Below, in pieces: positions 1-64,000 of a stretch of DNA of 64,000 nucleotides; position 1 is the first letter of the stretch; every line of letters starts with the position of its first letter. Both the position numbers and the translations under genes were made by a program. The DNA comes from Macrolepiota albuminosa. Lineage: Eukaryota; Basidiomycota; Agaricomycetes; Agaricales; Agaricaceae. Where the stretch lies: assembly GCA_027475525.1 (NCBI GenBank), contig JAMWFC010000037.1, positions 935,419 to 999,418 of the forward strand. The letters are read 5' to 3'. The notes under the pieces are model-generated. The model saw only the letters and a list, made by a program, of their open reading frames with translations, ran no database searches and was not told the origin of the DNA.

Positions 1-1107
1 CTCCACCTCAGACAATGCCTGCTGAGGCACTCCGCTAACAATGCGTTGATGGTTTGCGGCGTTCTGACGCCGAACGTAGTCTTGCTGAGACTCATTAGCC
101 TGACGAGGCGCATTGAGCAATTCCATCGCGTCCGCGATTAATGGCGCTCATCTGCGCACACTCATCTCACATTCCACTGAGTCGGCTGGAGTAGCCGTTG
201 AGACTGCTGACCCTTGCGCTGCTTTGCGCTTAAGGTATTCCACCACTTCGAGTTCGAAGATGCGCACAAACAATTCGATATATTCATTCAAATCTGCACG
301 GGGTACATCGTGGCTCCTAGCAGCCAGCAACTGTAAGTGCTTCACTACATAAAGCTGAAGATGCTTTCACATCGATTCCTTTGCGACCGACGGATATCGG
401 TCCAACACCAGTTGTAACTGGATAGACAAGGTCGAATGCGACCTTTTGCTTTCCTCATCATCTGAGGACTCCAACTCGGACTCTAAGTCCATAACTCTCC
501 TGAGGCCGTCATGCCTCACTTGCGGCTGTTTGCCGGCCCGTCTGTGCAACTCTGGAATTCCAGGCGCTGGTGACGCCTTTTCCAACCGTACGACATTGTC
601 GTCCTCTCTACTGACCACTATTGCTGGTCCTTGCTTCTGTCCTTGTGTCATCAACAATGACGGTCCCGGTTCAGTGGCAGCATTGGCCACATACTCCAAA
701 TGCCGTTCCATCGGTGCAGTCTGGAATGGGGTGCTATGCGCAAACGCGCTGCCTTGTACCATCTCCGAGTACTGGGTAACGTCCGGTTGACCCTCAGAGG
801 GAGCTGAAGAGCTCTTGGGCAATACCAGATACATTAGTGAAGGCATTTGGCTCGCTGGCAGCGACACTCCTGAGACCGCGGATCTCTCTCCTGGTTTTCC
901 ACCAGGTCGTACAATGGACATCATCCGTGATATGGATAGCCCACCCGGCATTCCAAAGCTTGCGCTGACATCATGAGGGGTCTTTTCGTCCCGCTTTGGC
1001 GGAGGTTGGTATGCTGACGCAGATTGCGTCTTCACAGCTTGAAGCACAGGTAAGTCACCTGCGTCTGCAGCTGGGAACGGAGGATCCGGATCAAGAGAGC
1101 CAGTCAT
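1..1107 (-). pseudogene. Gag fragment of Gypsy element C, broken by in-frame TGA
   Basis: The minus-strand frame starts at ATG 1107 and runs off the left edge of the window. It is one continuous frame interrupted by TGA at 367-369 and at 148-150. The acidic stretch SSDDEESKRS, followed by a helical segment with an ELEVVEYLKRKA-like end, matches the same landmarks in element A gag (about 57140-56880), so these are related Gag proteins. No zinc knuckle or pol lies inside the window. Both stops would be arginine if TGA were CGA. I infer a decayed Ty3/Gypsy gag. Its LTR lies just upstream at 1219-1469. Confidence 0.7.
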
Positions 1108-1218
1108 GGAAGCACGTTTTCAGCGTGATGCCAACAGAGAATCGAGAGGTTTTGATGATAGTTGCCTAGTCGGTAACAAGCCTAGAGTCTAAAGCCGATA
1201 GCAGAAGATTTAAAAAAA

Positions 1219-1469
1219 TGTAACCGGAGTTACAGGTTAGAACTATCTTGTGTGTATCACACAAGTGCTAAATCAGACCGCAGTATCGGATTTGACTAGT
1301 ACTTAGAGTGAAAACAAGATGTTGTCTTATGTAATACTCTACTAAATGATTATAGCGCAGTATCGGATTTGACTAGTACTTAGAGTGAAAACAAGATGTT
1401 GTCTTATGTAATACTCTACTAAATGATTATAGCGTCGTTGACGCTAAGAACACGGATGACTCCGTTACA
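1219..1469 (-). mobile_element. 5' LTR of element C
   Basis: The segment begins TGTAACCGGAGTTACA and ends ACTCCGTTACA on the plus strand, so both ends are TG...CA with inverted termini. It sits upstream of the minus-strand gag, as a 5' LTR should. A run of A (1212-1218), read as poly-T after the LTR, is shared in position with elements A and D. The length includes one 77-bp duplication, so the real LTR is probably about 174 bp. The second LTR is outside the window, so the boundaries rest on termini only. Confidence 0.55.
1279..1434. repeat. Exact 77-bp-period tandem duplication in LTR C
   Basis: Bases 1279-1357 recur as 1356-1434 without mismatch. It is one of eleven duplications in the window with period exactly 77, and is probably an assembly artefact. 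Confidence 0.9.
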
Positions 1470-4400
1470 TTAGTACATACCAGCCCTATTAGTCAATACA
1501 TTGTAGTCATAGTGTGTCCAATGTAGTATATAAGTAGGTGTCAGGGGACTCCTCATTTCTTTCTTCTTTCACTCCTTATTCCTTCACTCTATTCCTTCAC
1601 TCTTCTTTCATTCATTTCCTTATTTTTTATTTCTTCTATCATTCTCTCATTTTGCTGTTTCTATTCTCTTGACACTATCTGTTAGTACTATTCTCAACCT
1701 TTGAGGTTCTCTGGTTCTTTAGCTATCATTCAGACAAGTGTGGGCCCTTCAGCACCACTTCCAGACTGCTTATATAAGCTGGAGTTTGCCTTTCTGACTT
1801 CTAAAGTCTGGAGTTTTTCTGCCTTGTTTGCACAGTTGTTTGGTTAGTCAATTTTCGAGTTTTTTAAGGTTTTGTTGTACTGTACAGTTGTTTCCCATGC
1901 GTCAGAAGCCCCAGAAGCATACAACCTGGCATAGGAAATCCCTAGACTTGTTCTCTTTCTGCCAGGTGAGTAGTTATTATGATATTGTCAGTATATATTC
2001 TAATACACTTTGGATCTCCCTCTGTCAGCTGTGTGACTGAGCCACAGTCTCTAAAGGTCGCCCTTACAGTAGGACTTATAGACAGAACATCCTTAGTCCT
2101 GGCAATAGCATTGCTTCTAGGTCTACACATTAGCATAACTGTGAGCTCCTCAGTAACAACTGTCACCTTCTGCCTTCACCCTCCTGCTCTGCCCCTTGTA
2201 AATGGCCCACCTTTTTTATTTGTATAAGATTACAATAGTTTTATAAGAAGAATATATAACAAAAATGCTCATTACACTAGGCTTATTCATTATTTGTTTA
2301 TTATTTATACATATTTACATCTTAAAGTACATTTGAGAAGTTACTATTATATAATTTCAATAGCCTTTTTCTGCATACTCTAGCCAGACCTAATAAACAG
2401 ATTCTGACTTACAGCTTAGTGTGTGAAAGGCTCTGTAACAACATATTACACAGCTGCTCAAGTGACATATGTTCTGGTAGCTATAGTAACTTTAAGAAAT
2501 ACTATTACTTAATTATTTATTTATTGCTAATTTTTCTCAGTAGTTGATTAGATATTTCTTTAAATATTTTGAATATTCAAAACACAAATTTTAGCAAGTT
2601 TGTAAATAAAAAAACTCTTGACAATCAAGATATTCAATTATCAAGTAATCAAAGTCAAGATAGAATATTGTATATGTATTTTCATATTTGCTTATAAAGT
2701 AAGCACTCAAATAGAAATTCTCTTCTAATCAGACAGCACAGTGAAATTCTCAATTTTTTCCATAGAACTTCATTTATAGTGAACAGCTTCTTTCAAATCT
2801 TGATTTGCATTGACTGTTTACATGCTATCTAACTAAAAAGTGCTGACACTCATTTTTGTAACAAAAATCTAAATTGTTTCTGTCCTTCAGATCTTAGATC
2901 CAAAAAGGAAGCTAAAGCAGAGGTTTTTCAATCTTGCTGACAAATCAATTTATTCTGAAAAATCAATATAGCTCATATTTTGTCTCAAAATTCATATAAA
3001 CTATATCATATGCCCTTTATGTTTGCATTGCTATTGCAATCAGACATTTTTCTATTATCACAAATGTAAAAAGCAGCAAACTTTCTTAATTACTACCCCA
3101 TTTATCTCACATGTTCAAATATTCTTTGTGAAGAAACATTGTGTCTACTTTCTTATTGTTGACCAGAAAAAAAAATGAAAAAAACAATTTGAAATTAAAA
3201 TTATATTCTTTTTCTGAAGTAGGAAAAATCAGATGATGAAGATGCTTGAGAACTTGCAGAGCTTTGGCAGAAGGCAGATGTTGAGAATTTATTTCCAGAT
3301 TTATTGCTTTTTGTTTTTTCATTTATGAAGCAACTCTAAGACTTGATAATCTTGACTGAATATTATTTAAGGTTTAATAGAAAAGCAGCCATCATAAGTT
3401 GTAATTTCTCACATCTTTCAAGCCAGAGAGCTAACTAATTGGATATAGGTCTGATCATTAATACAGCCCTTCTCATTTTTTATTGCAGCTGAGACTTCTG
3501 TGCTTATTTCTAGCCAAAGTAGACATCATAGCATAAAAGTCTCAACATTCAAACAATCAAACTGTGTCATCTCTTATTGCATTTGTTCTGAGATGCTATC
3601 TTGGATGATCATCTATCTATAGTCTAACACTGACAAAAGCCCAGTCAAACTAGTGTTCTGAGCTCATTTATTTTTTTCATTCTACTTTTCAGAACATTTG
3701 TTGTTTAAGCAATAAGAAAGTGGAATATGTTATGTCTGAAAGATGAAGACAATGAAGAGATTGTAGTTAGGAATATATTAAGTACTGCTAATATATCGAC
3801 CAGCATATTTCAAGCCTTTCCAAATACTCAGAAATTGACATGCATTTGCTCAAGTTCTTTTTTGCACTGTTTACTCAACTCCATCAGCAGAATATAAAAA
3901 TATAATGATGCTATATGATTTTCTTATTATTTACTTCCTAATTCTTGCATTGTATAGACAAGATGGAAATTGGCTTTTTACTAAAAGTATTACACAGATC
4001 ATCATTATATCAGCTTTTTATGGTTGTCAAGTACTCTTCTACTATGCTATAGAAGCAGTGTCTACTTCACATAATAAAGCCAGGTTTATTGTATAAGTAT
4101 GAATATCTTTTCTATAATGCAGGTCAATGATGACAATATTTGGTAGTGCAAAATGAACTATACAGCTATATATTAATGAAGAATTTGAAGGCCCAATGAG
4201 TACCCTGTATTTAGTCAAGTGCTCATTGAACTGCACTGCTCAGATTGAAGGAGGGGTCTCTGTGTTTTTGGGCCTTAATTGTTCTGGGCAAAATCTCATC
4301 TATGGTGATGTTCTTTATATCAATGTTATTAAAACCTTAGTCAAAAAAGCACTTTCAGAACTTTGAATTCTATTCTTCAAACTCTTTTTTGGCATTCCTG

Positions 4401-7400
4401 ATCTAGCAAATCTTGACAAGTGGTTGCTTGGCAAGATTATACATAAAGAGCCTAGAAACAATAGAGCTTGTCACTCCAGTTTTACCTGCCAACTCTTTGT
4501 GCCAAAAGCCAATTTTCTCTTAAAGATTGTTCTCAACCACTTAGCAATGTCTGGACACTTTTATTATCTCAATCAGAATAATGCATTGATTTGGAAAGCT
4601 GCTCCATGTCTTGTCTACCTTCAGAAGTGTGAAGAGTTTAGATGCTTCTATTTGTAGCTATATACATTACTCTTAGAAAACCTTCTTGTAGGACAGAGCT
4701 TGCCTCTCACAGTATTTGCAATATTTCTGGAAGTATATCTTTTTCATAGTTTGAAAATCATGCATGTTCCTCACTCTGATGTTGGAAGGCTATGGATGAT
4801 ATATTTCAGTTATATTTGACCTCTTGTTGTGATTTGACAAGAAGCTTTCAGAGGCAGTCAAACAAAATTGCATGCAAACACCAACTTCTTCTTTGATCTT
4901 CACAGAGCAGTGACATTGCATCAGCTTTTACAAGTATTTAAATATCATACAAACAACCTTATTCAGATCAAAATTATGTTCAAAGACTAGAAGCACATTT
5001 CAACTTGATTTCTGAATCATTATGCTGTAAAGTTCCAGAAGCGTTTAGCTTAAACAAATCATGTGCTATTGTCCAACCAAAGTAGCTACAATTAACACAT
5101 TCATAGTATTTATGCTGTTGACACACAATATTTTACTAGAATTGATTTTCACATCTTTTTTAGCTCGATAAAACCTAGTAGCATTTGGCATGAACTCTTG
5201 AGGTTTCTCCTTATTCTATTTAAAGCTATGAATCTAGCATTGTACCATTTCTCAAGTAAAACAGTTGAGGGTGTCATATTGAAGTCTTCTCTCAAACAAT
5301 TCACAGAATAGCTTAAAGCACATTTGATTCTCAATATTTTTAAGTTTATAAACAGTTTATGTAAAGGATATTGCATTCATTCTTCACTTCATGAGTTTTC
5401 AACCCAAGCCCTACTTTGTGGCAGCAACAAATCATAATATCTCATTAATCTCACCTCCTTGACTTGCTAATTTAAGAAAGTTTCTTTGTGATCCTAAGGC
5501 CTAATTCAAGTCAAGTCAGCAAGTTGAAGTTGTAGAAGCGCTTACTATTAAAGAATTCTCTATCCTAGCTGTTGGTCCAACTGGTATATTGTTATCATTA
5601 TCTATTCTGGTTTTATTAACAATCAGTTCAAGTTCTGAAAAAACTCTTCTATTCTTGATAAATATATCTTTGTATAACTAGAGATATACCACTGTCTTTA
5701 TTCTGCCTCTGTTAGCTATGCACAGCAAATTTCAGAATAGGGCAAGTGTATATAGGCTCTCATGCAAAAGTTTTTGCTCCACCTTTTCTGTTCAACAGGC
5801 CCTACAAATTCTACTCATTGCAGTTAAGTTCTGTGTTTGGAACAAGCTGAAATTATATATCACAACTCTAGTTCACCTTCAGCAACTTTTTCAAATTGCA
5901 GTCAATGAGGTTCATCTTCTCTCCAAGCATAGTAGCTTTTACCCATGCATGAACCTCCTAGGTTTCTTGAGGCAGTTTCTAGTTCTGATTATACTAATGA
6001 CAGTGACTTGCTCTTCTGGCCTAGAAGGTCAAGTTTTCTTGAAAGTTGGTCAGTCTTCATTCCATACCATTTGTCAATATATGCAACATCTAGAGATTAG
6101 ACAATAGCAATGGTTTATTTGATTCTAAGCCATACTAGCTATACAGTCTGGAACATTGCTAAACTAATTTTTGCTATTTGCTGAAGTCTATAAACTATAT
6201 GGACTATTGAAATCTATTGTGAGTGATTATAATCTATACTTCATGAGCATTTTTTGGTTGCACCTGCATAAATTAATAAGAAAACAACTCAAAATGTTGA
6301 GCACATACCACTATGAGTCAGACAAAGCAACAAATGTTATTCACAATGTAACTCAGTCTGTGTAATATAGACTTATATTCTTGTGTAGGTACCTGTTGTT
6401 CACAATATAACTATGTAGATCGTAAGTGATTGTCCATGCTATTGAGTACTCATGACATACCTCAGTCCATGTAATATAGACTAAGGTCTGTCTGAATTCT
6501 GATCCAGCTACATAACTCATGCTGCACCCTGGTTACCATATATGCCTATAACATCACATCTCTCATAGCACTCTGCTTAACTCCTCTCTCAACAACAAAG
6601 CATGCAAATTGCACTGTTACTCAAATAATTAGACAATGTGTAAGTCCCAATTAGTGAAACTAGATGTCAAGTTATTTGCAATAGAATTTGCTATCAACAA
6701 TGCCTGTTTAGAAAGCACAGGTTACTCTTCATTCTTTTTTAACTATGAAAGAATGTCTAGAATAATAGTGTGAGACTCTGCATACAAAAATGAATATTCA
6801 GATATACAAGTGTTTGCTCAATATTTGAAATCTGCAATCTTTGTAGCCCATCAGTATACTTGCTGCTTGAATAAAACAATAAAAAATGTAAATAGAAAGA
6901 AAAAATCCTGATTCCTTTCAAGAAGGGAAATTTTATTTAAATATCAACTAAGAATATAATGTTTCCTAACATCTTAGCACATTAGCACATAAGCTAATTC
7001 TTAAATTCATAAGTCCTTATTTACTTCTGAAAAACTATGGTAACCATTTTTTCTAAGTATAATTTCCCACTTATATAAAACAACAAAGTATTCACAACTT
7101 GTTCTATATATTCCTATTGAGAATACATTACTTTCATAATGATAGAATATTTCCTGGTAGGCTATACTTCCAGATTATCTCTAAAATTGAATCTGACTAA
7201 GACCAGGATTATATTCCCATTTTAAAAGCTTTTAATGTCAAAACAATTCATAAGCTTCTGGAAGGAATGGGATAATTATCAAGTTTTTCTAGATTTTATT
7301 ATGCCAGAATATATAAATATTGCCTGTTATCTTTTATTCCAGCAATCTACTTAGCCTATCAGCCACTTTGTAAAACTCAACTTCTTTGACTTGCTGCTGC

Positions 7401-10400
7401 TCTTATGTCTCATCATTCTAAAAATTACTATACTCCTCATTTTTGCTTAATGTAAAGCCCAGATGGCTTTATGCAACTTACTTCTATCAACTTTGATATT
7501 ATTATTCATTCAGCTCAGTTATTAAAATTCTTTGACTATAACAATAAAGTCTGTTGTTGCCATGTCACTGCTGCTACTATTAAACCTGCTAGCTACAAGT
7601 CTTTCACAAAAGCCTATTATGCCACTAAAGGCAATGACTTCTGCAAATTCATCACCTACAACTCTGCCATCAAAGATTGGAACTATAACAATTTTCTTAT
7701 CCCATATTTAGTCCTTACCTTCCTCTATTTTGACTCTCATTATGCTGAACTCTGTGCATTCAATATACTTGATGACAAGAAAGAGATCAACACTTATACT
7801 TGGGCCAGCCTAAAGAATGCTCTTCTTTGCCCTCACCATAAAGTAGTCTATAATCAGGCCCAATCAGAAATCCACTAAAGGGAGGCACTGCATAGAGGGA
7901 TGCTAGGCCCAATAGATTCAAATTACTACTCTTCTTTTCCAATAGCAAGAAGAAATGTGCCTGCAAGATGCCTTCTGTATCTCTTGCTACTAATTTTCTT
8001 GCCACACTAAGAAAATGACTATTGACTCTGTGTTTTTTGAAGCTCTTGCTTAAGGTCAGCAATTGTTTAGTACATTCAATCAAACAAAAGGTCTTGTATT
8101 TGAACTTCACACAATTGTCTATTTTTTCATTATTTATAGTTATATTCATTTGTGCAACTATTTAGCTTCAGTTTTTATTACTCTGGAATGTCAGACACAG
8201 ACTAATGTGTACTTCATATCTGTCAACAGAGAGATTTTTCTAGTAATGCAGAAGAACAAACACAAATCCTACTCATCATGACCTGATGCTTATCTTGTTG
8301 CTAAGACTATTGCTGTTGCTGCAGTCAATAATTATATATATGCTCTATCTTAGTTGCCTGTAATAAATATGTGCATTCCTGCCATTGTAATAATTGGCAT
8401 GTGCCTGGCCTTTTCAAAATACCAACAACTCTGGATCTTACCAGAGTGGTGGAAACATGTCAATATCCATAGCAAGAGACAGTTGTAAAAAGATGTGCTA
8501 ATAGGCTTCTGTTCAGGCTGAGCACATTACTGAACAAGACACTTCTAATGTCATTAGTCAATTTGGAGACTCAGGCTATTTTTTTGGATCTAGCATATTA
8601 CCTCATGCTTTTTGCCCGACTTAACTGGACCCAGCCTGCAGTTTTTTTGTTGTTCATAGCTGGCCTCAATCTTAGCTATGGGTAGTCTTCCATCATCAGT
8701 TCTTCCTCTAAGCCTATTTGGCTTATGTTTATTCTGACCTGAAATGATATGCCTCACCACAAACCTAAGATTGTAATTATTTTCCATATCAATTTTTCTG
8801 ACAAGAAATATGCCTAGCATTCTTGCCTGGTATAATTCCACTAGCATTGCTGCCACTCTTGGTTGTGAATTATGTTGATTAAAGTGCTATGCTGTCTTCA
8901 GAACTTGCTTGTAACAAATCTATGTAGTATGAATTCTTCTACTTTGTTGATTTCTGGTGATAATTCATCATCATAGATTAGTATTCTTTGCATCTCTATA
9001 GAAATGCTGTCAGAGAACTTTCTTCTCTGGCACTCCTTCAGCACCTATTCCAGCACTCCTGAAATTTCTCCACATCCTCCTTGCTGGAGCTAATTGTATA
9101 AGAACTGAATAGAGGACAAATATCCAGTTGTAGTTGCAAGGTGCTAAGAGGTTGTAGAAAGAGAGAAAGAATAGGAGAATTAAAGCAGAGTCCTTTTGCT
9201 AACATGGTCAACCAAAAAGGTAGTCTGTTGCATAGGGTAACCAAAATGGTGAGATACAATCTCTTACTGCCAATTTGATGATTTGCTACTAACAAAAAGT
9301 AAGTATTTATATTAAAAGAAATTAGCTGTTGCTAAGAAACTGTCATGACCTCCCCATCCAGAACCACTCTGGGACACTCCTGAAACCCCATCTAGACCTC
9401 CTCGCTGAACCCATGACACAACTTCTGCTATCATGACTGCCAGTACTACCATTACACATACCCCCTGACAGCCATGCATCATGAATACTGGAACCATCTG
9501 CTGGCATGGCCATTACCCCTGCAATCAACGATTGAATCATGCCAATCATCCTGGCTATCACACATCACACATCACAACATCTTCTCCATACCAATTGATC
9601 ATGTGCTCCACATGCACAATCCCCAGTATATAGTCCTTCCTCTGCCTGCTGCTGCTTATTCATTCTCAGGAACTATCTTAGACATCCTGGGACACTCCTC
9701 AAACCTCTGAAGCAGCCCCCATAGTACTTATAGTCGATAGTCACCTTGTTTTACTTTAGTCTTGATATTACACTGATTGTTTGCATGCCCTTTGATTGAC
9801 TGGCATGCTTTGACTGACATACTTGACTGACATGTGTGCCCTTGAGATTGGTATGCACTTTGCAACTTAAGTTTACTAACTCCAGTCTTGTCTTAGAACC
9901 CCCAGTTCTCAACTTGACTTTAACCTCATAACCCCCTTCAACCTCCTCCAATCCTCGGACTAAGTTCCTGATCCTAGGAATCCCTTGTTTCACATCTTGA
10001 ACTCCAGAGCACGGCCTGGAGTTCCAGACACCTGAATACACGTAGATCAAGTCTGCCTCGTAAGGATGTTGCTTTCTTGGAAAGCCCCTGACTCAGCGAA
10101 ACCTGACAGAGACCAAGCATTGTCAAAGAATGGTGAACTAGTAAAAATATAAGCAAATGCTGTGAATTAAACTATATGGTAAAAGATCTACAATCATGCT
10201 GTCTGTCTGAGTTGGCAAGGTGCTAAGCAACATCAGGTGCCAAAGTGAAATTTTCAGCTGTTTGTTATGAAAAGACTTCATTATTCTATCCTGTAAGTGC
10301 TGCCACTAACTAAGAGCATCACTTCAGATTAACTGATATCAACTGTACAGTGGAGTAGTCAGATATGAGTGCCAAGAGGTTGTGCTATTGGATGAGATTT

Positions 10401-11859
10401 GGCAAGATGTCAACAGTGGTGCTAAGCATAGGTAATGCCATAAAAAATAATCCTGGAGTAATTGGAGGCTTCAGCTGCAAGTTATTAATGTATAAATATG
10501 CAAAAATTAGCTCCTGAAGTACTAAGGTATGCTGCTCCAAATAGTACTAATGTGCTAAGATGAGATGCTTGTATTGGCACTATCTACAGACATCTATAAT
10601 AGGTGCTTATCACTAGCCCTTTTGACAACTTCTCAGCACTCCTAGAGGCTCCTGAAGCTTCTCTGATTGGTTCCAAAGTAAGTTCAAAATACTGTATAGT
10701 TGTTTCCATGCCACTGCCACTGTAATAATACTGATGTGAAATGAGATAGTTTACTTTATATAAAGTAGTCCAAAATGTAATTTAGACTAAACTTTGTTGT
10801 ATTGTCCCAATTTCACAGAGTACGTGGGGCTAAGTTACGTGTGCACACACTTTGTAAAAGTGTTATAATTTTGATTGTTTTTAGTTTTGAAATGTAAAAC
10901 TTAATAAAAGTTCACACTTGAAAATGTGGGTACAAATAGTATTAAAACTAAAACCTGAAGTCAACTAAAGTGCTCATTGGCCTAAGATGTCTGCTCCCTG
11001 GGGACTCCGAGCCATGGCAAGTGAGTTGCTTGCCAGGCCTCCCCAAAATCCCATCTTTTTTATACACTTTCCTTCTACGCACAGACTATTGCGTACTTGC
11101 ACGGCAACAACCTCATTCGTGGTGTTTTGCCTGCTCGGCAACTTGGTGTGGCTGTTACCAGGTCTGGGCTCTGGCAGCTGTGCTTGCCGTCACTTGGCAG
11201 TGAGGCTAAACGTTTTCCATTTGTCTTCGTTGGCTAAACTCTGTTCCTTTTCCTGTCTTTCCATTCCCTTTCCTCGCTTCCCTGCTCCTTTCCTCTGGCC
11301 TTTGTCGTTGTTTCGTGTGTAGGGCAGTGGGATCGGGGTTGAGTAACAAGGGTATGCAGAGGATAGGAAAATGCAATGTGTGTGTCGAGTTTCTATCGTG
11401 ATCGGCTCCTGATTGTCAGATGGGATTGATCCGATCCTGCCGCTGCCTCAGCCATTGCTGTTTTGTCGTGGCTTCGTCATTTTGGGGCTTGCTGGGTGGT
11501 CTGGTGGTGCGTTGGCTGGTGTCCTGAGGTGCGCCTCAGTCTACAGTTTTCAACCGTTTTCACAAAAGCTTACAGTTTTCAGCTTTCTTATGTAGACTTA
11601 GGATATTTATATATTTTTGTCCTTTTTCCTCAGTTTCTGTCTTGTATTTGAGACAGACGTATCAATACACTGCACTGTGGCAGAGAAACTCTTAAACTTG
11701 TTCTCTTTGGATTTTTCTCTGCTAGATGATTTGTTACTTCTCTTTGTTGTTGGTATTGTTCTAATATATTTCAGATTTCTCTCTGCCAGTTGTATGATTA
11801 ACTACAACATTCAGAAGTTGCTCTTACAGCAGAATAAGTTTTCTAACTCTGGTCTGAAA
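1470..11859. other. AT-rich, CpG-poor stretch without recognisable gene
   Basis: From about 2200 to 10900 the sequence is strongly AT-rich and CG dinucleotides are scarce, unlike the gene block after 16600. Short open frames on both strands (for example 7471-7878 plus, 135 codons) have no family I recognise and no plausible splice structure. A pyrimidine-rich tract lies at about 1553-1665, after a TATATAAG at about 1527. Near 9341 a TGTCATGACC...CCCATC block resembles the block at 31764, so at least part of this stretch is old transposon. A patch at about 10970-11590 regains CpG and GC, but its open frames (10987-11322 plus, 111 codons) resemble nothing I know. I read the whole as decayed transposon DNA. 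Confidence 0.6.
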
Positions 11860-11896
11860 TGTCAGGAGACCAGTTTCTAGACTATGTCCAACTCTA
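11860..11896 (+). repeat. LTR-like start, first copy
   Basis: TGTCAGGAGACCAGTTTCT and the following bases to about 11896 match the sequence starting at 15410, with a few transitions. The match stops after about 35 bases. I interpret it as the start of a decayed 5' LTR of a plus-strand element ending near 15410. The rest of the LTR has diverged or been replaced. Confidence 0.4.
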
Positions 11897-12038
11897 TTCC
11901 AAGCTTAATCCCACAACATGCCCACTCTTAATATATCTGAATGACTACTTGGCCTGTCCTATTTCCTTTTATCTTCTAGTAGTCAGTCTTAATAAATCAC
12001 ATGCATAGACCTTACTCAGCATCAATTATTGTTAGTCA

Positions 12039-12734
12039 TCTATATAGAATAGGACAACCGTTTCATGGAAATTATTAATTAGTCAGTTCTGACTAAGGCT
12101 GACAAAGAATTGCCTTTTTTGTTTGTTTTTTGGTAGATGTGTGTATAAAATGCTTGAAAGTTCAAGGAAAATCACCAAAAAATCAGAAAAAATTCAAAGG
12201 CTACTGATACACTGATTGTGAATTTTTTGAGGTTTATAAATGCTTAAAGAAACTGGAAAGTTTCAAGAAAAATTCAATTGCTCTGTTTTTCAGAAGATGT
12301 TAGTGGAAAATGCTCAAATAATTCCAGGAAAATCATCAGAAAATCAGGAAAAATTCAAGGGCTACTAATATACTGATTTTTAGTTTTTTAAAGATTTATA
12401 AATGCTGAATAAAATCCAAAAGATTCAAGAAAAATTCAATTTAGCTTACAATAATGCTTTGAGAGTTGTGGAAAGAGGACTGAGCTGTGAAATGCCAAGG
12501 CCTTAACCGAACAAAGTGGGGTTGAGGCCAGGAATAAGCACCGAGCTGTGAAATGCTGAGGCTTTAACTGAACAAAGTGAGGTTGAGGCTGGGAATAAGC
12601 ATTGAGTTCTCTATACATACTTGGAGCCCTAATCAAACGAAGTGAGGTTAGGGTGGAGGTTTAGTTGGAGGAGTTTGGAGGCAAAGCCCCCAACAAGCTA
12701 CAAAATTTGTGCCGAAGGCACGAATCGTAGCTCG
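12039..12734 (+). mobile_element. Tandem short element, unit 1 (Helitron-like ends)
   Basis: The unit starts TCTATATAGAATAGGACAAC and ends with a hairpin GTGCCgaaGGCAC at about 12711-12723, followed by GAATCGTAGCTCG. The next unit starts immediately with TCTATATAGAAT. Inside are recurring blocks with AAATCAGGAAAAATTCAAGG and a GCCTTAACCGAA-like motif. There is no coding potential. A TC start and a short 3' hairpin recall Helitrons, but the canonical CTRR end is not seen. Confidence 0.45.
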
Positions 12735-13308
12735 TCTATATAGAATGAGACAACTGTTTTGTGGGCATGATTGATTAGTTAGTTCTGACTAAGGCTGACA
12801 AAGGCTGACCAAGAACCTTCCTTTTAGAGTAATAACATAAGAGTTGGCTCATTTGAGTATTAAGGAATTCCAAGAAAATCACTAAAAAAAATCAGGAAAA
12901 ATTCAGGGGCTAATGATACACTGATTTAGGTTTTTTTTTGAGATTTATAAATGCTTAAATAAATCTGAAATTTTCAAGAAAAATTCAATTGATCTGTTTT
13001 TCAGGAGATATTAGTGGAAAATGCTCAAATAATTGCAGGAAAATCACCAGAAAATCAGGAAAAATTCAAAGTACTGATTTTTAGTTTTTTGGAGATTTAT
13101 AAATGCTGAATAAAATCCGAAGAATTCAAGAAAAATTCAATTTAGCTTATATTAATGCTTTGAGAGTTGTGGAAACGACTGAGTTGCCATTACCAAGGCC
13201 TTAACCGAATGAAGTGAGGTTAGGGTGGAGGCTTAGTTGGGAGGAGATTTGGGGACGAAGCCTCCAACAAGCTATGAAATTTGTGCCGAAGGCATGAATT
13301 GTAGCTCG
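12735..13308 (+). mobile_element. Tandem short element, unit 2
   Basis: It has the same start (TCTATATAGAATGAGACAAC) and the same end (GTGCCgaaGGCAt, then GAATTGTAGCTCG) as unit 1. It is shorter because the middle is missing parts of the repeated GCCTTAACCGAA block. It lies head-to-tail with its neighbours without spacer. Confidence 0.45.
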
Positions 13309-13784
13309 TCTATATAGAATAGGACGACTTTTGTGGGAATTTGATGTGATGACTAAAAATTTGTCAGCTGAGTCATCAATGACTAAGACTGACAAATAGT
13401 TGTCTTTTTTGTCTATTTTCAATGAATGATGTTTAAAAAATTCAGATAAAATCACTGAAAAATCAGAAAAAAATTCAAAGACTACTGATACACTGATTTG
13501 TAGTTTTTGGAGATTTATAAATACTTAATAAAATCCGAAAAATCCAAGAAAAATTCAATTTAGCTTACAATAATGCTTTGAGAGTTGTGAAAGGCACCAA
13601 GTTGCAACTACTAAGGCCTTAACTGAATAAAGTAAGGTTGAGGCTGGGATTGAATACTGAGTTGTGACTACCAAGGCCTTAAATGAACAAAGTGAGGTTA
13701 GGGTGGAGGCTTAGTTGGGGGGGTTTGGAGGTGAAGCCTCCAATGAGCTATGAAATTTGTGCTGAAGGCACAAATTGTAGCTTG
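13309..13784 (+). mobile_element. Tandem short element, unit 3
   Basis: It starts TCTATATAGAATAGGACGAC and ends with the GTGCtgaaGGCAC hairpin at about 13759, followed by a decayed GTAGCTTG. The internal AAATCAGAAAAAAATTCAAAG block is shared with units 1, 2 and 4. Confidence 0.45.
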
Positions 13785-14250
13785 TCTATATAGAATGGGA
13801 CAAGGCCTGGGAAAATCTAATGCTGACCAAGGCTGACCAAGAACCTTCCTTTTAGGGTAATAACATAAAAGTTGGCTCATTTCAGTATTAAAAATGTTAG
13901 AAAATTTCAAGAAAATCACCAGAAAATCAGGAAAAATTCAAGGACCAATGATACACCAAATTAAGGTTTTTTTAGATTTATAAATGCTCAAGAAATGTGA
14001 AAAATTGCAGAAAAACTCAATTGATTTGTTTTTCAGGGGATGTTAATAAAAAATGCTCAAAGATTCCAGGAAAATCACTCAAAAATAGAGAAAAGAGTTG
14101 AGGAGAACTGAGGCCTTAACCAAATAAAGTAAGGTTTAGGCTGGGATTAAGCACTGAGTTGAGGAAAACTGAGGCCTTAACCAAACAAAGTGAGGTTTAG
14201 GCTGGGATTAAGCATTGGGTTCTCTATACATACTTGGAGCCCTAACTGAA
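13785..14250 (+). mobile_element. Tandem short element, unit 4, 3' end missing
   Basis: It starts TCTATATAGAATGGGACAAG and keeps the internal blocks up to TTCTCTATACATACTTGGAGC. The sequence then departs from the family before the hairpin. The 3' end is therefore truncated. Confidence 0.4.
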
Positions 14251-14375
14251 CATTTGCAGATGTTAAGTGTTCCTCTTACAAATTGTTCAGCCTCATACAC
14301 TGTCCATTCTTTTAACCCACAGTATCCAATTTATCCTCTATCATATCTTCTAACTCCTGGTCTCCCTCTACCCTC

Positions 14376-15308
14376 ATGACTTGTACCCCTACAGCAGCCA
14401 CCTCTGCTTATTCTTCCAACCTAGCCTCTAGAATGCCTCCTCTTCCTGCAACAATGAACCCATCTGTGATGCCTTATTGGACTGCTGACTGGTTCTTTCT
14501 AATGCAGCAGATGCAGCTGACACTTGCCACCTTTGAATACAGACTAGCCACTCTAGAGAGTGGACATGTCATTGCTGCTACTACTCAAAGCTCCTAAGCA
14601 TAGTAATGCTCTGATTACTCATCATTCTCCTCTGGGCCACCTAAGCTCTCTGAGTCCTTTTAAACTCCTACCCATGCCCCCTACTTGCATTCTTCAACAA
14701 GTATCATGCTCTACTTTTAATACTCCTCTGGCCATCTCCCTTGCTCAGGATCTCTCCCCTACTAATAGTAAAGTCCCTTGGTTACAAATGTGCTCTTGAG
14801 CTCTCCAGCTCTCTCATTGCACACATTGTTGGACATCAGAAGCAGGGCCTTAAACAAGCCCATGACTTGTCTGGCTCTCAGCTGGCTGCCTTCTCAGTTG
14901 GCTGGTGGTGAAGGCTGGTGTTTTGTTACTATTTAGAGCACTGACCAGCAGATCAGTGAAGTCCTTGTGGTCTTTGAAAAGTGCATTGCTAAGAAGCATG
15001 TGCATGCACCACAGAAGCAACAATCTGACAATGCTGTGCTAGCAGTTGCTGCACCAGCCTCATTCAGGGAACCTGCATTGTACACCCCAAAACTCTCTAC
15101 CCAGTCTGCACTGCCTCCTCCTCCTATGGCTCCTGTGCATGACTCTACCTCAGATTTCTCTGATCTTTCTGATTGGGATACTGTACCTTCTGTGCTAACT
15201 CCAGCAGCATCTTTACTACCTGCTGGCTCACCTATGGCCCTCTCTACTCTGACTCCAGCTCTGTCATCCCTGATAATTATCAACTACGCTTATGGGCATT
15301 ATTCTTGA
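14376..15308 (+). pseudogene. Decayed coding-like remnant of an LTR element
   Basis: Two open stretches (14376-14597 and 14967-15308) lie upstream of a polypurine tract and an LTR-like start. They are rich in Pro, Ser, Thr and Ala. One segment looks like a short coiled coil ending in an EYRLATLESG motif. I do not recognise a family. From position they are likely remnants of the internal region of the element bounded by 11860 and 15410, possibly Gag-like. Confidence 0.25.
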
Positions 15309-15396
15309 GGCACTTCTACCATGTAGCACTAACACTGCTTGATGCTCTTGCCCAACCTGGGAAAGATAAACACTGTTTGTTGAGGCAACAAACCTA

Positions 15397-15409
15397 GAGA
15401 GGGGGCTAA
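15397..15409 (+). other. Polypurine tract of the decayed LTR element
   Basis: GAGAGGGGGCTAA lies directly before the TGTCAGGAGAC start. This is the expected place of plus-strand priming next to a 3' LTR. Confidence 0.45.
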
Positions 15410-15446
15410 TGTCAGGAGACTAGTTTCTGAACCATGTCCAACCCAG
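15410..15446 (+). repeat. LTR-like start, second copy
   Basis: TGTCAGGAGACTAGTTTCTGA and the next bases match 11860-11896 with several transitions. Following a polypurine tract, it is read as the start of a 3' LTR. The 3' boundary cannot be placed. Confidence 0.4.
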
Positions 15447-16673
15447 ACAGAGCACCAATGGACATGAGACACAATATATAGGAAAAAACCAAAGATCTCA
15501 CTTTATAAACAATGTGGAGAATGCAATCAAAATACCAACATTCCACACTGCTTCTATTGTTTCATATACATACCCATTGTTAAAGCAACAAGAAATATTA
15601 CTTTGTTGCAAGGATATTCACTGCCTCAAGAATTGCATAAAACTGCAGTCCGTGCTGAGTTGGCGATGGAAAAATGCTATAAGGATTTAAGCACTCGTGT
15701 GTGCGTTATCCTAGTAGATTCCGTAGCCAATCTAAATGTTCATTAGATTAGCTACGTAGTCGCTTCACTGATGGAAAACCGTGCCATACAACGAGACCAG
15801 AGACGTTGGCCAGCAGATAAAGTCACATTGGATAATCATTTTTGCATCATAAGGTAAACCAGGAATGAACAGAATTTGATTCACTTGTTAAACATTTTCA
15901 CTTTTCCTTCATTGACTAGGTTTTGACCTTTTCGGTATCCTCGGATATTAACTATATGTCAGCTTAGAATGGGGTCGACCAGTGATTTAGTTCCTACTGA
16001 ATGATGTAGGCATGCAAAACACGGAGCAGTTAACTGAGCATCCCAAGCCTGACTGAAATTCTTTCCGAGTAGACGTGCGGAGGCGGAAACCGAGAAAGGT
16101 TTTGTGAGAACCGTGGGACAGTTCTCTGCGATAAGCAGAAATAGTGGTGGCAATCATGGTTGAAGCTGCCGAGCACCCTCTCCGGACGATGAGGCGCCTT
16201 AGTTTGAGAAACGCAGCCTTCCGCAGCGCCACATAGCGTCTGAATGGACATGTTAGGCATCGCCGGAGCCTATCAGAGGATTCGTGCAGGATTTCTCCAT
16301 GCAATGGATGAAATGTGATAAAATCACCCGAACAGGAACAATGCATTACGTCAGACCGCTTCAGACACAGGTCTCTAAGGTGAACATCATTACCAACTGA
16401 CATCAGATTGCAGAGAAGTTTTAACGGTATCCCAAGGTTCAATACTAAAAAGACCGTCAGGGGAAAAATCAATGCGTGCGAAGATAATTCGACAGCTCAC
16501 AAATGAGTGTCAAAGGCCATGCAGGCAGAAGCAGGGACATTTTGGCTACAGTTACCAAGCGGGAACGGGAGCAGGCCTGAGATCTAGTTCACTGGCGTTG
16601 CACAGCGGACCCGCCTAAGGTTCCAGGCATTTGCCTGGTGGATCCGTAAATGCCATCTGCTTTGCGGAAGTTG
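15447..16673. other. Stretch without supported gene
   Basis: From about 15650 the base composition returns to that of the gene block. An unbroken minus frame of 161 codons spans 15987-16472 and overlaps open frames in both other minus phases. None shows a known domain or a credible intron pattern. It may be a decayed or unrecognised exon. I do not call a gene. Confidence 0.4.
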
Positions 16674-17178
16674 TCACAAGCTTTCTCCCACAGCAGTCAG
16701 AGAGGGCAAGAATGGTGATTCCTTGACTAGTCTTAGACTCGGCGCATCCGACCAGGCAACGATAGCTGCAAGAAATTTTGACGCGTCTCTTGATAACGCA
16801 AACCTGAGTTCAACATGGACCCTGCATATGCACATGCTTCACTTGACCTACTCTTTGTGGATTCTGACTATGGCTTCATCAGAATTATCTGCCATCCATA
16901 AAACGTCGATATAAAGCCCTGCCGAAGTGATTCCAAATGTCTGTGTAAGCGCATCTTGAAGGGTTTTGCGAACACCGAGTGCATCACGATCCATGTTAGC
17001 AGGCATGATGGAGATGCGAATATAGTGGTAGAGCGATGATAAGGAGTGCATGAGAACAGGAGGTGATGGAGATTGCCAGCTTGAGTATCTGTTGTTCTCA
17101 GAGTCGACACGACCAAACAAACAATAAGTACGTCATGTACAGGATTGATTGGCAGCTGTGTAAAAGTTGATCTAGCAT
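16674..17178 (-). CDS. Rpp14/Pop5-family subunit of RNase P/MRP
   Basis: The family binds RNA in the nuclear ribonuclease P and MRP complexes, which process pre-tRNA and pre-rRNA. I model three minus-strand exons: 17178-17141, 17088-16852 and 16803-16674 (stop TGA). The introns are 52 and 48 bp with GT-AG borders, the phases agree, and the product is about 134 residues. Support comes from the core: a helix with SLYHYIRISI, then LQDALTQTFG, a beta-strand LYIDVLW, then EAIVRIHKE, and the C-terminal SLRLVKESPFLPSL, which resembles the end of Rpp14 proteins. Joining exon 3 is essential for this last motif. The first exon is only 12 codons and is the weakest part. The start lies 45 bp from the DHHC gene start, so one of the two starts may be wrong. 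Confidence 0.65.
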
Positions 17179-17223
17179 TAGAAAGCCTCAAGGCGCAGCT
17201 CGCCCCTTTCGTGGACTGTTCAG

Positions 17224-19598
17224 ATGAAGAGAGGAAACCCCTACACACGAAGTTTCTCTATAGGGTCACAATGCTGTGGTATCGTCGAAAGAGCAGCATT
17301 GAGGAGACGCACGCGGACGCGACCACAACCATGGATTGTGCGTAAACTTATGGTCGGGGTCACATCGGCTATGATGGTCTACTCATTATATGTGTTCGTT
17401 GGGAGGCTTTGTGTGGATATGATTAAGAGAATGGAGCACGCAGAGGGTTCAAGAGGTGCAGGCAGTAAGTAACACATTCCTCCTAGCGCTATATTTGCGA
17501 AGTGTCTCTCAACACCGAGATACATTCTGGAATTTTTCTGTCCAGAAATGGTCCGAGTCTGTTTCTTGCAGAACAACTGATATAACGTTTAGTCGCTTTG
17601 CTTGTCGTGGTTTCCATTCTCTGGTTGTGGATGATCTGGGCTTATGGAAAGGTAAATAGTTTTTGCCACCCTATGCATTTAAAATCATATGATTATGTGG
17701 CTCTCAGGTCGTCCTTACACCTCCAGGGTACGCGAAAGATGTAGGCATTCCCATCGTTTTATGTCGCCCGTTAAAATCACGTTCTTCTAGTACGTTTCCA
17801 AGAGTGACCGACCTATGTTTCCCGAACCTTCAAATCTGTTCACTCCTTACGATCATATCGTTGAGAGTTCCAGATACCAAATACCTCACTCCAAGGGGCT
17901 CCCACGCGATCTGGACCAAGAAGGCATAGCCGGTCCATCCTACGAAAATATCCCTGCGCGCCAGTCCGCAAATGGTTTAAAGCACATGATGGATACCGGC
18001 ACTGCAAGTGAAGAGAAAACTGAAGAGGACTCCAAGAATAGTTTGCCCCGGAAACCTGAGCTTGTGTATACGAGACAAAAGGAAGCAGGTGATTACTTAC
18101 ACAGGCAACCCCCGACAACGCCTATTCTTCTGCCTGAGCACCGATACTGTGAGATCGATCACATAGTGAAGCCTCACAGAACACATCATTGTCGGAACTG
18201 TGGCACTGTGGGTTAGGACTACTTTCCAGACTAAAGCTCACATTCTCGATTTCTCAGTGTATCCTGAAGTATGATCATCACTGTCCTTGTACGTTGCTTT
18301 CACTGGAGAAGTGATCTCTTTTCATTGAATGATGATTAGGGATTGGACAGTGTGTTGGAGCGCGCAACCAAAAGGTACACATGCGCGTCATTCCTTTCTA
18401 TCCTTACATTGACATACGCACATGTCCAGTTCTTTATTAACTTTTTACAAGCTGCTTCAGTCTACACGATTTACAATTGCGTCACCATGCTTGTATTCGT
18501 GGTCCTGCGTGCCACTTCATCTGACCATTACATTGATCCACAGAAGATTGTGGTTGTTGCCCTGTACGTCGGTGTAGATGCATTAATTTGTACTTTATGC
18601 ATTCCTGACCTCTGTATATCCAGGGCCGGAATTTTTGCGATGTTCACTACAGTCATGCAATTTAGCCACTTTAGGCTTATATGGCATGGGCAAACCACGG
18701 TGGAGAGTATCCGCGCGCACCGCATGAGGCATCGAGAGAAACAGGCGATGAATGACGTGATCGGTTATTGGTCGATTGTGTGCGGCTTCCCAAAAGCTTG
18801 TGTGGTACATGTCACTCAACCTCTCTTATCAGAGCGAAACGACGAAAGGTGCGGAGTTATGACGAGGAGTGGGGTAGGATCAACCAAGAAGGTAACATTT
18901 GGTGGCTGGGGAGCGGAAAGAAAGGGTGGGTTGATGTGATGGGGTATCGTGTTTGCGGCTGGTTTTGTGAGTTTCCAGATTTTGTTAAACAATCTTCCTC
19001 TCTTGTTCTCGGAATGACTCCTATCTATGCCCGATCTCCTCGCCCGATACGTCGCAAGATTATATTGGGGGCAGCCTGGTCGAGAGTGCTTGACTTGGCG
19101 ATGTGTATAATTTTGGGCCCAGACCGGCGGACTCGTTGACCCTTCGGGACATCAGTCTCCTATTCGGCGCGCTTAACTGGCATTGCACTTTTCTTGCTAG
19201 TTTCTCCTCTAATGCTTCGGCGGGATGGCAGCGTTGCTGCTGCTGCTTCATGGAAGCATTTGCACTGGCGCCAAGCGGCTCCTCGCGGCACCTCGGGGCA
19301 TTTCAGGGCAAAACTGGATGCCGTGTGTATTTGTGGACACGTCTCCTTTATCGTGATCGTATGTGTCATGCCCATTCCAAATCCGACTGGATTCCGAATG
19401 GCATTCGCACCCGTCCGTAGATACGACTTCTTTCCTCTTATCTTTGCTATCTATGCATTTAGGCTGACCGCTTTACCCACACACACAGTGCCGATAGGGA
19501 GAAGTTTGAACGATGGTCTGACGTATCCTGTGAATCCACGGTTTGATGCTCTAGGTATCTGGCAAAAGCGAGCTCAGTGGCCCGAGGACTTACGATGA
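17224..19598 (+). CDS. DHHC-type protein S-palmitoyltransferase
   Basis: This is a membrane enzyme that moves palmitate from its own cysteine to cysteines of substrate proteins, usually at Golgi, vacuole or plasma membrane. Exons: 17224-17464, 17593-17651, 17708-17740, 17791-18207, 18258-18288, 18340-18374, 18430-18563, 18624-about 18763, about 18835-18966, 19489-19598 (TGA). The product is about 443 residues. Two hydrophobic helices follow RPQPWIVRKL. The Cys-rich domain HHCRNCGT / CILKYDHHCPW puts DHHC at about residues 256-259 and continues with IGQCVGARNQ. Two more hydrophobic segments, a TTVES motif and DEEWG with NIWWLG follow. The last exon gives LPIGRSLNDGLTYPVNPRF. The junction near 18764-18834 is uncertain. 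The last intron (18967-19488, 522 bp) is about ten times the usual length here. The intron at 18564-18623 is 60 bp without a stop, so retention would keep frame. Confidence 0.85.
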
Positions 19599-19994
19599 GA
19601 TTGTGGGTGACGGAACCTAATTTTTTGTTGTGGATACTTGCTCTGACTCTGGAGGTTGCTTCATGTGTATTTGTATATCATCATCCATGCTACACCGCGT
19701 TTTCTTGTATAAATTTGGTATCAATCAAACATCCTATGCCCCGAAGAGAAGGGTCTAGAGCTCTGTGAATGATGATCCGAAGGCATCACTTGGTCTGGTG
19801 ATCTAGAATGTACAGAAACATGAGAGCAATTCATATCTACTGTGCCGACGTGGACGGAAGTGGAGCATGTCTCCCATTAGTTTTTTTTACAAGAGTCGGT
19901 TTGATCGATATGTAATCCCGCCCTCTTGGCATTGACTACATATCACGACCCTACATAACCGCGGCTCTTTCACTTACAACCATCCACCACAATA

Positions 19995-22343
19995 ATGTCT
20001 CCCTCAGCAATTGCACCATCCTTGTCCAACGGCACCGGCAGGTACCATGTTGTCAAGCCTGTTCCTGCTGCGAGACCAACCCCTGAGGTTCACCTCTCGT
20101 CAGCAGATGTCATCCACCTCGAGCACGAGTACGGCGCCCATAAGTGAGTATGTTTCCATTCATGTCCTCCGCTAGGGTTTTTGTCGACGCACCACGTCCA
20201 ATTACCCTTTGCGACAGTGACGAGTGACGAATGACCCCCCATTTGTCCAACCCTTCGTCGTTACCGAGGTGCCAGCACCGCCAGGAACCCGGAACGGCCA
20301 TGGGCAGCAGCCAGTAGCAGCGTGTTGAGCAGTGGGGGGGATGCAGTGTTTTCGCCTACTAGTAGTAGTAGAGAACAAGAGAGGGACGCTTGGAATCAAA
20401 CTTTGTTCTTCTTTCCTCTTCACCTTTATATCCACACCAGAAGCTGACGTGCGGTTTTTTGGCCATTAGTTATCACCCGCTCCCGGTGGTGTTTGATTCC
20501 GCGAAAGGCGCAAAGTGAGTGGCATTTGCTGTTGGCTCAGGCCAGGGTGTTCCCCTATTGGCCAGCCAATAATGGAGGCTTTGTAATTAGGCTCATCATG
20601 TATAACCGCTAGGGTATGGGACCCAGAGGGCAATGAGTACATCGATATGCTCTCTGCTTATTCGTAGGCTTCTTTCTCCATTCAACACACCCCCGTATCT
20701 GACAATATATTGTAATAGTGCGGTTAACCAAGTGGGTATACATATAATTAGTGTGATGAGCACAAGTGTCTCACTACATCATTAATTTCAAATAGGGGCA
20801 CTGCCACCCCCGCATCGTCAATACACTAGTTAATCAGGCACAGAAACTGACTCTCTCATCGAGGGCTTTCTATAACAATGTCTTCGGACGCTTCGCGAAG
20901 CGCATCACGTCGATGTTCGGGTATGACATGGTTCTACCTATGAATACTGGTGCCGAAGCCGTCGAAACGGCCTTGAAGCTCGCTCGCAAGTGGGCGTACA
21001 AGCGCAAGGGCGTTCCCGAAGGCCAGGCGCTCATTCTTAGCGTCGAAGGGAATTTCCACGGCAGGACCCTCGGTGTCATCAGGCGAGTCAATTAGTCTCT
21101 TGAATTCGTTATGTCGGGCTGATCGTGGATGGTATACAGTATGAGTACCGACCCAGAGAGCAGAGGAGGTTTTGGACCGTACCTGCAGGGGGTCGGTCCC
21201 ACCTTTTTTGACCAGGGAAAGATGAGGACTATTCGCTTCGGCCACGCGGAAGACTTGGAGCGTGCGCTGGAGTTGTATGGAAAAAACGTTGCGGCGTTCC
21301 TCGTTGAGCCTATCCAAGGAGAGGCTGGGTGAGTTTTGTTTTTCCCTTGTATCTACCAGAGAAACTAATGACTTCTCAGCATCGTCGTCCCCAACCAAGG
21401 ATACCTCGCCAAAGTTCACGCTCTCTGCAAGAAACACAGCGTGCTCTTGATCTGTGATGAAATTCAAACGGTAACCATTTTAGCACGCATTTTATTGACA
21501 TTGAGTTGTTGATGCACATTGGCAGGGTCTCTGTCGTACTGGTAAATTGCTTGCTTCGCAATATGATAATATTCGACCAGATATGGTTCTACTCGGCAAG
21601 GCGCTTTCTGGAGGAGGTCTGTCCCATGCCATGACGTAGTCTCGATCACTCGCTAAAATACTTCCGCTGATATACAGTTTACCCCGTTTCCGCTGTTTTG
21701 GCCGATAAAGATGTCATGCTTTGCATCCAGCCTGGAGAGCATGGTAGCACCTATGGAGGGTACGTAGTCTATTCCATGTCATTATCGCTTGGTCAATAAT
21801 CATGAGTGTAGGAACCCTCTTGGGTGTGCGGTAGCGATCACCGCCCTGCAAGTACTTGAAGACGAGAAGCTTGCTGAACGCGCGATGCGTCTCGGTGAGA
21901 TCTTCCGGTCCTCCGTTCTGGCGCTCGAGTCGCCGCTCGTCGCGGCCGTCCGTGGACGTGGGCTCCTCAATGCTGTCGTCATCGATGAGACGAAGAGCAA
22001 GAGGGGGAGGACGGCGTGGCAGTTCTGCCTTTTGATGAAGAGTCGTGGCGTACTGGCGAAGCCGACGCATGTCAATATGTAAGTCGTTGTTTTACGTTGA
22101 CTTTTTGGCTCGTTTATGACGGACGCGATTAGCGTGCGTTTCGCTCCGCCGCTTGTGATTGAGGAGGAAGATTTGCGAAAGGCTGTGAGGATTATTGGGG
22201 AATGTTTGGAGGACCTTGACAAGGTTTGTCTGTCCTCCGGTATCCTTATGTCTTGGTCTTGTCTCACGTGTAATGTTCAGTTGGACAGTATCCCGGGCGA
22301 CGACAAGGACGAGGCCGGGTATGTCGACATCCTCGATGACTGA
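19995..22343 (+). CDS. CAR2: Ornithine aminotransferase
   Basis: This PLP enzyme converts L-ornithine and 2-oxoglutarate to glutamate-5-semialdehyde and glutamate in arginine catabolism. Twelve exons: 19995-20143, 20470-20514, 20613-20663, 20719-20731, 20796-21082, 21140-21328, 21380-21470, 21526-21616, 21678-21759, 21812-22078, 22133-22223, 22281-22343. All phases agree and give 472 residues, normal for the family. Landmarks are [67 protein letters not shown] with the Schiff-base lysine at about 300, and [14 protein letters not shown]. Exon 4 is only 13 nt. The intron at 21083-21139 uses a GC donor (AG|GCGAGT). Intron 1 is 326 bp. No mitochondrial targeting peptide is evident, as expected for cytosolic fungal enzymes. 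Confidence 0.95.
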
Positions 22344-23367
22344 AGGGTCCTCGTTTGAGTTACCGTGAATTGCGTGCGGCATTCTATCGATTTTACTGCA
22401 TCTGGGGTCAACCTATTCTGGGTACATCTTGGTCATTTGGGTATTTATCATCCTGCACCGCTTCACCTCCTGCATCCATCATCATCACGTCGACTCGCAC
22501 CATCCCGACCTTTACTTAGGGTCTCTCGCATGCATAATTTTTTTTTTCAGATTCCATTTTTTTTGTCGTGTACTTATCATGTAGTTGTCTGGTGTCTCAC
22601 CTAGGCGTACTTTGATAATCGTCCTGTCGTACCTGTGTTAGGTTTACGGTATACCATACCTACACAAGTCGGATAGGATCTATATGTTGTTATGCTACCC
22701 GTGTTGTAATCGATTATGGTTGTCTTTAAGGGCGCAAGCGTCGAACTCAAATGACACAATGACATTTGGTGTTTCTAAGTGCAAAACAATCGTGTTATGT
22801 AGCTATATACCTAGTCTATCTATTCAAATCACAGCATGTAAGGCACCTCGTAAGGTCGAGTCCTACCAAAGGAGAAACGGCCGAAATAAATGCCCTGTAG
22901 TTAGTCTTCCCTAGCATTAGCAACTCTTTACTCGGTGAGTAGGTTTCGAGTGTCGAGTGAATAAGCAGGGTTTTGTGAAAATCAAAAGGAATAAAAATGA
23001 AAGGTTGTGGAATTTTTATTGTCGAGCGTATCCATGAAAAAATTTGTGGCCTATATATAAGTGCTGCGTTGTTTAGGGCGGGCCTTGAATAATTTTAACG
23101 CTCGAATTCCACGCGTTTCACGGATGTTAAATAATAGTGGACTTGAATGTATAAACGCGTGATTCCTGTCGATCTAGTGATGCCTTACGGCGTCCTCCTC
23201 CTTCTCGAAGGACAGGGCGGTAGGACGAGCTAAACTTTGGCGGCTTGTACGCGGCTGGGACGCGGGTCAAGTCGTAGGGCATATTTGCACATGTTGATCA
23301 AGAGAGCCTTTTTCGAGCGTGTCTCTACGTGGAAGAAGAGTCTTCAGTGTTCTTGGGACTGTCCTTC
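22344..23367. other. Intergenic region between CAR2 and CHO2
   Basis: It holds the CAR2 3' region and the CHO2 promoter. Short open frames here have no recognisable motif. I see no RNA gene or repeat. Confidence 0.5.
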
Positions 23368-26300
23368 ATGTCGAGCGCGCAGAGCACCCTGCGGCAGCGT
23401 GTCGTTGCGAGCAAAGAGCCTCTTTCAGGGCCTCTGGACGACACAAAGAGTGCGGACACTCCACCACGCGAGGAAATTGTTTGGGGAAAGACCCCGGGCG
23501 GTGAAGGTAAAGCTTGATTGTGGCATCGTCGGTTGTCGGAATGCTGAGTGTTCGGTTGGGCTGCAGTCTTCCGTGTTCCCACCACACACGACGTCCTCAC
23601 CACCCTCTTCCACCCTGGCCAGCCCAAAAGCCATCTTGACCTCCTCAACCTGGGGCTTCTTGCTACTCAGCTCGCAATCTTCTTCGTTCTTCCGCGCCGC
23701 GCATCGCAGATCTTCTTCTTCTTTTACTTTGCCTTCTGGCGTGCTGCGTATGACGCTGGCCTCGGCTGGGTCTTGACTAAACAGAGCAAGAAGAAGCTCA
23801 TTGTCAAGGAGATACAACGGCTTGGGTGGCTCGATGCCAGTCGTCATCCAAAGGTGAGAAACTGGATCCGAGACCAGCTCCAAGGCAAGATGGGGAAAGA
23901 CTATGATTTTGATGTGCGTTTTGTTTCTTATACAAAGCCCACACGCCTGACAGTTGCTATAATAGGAACTACCCCTCGAGTATAATACTTGGCTACTGTT
24001 CCGGCAAGCCGTCGATGTTATTCTTGTCAAGTAAGTTTGATTCATTGTCCGTGCCTGTCCTCACTAAGTAATCAATAGTGACTTCCTGGCCTATTGCATG
24101 TTTGCGTTCTCATGCTTCCGCGTACCCGGCGGTCTTTCTTTCTTTGTTCACATTTGCAGGTCAGTTAAATGCCTACGGTTTTGCCTTTCGTGATTTAAAT
24201 TCTTTGCTAGATGGATCGGTGGTATTCTCCTGATCGCGTTCAACGTCTGGGTCAAAACAGAGGCCCACAACGTCGTCAAAGATTATGGCTGGTACTGGGG
24301 CGACGTCTTCTTTCAACGTGGAGCTCTTGTATTCGATGGCGTCTTTGAACTCGCCCCTCACCCCATGTACTCTGTCGGTATGTTTAATCTTTCAATGGCC
24401 GTGATCAGCAGAGGTATAACCTATTTCATTGAAGGGTATGCCGGCTACTATGGTCTATCTCTCATCGCGGGTAGCTATGCTGTCCTTTTCGTCAGTCTTG
24501 CTGCCCACGCAGCACAATTTGCTTTCCTTCTCTTCTTTGAGAATCCCCGTATGTCTACTTTAGCCCTTCCTGAATGTGGCTGATCAGCCTCCTATGTTAA
24601 CTATCTAGATATCGAGCGCATGTATGGACAGCCCAAAGCCATTGCCAAGCGCACTCCGTTAGTCCCCAAGTCAACAGTGACAGCGACGTCATCAACGAAT
24701 GCCGTCGCTGGTCCTAGTACTCGTACGGTCATCGAAGCTGACCCTGCGGACATCTTGGCTACGCCTGCCGTGACGGAAGGAGAGACTGCGACGGATACGA
24801 CAGAACTCGAAACGGAAGTTGAGATCGATGAGACTATAGTTTCTCGTATAAATGAAAGTCGAGGCCGAGAGAACAAGAGGACTTTGAAACATCAGCCTAA
24901 GCCTTCGCTTAGCTCGGTATCGTCTGCTGGTAGTGAGCGACCGCAACCACCCCTGCGATATAGGAGGAAAGCTGCCTCACAACATGATTTGTTGAATAAG
25001 TATTTCAGGCATGATACACTTGTGCTTGGGAACATCGACTTGTTGCGGTTCGTCTCTCCCCTCTGATGTATATGGTAACTCACTCAAACGCGCGACCCAG
25101 ATCCAATGACCTCATGCTCGTTCTAATACTCGCATACTGTATCACCATCTCGTTTTTCCCGAGGTTGTCGGACAGCGTCGCGCTCCGTCTGCACTTCCTG
25201 CATGCCTTGGTGTGGTGCATCATCCACTACGTCGGCCTTGGGCTACTGCTCAAGGCACAGAGCGATAAAAAGTTCATGGTGAGGCATTTCATGAAGCATT
25301 ATCATTATACGGGGAACGAGGGCGGTGGCGCGGTCGCTGAGGCGTTTACGAATTGGAAGGTGATCTATAATTTGAGCATGTGTATGACGTATGGTACGCA
25401 ATCTCTTGTGTTACGAGTCGCGTAGTGGATTCGGCTGATGCGGTGTTTTTTTGTAGCATCGTGCATCGGAGTTGCATGGAAGACCTATTCGATCCCGCAT
25501 GATTGGACCGTTGGAAATGAGTTGCTGAGGCATACATTGGGTCTTGTGAGTACTTTCCTTTTGGCGTGCTTGGTATCTCGCTTAAGTCTCGCTTGTGGCA
25601 GCTCCTTATCGGTCTTCACGTTTGGGCCACTATGGAATCTTACGAAGTTCTTGGCGTCTTTGGTACGTACTCAACCTGTCGTTCCCTGCAAGATTGGTTT
25701 GGGCCACTATGGAATCTTACGAAGTTCTTGGCGTCTTTGGTACGTACTCAACCTGTCGTTCCCTGCAAGATTGTTGCTCAAGTATCATCTAGGTTGGTTC
25801 TTTGGCGATTTCTTCATAGAAGAGTTACCATCCCATCTAGAGTACCATGGTATCTATCGGTATGTCATTTGTGTCTCGCCATTCCATCTCTACTTGGAAT
25901 TAAATTATACATCTCAGCTACCTCAACAACCCCGAGGCCATGGGTGGTGCTGCGTGGTTCGGCTTGGCTCTGATCAGTGGGAGCAAGCTCGTGCTTTCCC
26001 TTGCCGTAGTCCGTTATCTGGCCAACTGGTGGTTCCTTACCCGTGTTGAGAAGTATGCATATATCCATTTTCCCTTTCATCACCTCGGTTCTAAATTTCT
26101 GTTTCACCAGCCCCCACATGCGAAAGCTGTACGGCGACTCTCTGAGGAAGGAAGCGGGCTTTGTCAAGGTGATGAAGAGCGTCGCAAGTAAGAATGCCAA
26201 GATCTTCGAGTCGCGCGCTGGACGCCATGCACCTGAGCTCAAAAGAGTCGTGAGAGAAGTCAAGGGTACCTTTGATAAGGTTTACGAGGAGACAGCCGAT

Positions 26301-27595
26301 GCTGTTGAGGAGTTCTTGGCCAAATGTATGTTTCTATTGCTTCGCGCTTCGCGCTACGTCTACTTTTTTTTTATCATTTATCGATCTTCCGTTTTCCAGC
26401 TCGGCCAAAGATCTCAGAAGTGATGGAAGAGACCAAGTTCTTACTGCAGCAATCACGAGAAAGGCTCGTCATTACGTATGTCGAGTCCATTTTTTTTGGC
26501 GATTTGTTGACTTATTTTGACATCCAGGCGTGTCTCGACCGATATATCCGGTATTGACAGGAACCAGTACAAATTAAGCATTGTTCCTAGCTCTTCGGGG
26601 TCCAAAGGGTTCCATCTCGGAGAACCCATTACTGTCAAATGGGAAGCACCGCATAGTCACTCAAGAAAGGATTGGATTGGACTTTACCGGGTTTGTTCCT
26701 TCTATCGCCTTTGAGATTTCACGATTGACTGAACCATATGGTAGGTTGGCTCTAATCGCTCGACACTTGTTACGAAGACTTCCTCGTTGGGAATGTGGGT
26801 TCCTGTGCATAATGAAGAGTGGGAAGGAGATTTGTTCTTGGGTCTCGATTCCTCGAAGACTCCGAAAATCACGAGTGGCGCGGTGACTTTCAAGGGCGAT
26901 ACGTTACCATGGTTAGTTGGTAAATATGAGGTAAGGATCTTTGCGTTGATTTCTTCCCCCTTCAATGCTTAAGCCAGATATAGGTGCGCTATCACCATGA
27001 CGGCAAGTACAACGTTATGAGCAACGATGGACCATTTGAGATCTTCGGTATGCAGTAATTTATTGTTTGTCGTTTCATTGTGCGCTGACTATCGGATACT
27101 CGTAGTGGATAAACCTACGGAGCTGAACTTTGACTCGGTTCGCGAAACCCTCATGCATATCGTGCCTCTCTGCCTCGACTCCGATCCGTCCCTCATTCCT
27201 CTGTCATGCAAGTGCCTTCAAACGCCTAACCCACTTCACACAGTGCCTCGGAACCTTGTTGAAACTACTAACACTAGTCCAAATGGCGGCAGTGGCGGCG
27301 GCGCTGGGGATCCTACTACAGGGGGTACGGTTGACGACGATCCAGATAAGGATCCGGACGATTTCAGTTTCTGGTCGGAAAAACAGGCCAAGAGACAGGG
27401 GGTACGGTTGACGACGATCCAGATAAGGATCCGGACGATTTCAGTTTCTGGTCGGAAAAACAGGCCAAGAGAATATGCGATGCGGTCCAGCAATTGTTTG
27501 ACGTGGAGTATGTGCCGGAGGTGGTCGTTGCGGATGCCAACCTGTCGGCGTTGGCCAATAGAATATTGTTGTCGAAGGAGATCTTGACGACCTGA
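23368..27595 (+). CDS. CHO2: Phosphatidylethanolamine N-methyltransferase
   Basis: This integral ER membrane enzyme makes the first S-adenosylmethionine-dependent methylation of phosphatidylethanolamine on the way to phosphatidylcholine. I model 18 exons: 23368-23506, 23567-23913, 23966-24030, 24079-24159, 24211-24377, 24435-24548, 24609-25047, 25101-25393, 25457-25545, 25587-25662, 25793-25859, 25918-26052, 26111-26325, 26400-26475, 26528-26690, 26745-26930, 26984-27047, 27106-27595. Phases agree throughout and give about 1042 residues once the 77-bp duplication in the last exon is collapsed. Landmarks are EIVWGKTP, many hydrophobic helices, [64 protein letters not shown] and the C-terminal [17 protein letters not shown] 23368 is the first in-frame ATG. 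A second 77-bp duplication falls at the exon 10-intron border. As assembled, the last exon is frameshifted. Confidence 0.93.
25620..25773. repeat. Exact 77-bp tandem duplication in CHO2
   Basis: Bases 25620-25696 recur at 25697-25773. One copy contains the end of exon 10 plus its donor site. Collapsing it gives a 53-bp intron, typical for this gene. Confidence 0.92.
27318..27472. repeat. Exact 77-bp-period tandem duplication in the CHO2 last exon
   Basis: Bases 27318-27395 recur at 27395-27472. As assembled it shifts the frame. Collapsed, the conserved CHO2 C-terminus is recovered to stop 27593-27595. Confidence 0.93.
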
Positions 27596-28762
27596 TATGA
27601 TATACTTTTGATGGCGATCCGTCAGAGTTTTGTTATCGACTCCCCCCTGTTTCCATTTTGCCCCCATCCCCCCTTCTATATGCTCCTTTTTACTGCCCGT
27701 TAAATTAGTCGTTGCTAGTCAAGATGGTTTGGAATCCTCGTTCATCTGATTGACAATCTAATATACACTATTGTTAGGACTGATTCATTATGATCTGTAG
27801 TCCCGGGTCTGTAAGATACGAGTAAAAAGGAAAAAGCCTCAGTGTCGTGTCGTTAATGATGAAGACAACTTATTTTTATTGTACCTGTAAGATACGAGTA
27901 AAAAAGGAAACTACATGATAATGTAATAATCAGTATATGCTATTGTCAACGAATGAGTGTGAAACTTACAGCCTCAGTGTCGTGTCGTTAATGATGAAGA
28001 CAACTGAGGCCGCATAGAAGCCAAACAACGAATGAGGTGGCAATAGGCACGTGACTGGTCGGATGCGGTGACCAATAGGAATTAGTCCAACATGATCTTT
28101 TCCAGATTGTTCGCTTCAATGAATGGAGTCGGGATGCCGAAATCCTTTGGTCGTCTTCCCCGTGAGGGCAACTAGGTGCATACTGGGAGATGGAGAACCT
28201 CTATCGCACGAGCACCTCTTGATGAGATGCTTACAATGACGGTCTAGTATCTATCTGGCATATGATGTACCCTGCTTTCTAAACTGTGGATCTCACTTGT
28301 GGATCTCATTTCAACCTCATTGAGTTATCTACTTGTGCTAAGTTTACCGTTCCCCTTCCATCTCTTTCTGCTTCCGTGTTGTGACTGGTCCGACTTGGAG
28401 TATCACACAGCCGAGCATGATTTGTCTCAGCATTATGTGATCTAGGTAACCAGAGACCCGCTTATCTTAAACTCGGGGGACAACATTTTGATTATTTTGA
28501 CCAGCAGCACTGTGATTGAAATAGGCAACCTGAGTTTCATCCCACTCTTTTATTGGTATCTTAAATTCAGTTCCCATCCCATCATTGAGATTGATTCTGG
28601 CAATTATCAATTGGCATGGAATCCCTGATGACAGACATCGTTGATTCATATTACAACTTGATAGGCCAGTGCATGGCATCAGTTGTTAACTTACAAAAGG
28701 CTCTAGAGTCGTTCTGCCCGGTTTTCCTGTCATCATACGAATAAGCTTTCTCATTGTGTGCA
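27596..28762. other. Intergenic region with interleaved partial duplications
   Basis: A 35-bp block (27836-27870) recurs at 27971-28005. A block of about 20 bp with GTAAGATACGAGTAAAA at 27811 recurs at 27887. A minus frame at 28679-28467 looks weakly coding (PIKEWDETQVAYFN), but I do not recognise it and it has no clear splice partner. Confidence 0.5.
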
Positions 28763-29745
28763 ATGTCGACTTCAGTGATTATCGACGACACCAGCCCTGA
28801 TATCGAATATAATGGGACCTGGGGGATCGAAGGAGTGGCAGCTGAGTTCAATCACACAACTCACGGGACCAATGCCGAAGGCGCGCAGGCGATCTACCAT
28901 TTCAATGGCATGGTGTTCCTTCTGTTAAATCAAGGACTATTAAACTGATTTAATATCCACGGCAGGTTCGCTCATTGAAGTATTTGGAACTATAGGATTT
29001 GCGAACCAGGGAAATGCAAGCTTCGACGCTGTTTCCTCTTATACAATTGACGGAAATGCCAACGAAACTGTCGACTTTACTGGAACAATGGGTACTGTTA
29101 TTCTCTACAGGCAACTACTCTTCTCCTCTCCTGTACTCGAGGAAGGACACCACCTCTTAGTTGTGTCATACAAAGTTCCAGGTAGAAATCCCTTGTGGTT
29201 GGACTATTTCCGCGTCACACATTCTTTATCGGCCCCGGTCCCTACTACCCCTTCATCGTCTGGTTTACCTACAAAAGCAATAGTTGGAATTGTTGTCGGA
29301 GGCTGTGCATCACTGGCTCTACTTGTCCTTATAGCCTTCCTCCTACGCCGCCTTCTTCGGGGGCAACAATTTGAAGCGCCACCCGCTTACAGTAGTAATC
29401 AAGGGGATCTATCATGGTTGCGTGAGTAATTTTTCTTTTCTTCTAATAATCATATTGACCTGTGAAAATGATGGTTGGTAATTAGAGCGACTATGGGCTC
29501 GACTCCAGCCCAAACCCCCTGGAGAACTATATCCCTTTGACCCTTTGGCCAGCGCATCTCAAGCTTCTCAAGCTTCTTATAGCATAAATACGAATAACAA
29601 AGTCCTGTACAATCCGCAATCATCCATATCGGTCCCAAGATCTTCGGATTCTAGTAACCACGGAATGGATCCCATATATCACCGTGAGACACCCATACAC
29701 TCAATCCATGGTGATAGGCTTGACAACAAAAGATCCCGTTTCTAA
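28763..29745 (+). CDS. Agaricomycete-type single-pass membrane protein
   Basis: The exons 28763-28907, 28966-29421 and 29486-29745 have compatible phases and give about 286 residues. The N-terminal part (VIIDDTSPDIEYNG, then FNG|SLIEVFGTIG and YTIDG) is the beta-rich extracellular module common in mushroom hypothetical proteins. A Pro/Thr/Ser stalk precedes a single helix (AIVGIVVGGCASLALLVLI) and a basic stop-transfer RRLLRG. The cytosolic tail has SQASQAS and ends SRF. No signal peptide is visible after ATG 28763, so an upstream exon may be missing. The first intron needs a GC donor (AATG|GCATGG) to keep the FNGS motif, so this junction is uncertain, or the gene is slightly decayed. The function is unknown. 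Confidence 0.6.
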
Positions 29746-31763
29746 CCTGACAAACGTGTTGCATGTCCAAAGCCCTCTGATCCACTTGTTTATGAAGTTG
29801 TATATCGTCCGGGAACTTTTATCACATTCATTCCTTGGTGGAGAGATAAGGATAAAAGTCTGGAAAGCGACACTGGACAACACCAAATTCAGGAGAAGGA
29901 GAAATCCTGCTTGACTCTACTGGTGGGACTAGTGCATCGTCCAGATGGCTGGGACGTTGATTCGTTGCAGATATAGCCAGTCGCAGAGTTCTGACATAAC
30001 GGCGTCATTCACTATTTACTTTCGACTCAGACTCTTGGCTCGAATGTTGTAAATTTCACCTCTTCACCCCTTTTACAGCATACAGGATGCATTTACCATT
30101 TGTAGGACTAGCTGTCACACTATGTAATTACTAAATCACATTATACCTAGTATGTGATTCGATTTCAAGTTTGTGAAATTGATGGTATGGTGTTGCTCAT
30201 GATCAAATCTTCACCATGCCCTCCATTCATTTTTTTAGCATTAACTGTCTCATTAAAGCTATGAAGGATGAAAAATCTAAGTTGAGTGGCACACGTAAGG
30301 TACTTATCCCCCCCACTTAGGTTTATATCCCCCCACCCAAATATATACCCTTGAAGGGCACAAGACCATGGTCTTATACAAGGGGTTATGCCTAATTCAC
30401 TGCTGGCAGCCAAGACTTTTTTCTTTGGAAAAAGTGGAAAAGAAATGTGTTATGCCATTTTTGAGGCATATATTTGTGAGGGAAAAAGGTTAGAGACAAT
30501 GAAAAATGTCTTTTTCCAAGGCAAAACTGTGACAAATAAATAATATGACACATTTCTTTTTTGCTTTTCTTGTTGGAAACAGTTTCCAGCACCAGCAGTG
30601 ATTCCGAGATCTAGAATAGATTGAGGTTTTTTGTGCAGCAGACTATATGTGGGAAAAATACCTTCAATTTTTGCCATCATGATTTGTTCTTCTCCAGCTC
30701 CAGCACTTACATCTATTTTTGTTTCTCAAACAACCTAGGCCTTCCTTCTTGTGACAAGCTTGTTGAGCTTTGCCAGGTTTATTGTGTGATGAGGAAAATG
30801 GCTAGTAGCTTTGGCACAATCACATACAATATCACATAATCTACTATTGTCATGGCTTTATGTTTCATTCTTATCTATGTTTTCAAATTTATTTGATATT
30901 GATTACTTACTTCTCTATTCAAAAAGCTTTCCACAGAGCTCTATATTTCTTATCAGTACAACTAGTTAAAAGATGCCAAATGCCTAGAGTCAAAACCATC
31001 TTTATTTTCTGACTCCAGATGATGGCTTTATTATATTTTGATTTATTTCTTGTACTAACATAAACCATGTTTGTTTTCTGACTCCAGATTGTAAACTAAA
31101 CACACACAAATATGTGTTATTGCTATATGCTGCAACATTGTGATGAGCAATTCAATATTGCATCTCTCATTATGTCTACAAATTGTTTAATACTTCTCTA
31201 CCACTTGCTCTTATTATGGCAAAGCTCATTGCAATTCCAGAACATAGGGGGTATTACTAATCAGATGTGTTGGGTTTACTTTATGTTGGGAGACATTCCA
31301 GCTTGATGGAATGTTTCTCAACAAGATCAGCTAGCAATGTTGAGTTACTGTGGTGTTCCAGAATATTTTTGCTGCATTTGGCAGTTTTTTATTGGGGTAC
31401 AGCTTGATGCTTGCATGTTTTCTTGATGGAAATGTTTGAATAGGTTTAAATACAAGATTTTCACTTCTAGTGAGCTCTCAACTCTGCTCAATTCCACTGA
31501 CTTTAATTTCAATCATTCCTAGGCACACTAAAATTTGTTTACAACTCTTTGAAAAAGTGAAACACCATGGGGAAAAACTCTGATATTGCATAAATCATTA
31601 TATTTTCAATGGTTTTTTTTTCTTAAAAAAAGTGGAAATTTTTCAAAACAAAGTTTCTTAGTATTGAAAGAAACTTGTTGGTGAAGTGATTAAATGCACT
31701 TGATTTTTGCTGTTATATGATGCAAAGACTATTTATGTAGATGCTCATATAAGCAGAAGACTG
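29746..31763. other. No recognisable gene, AT-rich from about 30150
   Basis: After the membrane protein gene the sequence becomes AT-rich and CpG-poor again. A CCCCCCACTTAGGTTTATATCCCCCCA stretch lies near 30310. At about 31690-31763 one copy of a degenerate unit (GATTTTTGCTGTTATATGAT...AAGCAG) matches the tandem repeat at 58957-59230. No open frame is convincing. Confidence 0.5.
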
Positions 31764-33162
31764 TGTCATGACCCCCCCATCTGAAACCACCCCAGGACAT
31801 CCTGAGCCTCTGCAACTGTGGGCATGATTGCCTTTGTCTCAGAGAGTTCATCTAGGGCACTTGTCCTGGCATCTACCAGGGGCATCACATCTTGTGGTGC
31901 CATCTTGATCAAGGAAGTCTCCTCAATCATGATTGTTGCACCATCCTGGTTCTGGAGAAGATTGATTCTCCTGGCCCTGCATCATGAATTGACAACACAT
32001 CTTGTTAATGGGCTTAGTGCCCTTGAATACAATGCCCTGATTATCAATAAGGGATTGTCCCTTAGTTCTGAGATCACCATTGCACATACATTGATATGCA
32101 ACTCTGTCACTCAATGTTTCTGCCTTTGGCATGTGTGGCATCATAAATGCCTTGCTCTCCACCTTAAAAGCCATACTGGCTTGCCCTTCCAGACCTGACA
32201 TATCTATCCTAGGGTTTTGGTTATGCAGGTGTGGGGGCTCCTCACACCACCCTTGTCCTGTTGGAGTATGAAATGTACTCACCAGGTTTGCCTCAGACAC
32301 TTCCTGCACCCATGCTAGTGCCTCCACTAGCTTGATTCTGATGTCTTGATTATGATGTGCTAAGCATTCCTCAGATGTGTGGCTCCAGGGAGTCAATGCC
32401 CCCAATTGCCTTGCAGCCTTGTGCTGCAAATATATCTGGAGTTTCAAAGAGAGAACTCTCATAATCAAATCAGTATATTTAGTACTGAATACACTGGGCA
32501 CTTTGTGCCCTTGTCGCCTAAATGCTACTATATGTGCTGAAGCATATTGCTCAAGTCGTGCCTGAGTGGTGTATTTCATCACCTCTGGGTGTAGATCCCA
32601 GAACACCTACAAGCACATGGTGTAAGCAGTTTTCAACCGCTATGCCTCTGCTCTGGCATCATCGTCTGTAGAGGACTCATGAGCCTCCTCTGGAAGGTTG
32701 TTATCCTCCTTGACCTCTTCTATGGCAGGAGTATGCAGAAAATAATCTTCCACTGTCTCTGCCTCATGGGTTTCAGCCTCCTCTGGCACTTTCTCTATGC
32801 ATGCCTCTGCTATTCTGGTAGGCATCAAGCCCACCACAGCTCATCTGGCCCCAGTATTCCAGGTTGGGGGTATATATCCCCCAGCACATACCAACAAGTT
32901 GGTGACACCCAAAGTGCCCAGGGTGCCTGTCGACTGCCTGGCCTTGTCAGAGGCCCTTTGGACACCAGCCAACTAGACCGTCAAGGGCCTCCTGGCAGCT
33001 GTGTAACTGGGGGAGTTAGTCCTCCTGGCATTTTATCCCATAGCTGGTGCTGGCCCTCATGAGGCAAGCTCTCAGCTCTCCAGGCCTCATTCTCATTTCC
33101 AGAAAGGTCAGTGCTCTGACCTCAATCTCAAGCCTTGGGCCCTGACTGGCCCCCATTGGATG
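31764..33162 (-). pseudogene. Gag remnant of old Gypsy element D (left part)
   Basis: The frame on the minus strand is 33162 to 31923, with TAG stops near 32640 and 32610. The stretch SSTDDDARAEA, the helical part ending LKLQIYLQHKAARQLGA, and VAYQCMCNGDLRTKGQSLID align by eye with A gag (VAYQRMRNQDLKRQGHSWID). CpG is nearly absent and many CA/TG are present, so this copy is older than A. Its start lies on the other side of element A at 58053-58284. The left edge at TGTCATGACC (31764) resembles a block at 9341. Confidence 0.65.
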
Positions 33163-33353
33163 TGAAACAAAGTCAAGTATAAGGTTAGCCTTATGGTCAC
33201 ACCAACAGAACCAGATCGGTATTCGATTCTAGTACTACGAGTATGACAGTAAAATTGGCTGCCTTATGTAAGGCAGCCAGCATGTATGTAGAGTAATAAT
33301 AATTAATTAATATAAGTGTATATTAATTAATTAACTAAGTATAATATGTTACA
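33163..33353 (-). repeat. 3' LTR of element A
   Basis: 191 bp, TG...CA on both strands. It matches 57862-58052 except for two CpG transitions. Target duplication GGATG precedes it. Confidence 0.92.
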
Positions 33354-33364
33354 TGCCCCCCTTT
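33354..33364 (-). other. Polypurine tract of element A
   Basis: Read on the minus strand this is AAAGGGGGGCA, directly before the 3' LTR start TGTAACAT. It marks plus-strand priming and confirms the LTR edge. Confidence 0.75.
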
Positions 33365-33411
33365 GAGACTGGTAACCAGTCTCGATGTAAGGAGGGACAC
33401 TTTTTTGTCCG

Positions 33412-33565
33412 GGTCACTAATTAAGTCAATGTGGAGGAACGCTGGTCCTCCACGGCTCGAAAATGTCCAAGTCATCTGTCAAAAAATAGGTCACTAATTA
33501 AGTCAATGTGGAGGAACGCTGGTCCTCCACGGCTCGAAAATGTCCAAGTCATCTGTCAAAAAATA
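33412..33565. repeat. Exact 77-bp tandem duplication in element A
   Basis: Bases 33412-33488 recur at 33489-33565 without mismatch, between the accessory frame and the polypurine tract. Confidence 0.92.
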
Positions 33566-34903
33566 CAACGCCGATGTTAACCGACAGTATGAATTGAAAA
33601 GGAGATGAGCCGCCTACAATAATTACGCAGACGGCGGACGCGACAACTCGCAAGCCGTATCAATCCTCATCTCAGTGTCGACGTTAACCGAGGATGATGA
33701 GGCGACGGGACCCGACGATGTTGAGACTGTAGGAGCCTGAACTGACGTGGATGGGTGTGACGGAGAGGGGGGATAGGGCCCGTGTTGAGAGCAGCGTTGC
33801 CATAAGTCTCGACGGTTGGGGTTCATCCCCACCGGATAATATAGTCCACTTTCAAGGTACTCATGACCTTGATCGGATTCGCGGGCAAGCAGTGCGTGGA
33901 GACGAATCATATCATTGTCCGTGGGCAATTGCCAATTGTCCCACCGTGTGATGGCTGCGGGCTCTCCATAGAGGTCCAGTCAACGATGACGTTCATCGTC
34001 GACCTCATGGAACTGGTCAATGGAGGCTGTGGCCGCAAGGAATTGGTTTTCGAGGTAGACCACGCCGAAGGTATAGGCGTGGTCCATCCACTCGATAGGT
34101 ACGCGGTTGGCTATCATAGCCCGTAGCATGTCAGCATCGGTGATGTTGACGGCAGTAGCCGCGTCGAAGTACGGGGGTCAGAACTGGATGTCAGTCCAGC
34201 TCATGGGTACAAATGGGTTGCTGGGGTTGGCGGCGTCGTAATCTGCGACCGCCTCACAATACAGCCCAGGACACGCGAGAATCAAGGCTAACAGCCTTGC
34301 AAAGCGTCCCCGAGCTCTTCCCGAAGGGGACAGTCCACGTGTCAGGGCATGGCCCAGCAGAGTACGCCAGTGAATGCGGTAAGCCCGATCCACTGCGATG
34401 CCGTATACCGAATTCATCATCCCTGGTCGACAGAAGTAGAGAACGTTCTGCGCCAGCTTGTCCAGATCGAAGGTGAAACGTACACCTTCGGAGTCAAACC
34501 CGGAGAGAGTAAAGAACGGTCTGCCGGCTCGGTCCTTCCATCGCAGGTACCTGTCTGGGGTCGGCATGACCACGATGTTCATATGATGGGAGGAAAGATC
34601 TAGAGGGGGCGAAATGTGCTCGTACTCTGGTGAGCACACCAGAGTCATCGTCCTATCCCTCTCTGTTGTATAGTAGTTGATACTGATGCGCTGAAACTTG
34701 CGCAACAGATAGTATGCCTCAGTGCGTAGAGACACTGATGTGAACTTGTTCTGCGAAAGCTCATAGAGCTTTCGCAATTGCTGGGGATTCATCGGGAATC
34801 CCCTTGGTACCACTCGATTCAACTCCTTTGAGGTATGGTAATACCTCTCTCCCCTTTCTTCCTCGTGCGTCTTCGTGGCCAAGGCTTCATCGCTCACAAA
34901 TAC

Positions 34904-35058
34904 TGTATTGGTGAGCTGGGAGTAATAAAAATGGCGGTCGAGTGCCCCGCCGTAGAACCAGTTGGAACGCTCCACCGACGTGTATTGGTGAGCTGGGAGT
35001 AATAAAAATGGCGGTCGAGTGCCCCGCCGTAGAACCAGTTGGAACGCTCCACCGACGT
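34904..35058. repeat. Exact 77-bp-period tandem duplication in accessory frame A
   Basis: Bases 34904-34981 recur at 34981-35058. Collapsing one copy restores the frame of the accessory protein. Confidence 0.92.
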
Positions 35059-36474
35059 CCCACTGACAAACACCCCGAGGCCATCAGGAATACGGCCTGT
35101 GGCCTGCTCCTCCCGGTCTTTATCGACTTTTGCCTGCTGGGCAACCTCGTGCTTCCTCCAAGCCTCCTTTTTGCGTTTCTTGTCTAAACGCACTCAGCGT
35201 TTAGCGGGGGTTTCTCCTTCCGAGGGGGTCTCATCCGACGACTCCCCATAATCACTCCCGTCGCTCAGTTCATTCAGACCAAGCGCAGCCAACGTTAGAA
35301 GTCGCCCTTTGACCTCGGCGTCCATCCTCGTGTCCTTTATGGGAACCGCGGACGCATACACCCTCAGTGGTGCCTCAAACTGCACCACTGCTCCAAACCG
35401 CATCACCACTCTGTCTGCTCCTCGCAGGACATCTGCTCCAAACTCCACTTCCGACAGGACCACCTCATCCTGCCGCTTCGCCCCTGACTGCTGGGAAGGC
35501 GCATGTGTTGACGAGGACAGTCCTCATAAACTATTGTCAACCTCCACCAGCTCGTCATGTAACTCGGCCGGGCTCGGAGTGAGTTCTCCAGATTCCCGCA
35601 CCCCAACTTCCGGTCCTGCATCACGCGCTCTGAGGCGTTTTGCCTCAGGTTGCTCCTCTGACGAAGACGGACGCTTCCTCATAGCGTTTGTAAACGTTTT
35701 AATTGTATTGTCGTTACGCTGCTGCAGCATAATGATCTCATCAAGTAGACCTGTAATCACCACCTGAGCCACCGGATCTGCCAAAAACGCGGACTCCGGT
35801 GGCACTCGCTGGCCGGCAGATACGAGGCGTCTCCAGACCGCCTCTGCTTGAGGGTCCAACACCTCCGACAGCGTCCCAATCTCCTTTCCCTTCCCTTTCT
35901 CTGCATACAATAAGCGCCGCAGAGATGGTGCACGACGAGGTGACAGAGATGCCCGACGGGGCGGTGTTCGAGGTCGGGGTTGACCTCGAGTCTGAGTCCT
36001 CGCTGACGGTTCATCCCGTCTGCACCCTACCACATCCCGAGGCCCGCCTACTCGTGCCCCGGTACTCCTCGGAGACGATCGCCTCCGGTCTCTTCTATAC
36101 GTGTCTTGCGGGGGCGGCGTCCTTTCTCGTTGTCGTCGAGGTTGCACCACCTCGCTCTTTCCTTGCTGCTGACGCCCCACGTCGTCGTCTACGTCCATGG
36201 GTGCTACCTGTGGCGCAGTTAGTGCTTTCTCATCTGAAAGGAGTGTACTTGCACTCTGGGTCTGCTGCATCAGCATTGGCATGCCCCACATCACCTGTCC
36301 TCCCATCTGCTGTCCAGGGCCAGCTGGTCCTGGGAAGTATGGCATCTGGAAAAACGGCGGGTAAAACTGCAGAGGTTGTCCAAATTGGGCTGGATTCTGC
36401 CCAAACTGGGACACCACTGGATACGACGCCACAGTCGGCGTCGTCACAGGCTGCTGGATGTTTTGCTGGGGGCA

Positions 36475-36628
36475 ATCCCCCCCTCCTCCAGAACCCTGTG
36501 GGTTCTGAGGCTGCTGCTCACTGGTCGTACGCTGGTAAGGGTATGACATGGATCCCCCCCTCCTCCAGAACCCTGTGGGTTCTGAGGCTGCTGCTCACTG
36601 GTCGTACGCTGGTAAGGGTATGACATGG
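36475..36628. repeat. Exact 77-bp tandem duplication at the start of accessory frame A
   Basis: Bases 36475-36551 recur at 36552-36628. It duplicates the MSYPYQ start region. Confidence 0.92.
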
Positions 36629-36874
36629 TATCACAAAAAAACGTCAACGTGTCGGTGGGAAAAAACACATTAAATTCCCCATCATCAGGTTACATAACCT
36701 GATCCAACCCTCTCCTCCGCATCACGATCCGCATTATCTCATCAGATAGATCAACTTCCATCTTATCTATCCAGACAACTTGTGATCCGATCAGGATCAG
36801 ATACTCGGTCGATCTGAGATCCGACTGATCCGGCCTTCATCTTATCACTGCCATCAATCTAAGCACGTGAGCGC

Positions 36875-37917
36875 TGATGACGCCAACTGTGGTTGGGTGC
36901 GCTGGACGTATACGCAGTACAACGCCGTCTCCAGCGCCTGGCGTATGGGTTTGTGAGGAGTCCCGGCAGGGTCCCGGTGTGCTCGAGCAGAGGTGATAGG
37001 GCGATGCGCTAGACGATAGCGCCTCGGGTGCTACCTAGCAAGTGGTAAGCGTCGTAGTTTAGGAGAAGTTATAGAGAAAGAAACGAATAGCGCAGCGTAG
37101 TGTGCCCGTAGGTGGCACCGTAAACGACGAAGACGAGATAGACGAAGCTAGCGCCGAACTTGGTGGCAAAGTCAGGCAACGCTAGCGCGATTTGAACGCT
37201 AAGTGTAACTGGGTGCTCAAGAGGTTACGATTCGTTGCTATATACATGGCAAGTAGCTAGTTTTTATACTATGCGCTACATTATTTCCAAAATAAGTCCA
37301 TTGACGGCGCTACCAATTAGCGCCTCTCTTCGTGACTGTAGCTAACGGCCACCTGTCAACGGCGACCTGCAGCACATGGGTGACGGCGACCAACGGCGAC
37401 TCTAAAACTACTTAGAAGTGGTACGAGTTTGCTCACTTTTTGATGTAATTTAATTGGCCATGCTGTCCCGGGGTATGGTCGGGGAATCCTCGACAGACGC
37501 CGTGAGCGCTAATTCCGGCGCTAAACATTGTACCATCTTTTGATAAATTTAAATGTCGGGTCTGCGTGTATCCTGTCTTGTCGTCATTGATTCTTTTAGA
37601 CTTCTGATTGAGGTGCCTTGGTGATTGACAGCGCCAATTGCTAACTCCTTCCAGTACTGATCGGGGTTTGGTCAGAGTCACCTCCCGCCGTTATGCTAGC
37701 GCTATGAGTCCTGAGTCTTCTTGGTCTTCAAAGTAACTGAGTGGAGTGCGCTGAGGGGCTGATACGGGTGATTGAGATGAATGGATAAGTCTTGCCATAG
37801 AGCGCCCGCGCTAGGGCTGCTCTGTACCCAAGGCTGGTCGCTAGAGCCTTTAGCGTGTCAAGTGTTGGTCGGCCTATAATGTCCCTTGATGCGCTCAGTC
37901 CGAGTAGAAGCCTATCA
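36875..37917 (-). repeat. 3' LTR of element B
   Basis: 1043 bp, starts TGATGACGCC and ends CCTATCA on the plus strand. It appears to be the same sequence as 49084-50126. Internal open frames of 60-80 codons recur in both copies and are not considered genes. Confidence 0.95.
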
Positions 37918-37928
37918 TCTCCCCCCAA
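37918..37928 (-). other. Polypurine tract of element B
   Basis: The minus strand reads TTGGGGGGAGA immediately before the 3' LTR start TGATAGG. This puts the plus-strand genes inside the element. Confidence 0.8.
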
Positions 37929-38006
37929 CTGAAAAATTGACTGTCCTCAGTCAAACGCCGTCGTTAATTTGACTGCGCTACGGTCCGTATAATGCCGCCG
38001 GCGCCT

Positions 38007-38014
38007 TATAAAAA
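38007..38014 (+). promoter_or_regulatory. TATA box of antisense gene B1
   Basis: TATAAAAA lies 58 bp before ATG 38065 and 90 bp after the end of the LTR. The C/T-rich stretch between it and the ATG fits a fungal core promoter. Confidence 0.55.
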
Positions 38015-38064
38015 GTCGTTTTCCGTACTTCACCTCCCCGTGTTTTCCTTCCCATCTTTCCAGT

Positions 38065-40587
38065 ATGTCCACTTCTTTCGACGCCTCTGCTCTCCGCAAT
38101 TTCCTGGCTAAGGCCTCCTATTTATTTGATCGCGCTAAGTCTGTCGGTCCCGCCGATGCGCCACAAACCGTCCCTGGTATTATGCAACTCTATCGGCGCT
38201 GGCTCGTGGTCCGCGGCTCCGACAGTTCCTGGGAGCGGGGTGACGAGGTTCGCGAGTGGTGCGTGGCCCGGTACCGTGAGTATGAGGGTGCCGATTGGTT
38301 GCGCCCTTTCGCGGACCTTTTCGTAAGTTTTCTAAGTTTGATTTTGGCGTTGTGGCGCTAAGGTTCAGCGCCCATACTAGGCTCCTTCCCTATCTGACGA
38401 GATCGACGCGTTGTTGGCTAGCACCGAGGTTAGCGAAGTAAGTCCTTCCTTCTCCTCTCCCCTTTTTCCACTGTTAATCCTTGAATAGTCGGTTGCTACG
38501 TCTCCCACCGTCGCCAGTCTTCCTACTGCCCCCTCGGCCTCTACTGTCCCTTCCGTTCCTACCGCCCCTCCTTCTTCGACTTCTGTTCCGCCTCCTTCTG
38601 TTCTTGGCAGCCCTTTTCGTGGCGCTGCTTCTTCCACTCGTCCTGCCCCAAGCGCTGCTTCTCCCGTCCGTACTGCCCCTCCCCATTCGGCCATCAAACG
38701 TATTGCCGTTTCTCGTAGCGAGCCACGACCCGGCCCGACGCGCCCAACTTCTCACGGTCCTCCGCGTAATTTCGCCATTGTTATTGAACGAGCGCCTCCT
38801 GCTCGTGCTAGTTCTCCTCCCAAACGTACCGTGCGTTCTTTTCCTATCTTCCTTACTCCATTTTTCTGACTTCTCCCCCTTCCAGATCAATCTCCCTGCT
38901 CGTGTTCCCCCTTTGTATGTCGTAAGTGCTTTGCTTGTTGTCGCTTGACTTTAGCGCCTAAATGTTAATGTCGATAGGCGCCTAACCAGACCATGTTCAC
39001 CGACGCGGAGCTTCGCGACCTTTTGCGCCTTCGCCGTGATACTACCGTCATTGATACCGGCGTTCCGGCTGGTGTCCAAGTGCTGGGCGGCAAGAAGAAG
39101 GTTACCGTTGCGCCCTTGGAGCGTCGCGCGTTTAGGGCAAAGATTGGCGCGGTAAGCACTGTTTTGCCCCTTTGGAGGTTCATGCCGTCGCTAACTTCTT
39201 TCTTAGTGTGACAAGTGTTGGTCTGAGAACGACCCTGAGGGCTGCTGGTTTCCTACCGCGTCTCTGCCTTGCTATCGGTGCGATGCGTTGAAACGAGGCT
39301 GCGCTTTCAACGGGATTCGTACTCGTGAACGTGGTAGGGACGCCATTATGCAAAGGAACTATGAGCGCGCAGTGTTGGTTCGTAACGCCCGGGACTTCGT
39401 GCTGCAGCAACGTGATTTGGCGGCTACTCACCAACCCACGGTAATCAGCGCAGCCAGCCTGGCGCTGCCGACTACTCAGGATGGTACTACCGTGGCAGCA
39501 CCTTTTGCTCGCTCTCCTCGTCGTCCCGTCCTTTCGAAGCGTAAGCCTGTTGTCGCGTCGCCTGGCAAGAGCCCTGGTAAGCGCCGCGAGCTAGCGCCCG
39601 CTACGCCTGTGGTTTTGTCTTCGACCGAGTCTTCTACGGATGAGGGGGAAGGCACTGAGAGGGATGCCGAGGGAGAGGATGATGATGAAGCTGAGCCCGT
39701 TGTTGATGCCGATGCGCTGTTGGCGGTACGCGCTCTCCTGCTTCGCCTTACTCCCCCTATCGCCGCTAACCCTCGTCAGAGTGACCCCAGTGGTAACCAG
39801 TACGCATTTCCCTAACTCCTCTTCTCTCCGCGTGCTAACTTCTTGACTGATAGGTCCCCCACTCCGGTTCCCGTCGTCGTGGCTATCCCTGCTGCCGAAG
39901 ATGTCGTTATGTCTGACGCTGGCGCTACCCCTGCCCCCGAGTCGGTTGCGGCTAGCGACACTCCGGTGGCTCTCCCTATTACTCCGTCCCTTACTCCTCC
40001 CCACAGCTCCTCTTCTTTTCCTAGTAGTCGCGAGACTTCTGCGGCGCCGGAATCCGAAGGAACCCTGGTGCCGGAAGGTGAGCGTCGTCGCCGCTGGAGA
40101 TACTTGCCTCCCTACGGCATCCATCTTTCTTCCGCCAGAGCTATGTCCCCCGGCGACGAGCGCCATGAGTGGACACCCCGTGCGCCTGTAACTGTCCGGG
40201 TACGTCCGTTTTTGTTTGTTCCCCCATTTCTCCCCTTTTCTAACCTTCCATAAGTTCGATCCCTTTTGGACTCCCCCTCCCGCCATGCGAGTTTCTGGTG
40301 ACGCCTTCCCTTGGCTCGGGGACGAGTTCTCCTATCCTGTTACCCCTCTCCGCCCTTCTGCCGACCTTCGCCAGCAACTCCGCCATATCGAGGATGCGAC
40401 CGAAGCCGTTGGTCGCGAACTTGCCAACCTGCGTCCTCGTGTTTCCACCTTAGCTCGTCGCGAACGCCTCCTTCTCGAGCTTCATGACGATATTACAGCT
40501 GCGCTTGAGTGGCAAGCGAGTAACTCGATCCAGGACGGGGACTTGCTTCCTTTGGGCGATCCCGCCCTTCCCGAGTATGATCCGTAG
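38065..40587 (+). CDS. Antisense spliced gene B1 in element B, Zn2Cys6-like protein
   Basis: Eight exons: 38065-38322, 38381-38437, 38489-38830, 38886-38921, 38978-39151, 39207-39799, 39854-40199, 40255-40587. The seven introns are 51-58 bp, all GT-AG, and all phases agree, giving 712 residues. Residues 1-105 form a helical module (GIMQLYRRWLVV) that recurs in B2 and B3. A Pro/Ser/Thr-rich linker follows. Cysteines at about 290, 293, 302, 311, 314 and 321 give CX2CX8CX8CX2CX6C, close to the Zn(II)2Cys6 pattern of fungal transcription factors, followed by basic residues. The C-terminal part has an acidic stretch, another Pro-rich part and a likely coiled coil (LRQQLRHIEDATEAVGREL). The gene is opposite to gag-pol. 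DNA binding is an inference. I know no family for the whole protein. Confidence 0.8.
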
Positions 40588-41066
40588 TTGCCGACCCTTA
40601 GCGCTTTTAAACTTTTATGGACTTAGTCTTTTTGATACGAACTTTGTAGTATGTGATCCTATAATAAACGCTTCCCTTGGCTTCAAATCGTCAGTTTGTA
40701 AGTAATCAAAAGAAAATAAGTAAAAAGGGGAAACGCTCAGTAGATCATCATGGCGCAAAAACCCCTGTTGCCGGCGCGGCCCAATAGCCATTACCGCGCC
40801 AGCCTAAGTAGAAAATAGGAACTGTCTGTAAATAAATAAGCGGATCCATGTAAGAAGTAACGCGTATAAAGAAATAGAAAACCAGTGATCGCTTTGTGGC
40901 TATTCGGTGATGGTGAGCATAAGCGCTAGGTCTAGAATGGCGATTTCCTTTCTGCGCGATCCAACCATGAGTCAAGCGCCTCTCATTGGCTAGTATCTTC
41001 GTCAGGGTCCTCGTTCTTTGTGAAACGTCCTCCCACGCTGTCGCCGTTCTAACTCTAGCCGTGTCC
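40588..41066. other. Spacer between B1 and B2
   Basis: I see no supported gene. It presumably holds the B1 terminator region and the B2 promoter. Confidence 0.5.
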
Positions 41067-41074
41067 TATAAATT
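41067..41074 (+). promoter_or_regulatory. TATA box of antisense gene B2
   Basis: TATAAATT lies 43 bp before ATG 41110, the same arrangement as in B1. Confidence 0.5.
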
Positions 41075-41109
41075 GCATATGCATCAACTGGATCTCATCA
41101 GTCTTCGCG

Positions 41110-41622
41110 ATGACCAGCCCGACCGGCCTGGTGTGGACTCCCCGCTGTGATCGTGCTCACGTCATGATGGACCCTCCCACTTTCCTAGAGCGTGTCACCT
41201 CTTTCCTTCACCACTATCCTACTGGCAGCGTGCCAGAACTGGACGATGGCGTCCTCGAATTAAGTCGTCGCTGCCAGTTGCTGCGTGCGGCCTGTGAGAT
41301 CTGGTCGGATAGCAAACCTCTGATGCAGTTCGGTATGGAGAAGGCCTGGAGTCGCATTTTTCAGGTGCGCTCCTGCCTTTTTCGCCCTCTTCTTTGCTGA
41401 CAGTCGCTAATTAAAGCAAATTCCTCCCACCTCCACGCGAGAGCGTCTTGAGCTGCTGCTGGAAGAAAGCCACTATCTGGTCCGTCTGTCCTTACCCCGT
41501 TACTCCTTTCTTTTCCTGTCTAACCGCGCCTTCTTCACCAGTCTCCTCGTTCTTCTACCGGTGGTCGCCTCTTTCGTGGCCCCTCTGACGGGGCGCGTCT
41601 CCTCCTGTTGCCCGCTCCTTGA
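41110..41622 (+). CDS. Antisense spliced gene B2 in element B
   Basis: The exons 41110-41364, 41417-41479 and 41542-41622 are joined by introns of 52 and 62 bp with GT-AG borders, all phase 0, giving about 132 residues. The core TFLERVTSFLHHYPTGSVPE...LSRRCQLLRAACE resembles B3 (AILDRIEHFLAIMPTGGFP...LVRRYRILLDVSTE) and more weakly the N-terminus of B1. The C-terminal tail is basic and short. The function is unknown. Its own TATA box and introns suggest independent expression from the strand opposite to gag-pol. Confidence 0.6.
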
Positions 41623-41863
41623 TTTGCTTCCGCCTCCCGTGTCGTTTATGTAAGGTGATCTTCCCTTCTCCGTAGCGCCACAGAACTGACAGATTTTAGA
41701 TTCTTGATTTCCAATGTCGTCGTATATTAATTGCATCGTTGTTGTCGCCCCCTCCCCTCGTGATTGTTTCGCCCATGTAAAAGTTCCTAAGTCGCTGCGA
41801 CCCTGCAAGTAGCTAGAGATATTTTATGGGCTCTGCCGCCCTTAAGTTTGTTAGTATTTTGTC

Positions 41864-42582
41864 ATGCAAGCACCCTCCATACTTCTCCCAGATCCGGAAC
41901 TTCCTTACCGCCCCGCGATCTTGGATCGTATTGAACATTTCCTGGCTATTATGCCTACGGGGGGCTTCCCTCATGAAAACGGAAATACCATGACCCTGGT
42001 GCGCCGATATCGTATCCTGTTGGACGTTTCCACCGAATGGATGATAGACCAGGATGAGTCTCTGGTCACGGTTCGCCTCCTGTTAGCGCGTATCTTGTTC
42101 GTTGCTCATGTGTTCGCAGTCGACTATTACGCCTAGCGCAGCAAGTTTGGCAAGCCTTCTTCGGGAGACCGGTAGTTTGGTTAGTCCATAGTTCTTTCCT
42201 TTTGACCTTGGGTTGCTAATTCCATGCCGTTGCCAAGAGCCTTTCATGGCTTCCCCTTCCGCTCCTGGTTGAGTCCCGTGCCCGTAGGGCAGTCCTCGAC
42301 CGCGTGGTCTTTCCTTTCCCGCCTTCGCTTCAGCCCTCCTACGAGGAGTGGGACCTTTCCCCCGAACTCGCTGCCCCTCCTCCAGGCGCTCCTCCTGCGC
42401 CAACTCCTAGCGCTCCCGTACCTTCATCCTGCATTCCTCCCGCCGTATTTCACAACGCGCCGCCTTCGAACACTCCGGTGCCTACACCAGGCGCCCCTCT
42501 TCCTCCTACAGGCGATCCTCCCTCCTTTAGGCGGCCCAGGGAGCGGGTCCGAGGTTCTCGTCGCCGGTCTTCTTCAGCGTAG
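41864..42582 (+). CDS. Antisense spliced gene B3 in element B
   Basis: The exons 41864-42100, 42142-42171 and 42238-42582 (stop TAG) are all phase 0 and give about 203 residues. The first exon carries the same module as B2, including the MPTGGF turn. The second exon gives QVWQAFFGRP. The third is Pro/Ala-rich and ends in a basic RPRERVRGSRRRSSSA tail. The first donor (GTTGCT) is weak, so that junction is less certain. Without splicing the frame ends at 42136. It converges with pol, whose stop is at 42730. Confidence 0.55.
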
Positions 42583-42729
42583 CTCGTAACGTAGTAACCG
42601 TAGTTGATCTTGTGTTCTCGCCTGTACCATAGCTATTTATGTCGTCCAACATACCTTCCGAAAGGGAGACATGACCTAAGTTTACTTAACGGGGGCGCTA
42701 ACACCTAGCGCCTCGTCCTTCGCCTTCCT

Positions 42730-45700
42730 TTACTGTTCTTCGTCGTCTTCAACAGGGGTCTCGTCATCATCCACTAACTCCGTTTCTTCCAGTTCTCGTA
42801 GCTTAGCCGTGTCAATGTCCAGCGCCGACGAAGGTAAGGGAATGTGTTCCCGCGCTAAGTAGGGGATGAGTCGAAACGCCGCTACTGGTCGATGCAAAAC
42901 TGAGCCGTCCAACTCGCAGAGTACATAGGCGCCTCCCCTATTGCGGGAAACCACTATTAGGGGTCCCAGATACCGAGGTCGCATCTTTTTGTTATGGGTA
43001 ACTTCGATCTTTGAGTTGCGCATTAGTACGAGGGCGCCAGAGGTGAAGTTGTAGTCTCTAATCGTGGCGCTGTGCTCGCTTTCAAATCGTAGCGCAGCTT
43101 GTCGTCTAGTTTGAAATACTACTTCGTGTAAGCGCTCGAGATCCTCCATGCGTCGCTGTAAGTCTATAGCGCGCCTAGCAATCATGTCGGTGGAAGATAG
43201 TATCGAATTCGGGGGTGGCTGTAAGTAAGTAGCTTCCACTATGTCGGCCGGGAGGAGTGGATGGGTGCCTGTCGCCGCGTAGTAGGGTGAACAACCCATC
43301 CTTTTTCGTACGGTAACCCTCTCCGACCAGAAGACCGAATAAGTCGCTTCGCTCCAGCGACTTTCGTCACCATCGACCGCCTTAAATAGCGCCTGTCGAA
43401 CGTCGAAATGAGGCCTTTCTACGATTCCGTTGGCGCGCTTGTTGTAACCAGAAACCCGTATGTGTTGAATGTTGTACTTCTTGGCAAGATAAGTGAGCGC
43501 CTTAACTATTGGCGCTCCATTGTCTGTGACGATCTCGTGAAGGGCTCCCCATCTGCAGATAACGTCCTCAAAGAGCCACTTAGCTATAGCGTCTGTATTT
43601 TCCCGTTGGAGCATACGGAACTCCGGCCAATGTACCAAGGAACACCTTCCTTGAATGATATACTTGTAGCGCCCTGACTTGGGCATGTGCATGGTGTCGA
43701 TATATATTTTTCCAAATAGCGGCGCTGGGGTCGCTACTGTTGGGGGAATAAGAACCTGACGTGTCTGCTGGATTTGACAGAGATGACAAGTGCGAATATA
43801 CCACGCAATATCGGCGCTAACTTGAGGCCACCAAAAGCGCTCCAAAAGGTTCGCTCTTGTTGCGTAAAGTCCACGGTGTCCCAAGTCATCGTGCATAGCG
43901 CGTAGAACTCTAATTCGATTGTCCGGTTTAATTACTAGCTTGTGGGCGCCATCTCTATTTCGTCGCCAAAGTCGGTTTTCCACTATAAAGAAGGTCGTCG
44001 CGTATCGAATGAAGGTGGCGTATTCCGTATCCGTAAGGTCTGATGGTCGTCGCAAATCCTGTAGCCACTTCCTAACCTGGCCAACTCGCTGATCTTCTGA
44101 CTTAGCTTTGGCGCTTCGAGGTACCGCCGAATATGGTAAGTTATGACTGTCTTCCCGCAAGGGTCTTGGTTCCTCAACTATCTTTAGATCGTTAGATGGC
44201 TTAGCGACGTTATAGATACTGGCCGTGTAAAAAGTTGATGATGCCTGATATGGTCGGGGCTGGTACGGAACAATAGGGTGGAGCCAATTTGAAACTGGTT
44301 GGTCTTCGCGAAGCGCCGGAATAGGCAGCTGAATGATATGCACGAAACCATGCAATCGATCGATCCAGTCGTCAAATACATCGTTGTCGCTATCGTCTAG
44401 CGCTTCATCTTCCGGTTGTCTGGGTCGCCTAGATAATCCGTCCGGCCCGTGGAATGCACTTCTGACGTGTACTAACTCGAAGTGAAACATTAATATCGCT
44501 ACTACCCAGCGGTTCATACTGGCCGACGGCTGAATATCAGGGTTCTGGAGCATTCCCTTGATGTAACGCGCGTCGACCTCGACAATCAGATTTCGAACCC
44601 CGATAAGGTACATGCGTAGCGCCTGGAACGATCGAAACAAGCCATATAACTCTAGCTTGGGCTGACTATAGCGCGATTCTCTGTCGTTAAGGGTAATCGA
44701 TCCGAAGCGGTTGTAGCGCCTGATTTTTCGGTTCTCGCCATCGCATTGGCATAGGAAGAAGCCAACGGCGATATATGAAGTGTCAACTGCAAGTATAACG
44801 GGATCGGCGGTAGTATAATCAATGGGTACCAATGGTTTTGCTTCCTGTAGCGCCTTTACTAAGTCCTTCTGGGCATTGATTTGATCGGGTCCGAATTCGA
44901 AGGGGACCCCTGAACGGGTTAGGCGATTAAGGGCGTTTGCGCGATGAGAAAAATGGTGTATGAACATGCGCAGCACCCCTACAGTGCCCAAGAACGCGCG
45001 AACTTCCGAGAGGTTATGACAGACCCCCCACTTCTCCAACAGCGCTAATCGGCTCTTTTCTGGAATCCTGCCTTCTGGCGTGCAAACGTGCCCCAAAATT
45101 TTAAACTGCGGTGCGCAAAGAACGAGCTTGTGCCCTGAAAACGTCCCGCCACTATACTTCATGCGCTGAAGTACTCGGTTAACCAGTTGAAAGAATTCCC
45201 ATAGCGCCATGCGAATATTAGGGTTATCCGGGTGAACTTCGGGCTTGCCATCCACCAATCGCCAATCCTTCGGGCCTTTAACTCCTACGTCGTCTATGAA
45301 ACTGAGCACATGGTGGGGTATTTCGGGCTGTAGGATAAACGTAATATCGTCGTGAAATATCGGTACCGAGTTTGTCCATCCCATAGGAAGTGTGACTAGT
45401 CGTAGCGCCCCAAACGGTGTTTGGAATGTCGTCAAGTCGCGAGAGGAAGGATGGATTAAGCGCTCGTCGTAGCCTACGTACAAATCCAGGGTAGCGCCAC
45501 ATATTCGTCCCGCGAAAGATTCAGCGACGTGATCGGGAAATGGCGGTACCCCTGAATGACGAATGGTGACTTTGTTTAGCGGTTCTAGGCTGTGAACTAT
45601 ACGTAGCTTCCCGTTTTTCTTTAGTACGCAGAACCACCTCGAGCGGTAGGCCGAATTAGAAGGCTCGTATACACCTGCCGCTATCTTGGAGCGAATAATT

Positions 45701-46440
45701 TGGCAGACTTCGGCTTCGATGCCCGGGGGTATGGGTCGGTTATGTTCAGTCCAGGGTACGTGCGGTATGGTTGGGATGACCACTGGTGGAAAGAAGTCAG
45801 TTCTAAGTTTACCGCGTTCTGAGTCCTCCCATGCAAAAGCCTCATTCTGTTTTTGCATGATGTCGACTAGTACGTTCATCTCCTCCGTCGAGAGGAAGCC
45901 GGTATCGTGGGCGCTAAGAAATAGCGCCTTTCGTTCTTCTGTAAATCGTCCTGTAGGCTTAAAGGGTGGCGGGTTCGGATCGAGTTTTGGCAGGGTAGCC
46001 AAAGGGTCGCCTATTATTTTTCTTTCGATGCGAAATTCCTCGGGTACGGCGCTCGCTACCGGCTTCGTTTTAAGCGCTACGGGTTTATATTTCTTCTTGA
46101 CCTGAACCCCTTTGCGCTTAGGGGTACTATTGTTAGCAAACGTATTATAAATAGAGTCATGGTTTCTAGCGAAACCTGGTATCAAAGATTCTTTAGAGTT
46201 GGGAGTAGAAACGAAATAAGTGTCTGTTGAAAGGTTTTCAGTAATATCTGACGCAGTGAGGTATAAGTAGGATAACGCTTCGCTAGTAAGCGACGAAGAA
46301 GAATTCAAGACTTCATGGGCTAAAGGGGTATATGATATAAAATTTACTTGCCCAGTCCGATGGTTATAGTCCAAGATAAGCGCTTCATCTCCATGATCCC
46401 CATCACTCATCTCCTCGATGGCGCCGGAAAACACTCGCAA
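42730..46440 (-). CDS. Pol of element B (RT, RNase H, integrase)
   Basis: This is an intact frame of 1236 codons. RT has LVTLPMGWTNSVPIF and the catalytic FIDD at about 381-384. An RNase H-like segment follows (VILAVDTSYIAVGFFLC, YSQPKLELYGL). The integrase has an HHCC zinc module (LGHRGLYATR...CHLCQ), catalytic Asp at about 915 (IYIDTMH), a second in IVTDNGAP and Glu in NGIVERPHF. A small barrel-like C-terminal part (RPRYLGPLIVV...GGAYVLCELDG) follows, without a typical chromodomain. The first ATG lies within the end of gag, in the -1 frame, with 34 bp of overlap. The family is typical of agaricomycete Gypsy elements. Confidence 0.93.
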   Translation of the reverse strand: MRVFSGAIEEMSDGDHGDEALILDYNHRTGQVNFISYTPLAHEVLNSSSSLTSEALSYLYLTASDITENLSTDTYFVSTPNSKESLIPGFARNHDSIYNTFANNSTPKRKGVQVKKKYKPVALKTKPVASAVPEEFRIERKIIGDPLATLPKLDPNPPPFKPTGRFTEERKALFLSAHDTGFLSTEEMNVLVDIMQKQNEAFAWEDSERGKLRTDFFPPVVIPTIPHVPWTEHNRPIPPGIEAEVCQIIRSKIAAGVYEPSNSAYRSRWFCVLKKNGKLRIVHSLEPLNKVTIRHSGVPPFPDHVAESFAGRICGATLDLYVGYDERLIHPSSRDLTTFQTPFGALRLVTLPMGWTNSVPIFHDDITFILQPEIPHHVLSFIDDVGVKGPKDWRLVDGKPEVHPDNPNIRMALWEFFQLVNRVLQRMKYSGGTFSGHKLVLCAPQFKILGHVCTPEGRIPEKSRLALLEKWGVCHNLSEVRAFLGTVGVLRMFIHHFSHRANALNRLTRSGVPFEFGPDQINAQKDLVKALQEAKPLVPIDYTTADPVILAVDTSYIAVGFFLCQCDGENRKIRRYNRFGSITLNDRESRYSQPKLELYGLFRSFQALRMYLIGVRNLIVEVDARYIKGMLQNPDIQPSASMNRWVVAILMFHFELVHVRSAFHGPDGLSRRPRQPEDEALDDSDNDVFDDWIDRLHGFVHIIQLPIPALREDQPVSNWLHPIVPYQPRPYQASSTFYTASIYNVAKPSNDLKIVEEPRPLREDSHNLPYSAVPRSAKAKSEDQRVGQVRKWLQDLRRPSDLTDTEYATFIRYATTFFIVENRLWRRNRDGAHKLVIKPDNRIRVLRAMHDDLGHRGLYATRANLLERFWWPQVSADIAWYIRTCHLCQIQQTRQVLIPPTVATPAPLFGKIYIDTMHMPKSGRYKYIIQGRCSLVHWPEFRMLQRENTDAIAKWLFEDVICRWGALHEIVTDNGAPIVKALTYLAKKYNIQHIRVSGYNKRANGIVERPHFDVRQALFKAVDGDESRWSEATYSVFWSERVTVRKRMGCSPYYAATGTHPLLPADIVEATYLQPPPNSILSSTDMIARRAIDLQRRMEDLERLHEVVFQTRRQAALRFESEHSATIRDYNFTSGALVLMRNSKIEVTHNKKMRPRYLGPLIVVSRNRGGAYVLCELDGSVLHRPVAAFRLIPYLAREHIPLPSSALDIDTAKLRELEETELVDDDETPVEDDEEQ

Positions 46441-49004
46441 GGGTCGTCGCTAACATAAGGTCGCTTTCTCGGTCCCGGTTTCTGGAATTTCCCCCGTGGA
46501 AATGTTGGTACCGTTCTTCTGACGCCTGAGTTAGGGTCGCTAATAGTTAGCGTCGTTTCGTCTTCAGACGTCGTCTTGACTACTGATCGGGCTAAGACGT
46601 CAAAGGGCCTCCCTAATAATAAGTCGTACGCGGGCGATCTAAGAATGTGTATTTGAAGATAAAACGTAAGATCGCCAACAGCGCATGGCACGTTACGAGC
46701 CATTCCCAAGGATCGATCAATCGTGCCGTTAGCGCTTTGCATATTAAGAATGATGGTCGGGTCGTAAATGATGCCAAGCTCGTTAGCGACGTCGGCAGCC
46801 ATTGAAATAATCTGTGATCCGCTGTCCACTATAGACTCTATCTCGCTTTTTCCATCAACTGTTAACATGATCGAGCGAATCGCGTGAGAGTCTTGGGCTA
46901 CAGTGAGGACGGCGGGATCGTCGCTAGATCTTAGCGATTTAAGGTAAGTTTCGACCGGGTCAATGGACGTAGCTTCTTTAGGTGGCGCGGCCTCTTCTTT
47001 GATTTCCGACGCGACCGTCTCGGTTATGTACGCGAATCCAGGTAGCGCGTCGTCGCATTCGTCCACCGCCGTTACATTGTTAGCTACGTTCCGTCGAGGG
47101 GTTACCGCTGTACGCATCTGATTCCTGACGTCTGGCGCCACACTGCATAGCTCCCCTACCGACATCGTGACTTGACTTTTCATAATACGATCGAATACTT
47201 GCTTAGATTTTTCTATGTCGTAGATTGGTGCCGTTGGTCGGTAGCCTCCTGCTGGCTTGTCTGGCGCCCCAAAGTTTCGGTTGATAGGCGGAGCATAGTT
47301 ACCGGAAAGTCCTGAATACGGGTGAAGTGGCGGTTCCGTGCTAGCTGGTGCTTTGGCCGTATCAGGTGTGTCGTCGTTGATACTGGAATTCGAAGGCTTT
47401 GCCGGTGCTGGATCGGTCGTAGCGCCTGAAGGTCTATAGTCTTTTAACGGTTGCTTGCTCTTTTTAATCTCGACACCATCGAAAACCTGATTCTTTAGCG
47501 ACTTTAGCTCCCTTTCCAACGTCTCGATCCTCTCCTCCCGTGACAACGTCGGTCGCTCGCTAACAGCGTTAAGCTGGAGTACTTCGTGAATTAGCGCCTG
47601 TTGTGGAGTTGTTTCTGCCTCCGCCGCGGCCGTACTATTGAGATTGCCCGTCGCTAAGTTCCCAGGGTTACGTCGGTGCCATTCATCAATTCGCCCCTGG
47701 AAGGTTCGGTGCTCAGGATATAGAGGGATGTTAGCGCCGGAAGGTAGGACTATTTTCCCGTCAGCGCCTCGACGTGCTCTTCCTTGGCGTAGATATTGTT
47801 CGAGGATAGCGCAGCGTCCGCGAGTCATCGTATGTCCTGCCTCACCACAGAAGTGACAAGGACCGGATTGCATATTACCTCGTGGCGCATTAAGGCTGGT
47901 CGAGATTAACGTTTCCAATTTGCTCATAACGTTTGCGACGGCCGTGTTGACTGCGTTTTCCAGATCCTCCTTCTTGACAAAACCTCCCTGATTGTTAGTC
48001 GCGCTAGGTGCTGGCGCCGCAACAGGTGGCGCCTTTCCTCCGTTATCAGTGCTAGAAGGTCGCTGGAAGGGGATGCCAGTATCCGTTCCTTTCAGTATCC
48101 ATTTACCTGCTTCAAAAACGTCTTCTATATCGTAGGGTTCCTCAGGATGATGGTCGGACTTAAGAATTTCTAAGCGACGAGCTATACGAGTCCAAAGTGA
48201 TGTTGGAATGCCTTGTTGAAATAAGCGCCGTTCCTCGTTCCGGTAGAGTTTGCCATTCTGTACTAGCCATCTTGCAATTCGCTGGAAATCTCGATAATAA
48301 GTAGATAGCGTGCCTAGTGTATAAATGCCCGTAGCGAAGGTATCCTGTACCAGTTTCTGGATTTCAAGGACGGTATAGCGCGTGGATTCCTCAGCGCCAG
48401 GGTACAGTTTAATGATCGCCTTTTTCCATTCCTCGTAGGTAAACGACCTTGGCACCGCCTCTCGTGTTAATCCTTGAAACTCATCCAGTCCCGTCCAGGA
48501 TTCCGCGGTATCGTAGGAAACGTATCTGGCGGCGTATTCTTTCATTTGGGTGTTGTCGGTGACTCGGCAGTCGCGTAATAAATATTCCAATTCTCGAAAA
48601 TACTGTGTTAGCTCGCGAGGTTTCGTCTCGTCCCATTTTGGCGACGAGAAGTGGTTTCTTGGCGGCATACGCGGTGTGTTTGCCTGTTCCATACTAGCTG
48701 GCGTCGACGTCGTGGTGGGAATAGTAGTGTTAGTGGTAGTTTCGCTTGGCGTAGTTGTAGTCGGTACTGGCTCGGGTAATTCTGAGTCGCTAGGTTCTGG
48801 CGATAATGACCTAGACAGCTCTTCCAAAGGAGTAAGCGGTGTATGGTTTTCACCTGCTAAGTATTCAAACGGTCGGGAAAATGGGAAGAAGCTTTCAGCC
48901 AAGCTATCTGGAGCGGCTTCAAGCTCCTGATCTAAAGTCTGCCTCGGTAGCGCGCCTGGTAAGTGTGGTGACTCAGTTAAGGTTTGCTCAAACGCGCTCT
49001 CCAA
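46407..49004 (-). CDS. Gag-protease of element B
   Basis: This is an intact frame of 865 codons starting 80 bp after the 5' LTR. The N-terminal third is Thr/Ser/Pro-rich. A helical capsid-like domain spans about 110-300 (WDETKPRELTQYFRELEYLL, FTYEEWKKAIIKLYPG). A zinc knuckle starts at C383 with CX2CX4HX6C, one residue longer than the usual CX2CX4HX4C type. The aspartic protease has DSG at about 727 (IVDSGSQIISMA) and LLLGRPFD later. The stop at 46407 overlaps the start of pol. Confidence 0.92.
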   Translation of the reverse strand: MESAFEQTLTESPHLPGALPRQTLDQELEAAPDSLAESFFPFSRPFEYLAGENHTPLTPLEELSRSLSPEPSDSELPEPVPTTTTPSETTTNTTIPTTTSTPASMEQANTPRMPPRNHFSSPKWDETKPRELTQYFRELEYLLRDCRVTDNTQMKEYAARYVSYDTAESWTGLDEFQGLTREAVPRSFTYEEWKKAIIKLYPGAEESTRYTVLEIQKLVQDTFATGIYTLGTLSTYYRDFQRIARWLVQNGKLYRNEERRLFQQGIPTSLWTRIARRLEILKSDHHPEEPYDIEDVFEAGKWILKGTDTGIPFQRPSSTDNGGKAPPVAAPAPSATNNQGGFVKKEDLENAVNTAVANVMSKLETLISTSLNAPRGNMQSGPCHFCGEAGHTMTRGRCAILEQYLRQGRARRGADGKIVLPSGANIPLYPEHRTFQGRIDEWHRRNPGNLATGNLNSTAAAEAETTPQQALIHEVLQLNAVSERPTLSREERIETLERELKSLKNQVFDGVEIKKSKQPLKDYRPSGATTDPAPAKPSNSSINDDTPDTAKAPASTEPPLHPYSGLSGNYAPPINRNFGAPDKPAGGYRPTAPIYDIEKSKQVFDRIMKSQVTMSVGELCSVAPDVRNQMRTAVTPRRNVANNVTAVDECDDALPGFAYITETVASEIKEEAAPPKEATSIDPVETYLKSLRSSDDPAVLTVAQDSHAIRSIMLTVDGKSEIESIVDSGSQIISMAADVANELGIIYDPTIILNMQSANGTIDRSLGMARNVPCAVGDLTFYLQIHILRSPAYDLLLGRPFDVLARSVVKTTSEDETTLTISDPNSGVRRTVPTFPRGKFQKPGPRKRPYVSDDPCECFPAPSRR

Positions 49005-49063
49005 TAGGAGGCGGCGCTGTCGCTGGGCTCGAGTTTCCGGCGGAATTCTGCCTCAATAGAACC

Positions 49064-49080
49064 CCTCGCGGTGGGCTCCA
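49064..49080 (-). other. Primer binding site of element B
   Basis: The minus strand reads TGGAGCCCACCGCGAGG three bases after the 5' LTR. It starts with TGG and so would pair with the CCA end of a tRNA. The tRNA species is not identified. Confidence 0.7.
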
Positions 49081-49083
49081 AAA

Positions 49084-50126
49084 TGATGACGCCAACTGTG
49101 GTTGGGTGCGCTGGACGTATACGCAGTACAACGCCGTCTCCAGCGCCTGGCGTATGGGTTTGTGAGGAGTCCCGGCAGGGTCCCGGTGTGCTCGAGCAGA
49201 GGTGATAGGGCGATGCGCTAGACGATAGCGCCTCGGGTGCTACCTAGCAAGTGGTAAGCGTCGTAGTTTAGGAGAAGTTATAGAGAAAGAAACGAATAGC
49301 GCAGCGTAGTGTGCCCGTAGGTGGCACCGTAAACGACGAAGACGAGATAGACGAAGCTAGCGCCGAACTTGGTGGCAAAGTCAGGCAACGCTAGCGCGAT
49401 TTGAACGCTAAGTGTAACTGGGTGCTCAAGAGGTTACGATTCGTTGCTATATACATGGCAAGTAGCTAGTTTTTATACTATGCGCTACATTATTTCCAAA
49501 ATAAGTCCATTGACGGCGCTACCAATTAGCGCCTCTCTTCGTGACTGTAGCTAACGGCCACCTGTCAACGGCGACCTGCAGCACATGGGTGACGGCGACC
49601 AACGGCGACTCTAAAACTACTTAGAAGTGGTACGAGTTTGCTCACTTTTTGATGTAATTTAATTGGCCATGCTGTCCCGGGGTATGGTCGGGGAATCCTC
49701 GACAGACGCCGTGAGCGCTAATTCCGGCGCTAAACATTGTACCATCTTTTGATAAATTTAAATGTCGGGTCTGCGTGTATCCTGTCTTGTCGTCATTGAT
49801 TCTTTTAGACTTCTGATTGAGGTGCCTTGGTGATTGACAGCGCCAATTGCTAACTCCTTCCAGTACTGATCGGGGTTTGGTCAGAGTCACCTCCCGCCGT
49901 TATGCTAGCGCTATGAGTCCTGAGTCTTCTTGGTCTTCAAAGTAACTGAGTGGAGTGCGCTGAGGGGCTGATACGGGTGATTGAGATGAATGGATAAGTC
50001 TTGCCATAGAGCGCCCGCGCTAGGGCTGCTCTGTACCCAAGGCTGGTCGCTAGAGCCTTTAGCGTGTCAAGTGTTGGTCGGCCTATAATGTCCCTTGATG
50101 CGCTCAGTCCGAGTAGAAGCCTATCA
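49084..50126 (-). repeat. 5' LTR of element B
   Basis: 1043 bp, appears identical to 36875-37917. Target duplication GCGC follows at 50127-50130. Confidence 0.95.
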
Positions 50127-53100
50127 GCGCTTAGCAAGCTGATTTGGGCGCTTCACGCCCTGCAGTTCTAAGTACCGATCCAATGCTGCCAACTTGGCAC
50201 ATGTGTGGTACGACTCCCATGTCGTATCACCTGCACTCCACCGCACCTCGAATTCGAGGTGCGTTCCTTCCTGCCACCGATGGCCCAGGATGTCCTCGAC
50301 AAACCATTCTTGTTCGTCACTGGCACCGAAATCATATGGCTCGGGAGTCACCCGATTAGGGAACATAGCATCATCGTTTGCGTTATACCGCCTAAGTAAC
50401 GATACGTGGAACTTAGGCACAATCCGACGTGCCTGCAGAGCTGCAGGCAGCTCCAGAACATAGTTCGACGTGCTTGGTTCTGCGACCAAGACTCTGTATG
50501 GTCCAATGAATTTTGGACACAGCTTTCTCGCTCTTCCTTTCGGAAGATTCAAGTTCTCCGTCGACAGGTACACTAACGTCCCAGGCGTTAGTTCTGGTTC
50601 CTCACTTCGCCTATCATTTGCATGTCGTGCCTGTATCACATGCGCGGCAATGATGGCGTCGTGTGCATTGGCTAGATTCGCCAATGCTTGCTGTGCAAAG
50701 TCCTTTACCCCCTTGTGAACGACTCCGTCTGCCTTTAGTTCGCGCAGCATGGAGGGCATGTAACCTCCATTGAGCTCGAACGGTGCATATTTCGTGGTCT
50801 CAGACACACTCGCGTTGATCGCGAACTCAGTTAGCGGTATTCTATCCACCCAGTCGCGTTGGTCCGGTCGGACCACCGTACAAAAGATCTGGGCAATACT
50901 TCTATTCGCTCGCTCTGTCTGTCCATCCGTCTGCGGATGAAACGAGGTGGACATGAGCAGTTTAGCTCCCAGGAGCTTGTGAAGTTCTCGCCACCAGTGA
51001 GATGTAAACTTGGTGTCTTGATTGCTCACGATCGAACTTGGAAGGCCATGTAGCCTTACAATCTCCTTCAAGTAGATTCAGGATAACGCGGACGCCATAA
51101 TGGTTGTGTGTACTGGTATCAAATGTACCATACTCGTCATTCGGCAAATGACCACCCAAAGGTAGTTATACCCTTTGGACTCGGGGAATGGACCAACAAA
51201 GTCCATTCCAATGGAGTCCCACGGCTTCGTCGGGATGGGCAGGGAATGCAACTTCCCTGCTGGCTTCCTATTGCTGGTCTTCGACCGCTGGCAGGCCTCG
51301 CAGGTCTGGCAGAACTGCATCACTTCTTTCTGCATCTGAGGCCACCAGTACCATTGCCTCAAGTATTCTAGTGTTTTGTTGGTTCCAAAGTGACCAACAA
51401 CCTCATGAGCTTGGGTGACAACCTTAGTGAGCAGTGTTCGGTCGCGTGGTAAGCACACCACGTCGTGCCCTTGAACATTCGTTATCCGGACTAGTCCTTT
51501 CTCATCCACGCTGAAGCATGGATGGGCGTTTGCGTTCTGCTGGATTTCTGTGTAGAACGCATCACGTCTATAGCCCCTCATCACCTTTTGGAGGTACTCA
51601 TCAGTTTGAGGGACAGGAGGGTTACGATACTCTCCTGTAGGCAATAACGCGTCAGCGAGCGTAATGTCATGGCTATCCGGTCCACGACTGCTTCCAGTCT
51701 CACTTTGGTGTGGCTTTGTCGCCTCCTTTTGCTGAGCCTGCTCTAGTTGCTCAGCCTCTATGTCACGGCCCTCTTGCCGCTCTTGCAGTCGTTGACTGCG
51801 TCGCAGCTCGGTAGCTTGCATAGCCCGAAGCTCGACCACATGCTCCTTCACCTCTCTGTAGCGATGATATGGAAGATCATCGCCATGAGGATCAATACGA
51901 ATGTCCGCATCGACATACTCATGCGTATCATGGTGTTCGCCTGCTCTATCGCTCTCGAAGTACCTTGAGAGACAGTCCGCCACCTTGTTCAGTTCGCCTT
52001 TGACATATGTGATGTCAAAGTTGTAGCGAGACATATAGTCAATCCACCGGCGTTGCCGGGGGGACAACGTTGCTTGAGTCTTGAAGAACTCAAGTGCTTT
52101 ATGGTCTGTAATGATGTGGATCTTATATCCCATCAATTTATCTTCCCACTTAAGGAGCGCCTCAAGTATCGCTAGCGTTTCAAGCTCATGGACCGCATAA
52201 TTCTGTTGGGCCAAGGTGAACTTCCTCGACATGAACCCTGCAGGCCGACAATTGTGCCATGAGCTTCCCTGGCCGTACATTGCACCTACTCCGGTCTTTG
52301 AGGCATCACAGATGAGCCAAATCGGCTCATCACGTCGGGGATCTATGGGACGAATGACTGGTGTCTTTGAGCAGATCCTCTTGATCATCTCAAAACATCG
52401 TTGATGTATAGGTCTCCATATAAATGGAGCTCCATTCTGCGTAATAGACATCAACGGTCCAGTATATGCTGTTATATCAGGCAGACAATTGCCGATATAG
52501 TTCACTAGTCCCACGAATCTTTGCACATCATTATAGTTACGAGGCACACGCCATTCGCGTATGCGATCGATTTTGTCCTGGTCAGGGTGAATACCCTGAC
52601 TATCAATCTTGTGTCCGAGGCAATCCACTGTCTCGGCATATAGTTTGCATTTCTTCCACTTGAGGTATAGCAAGTTAGACCTCAGTCGCTCGAAAATGAC
52701 ACGAAGATGCTCTTCGTGTTCTTCGATTGAATCGGAGTATATGAATATGTCGTCCAAATAGATATGGACAAACCTCCCGATAACATCCCGGAAGATGGAG
52801 GTCATCAACCTCTGAAATGTCGCAGGAGCATTGCAATCTCCTATCTGCATAATGTTGCTCACATATGTTTCCGTGATTGACGAGAACACTGTCTTTGGGA
52901 TATCAGACAAGCAAATTCTCACTTGCTCATATGCATCCGTCAGGTCAATTTTCTACCTGAACTTTGCTCTCGCCACATCTTCTCGAATCACTTCCTGATC
53001 CGGAAGTGGCATCACGTCCTTCACGGTGTTGTCATTGCGTTGGCGTGCATCCAACGCCGTCCTCAATGTATCATCTTTCTTCGGAATGCACAATAGCGGA

Positions 53101-53667
53101 GCAGCTTGGAAGGCTGGTTGGGCCTCCCACCAGTGAGCTCTCAGGTACCGATTGGTCTTGTCTCGGAGCTGCTGCTGCAGTGCCATTGGACATCGAGGCA
53201 AATGATATTTATACACCTTATTCTCATCAATAAGGTTGATTTTATGGTTGACCTCTCGCCAAGGAGGTAACTCCTCCTTGGTTCCGTTCAGAATATCCGC
53301 AAATTCCTGCTGCCACTGCAATCGTAGGTCCGGAATGTCCTCCTTCGTAAAACCACTGGTTTTACCTTTGCCCTTCCAGTCCACATCCTTGCATGGGCGC
53401 CCGGACAGCTTTGCTTGTACGGCTGGACGGCCATACTTCTCTCTGAGGGCAGTAATCCTCAGCTCGCTGTCATCCGGCGTGTGCAGTCGCACAGGCACTT
53501 CCTTCTTACTTCTCCATGACGTCACAGACAGTCCGTCGAAGAACACCTCACTCGGCGACGATATCTCGTCGTCACTAGCCTGACGATACGACTCCTCCTT
53601 CGACGTCCATCATGGTCCATTCCACGCATACATCGACGCCACTAGGTCATTCCACTCAGCAGGCATT

Positions 53668-53821
53668 CGTGGATCAAATGCCCATTCAAATGTGGGATGA
53701 GGTACTGGTCGATCCCAGATTGACCGATTCGTATGTGTGGAGGACGTGGATCAAATGCCCATTCAAATGTGGGATGAGGTACTGGTCGATCCCAGATTGA
53801 CCGATTCGTATGTGTGGAGGA
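53668..53821. repeat. Exact 77-bp tandem duplication in A pol
   Basis: Bases 53668-53744 recur at 53745-53821. Collapsing one copy joins the protease-RT spacer in frame. Confidence 0.92.
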
Positions 53822-55191
53822 TGCCTCATCCTCCATCAGTCCTTGGTCATCGTCATCTGTTACCAAGTCCTCAACCTTCACTCGCGACAACGTCGGTTGG
53901 CACTCTGTGCTTGCCGCATGCTGAGGCCGCTTGTCCTCAGACTTACTCTGCTTTTCACACTTCATCTCCTTCATCTCGGGGCTCTCCCCCCTCTTCAGAG
54001 TACGTTCGTACTCTACAGCTTCGCTTTCCAGCATCAACACCGCCGGACTATCCATGGGCAAGCTCACACGAGCTTGCTCTTCATCCTCTCCATCCTCAAC
54101 CGTAGGCACTTTCTTGCCTCCGTCTAGTCAGTGTCGCCTGACTAGCACCTTCTTCTCCGTGGCGCGGTGTCGATGGAGACGTCCATCTCCATTATCTATG
54201 GTCACTCGCACTGCAGGGATGGTGGTGCCATCCACCACTATCTCATTCTTCTTGAAGTTCAGCAGAACGTTGTGCTTCCTCATATACGGCGTGCCTATAA
54301 TCATGTCGTAACGATCAAAGTTTGCCACATCAAGGTACTCCCTCGTCCTTGATTTTGCACAGACGATACTCGCCTGCGTACCAAACTGTACCGCAGCTCG
54401 GCTGCCCACAGTACCCAATTGAAGGAGTAGTGGCTCCTTCAACTCACTGACAGAAATATCGTGCACTTGGCAAAACTGGGGTGTCACCCCAGTAGTCGTA
54501 CTACCTGAATCCCACAATGTCCACGCCTTGTGGCCATTCACCTCCACGTACGACGCCAGGCACTCCTTATCCTCGCGCTTCAACACCAGTCTCACCAGCT
54601 TCTCTGGAGCCTTGCGAAGGTGTACCTTATACACCTTAACATTGGCTGCTCCAACGGGACGGTCTAATGCACTGGCCAGGTAGTCCGTCAGAGCTCCCAT
54701 GAACTCTGAGTCTGACTCCCGGGCGTAATAATTGTTGTCGTATACGTCAACCTCCACGTATTCATCATCCGACAACTCTTCTACCACAGAGGCATTTTCA
54801 TCCTCTGGTGCATCAGGTATGAGGTTCTCCACCTCATCGTCTTCCACATCAGGTTCATTTCCGGAGTCTATCCCTTCAGCATCCGGGATAGCAGTGTGCG
54901 CCGCCCGTACATAGGCACGTGGCTTACCCATAGGCTTTCCACCACCCACTGGGCATGCATTCGCAAAATGCCCAGGCTGACCACATTTGAAGCACTTACT
55001 CGCCACGAAAGGGCGAGCTGCTTCATACTTCGGTGGCCCAGTCGGTGTCGGCAATTTAGCCTCACCAGCAGCCTGATGCGGTCGAACACCCTCTCGGCGT
55101 GGACCTCTCTGAGCATCCTGTGCCGGTGCATCCCTACGGTCCCCCGGCCGGTCGCTCCGGAAGCGTCAGTCTTGCCGAGGTGCTGCTCTTA

Positions 55192-55345
55192 CTACGAACC
55201 TCGGGTTCGTATTGCCCACCATCTCCTTTCGACGAGCCCAGAAGGTGCCTACCTTCCGAGGCTCGGCCCTACGAACCTCGGGTTCGTATTGCCCACCATC
55301 TCCTTTCGACGAGCCCAGAAGGTGCCTACCTTCCGAGGCTCGGCC
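55192..55345. repeat. Exact 77-bp tandem duplication in A gag
   Basis: Bases 55192-55268 recur at 55269-55345. Collapse restores the frame into the zinc knuckle. Confidence 0.92.
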
Positions 55346-56143
55346 TTGTTTACCGATCGAACCTTTGAGCTATGTAGCCCAAAGTGTCGCGCTATTTTGT
55401 GGGCTTGCTCGTAGCGCAATGCATGCGCTACAAATTCCTCGACGGTATTTACTTCGGGCGATAGTCCGTCATCACAAATGAGGGACTCTCTCATTGCGTC
55501 AGGTATCCCCCGCAGGAAGGTATCAATCATTACCCAGTTGTCTGGGTAAATAGACATATTCTGTGCGTGGTCTATCAAGGTATCATAGAAACCTTGAACA
55601 CCTAATCGTTCGGTGTAGGAGGTTGCAATGAACGCCTCCCGAGCATCCTGCATGGTGGATGCACTCACGAACCGGTTATATAATTCAAGGATTACATCCT
55701 TGAACGTCCATTGCTGTCGTGCACGATTGTAGTGCAAGACATGATGACGGAACCAGGCTTTGGCTGGTCCATCCAGGAACTCCGGGAGCACGAACACACG
55801 TTCTCGATCCAGACGATCCCCCCCATACTGGCATGCTGCCAGATGGTTGCACACATCCATCGTCCAATTTTCCAAGTTGCTAAACTTGGACTCTCCTCTG
55901 TATGGTTGGATGTGTTTTGACTCCGCCTTACGTGGTTTGATACCTTCGGGCAGGCGCAATGCTACGCCTACCGCATCGTCGATTATACTACTGAGGCGCT
56001 GGTGCATATTCTCAGTATACACCTTTGTCGCCTCAGTTATTCCAGGCGTTTTATTTCTACCTTCCGCTGGAGGTACCACGGAAAATGCACGTACAGGTCG
56101 GTGACCTGTGTAGTGCACTTTCTCTGCACCCTTCCAATGCAGT

Positions 56144-56297
56144 GGGCTCTCCTGTCCCCCTAGCTCTTCTATCACCTGCTTTCCAGGGCCTCGGCTCGGA
56201 TCCGCCGTGGGCGGGTCCCCGGGCTCTCCTGTCCCCCTAGCTCTTCTATCACCTGCTTTCCAGGGCCTCAGCTCGGATCCGCCGTGGGCGGGTCCCC
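56144..56297. repeat. 77-bp tandem duplication in A gag, one mismatch
   Basis: Copies 56144-56220 and 56221-56297 differ at 56193 (G) versus 56270 (A). On the coding strand this is CGA versus TGA. Confidence 0.92.
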
Positions 56298-56473
56298 TCT
56301 CCTGGTGTCAGGCTGTCATGTCCGTTGGACATATTGCCTTCTCATCTCATCGATGGGTGTTATCCCATCAAATACAATTCCCTGGTCGTCTATCCAGGAG
56401 TGCCCCTGGCGCTTCAGGTCTTGGTTCCGCATGCGCTGATAAGCTACTCTCTCCGCAAACTTATCAGCCAACG

Positions 56474-56627
56474 GCACTTGATTTGTCAGTGGAACATTCT
56501 CCACTGATTCCTGTTTTGTGTGAGGGTGCCTTGGCTCCCCCGCTTCGTGTGCACTTGATTTGTCAGTGGAACATTCTCCACTGATTCCTGTTTTGTGTGA
56601 GGGTGCCTTGGCTCCCCCGCTTTGTGT
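56474..56627. repeat. 77-bp tandem duplication in A gag, one mismatch
   Basis: Copies 56474-56550 and 56551-56627 differ at 56546 (C) versus 56623 (T), again at a CpG. Confidence 0.92.
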
Positions 56628-57457
56628 AGGTTGCTATCTACCACAGGTATGGTAGACACCGATTCAGTTGTCGACAGAGGTCTCCTTCGCTGACCTCTGA
56701 ATACATTCTGTCTTTGTGCTGCAGCGAACCTGGCAGCGAACTGCTCGTCAGACTCTCCTGCTTGCTGGGGCGCATATATATTGCTCATTGCCTCTTCCAG
56801 ATGGGGAGACAACTCTGGCTTTGCCACTGGGGGTATATTCGGAATCAAGTTTGCCCCCTCTGGAGTCGAGGCAGCTGATCCTCGATTAGCCTTGCGATAC
56901 ATATATGCTTGGGCTTCCAGCTCAAGAATCTGAATGTACAATGTAATGTATTCAACAGTATTCAATTGAGGTACATTTTCACCTCTAGCCTGTATCAACC
57001 GTATGTGCTTCAGTACATACAGTCCTAGTCGAGCACGCGTGGTATCCTTTGTAATGCTAGGGTATCTCTTCCATAGCATAGCACACTGAACCTGAAGGGT
57101 GGACTCACTCCGTCCACTCTCTTCGTCGTCGGACGTTTCATCTTCCCAATGTACTGCTGGCGTTCTTTGCTCAGGAATTGTCGTTTCCTGCGGCACTCCG
57201 GCTCCCTGCTGACGTTGCGTCATGGGAGTGGATTCAGTTGGAACTCTCCAACTGCCCGCCTCTTGCCTCGGCATCTTCCCCAGAAAGTACGACGAAGGTC
57301 TGCGACCTTCGATAGGTCCCTGAGCACTACTCCTGCTCTGGAATTGTCGCCCTGACCTCCCAGTCTGCATGGAAGATTCATGATCCCTGCCGAACTGCTG
57401 TTCCAGGTCTTCCACAATTGCCCCTGGTCTCGCTGCACCGCTTGGCGCAGCTGTCGG

Positions 57458-57612
57458 CCGCACTTCACTCCATTGCGTCCCTCCTGGCATTCCCTGAGGC
57501 TGTCGTGAAGGCTCGGCCTCAGTATTTTCTGACCCCGCACTTCACTCCATTGCGTCCCTCCTGGCATTCCCTGAGGCTGTCGTGAAGGCTCGGCCTCAGT
57601 ATTTTCTGACCC
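57458..57612. repeat. Exact 77-bp-period tandem duplication in A gag
   Basis: Bases 57458-57535 recur at 57535-57612. Collapse joins the N-terminal part of Gag (ATG 57711) in frame with the rest. Confidence 0.92.
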
Positions 57613-57861
57613 GGGACGACCCAGGTCAGTCACCGCAGATTGAGGATATGCCAACAACTGGTCGATGGTCTCACCATCGCATGTCGGTTCAGTAGATTGA
57701 TTGGTCTCCATCCAATCAAGTGTTGCTATGTCTCGCTTTACCCGGAAGCGTGCATCAAAGAAGTTGATGCACTGTTCAATGCAATCACAGTCTAGGCTAT
57801 TAGTCTAGACCCGTAGTCTTCGTCCGTAGTAACAGAATTGAACCCGAAAGGTTCAAAAAAG

Positions 57862-58052
57862 TGAAACAAAGTCAAGTATAAGGTTAGCCTTACGGTCACA
57901 CCAACAGAACCAGATTGGTATTCGATTCTAGTACTACGAGTATGACAGTAAAATTGGCTGCCTTATGTAAGGCAGCCAGCATGTATGTAGAGTAATAATA
58001 ATTAATTAATATAAGTGTATATTAATTAATTAACTAAGTATAATATGTTACA
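57862..58052 (-). repeat. 5' LTR of element A
   Basis: 191 bp, partner of 33163-33353. Next to it inside the element is a hairpin TTGAACCcgaaaGGTTCAA (57838-57856). Target duplication GGATG follows at 58053. Confidence 0.92.
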
Positions 58053-58284
58053 GGATGCCTGCACATCCTGAGTGTCTACTGGGTCACCCCATGAATTGTG
58101 GGTGTTGTGCCCACCATCTGTGGTGACTGCAGATATAGGGTTAGGTTACTCATCAATTTCTTGCCTAAAATTTGCATGGTGTGGCTGTGCAAGAAGCTCA
58201 AGAAGCTGATAGAGTTCTGTTAAAGAACTCTGTGACTGATGTCAGCTGCTAGGCAATAGATCCTAGCTGGCAGATTCAAAAAAA
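58053..58284 (-). pseudogene. Gag start and leader of element D (right part)
   Basis: The minus strand around 58120-58190 aligns by eye with the N-terminal coding part of A gag (blocks near CTATATCTGCAGTCACCACAG), but in a decayed frame. It continues across element A into 33162. Confidence 0.5.
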
Positions 58285-58508
58285 TGTAATGAAGTTACAG
58301 TGTTTGTGAGAGCTTAGGTTCACACAGTATAGAATCAGACCAGACCAGTCTATTGACTATGTAGTGTATCAACAAGAAATAAGCTGCTTAATCAGCAGCA
58401 GGTAAGTATGTATGTATAATTATATAAATAAAATTATATTATAATAAATATAATATAATTTTATCTTATTCTACTAACTAAAAGCTATGTGGAGCACACT
58501 ACGCTACA
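58285..58508 (-). repeat. 5' LTR of element D
   Basis: It begins TGTAATGAAGTTACAG and ends CTACGCTACA on the plus strand, with a TGAATC/poly-T border inside the element as in A. No intact partner LTR was found, so edges are by termini only. Confidence 0.45.
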
Positions 58509-58956
58509 CTTATTCAATGCAGGTATTTTACTCATAGTCAGTAGCTCATCATGGGTAGTCTTGATATTGTCATAACTCCTGCCTCTATACTCATCTGTCT
58601 ATCTCATACATATAACTTGCTCAATCTATTTTTTCTTCTCTCAGATTTCCTAAGTCTCACTTTGATCTTCTCTTCTGTTTCCCAGCCTCAGTCTCAGTCT
58701 CCCAGTCTCAGTCTTCTCTCTGATCTCCTCCTTATTGTTCCTCTACCCCCCCTTTGTCACCTCTTGGACTTAGCCCATAATCCTGCCCTTTCACCCCTTC
58801 AAACTCCAGCACCCCACATATGCTCTGGAGCACCCTCGCACCTTACCCAAAACTCTGAAGCTCACCCACTGCTGCCTGAAAACACCCCATAGACTTTGAG
58901 TCCACCTAGTAGAGACTCACTTGCAATCAGAAGCCCCTGTCATCAGTGGAACCTGA

Positions 58957-59230
58957 CAGACTGTGTCAGTATGGGAATAATATCTTTGATTTTTACTGTC
59001 ATGTAATTTAAAGATTGTTCATCCATATGAATGCTTATATAAGCAGCAAACTGTGTCAGTGTGGAAATAACATTTCTGATTTTTCCTGTCATATGATCCA
59101 AAGACTGTCTATGGATGTTCATGTACACAGCAGACTTTGTCAGTGTGAGAAAAATGTTCTGGATTTTTGCTGTCATGTGATTTTAAGATTGTTCATCTAT
59201 ATAGATGTTCATGTAAGCAGCAGAGTGGAA
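58957..59230 (+). repeat. Degenerate tandem repeat, three units of 84-90 bp
   Basis: Units start at 58957, 59047 and 59131 with CAGACTGTGTCAG or variants and contain GATTTTTRCTGTCATRTGAT. One further unit occurs alone at about 31690-31763, directly left of the D remnant. Confidence 0.65.
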
Positions 59231-59607
59231 ATATTTTTTCCACTTGAAGGTAAGTCAATTTCATATTTTATATTTTATGATTACTGAGCCTTATATGTTA
59301 TCCAGATAACTTTCAGATTTTACATATTGTGTAAATGTATTATATATATGAATATACATGTATACATATCTGAGTAAAAGAAAGAAGAGAAAAAAAATAA
59401 GTGGTCAGCTTTGCAACAAGGTAAATCTTGGACAAGGTGGTAAATGGCCCAAACCCATGGGATTTAAGGGGTTATGGGTTATGAGGTACATGGGATATAA
59501 GAGGTTTGACTGTACTCCCAAATATTGTGTTCTAAAGTATTTTACCAGTCTTTGTGGCCAAACCTTATTTATTTTTACCTCACCTATCTAGAGTACACGG
59601 AAAAACA

Positions 59608-59644
59608 CCCTCAGTCGACTACTTTATTAGCGAGTGACTGAGGG
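59608..59644. other. Inverted repeat (hairpin)
   Basis: CCCTCAGTC at 59608-59616 pairs with GACTGAGGG at 59636-59644. After a one-base bulge, ACT pairs with AGT. It could be a terminator stem or the end of a small element. Confidence 0.45.
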
Positions 59645-59931
59645 CGAGTAAAATATTCTTTTTTGTTCTTAATTTTTACGACAACTTGTACAAGCTCCTG
59701 TAGACCAACTTACGTTTACGTCTACAGATCTATATCTGAGTTTCACTTTGATAAAACAAGGTCAAAAAACAAGACCTTAACCTCACTTCTCCAGGCCCTG
59801 TTTCACCAAGTTAAATGCTTAGATCCAGTATTCATCGCTCCATGTGTGATACCTTGTACGTAACAAAGACTGCAGTTGGGCACATAACACATGTCGAAAG
59901 GACAGTGTCAGTCTGAGGCATGTGGCGATCA

Positions 59932-62385
59932 TTATGCTAACGTTCCCTGTATCGCAACTAACCACGCCGTCAGCGCCAGTACTGTCATCACCTCCGGCGC
60001 CCTCCTTTCACTCATTGCGGCTCCTTTACTGCTTCCAGGACTCGTGCTCCCTACCTTCTTGCCATAACCTCCATTCGAGGTGGCCAACATCGCCTGGTCC
60101 ACTGTCACTGTGTTTACTGTACGCGTCTCCACAGTCGTCGCGAACGTTGTAGTCGCCGCTGTCCCTGGCTCATTCAATCCATCGCCCGTGAGAAAAACGA
60201 GCGCATACGATGGCGCGGGAACGGGTATCGTGCAGAGGTTCGTGGTCGTATCACAGCTGATTGTTGTAATGTTCATGTCGCCCATGGGTCTACCGTCAGA
60301 GCCAAAAACGTCCCCGAATGTCTGCGGTGGTGTTTTTAGCGGGCGTAATGACAGTAAGATAAAAACAATAACATGCCTGACCAGCCCAAGTGAAGTTAGC
60401 CTTTTGTGCCACTGAGTCAGCAAGGAGGTACCTTTGACTCTTGTCAGTATCATTTGCGAAGGGAAAAATCAACAAAAATGAAGAGAGACGCACTTGACTT
60501 TGACACTGGTTTGACTTGGCTGCCCCGTATTTGAACTCCCAACTGCAATCTGGACCTGCAGATCACTCGCGTGGCTTGGATCCGAGACGTAGTTTATAAT
60601 CCCCACACGCACAGGCTGTCCGTTCTCATAGAACGCGTATGCGGGTGTGTAAACATTGCCGTTGTTCGCTCCTAGGTCAATGATTTGTGTGTCATTAGAG
60701 GGGCCGATAGATTCTGCCGCAACAAGGGCAGAGTAGTATGTTGGTCCGACAGTCCATTGGTGGAAAGTTGACTGGTTTGTCGGCGGCGGTGTGAATGGCT
60801 GTTATCATAAAAAAATCAGATGTGGACCTGAGAAGGAAATGAAAAACTTGGACATTGTAATACACATTCTGGCCACCCACATGAATCATCCCACCAGCAA
60901 AGTTATTACAGGCCATCTGAAATGCATAATCGATCCCCCACAACGCAGCACCGAAAGCATCACTAATGCCTGGAAAACCACCACATGAACCCGTGTTGGT
61001 TTCCATCATGAGTAGCTGCTTGCCATTATTGAGCGCGAACTGCGTCGAGTTCAGGAACTTCTGAATGATACTGTTGCCTGAAAATTGGCTGGTGTGGCTC
61101 AAGAAGTCTGGGAAGATGGTCTGCGGTTGTTGTATAGCGCCACCTGTGTTGAAGCGAAGGGCACAATTGTCCGTTGGATAGCTTTGCAGAAAGGGTTGGT
61201 AAGAAGAGAAATAGGAAAGATAGAGGATATACTTTTCAACAGTAAGGAATGCCAAGTTCTCGTTGTAAGCCGATACGAATCCTGTATTCCACACATCTTC
61301 TGCCGTCCAATCAGCATATGCAATACTTGGTCCAACAAGCAAATTTGTGCCAAGCAAGTTCGCGTTCTTCATGCCCTGTATATATACACCGAAGTCGCGA
61401 AAGTAATCAGAGGGTTGGTACTGATGGGTGTTGGTATAGCCTGTAGAACAAAGAACGCAGAGCTTACGGAGGTGTAATGACCATGGGCCTGGTAGAGATC
61501 AGGTTCGTTGCCAATCTGGATGCCCATGAGGTGGTCTCCAAGAATCTCATACGCATTTTGAGTAATGGCGAGCCTCGTAGTAGTGTCGTTAATGAGGAAG
61601 GGAACACCTGGAAAGGATTATTGAGGAAAATCCACTTATCGTCGATGTATACGTACCAACGAACCAGTGGACGTTGACAAGGGCAGATATATTTGCCATC
61701 ATGTAGAGGAGATCGAGGGTATACACAAGTGGCGGTGTTTGTGTCTAGAGGCGAATCAATCAGAAACGTGTACTGTACATCGTAGAAATTCAGATGAAAC
61801 GTACAGGATTTGAAGCACCGGTGATGTTCTTTTCAAGGATCTTTCCATCGGGTGTGTTGTTGACTAGTACGGCTGTCTCCTGAGAGTTCCCACCTATTCT
61901 GATATTAACACGTCCAGAACGTTGCTGGAGGTTTGCCATAAGATTGAGGAATGGTACCTGGAGGATGGTACTTGATTCAAACATAATGTTAGTCGAAGTC
62001 AATTTATATGATCGCAAGCTGACTAACGAGTTCGTGCCCACTGACAAATCAAGTGTGAGTACTGTGAACCTTGCAAGATCGTGCACTTACAAACTTGATT
62101 GACCACAGACATCTCTATTGAGAACCCAATGAATGATCCATTCTGACGATGGGGCAGGCTGGCCGAATTGTTGTTCTGCAGTTGAATGACAAACTTTGTG
62201 GAGAGAGCACTAGGAACTGGTGGAGGATTGAGGATTGTAGGGTCGTAAGCTGCCGCTCCGGTGTAGTTAGCGGCAGAGGTTGCAATAGTTGTAGTCGCTG
62301 TCGGATATACAGTCACAGCAGCTGAGGCTGGTAAGATTGTCAGGACCACTTGGAGGACGGCAAGGCCCAGGGTTCGTAATCCCAT
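59932..62385 (-). CDS. GH79-family glycosidase, secreted, probably GPI-anchored
   Basis: The family contains beta-glucuronidases and related exo-enzymes acting on glucuronic-acid side chains. Eight minus-strand exons: 62385-62091, 62040-61805, 61744-61657, 61607-61482, 61440-60854, 60798-60494, 60431-60377, 60321-59932. All phases agree and give 693 residues. A signal peptide (VLQVVLTILPASAAV) is followed by FVIQLQNNN and FSIEMSVV, the entry of the (beta/alpha)8 barrel, then VNIRIGGNSQ. The acid/base Glu is at about 241 (IQIGNEPDLY) and the nucleophile Glu at about 395 (LLMMETNTG). WAGQ|TFGDVF and a beta-rich C-terminal domain follow. The end has a Ser/Gly-rich spacer and a hydrophobic tail (VMTVLALTAWLVAIQGTLA) typical of GPI attachment. 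The intron 60322-60376 has a GC donor (CAG|GCATGT). The 41-bp intron after residue 248 is the least certain. Confidence 0.88.
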
Positions 62386-64000
62386 GCTACGGGGTACCGA
62401 GTTTATCTATGAACAGCTCATCCAGACAACGAGGGATAAATATGGCGGTAAGAGTCTAAATCTGTCCTCCGCAGCAGATACGTGAATTATTATAGAACCT
62501 ATCAATCCGTTCATCTTGGGTTTCTGTTATATTCTGTACCGACTGATGTAATTGCCTGGGCTCGTTTTGATATTAACCGATGCGCGAATTTATAAAAGGA
62601 CGGGGAACTCGCTGACTGCTTGAGATACGTTCTAGGATGTGATACTTATGTGAATAATATTTGATGCTGGTAGCACTCACCAATGCCGTGTAACCTTGTG
62701 GTTCTTAATACCGGGTGTCCACAGTTGTCATGAACGTCGGTGCAATTGCTATCAAGGGGTGAGAGCATCCATAATAGACCGATTACAGGCCTGAGATGCG
62801 GTTGATTTGATTGGACAATCTATATATAGACCCAGGTCAAGGAGAAGCATTGATCACGGGAGACTGGAGGATATGTAGTAGCACGAAGGACAAAGGCAGG
62901 CCTCTGAAGAACGAGAAATAAGTCGTGTTGGTAAAAGAGACTAGTATCGATGCAGATAAATCTGTATTGAACTGGAAAATGATGGGACGTACGAGATGCA
63001 ACTGGTTGAGTAGAACATTACGAGCACAAAGGAGTCGTTTTTGAAAACAAGATCGAAGAGCCCGACAAACCAGTCTTGTTCTTTCCCAAGCTCCAGTTTT
63101 AGACGCATTTTTCTGCCCCAAACTTTTTTCGTTGTGAGTACCTTATTTCAGAACACTTTTGAAGTATTTAGAACTCGAGCGTTGACTTACACATGCATTG
63201 AATGGACCCTACTGAAAGAATAGACTTCCACTCCCAACGTGGTACGCGATATCGAATAGAAAGTAGACTTTGCCAACCTGCAGGCGACGATGATCGCCTT
63301 CAAAACGGTTTTCTCTTGTTTGGATCGCCTGTCAAACCTTTCCAATCATCTGTCTACTTCTCGATCGACATATCATTCAGCAACCACTCGACAGACTTTC
63401 TGACTGGGCAGCAATCAATCAAGCAGCACACCAGGCACCTTCAAGAAGTCACCATTGAGTCCTTCACAGGGAAAGCCAGCTCTCGAAATTTTCTGATGGG
63501 TTTCGTGGAAAAAGATTGGGAGCCCAGATACTTCGTCACGAATTACCGGGACTCTCTGGCACCACGCAGAGAGATAGCCTCGGTCAAGACCTCAGTGAAG
63601 GGGCGGTCGGTCAAGACGCACCGAAAATGAACTGTTTCCTATCACCGGCTTCGGTTGTGATAGGTCAGCAAGGGAAGACGGTAGTGATACACATTACTTG
63701 TCAAAAAACTCGTCGAGCTGATAATGTTCCCATCGCAACTCAGAAGGAGGGATGATAACATGTCTTCGCGGGTAAAGAACAAAACCTGGAGCGACTTAAC
63801 TGTACAACCACGACAAATCTCTGCGCAATTGTTCAGTCATGGATGATAATCTCGCTCACTCTTCTGCAAGGACACCCTTGTACTCATTCCTTCTCTATCT
63901 CATACTCGATAATGCTGCCTCAGGTATTCGAGTGCTCATTCACAAGTGCTTTCCTTGAGGATTGCTGAAGTCTATTCGAAGGTTCCTATTCCAGAGTTGA
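62386..64000. other. No recognised gene at the right edge
   Basis: This includes the GH79 promoter. A plus-strand open frame at 63202-63630 (142 codons, with IDISFSNHSTDFL) looks possibly coding, but I know no family for it and see no clear neighbours in splice phase. A gene may continue beyond the window. Confidence 0.4.

Follow-up and report, generated by a model that had tools for sequence, protein, structure and literature searches.

Element B, an LTR retrotransposon in the window (the whole stretch of 64,000 nucleotides that was analysed), was found to carry three predicted intron-bearing genes, B1, B2 and B3, on the strand opposite to gag-pol (Table 1), and comparison of its copies showed that these antisense genes are under selection as proteins. 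By analogy with the VANC proteins of plant transposons, we favour with modest confidence the reading that B1 would bind DNA and serve its own family as a trans-activator or anti-silencer, so that B would hold a regulatory module in antisense.

Table 1. Features of element B and its antisense genes (window positions).
Feature	Position	Strand	Remarks
Element B, LTR retrotransposon	36875-50126		gag and pol on minus strand
3' LTR	36875..37917	-	1,043 bp; identical to 49084-50126
Polypurine tract	37918..37928	-	
TATA box of B1	38006..38014	+	exactly 58 bp before ATG
B1 gene	38065..40587	+	690-712 aa; seven introns plus one optional
B1 introns	38323-38380, 38438-38488, 38831-38885, 38922-38977, 39152-39206, 39800-39853, 40200-40254	+	
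B1 optional intron	39726-39779	+	54 bp, in frame
B1 six-cysteine cluster	39207..39302	+	C-X2-C-X8-C-X8-C-X2-C-X6-C; first 32 residues of exon 6
TATA box of B2	41066..41074	+	exactly 43 bp before ATG
B2 gene	41110..41622	+	132 aa; introns 41365-41416 and 41480-41541
B3 gene	41864..42582	+	203 aa; introns 42071-42119 and 42180-42237
pol	42730..46449	-	RNase H, H2C2 zinc-binding domain of integrase (Pfam matches)
gag	46407..49052	-	with aspartyl protease (Pfam matches)
5' LTR	49084..50126	-	1,043 bp

Structure of element B and its antisense genes

The two LTRs of element B, a retrotransposon of the Ty3/gypsy type, are 100% identical and have TG..CA ends (TGATAG..TCATCA), and the element is flanked by a 4-bp target duplication (GCGC). 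Pfam matches followed the Ty3 domain order, with the Asp protease in the gag ORF and RT_RNaseH followed by Integrase_H2C2 in pol; the Pfam reverse transcriptase model gave no match in B, where the RT motif was recognised by eye only. Among 11 LTR pairs of B copies, nine showed an identical 4-bp target duplication and all had NCGN at both sides of the insertion, and the pairs of 10 of the 11 copies differed at only 0-2 positions, indicating recent amplification. The polypurine tract lies within a 43-bp block (37911-37953) that is identical in the sibling element L049, and the interval from the tract to the B1 ATG (37929-38064) was 90-96% identical in 13 diverged copies.

The initial annotation had placed three intron-bearing plus-strand genes between the pol stop (42730) and the polypurine tract (37918), and this was upheld by splice sites, indel phase and dN/dS in 13 copies. 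Its GT-AG introns were borne out, but their predicted sizes are 49-62 bp and not 41-66 bp; its eight exons in B1 and three each in B2 and B3 stood (seven introns in B1, two in each of the others), with the addition of the optional B1 intron. An alternative donor at 40188 is also possible for the last B1 intron (40200-40254). The first model of B3 intron 1 (42097-42136), both ends of which were kept in no copy, was dropped and replaced by 42071-42119, the solution common to five of the six rows giving any and with GT/AG kept in 13/13 copies.

At the protein level, sequence comparison firmly supports B2 and B3 as paralogues through their N-terminal domain (E 2.4e-7). That the N-terminal domain of B1 is common to B2 and B3 is only suggestive, as hhalign gave E 0.036-0.1 for this part and 1/100 and 4/150 column shuffles scored as high; all three genes open with a phase-0 intron, an exon of 19-21 codons and a further phase-0 intron. 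The cysteine cluster of B1 was drawn from an alignment with 13 copies and three Termitomyces proteins. Canonical fungal Zn2Cys6 clusters are spaced CX2CX6C...CX2CX6-8C, and B1, with CX2CX8CX8CX2CX6C, departs from this spacing and gave no match to the Zn2Cys6 model (PF00172). Pfam and PDB searches yielded no credible match for B1, and structure models were poor (pLDDT 63 and 49).

Conservation of the antisense genes across copies

Predicted splice donors were kept in 153/156 and acceptors in 156/156 cases among the 13 diverged copies, compared with 47% and 61% for control GT and 89% and 60% for control AG dinucleotides. Indel lengths in B1 and B2 were multiples of three in 45/53 exon cells versus 14/153 intron cells, cells not being independent events. 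Values of dN/dS across the 13 copies were 0.09-0.16 for B1 (with the optional intron counted as exon), 0.14-0.20 for B2 and 0.17-0.34 for B3. Low dN/dS, phase-kept indels and conserved splice sites together argue for selection on the encoded proteins, and chance open reading frames were ruled out by this conservation. The TATA boxes of B1 and B2 were found at exactly the distances initially annotated and are present in the 13 diverged copies, identical in 13/13 for B2 and, for B1, with a 1-bp gap in two copies and a changed last base in three. In eight of the 13 diverged copies, CpG to TpG/CpA change reached 0.32-0.41 versus 0.17-0.18 for C outside CpG, an excess of CpG loss.

The outcomes named as counting against the initial annotation included a single-copy host insertion and frame decay in all related copies, neither of which was borne out. 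Other B copies contain the same antisense genes: 13 matches span the whole 4.5 kb antisense region (the window's own copy included) and at least 150 matches to B1 exon 6 were found, 140/150 of those scored being free of stops, and insertion of a host gene was ruled out because of this copy number. The three frames were all open in seven of the eight close copies, and dN/dS was far below 1. Selection and multi-copy distribution thus support the suggestion of an LTR element with its own cargo or regulators.

Searches with the protein of B1 exon 6 gave 3 and 35 matches, the second search having scored the 7993 candidates sharing most words, and among the protein matches listed, relatives of B1 occurred only in Termitomyces. 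At the positions of the splice junctions, the spliced B1 sequence runs in alignment with uninterrupted Termitomyces proteins, in the case of P0017 over residues 9-380. A protein search with full-length B1 gave no match, and nothing was found in a scan of IMG/VR.

The assembly shows 77-bp duplication artefacts, and apparent exon insertions of 74-77 bp were attributed to this artefact and rejected as signs of gene decay. These artefacts and the initially mis-drawn B3 intron 1 could be taken to mean that the gene models stem from chance GT-AG pairs or from assembly, but B contains none of the 77-bp junctions detected in the window, and the conservation in 13 copies and the continuous Termitomyces relatives leave this explanation a negligible probability. 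Very improbable too is passive cargo, or an antisense RNA that is itself the functional product: regulation by antisense RNA is recognised as possible in elements of this kind, yet the dN/dS values, indel phases and splice sites described above all stand against it.

GCGCTA arrays and the sibling family

The hexamer GCGCTA occurs 55 times in B (8.5 expected) and nine times in the rest of the window (11.7 expected). Its numbers exceed codon usage in both pol (19 versus 3.6 in synonymous-codon shuffles) and gag (9 versus 1.4), with 0/1000 shuffles as high in either case. The LTR holds 13 copies of GCGCTA/TAGCGC versus 1.1 expected, and the B1 coding sequence is not enriched (3 versus 1.9). Across the 13 copies, sites in the antisense region were kept at 47-73% compared with 17-50% for hexamers of the same composition; in the closest copy, L010, they were kept no better than controls (47% versus 50%). 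Motif orientation is unbiased in the LTR (6 to 7) and the antisense region (8 to 6) but biased in gag-pol (22 to 6), so the motif may conceivably act in RNA.

A sibling family is represented by L049 and L050, which are 75-95% alike where aligned. Its pol is 79% and its gag, in part, 62% identical to that of B (L049), and among the three proteins compared B1 has diverged furthest, with parts of its homologues 32-41% (L049) and 41-47% (L050) identical. The leading sibling motif is CG[CG][CT]AAG, found 31 times in L049 pol versus 3.1 expected (0/1000 shuffles as high). In the aligned pol sequences of B and L049 this motif has 3 and 31 sites, respectively, with none in common, and GCGCTA has 19 and 14 with two in common, a sharing (2/19) at the background rate, as 11% of all hexamers are shared. 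The motif shift that accompanies B1 divergence in this one sibling family is only partial, since L049 pol retains an excess of GCGCTA (14 versus 2.2) and CG[CG][CT]AAG is mildly enriched in B gag (5 versus 1.8; 32/1000 shuffles as high). As L049 and L050 are alike, the co-divergence of motif and B1 is a correlation of two motif/protein pairs.

Introns 1 and 5 of L049/L050 lie at the same codon and phase as in B1. The initial proposal that introns persist on the antisense strand held in that they were kept in 13 copies, but they are not frozen, because in L049 a single open frame spans the region of introns 6-8.

Proposed function of B1 and comparison with known systems

We infer that B1-B3 are expressed and spliced in RNA. 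Plus-strand transcription would yield all three, starting for B1 and B2 at TATA promoters of their own; as the genomic RNA is complementary to these transcripts, the introns of the genes would pass through retrotransposition intact. B1 is presumed to be a nuclear protein whose cysteine cluster may bind a short motif with a CpG, which in B is GCGCTA; seated on the motif arrays it would mark copies of its own family and keep them transcribed or methylation-free, presumably by activation rather than repression, with B2 and B3 probably assisting. More tentatively, this could be a fungal LTR lineage with self-recognition, in which a fast-evolving antisense cysteine-cluster protein would bind a family-specific motif spread, partly via synonymous codons, across most of the element; protein and motif would change together, so that activation or protection from silencing would mainly benefit the family's own copies, a VANC-like system of separate fungal origin with introns kept by antisense encoding.

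The traces of B1 (motif and selection) would look alike under repression and fit a DNA-binding repressor that uses the same arrays to limit copy number or exclude related elements (self-immunity). Retroviral antisense regulators such as HBZ, a spliced bZIP protein, can oppose sense expression; yet a few promoter-near sites would suffice for a repressor, whereas GCGCTA is dense in gag, pol and LTR, and the recent amplification of 10/11 copies also makes repression quite unlikely. The arrays might instead serve a host factor, integrase, an RNA step or nucleosome positioning while B1-B3 act elsewhere, for example in assembly, nuclear import or CpG-site targeting. Insertion at NCGN in 11/11 LTR pairs and the gag-pol strand bias agree with such a use, B1 being a putative binder of the motif, but the leading motif changes in a sibling with 79% identical pol, where B1 is most diverged, and we regard this reading as unlikely.

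With activation or anti-silencing by B1 as the preferred interpretation, B offers a direct handle, combining a candidate DNA-binding cluster with two sibling families that have different dense candidate motifs, so that probe swaps could test antisense gene function, which is called unknown for LTR retrotransposons in the available text of PMC7264820 and PMC11963269. B also indicates how introns can persist in a retrotransposon despite extensive divergence, and it points to short-motif selection as a force able to influence which synonymous codons gag-pol uses.

The plant Ty3/gypsy elements Grande, RIRE2 and Retand, as described in PMC11963269 and PMC7264820, similarly place antisense ORFs in the stretch from pol to the 3' LTR; Grande gene23 is served by a promoter of its own and its product is located in the nucleus, and TRP28 is predicted to bind DNA. 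Unlike these, B is fungal and has three intron-bearing genes (2 to 7-8 introns each) and element-wide motif arrays; words beginning with "intron" are absent from the main texts of both reports. The TRP28 domain (PF04195) gave no match in B at E up to 10.

The Boty antisense gene brtn reportedly goes back to the study of Zhao et al. 2011. Boty-like elements of Botrytis cinerea are, like B, fungal LTR elements in which an antisense gene separates pol from the 3' LTR (PMC7264820, PMC8365987, PMC4227169), but one such gene is reported for Boty in these sources, BRTN being compared by description only, and Boty carries a chromodomain (PMC4227169), for which B gave no Pfam match. The initial annotation was aware of no description of this exact arrangement; an antisense gene itself has precedents in Grande, RIRE2, Retand and Boty/brtn, and the literature searched, which lay largely outside subscription journals, yielded no account of an LTR element whose antisense genes have several introns.

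VANC proteins of Arabidopsis VANDAL transposons are anti-silencing proteins with hypomethylation shown (PMC5735166, PMC10398659). B resembles this system, as far as these sources describe it, in a TE-encoded protein and in a short motif that is dense within the family itself (sibling L049 also being above expectation). For VANC, motif and protein diverge between related elements; for B such a joint divergence was seen against L049/L050 only, and in part. VANC belongs to a plant DNA transposon and B is a fungal LTR element; VANC motifs lie in non-coding regions, often as tandem repeats, whereas GCGCTA sites in B are dispersed, coding sequence included, and did not show that tandem arrangement. 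The proteins were compared in sequence through Pfam only, and hypomethylation is demonstrated for VANC alone. TET/JBP dioxygenases, which DNA transposons carry in Agaricomycetes and further fungi, are likewise encoded by transposons and have been proposed as a means of evading silencing by methylation (PMC12730594), but are enzymes, whereas B1 is proposed as a motif-binding protein in an LTR element. HTLV-1 HBZ is an antisense regulatory gene in a retroelement, as B1 is proposed to be, but has its antisense promoter inside the 3' LTR (PMC11963269, PMC7264820). In summary, antisense accessory genes are already known from Grande, Retand and Boty/brtn, and what is new here is the GCGCTA saturation of element B together with the motif shift in its sibling family.

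Structure and mobility of element B

Element B is a complete LTR retrotransposon with LTRs of 1,043 bp each that are 100% identical and end in TG..CA, and its target duplication is 4 bp long (GCGC). Domain searches identified an aspartyl protease in gag, and RNase H and an integrase zinc domain in pol. A search of the genome (100 Mb, 129 contigs) gave 10 further LTR pairs with 0–15 differences, nine of which had only 0–2, and these low values indicate that the B family has been mobile recently. Target sites had the form NCGN, with a central CG on both sides in 11/11 LTR pairs and identical duplications in 9/11. For diverged copies, examined on a single side, a central CG occurred at 14/18 sites and three of the remaining four were TG or CA. 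Integration of B seems to be directed at CpG.

The right side of B is adjoined by element A, recognised by eye from its gag-pol-like ORFs on the same strand. Tandem duplications in 324 kb (period 30–400 bp, at least 95% alike) had a period of exactly 77 bp in 59/60 cases at many loci, and this uniformity was read as a k=77 contig-overlap assembly artefact rather than as biology. None of the 77-bp duplications of the window lies inside element B.

Positions of features in the window
Feature	Position	Strand	Description
Element B	36875-50126	minus	complete LTR retrotransposon
Polypurine tract block	37911-37953		43 bp
B1 intron 1	38323-38380	plus	
B1 intron 6	39726-39779	plus	54 bp
Element A	50127-57541	minus	gag-pol-like ORFs
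77-bp duplications	1272, 25617, 27315, 33409, 34901, 36472, 53665, 55189, 56142, 56472, 57455		assembly artefact

Antisense genes in related copies

The 4.5-kb antisense region had full-length matches at 13 genomic places including the window's own, besides partial ones (64 match rows), and B1 was matched in all 20 diverged copies (DNA identity to the window mostly 73–87%), so the genes are not confined to one copy. The 3' LTR end (36875) was matched in 18 of these copies and pol, in unchanged order, in 18. Among 150 scored matches to B1 exon 6, out of 849 candidates, 140 lacked a stop and the lowest identity was 84%.

The initial annotation had proposed three intron-bearing plus-strand genes (B1, B2 and B3) between pol and the polypurine tract, and splice sites, indel phase and dN/dS across 13 diverged copies demonstrated that these are genuine; the other seven copies were left out of the alignment for large insertions or a missing pol anchor. 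Donors were preserved in 153/156 alignment cells and acceptors in 156/156. Control GT dinucleotides were preserved at 47% inside introns and 61% in intergenic sequence, and control AG at 89% and 60% respectively, so that donor conservation is the more telling of the two. Indels in B1 and B2 were divisible by three in 45/53 exon cells in comparison to 14/153 intron cells, a count of non-independent cells of shared ancestry that excludes 77-bp artefacts (8 exon, 2 intron cells). The dN/dS comparison suggested earlier gave values against the window sequence of 0.09–0.16 for B1, with rougher values of 0.14–0.20 for B2 and 0.17–0.34 for B3, as synonymous sites there are close to saturation.

Leaving out L010, the closest diverged copy, B1 exons were 73–95% identical, introns 2, 3, 4, 7 and 8 only 43–72% and intron 5 74–80%. 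B1 introns 1 and 6 were conserved like exons (87–95%), and intron 6 is in frame and of constant length in 13/13 copies with substitutions that are not codon-like; both may be regulatory or alternatively spliced. By the same measure B2 intron 1 (81–85%) exceeded the B2 exons (67–77%).

Counting the window's own copy, seven of eight close copies had all three frames open, so decay does not affect every copy. Along the window reading, B1 was open to its end in 8/13 diverged copies, B2 in 12/13 and B3 past residue 165 in 6/13, and some decay exists among them. In the close copy L004 all three genes are off frame through small length differences and one LTR is 1 base short; the frame loss may be sequence error or decay.

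Protein relatives and motif divergence

B1 exon 6 begins with a cysteine cluster (C-X2-C-X8-C-X8-C-X2-C-X6-C), in which five cysteines were invariant in 17 sequences and the sixth was present in at least 90%. We take this pattern to be reminiscent of fungal Zn2Cys6 clusters, albeit with different spacing; a Pfam search gave no match of the Zn2Cys6 model to the cluster. An N-terminal domain is common to B2 and B3 (hhalign E 2.4e-7), and behind it each gene has a phase-0 intron, then an exon of 20–21 codons and another phase-0 intron; a relationship of B1 to B2 and B3 is suggestive only. At E up to 0.01, protein search with B1 exon 6 found three relatives and profile search at least 35; among the matches listed, all were Termitomyces proteins annotated as hypothetical (34 from T32_za158, one from Mn162). 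The host of B may itself be related. These predicted proteins align continuously across junction positions of spliced B1, five of them in P0017 (residues 9–380), which supports the joined reading of B1 at the protein level and says nothing on intron positions or LTR-element setting in Termitomyces. Searching the genome of B with a Termitomyces protein placed 122 of 150 scored matches (775 candidates) in frames of 383–443 aa, unlike those of B. Additional families bear the cysteine-cluster gene in long frames, and the lineage is large within this genome.

The hexamer GCGCTA/TAGCGC occurs 55 times against 8.5 expected in 12.2 kb of B (one LTR plus interior) and nine times against 11.7 in the remaining window. 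Its density peaks in the LTR (13 vs 1.1) and is high in pol (19 vs 3.6) and gag (9 vs 1.4), in each above all 1000 synonymous-codon shuffles, while the B1 coding sequence is not enriched (3 vs 1.9). A strand bias was present in gag-pol (22 to 6) and absent from the LTR (6 to 7) and the antisense region (8 to 6). The hexamer ranked first or second in 18/18 diverged loci examined, and its sites in the antisense region were preserved at 47–73% in comparison to 17–50% for hexamers of the same composition, with no advantage over the control in L010 (47% vs 50%).

The sibling family locus L049, one of the matches to the Termitomyces protein, is 79% identical to B in pol and 62% in part of gag; the 43-bp polypurine tract block is identical between the two. 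Its B1 homologue, antisense and positioned as in B, is only 32% identical over residues 280–711 and 41% over 16–85, and no match to B2 or B3 was found in L049 at E 0.001. Introns 1 and 5 of the sibling B1 agree with B in codon and phase, exon 2 has 23 codons vs 19 with a GT donor directly after, and a single open frame spans the region of introns 6–8 in L049. The leading motif of L049 is CG[CG][CT]AAG (78 in 10 kb vs 15 in 12.2 kb of B; 31 vs 3.1 expected in pol, 0/1000 shuffles as high). As GCGCTA is also enriched in L049 pol (14 vs 2.2) and CG[CG][CT]AAG mildly in B gag (5 vs 1.8; 32/1000 shuffles as high), the change is a shift and not a replacement. A 1.9-kb pol stretch of element A was enriched for neither (0 GCGCTA, 1 CG[CG][CT]AAG). 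In aligned pol, B (3) and L049 (31) had no CG[CG][CT]AAG site in common, and two GCGCTA sites were common to B (19) and L049 (14), without excess over any hexamer (11%). Both pol proteins were identical at 12/17 B-only GCGCTA sites and 11/31 L049-only CG[CG][CT]AAG sites. A second locus, L050 (B1 parts 41–47% identical to B1 of B), gave a consistent motif result but is no independent case, being 75–95% identical to L049 where aligned.

A candidate reader of the motif and known systems

The simplest account covering these observations, drawn from two families, is that B1 would read the GCGCTA-type motif of its own element. It accounts for dense arrays in coding and non-coding parts whose site positions turn over while density is maintained, for a shift in motif alongside diverging B1 sequences and similar pol, and for purifying selection on B1. 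Alternatively, these arrays may have a reader other than B1, or the motif may act at the RNA level; B1 could also be a repressor. Motif density across the element body, not the promoter alone, argues for B1 binding that would lead to marking or anti-silencing of B.

CpGs of the window appeared as TpG/CpA at 0.32–0.41 in 8/13 diverged copies, compared with 0.17–0.18 for non-CpG C, which suggests that resident copies are CpG-methylated; there was no excess in L009, L011 and L012 and little in L010 (0.18) and L014 (0.25). Escape from methylation has been proposed for fungal DNA transposons carrying TET/JBP enzymes, Agaricomycetes among them (PMC12730594).

The initial annotation was not aware of a report of exactly this arrangement. 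Antisense genes between pol and the 3' LTR are already reported from plant elements and Botrytis Boty/brtn (PMC11963269, PMC7264820, PMC8365987, PMC4227169), so B is a variation on a known type. The literature searched, mainly abstract openings and without the original brtn paper, gave no description, for any LTR element, of a multi-intron antisense gene set or of motif arrays peculiar to one family. For VANC21, motif density has been described as important for localisation (PMC5735166), and the likeness of the putative B1 binding to this system lies in the weight on motif density over the element body.
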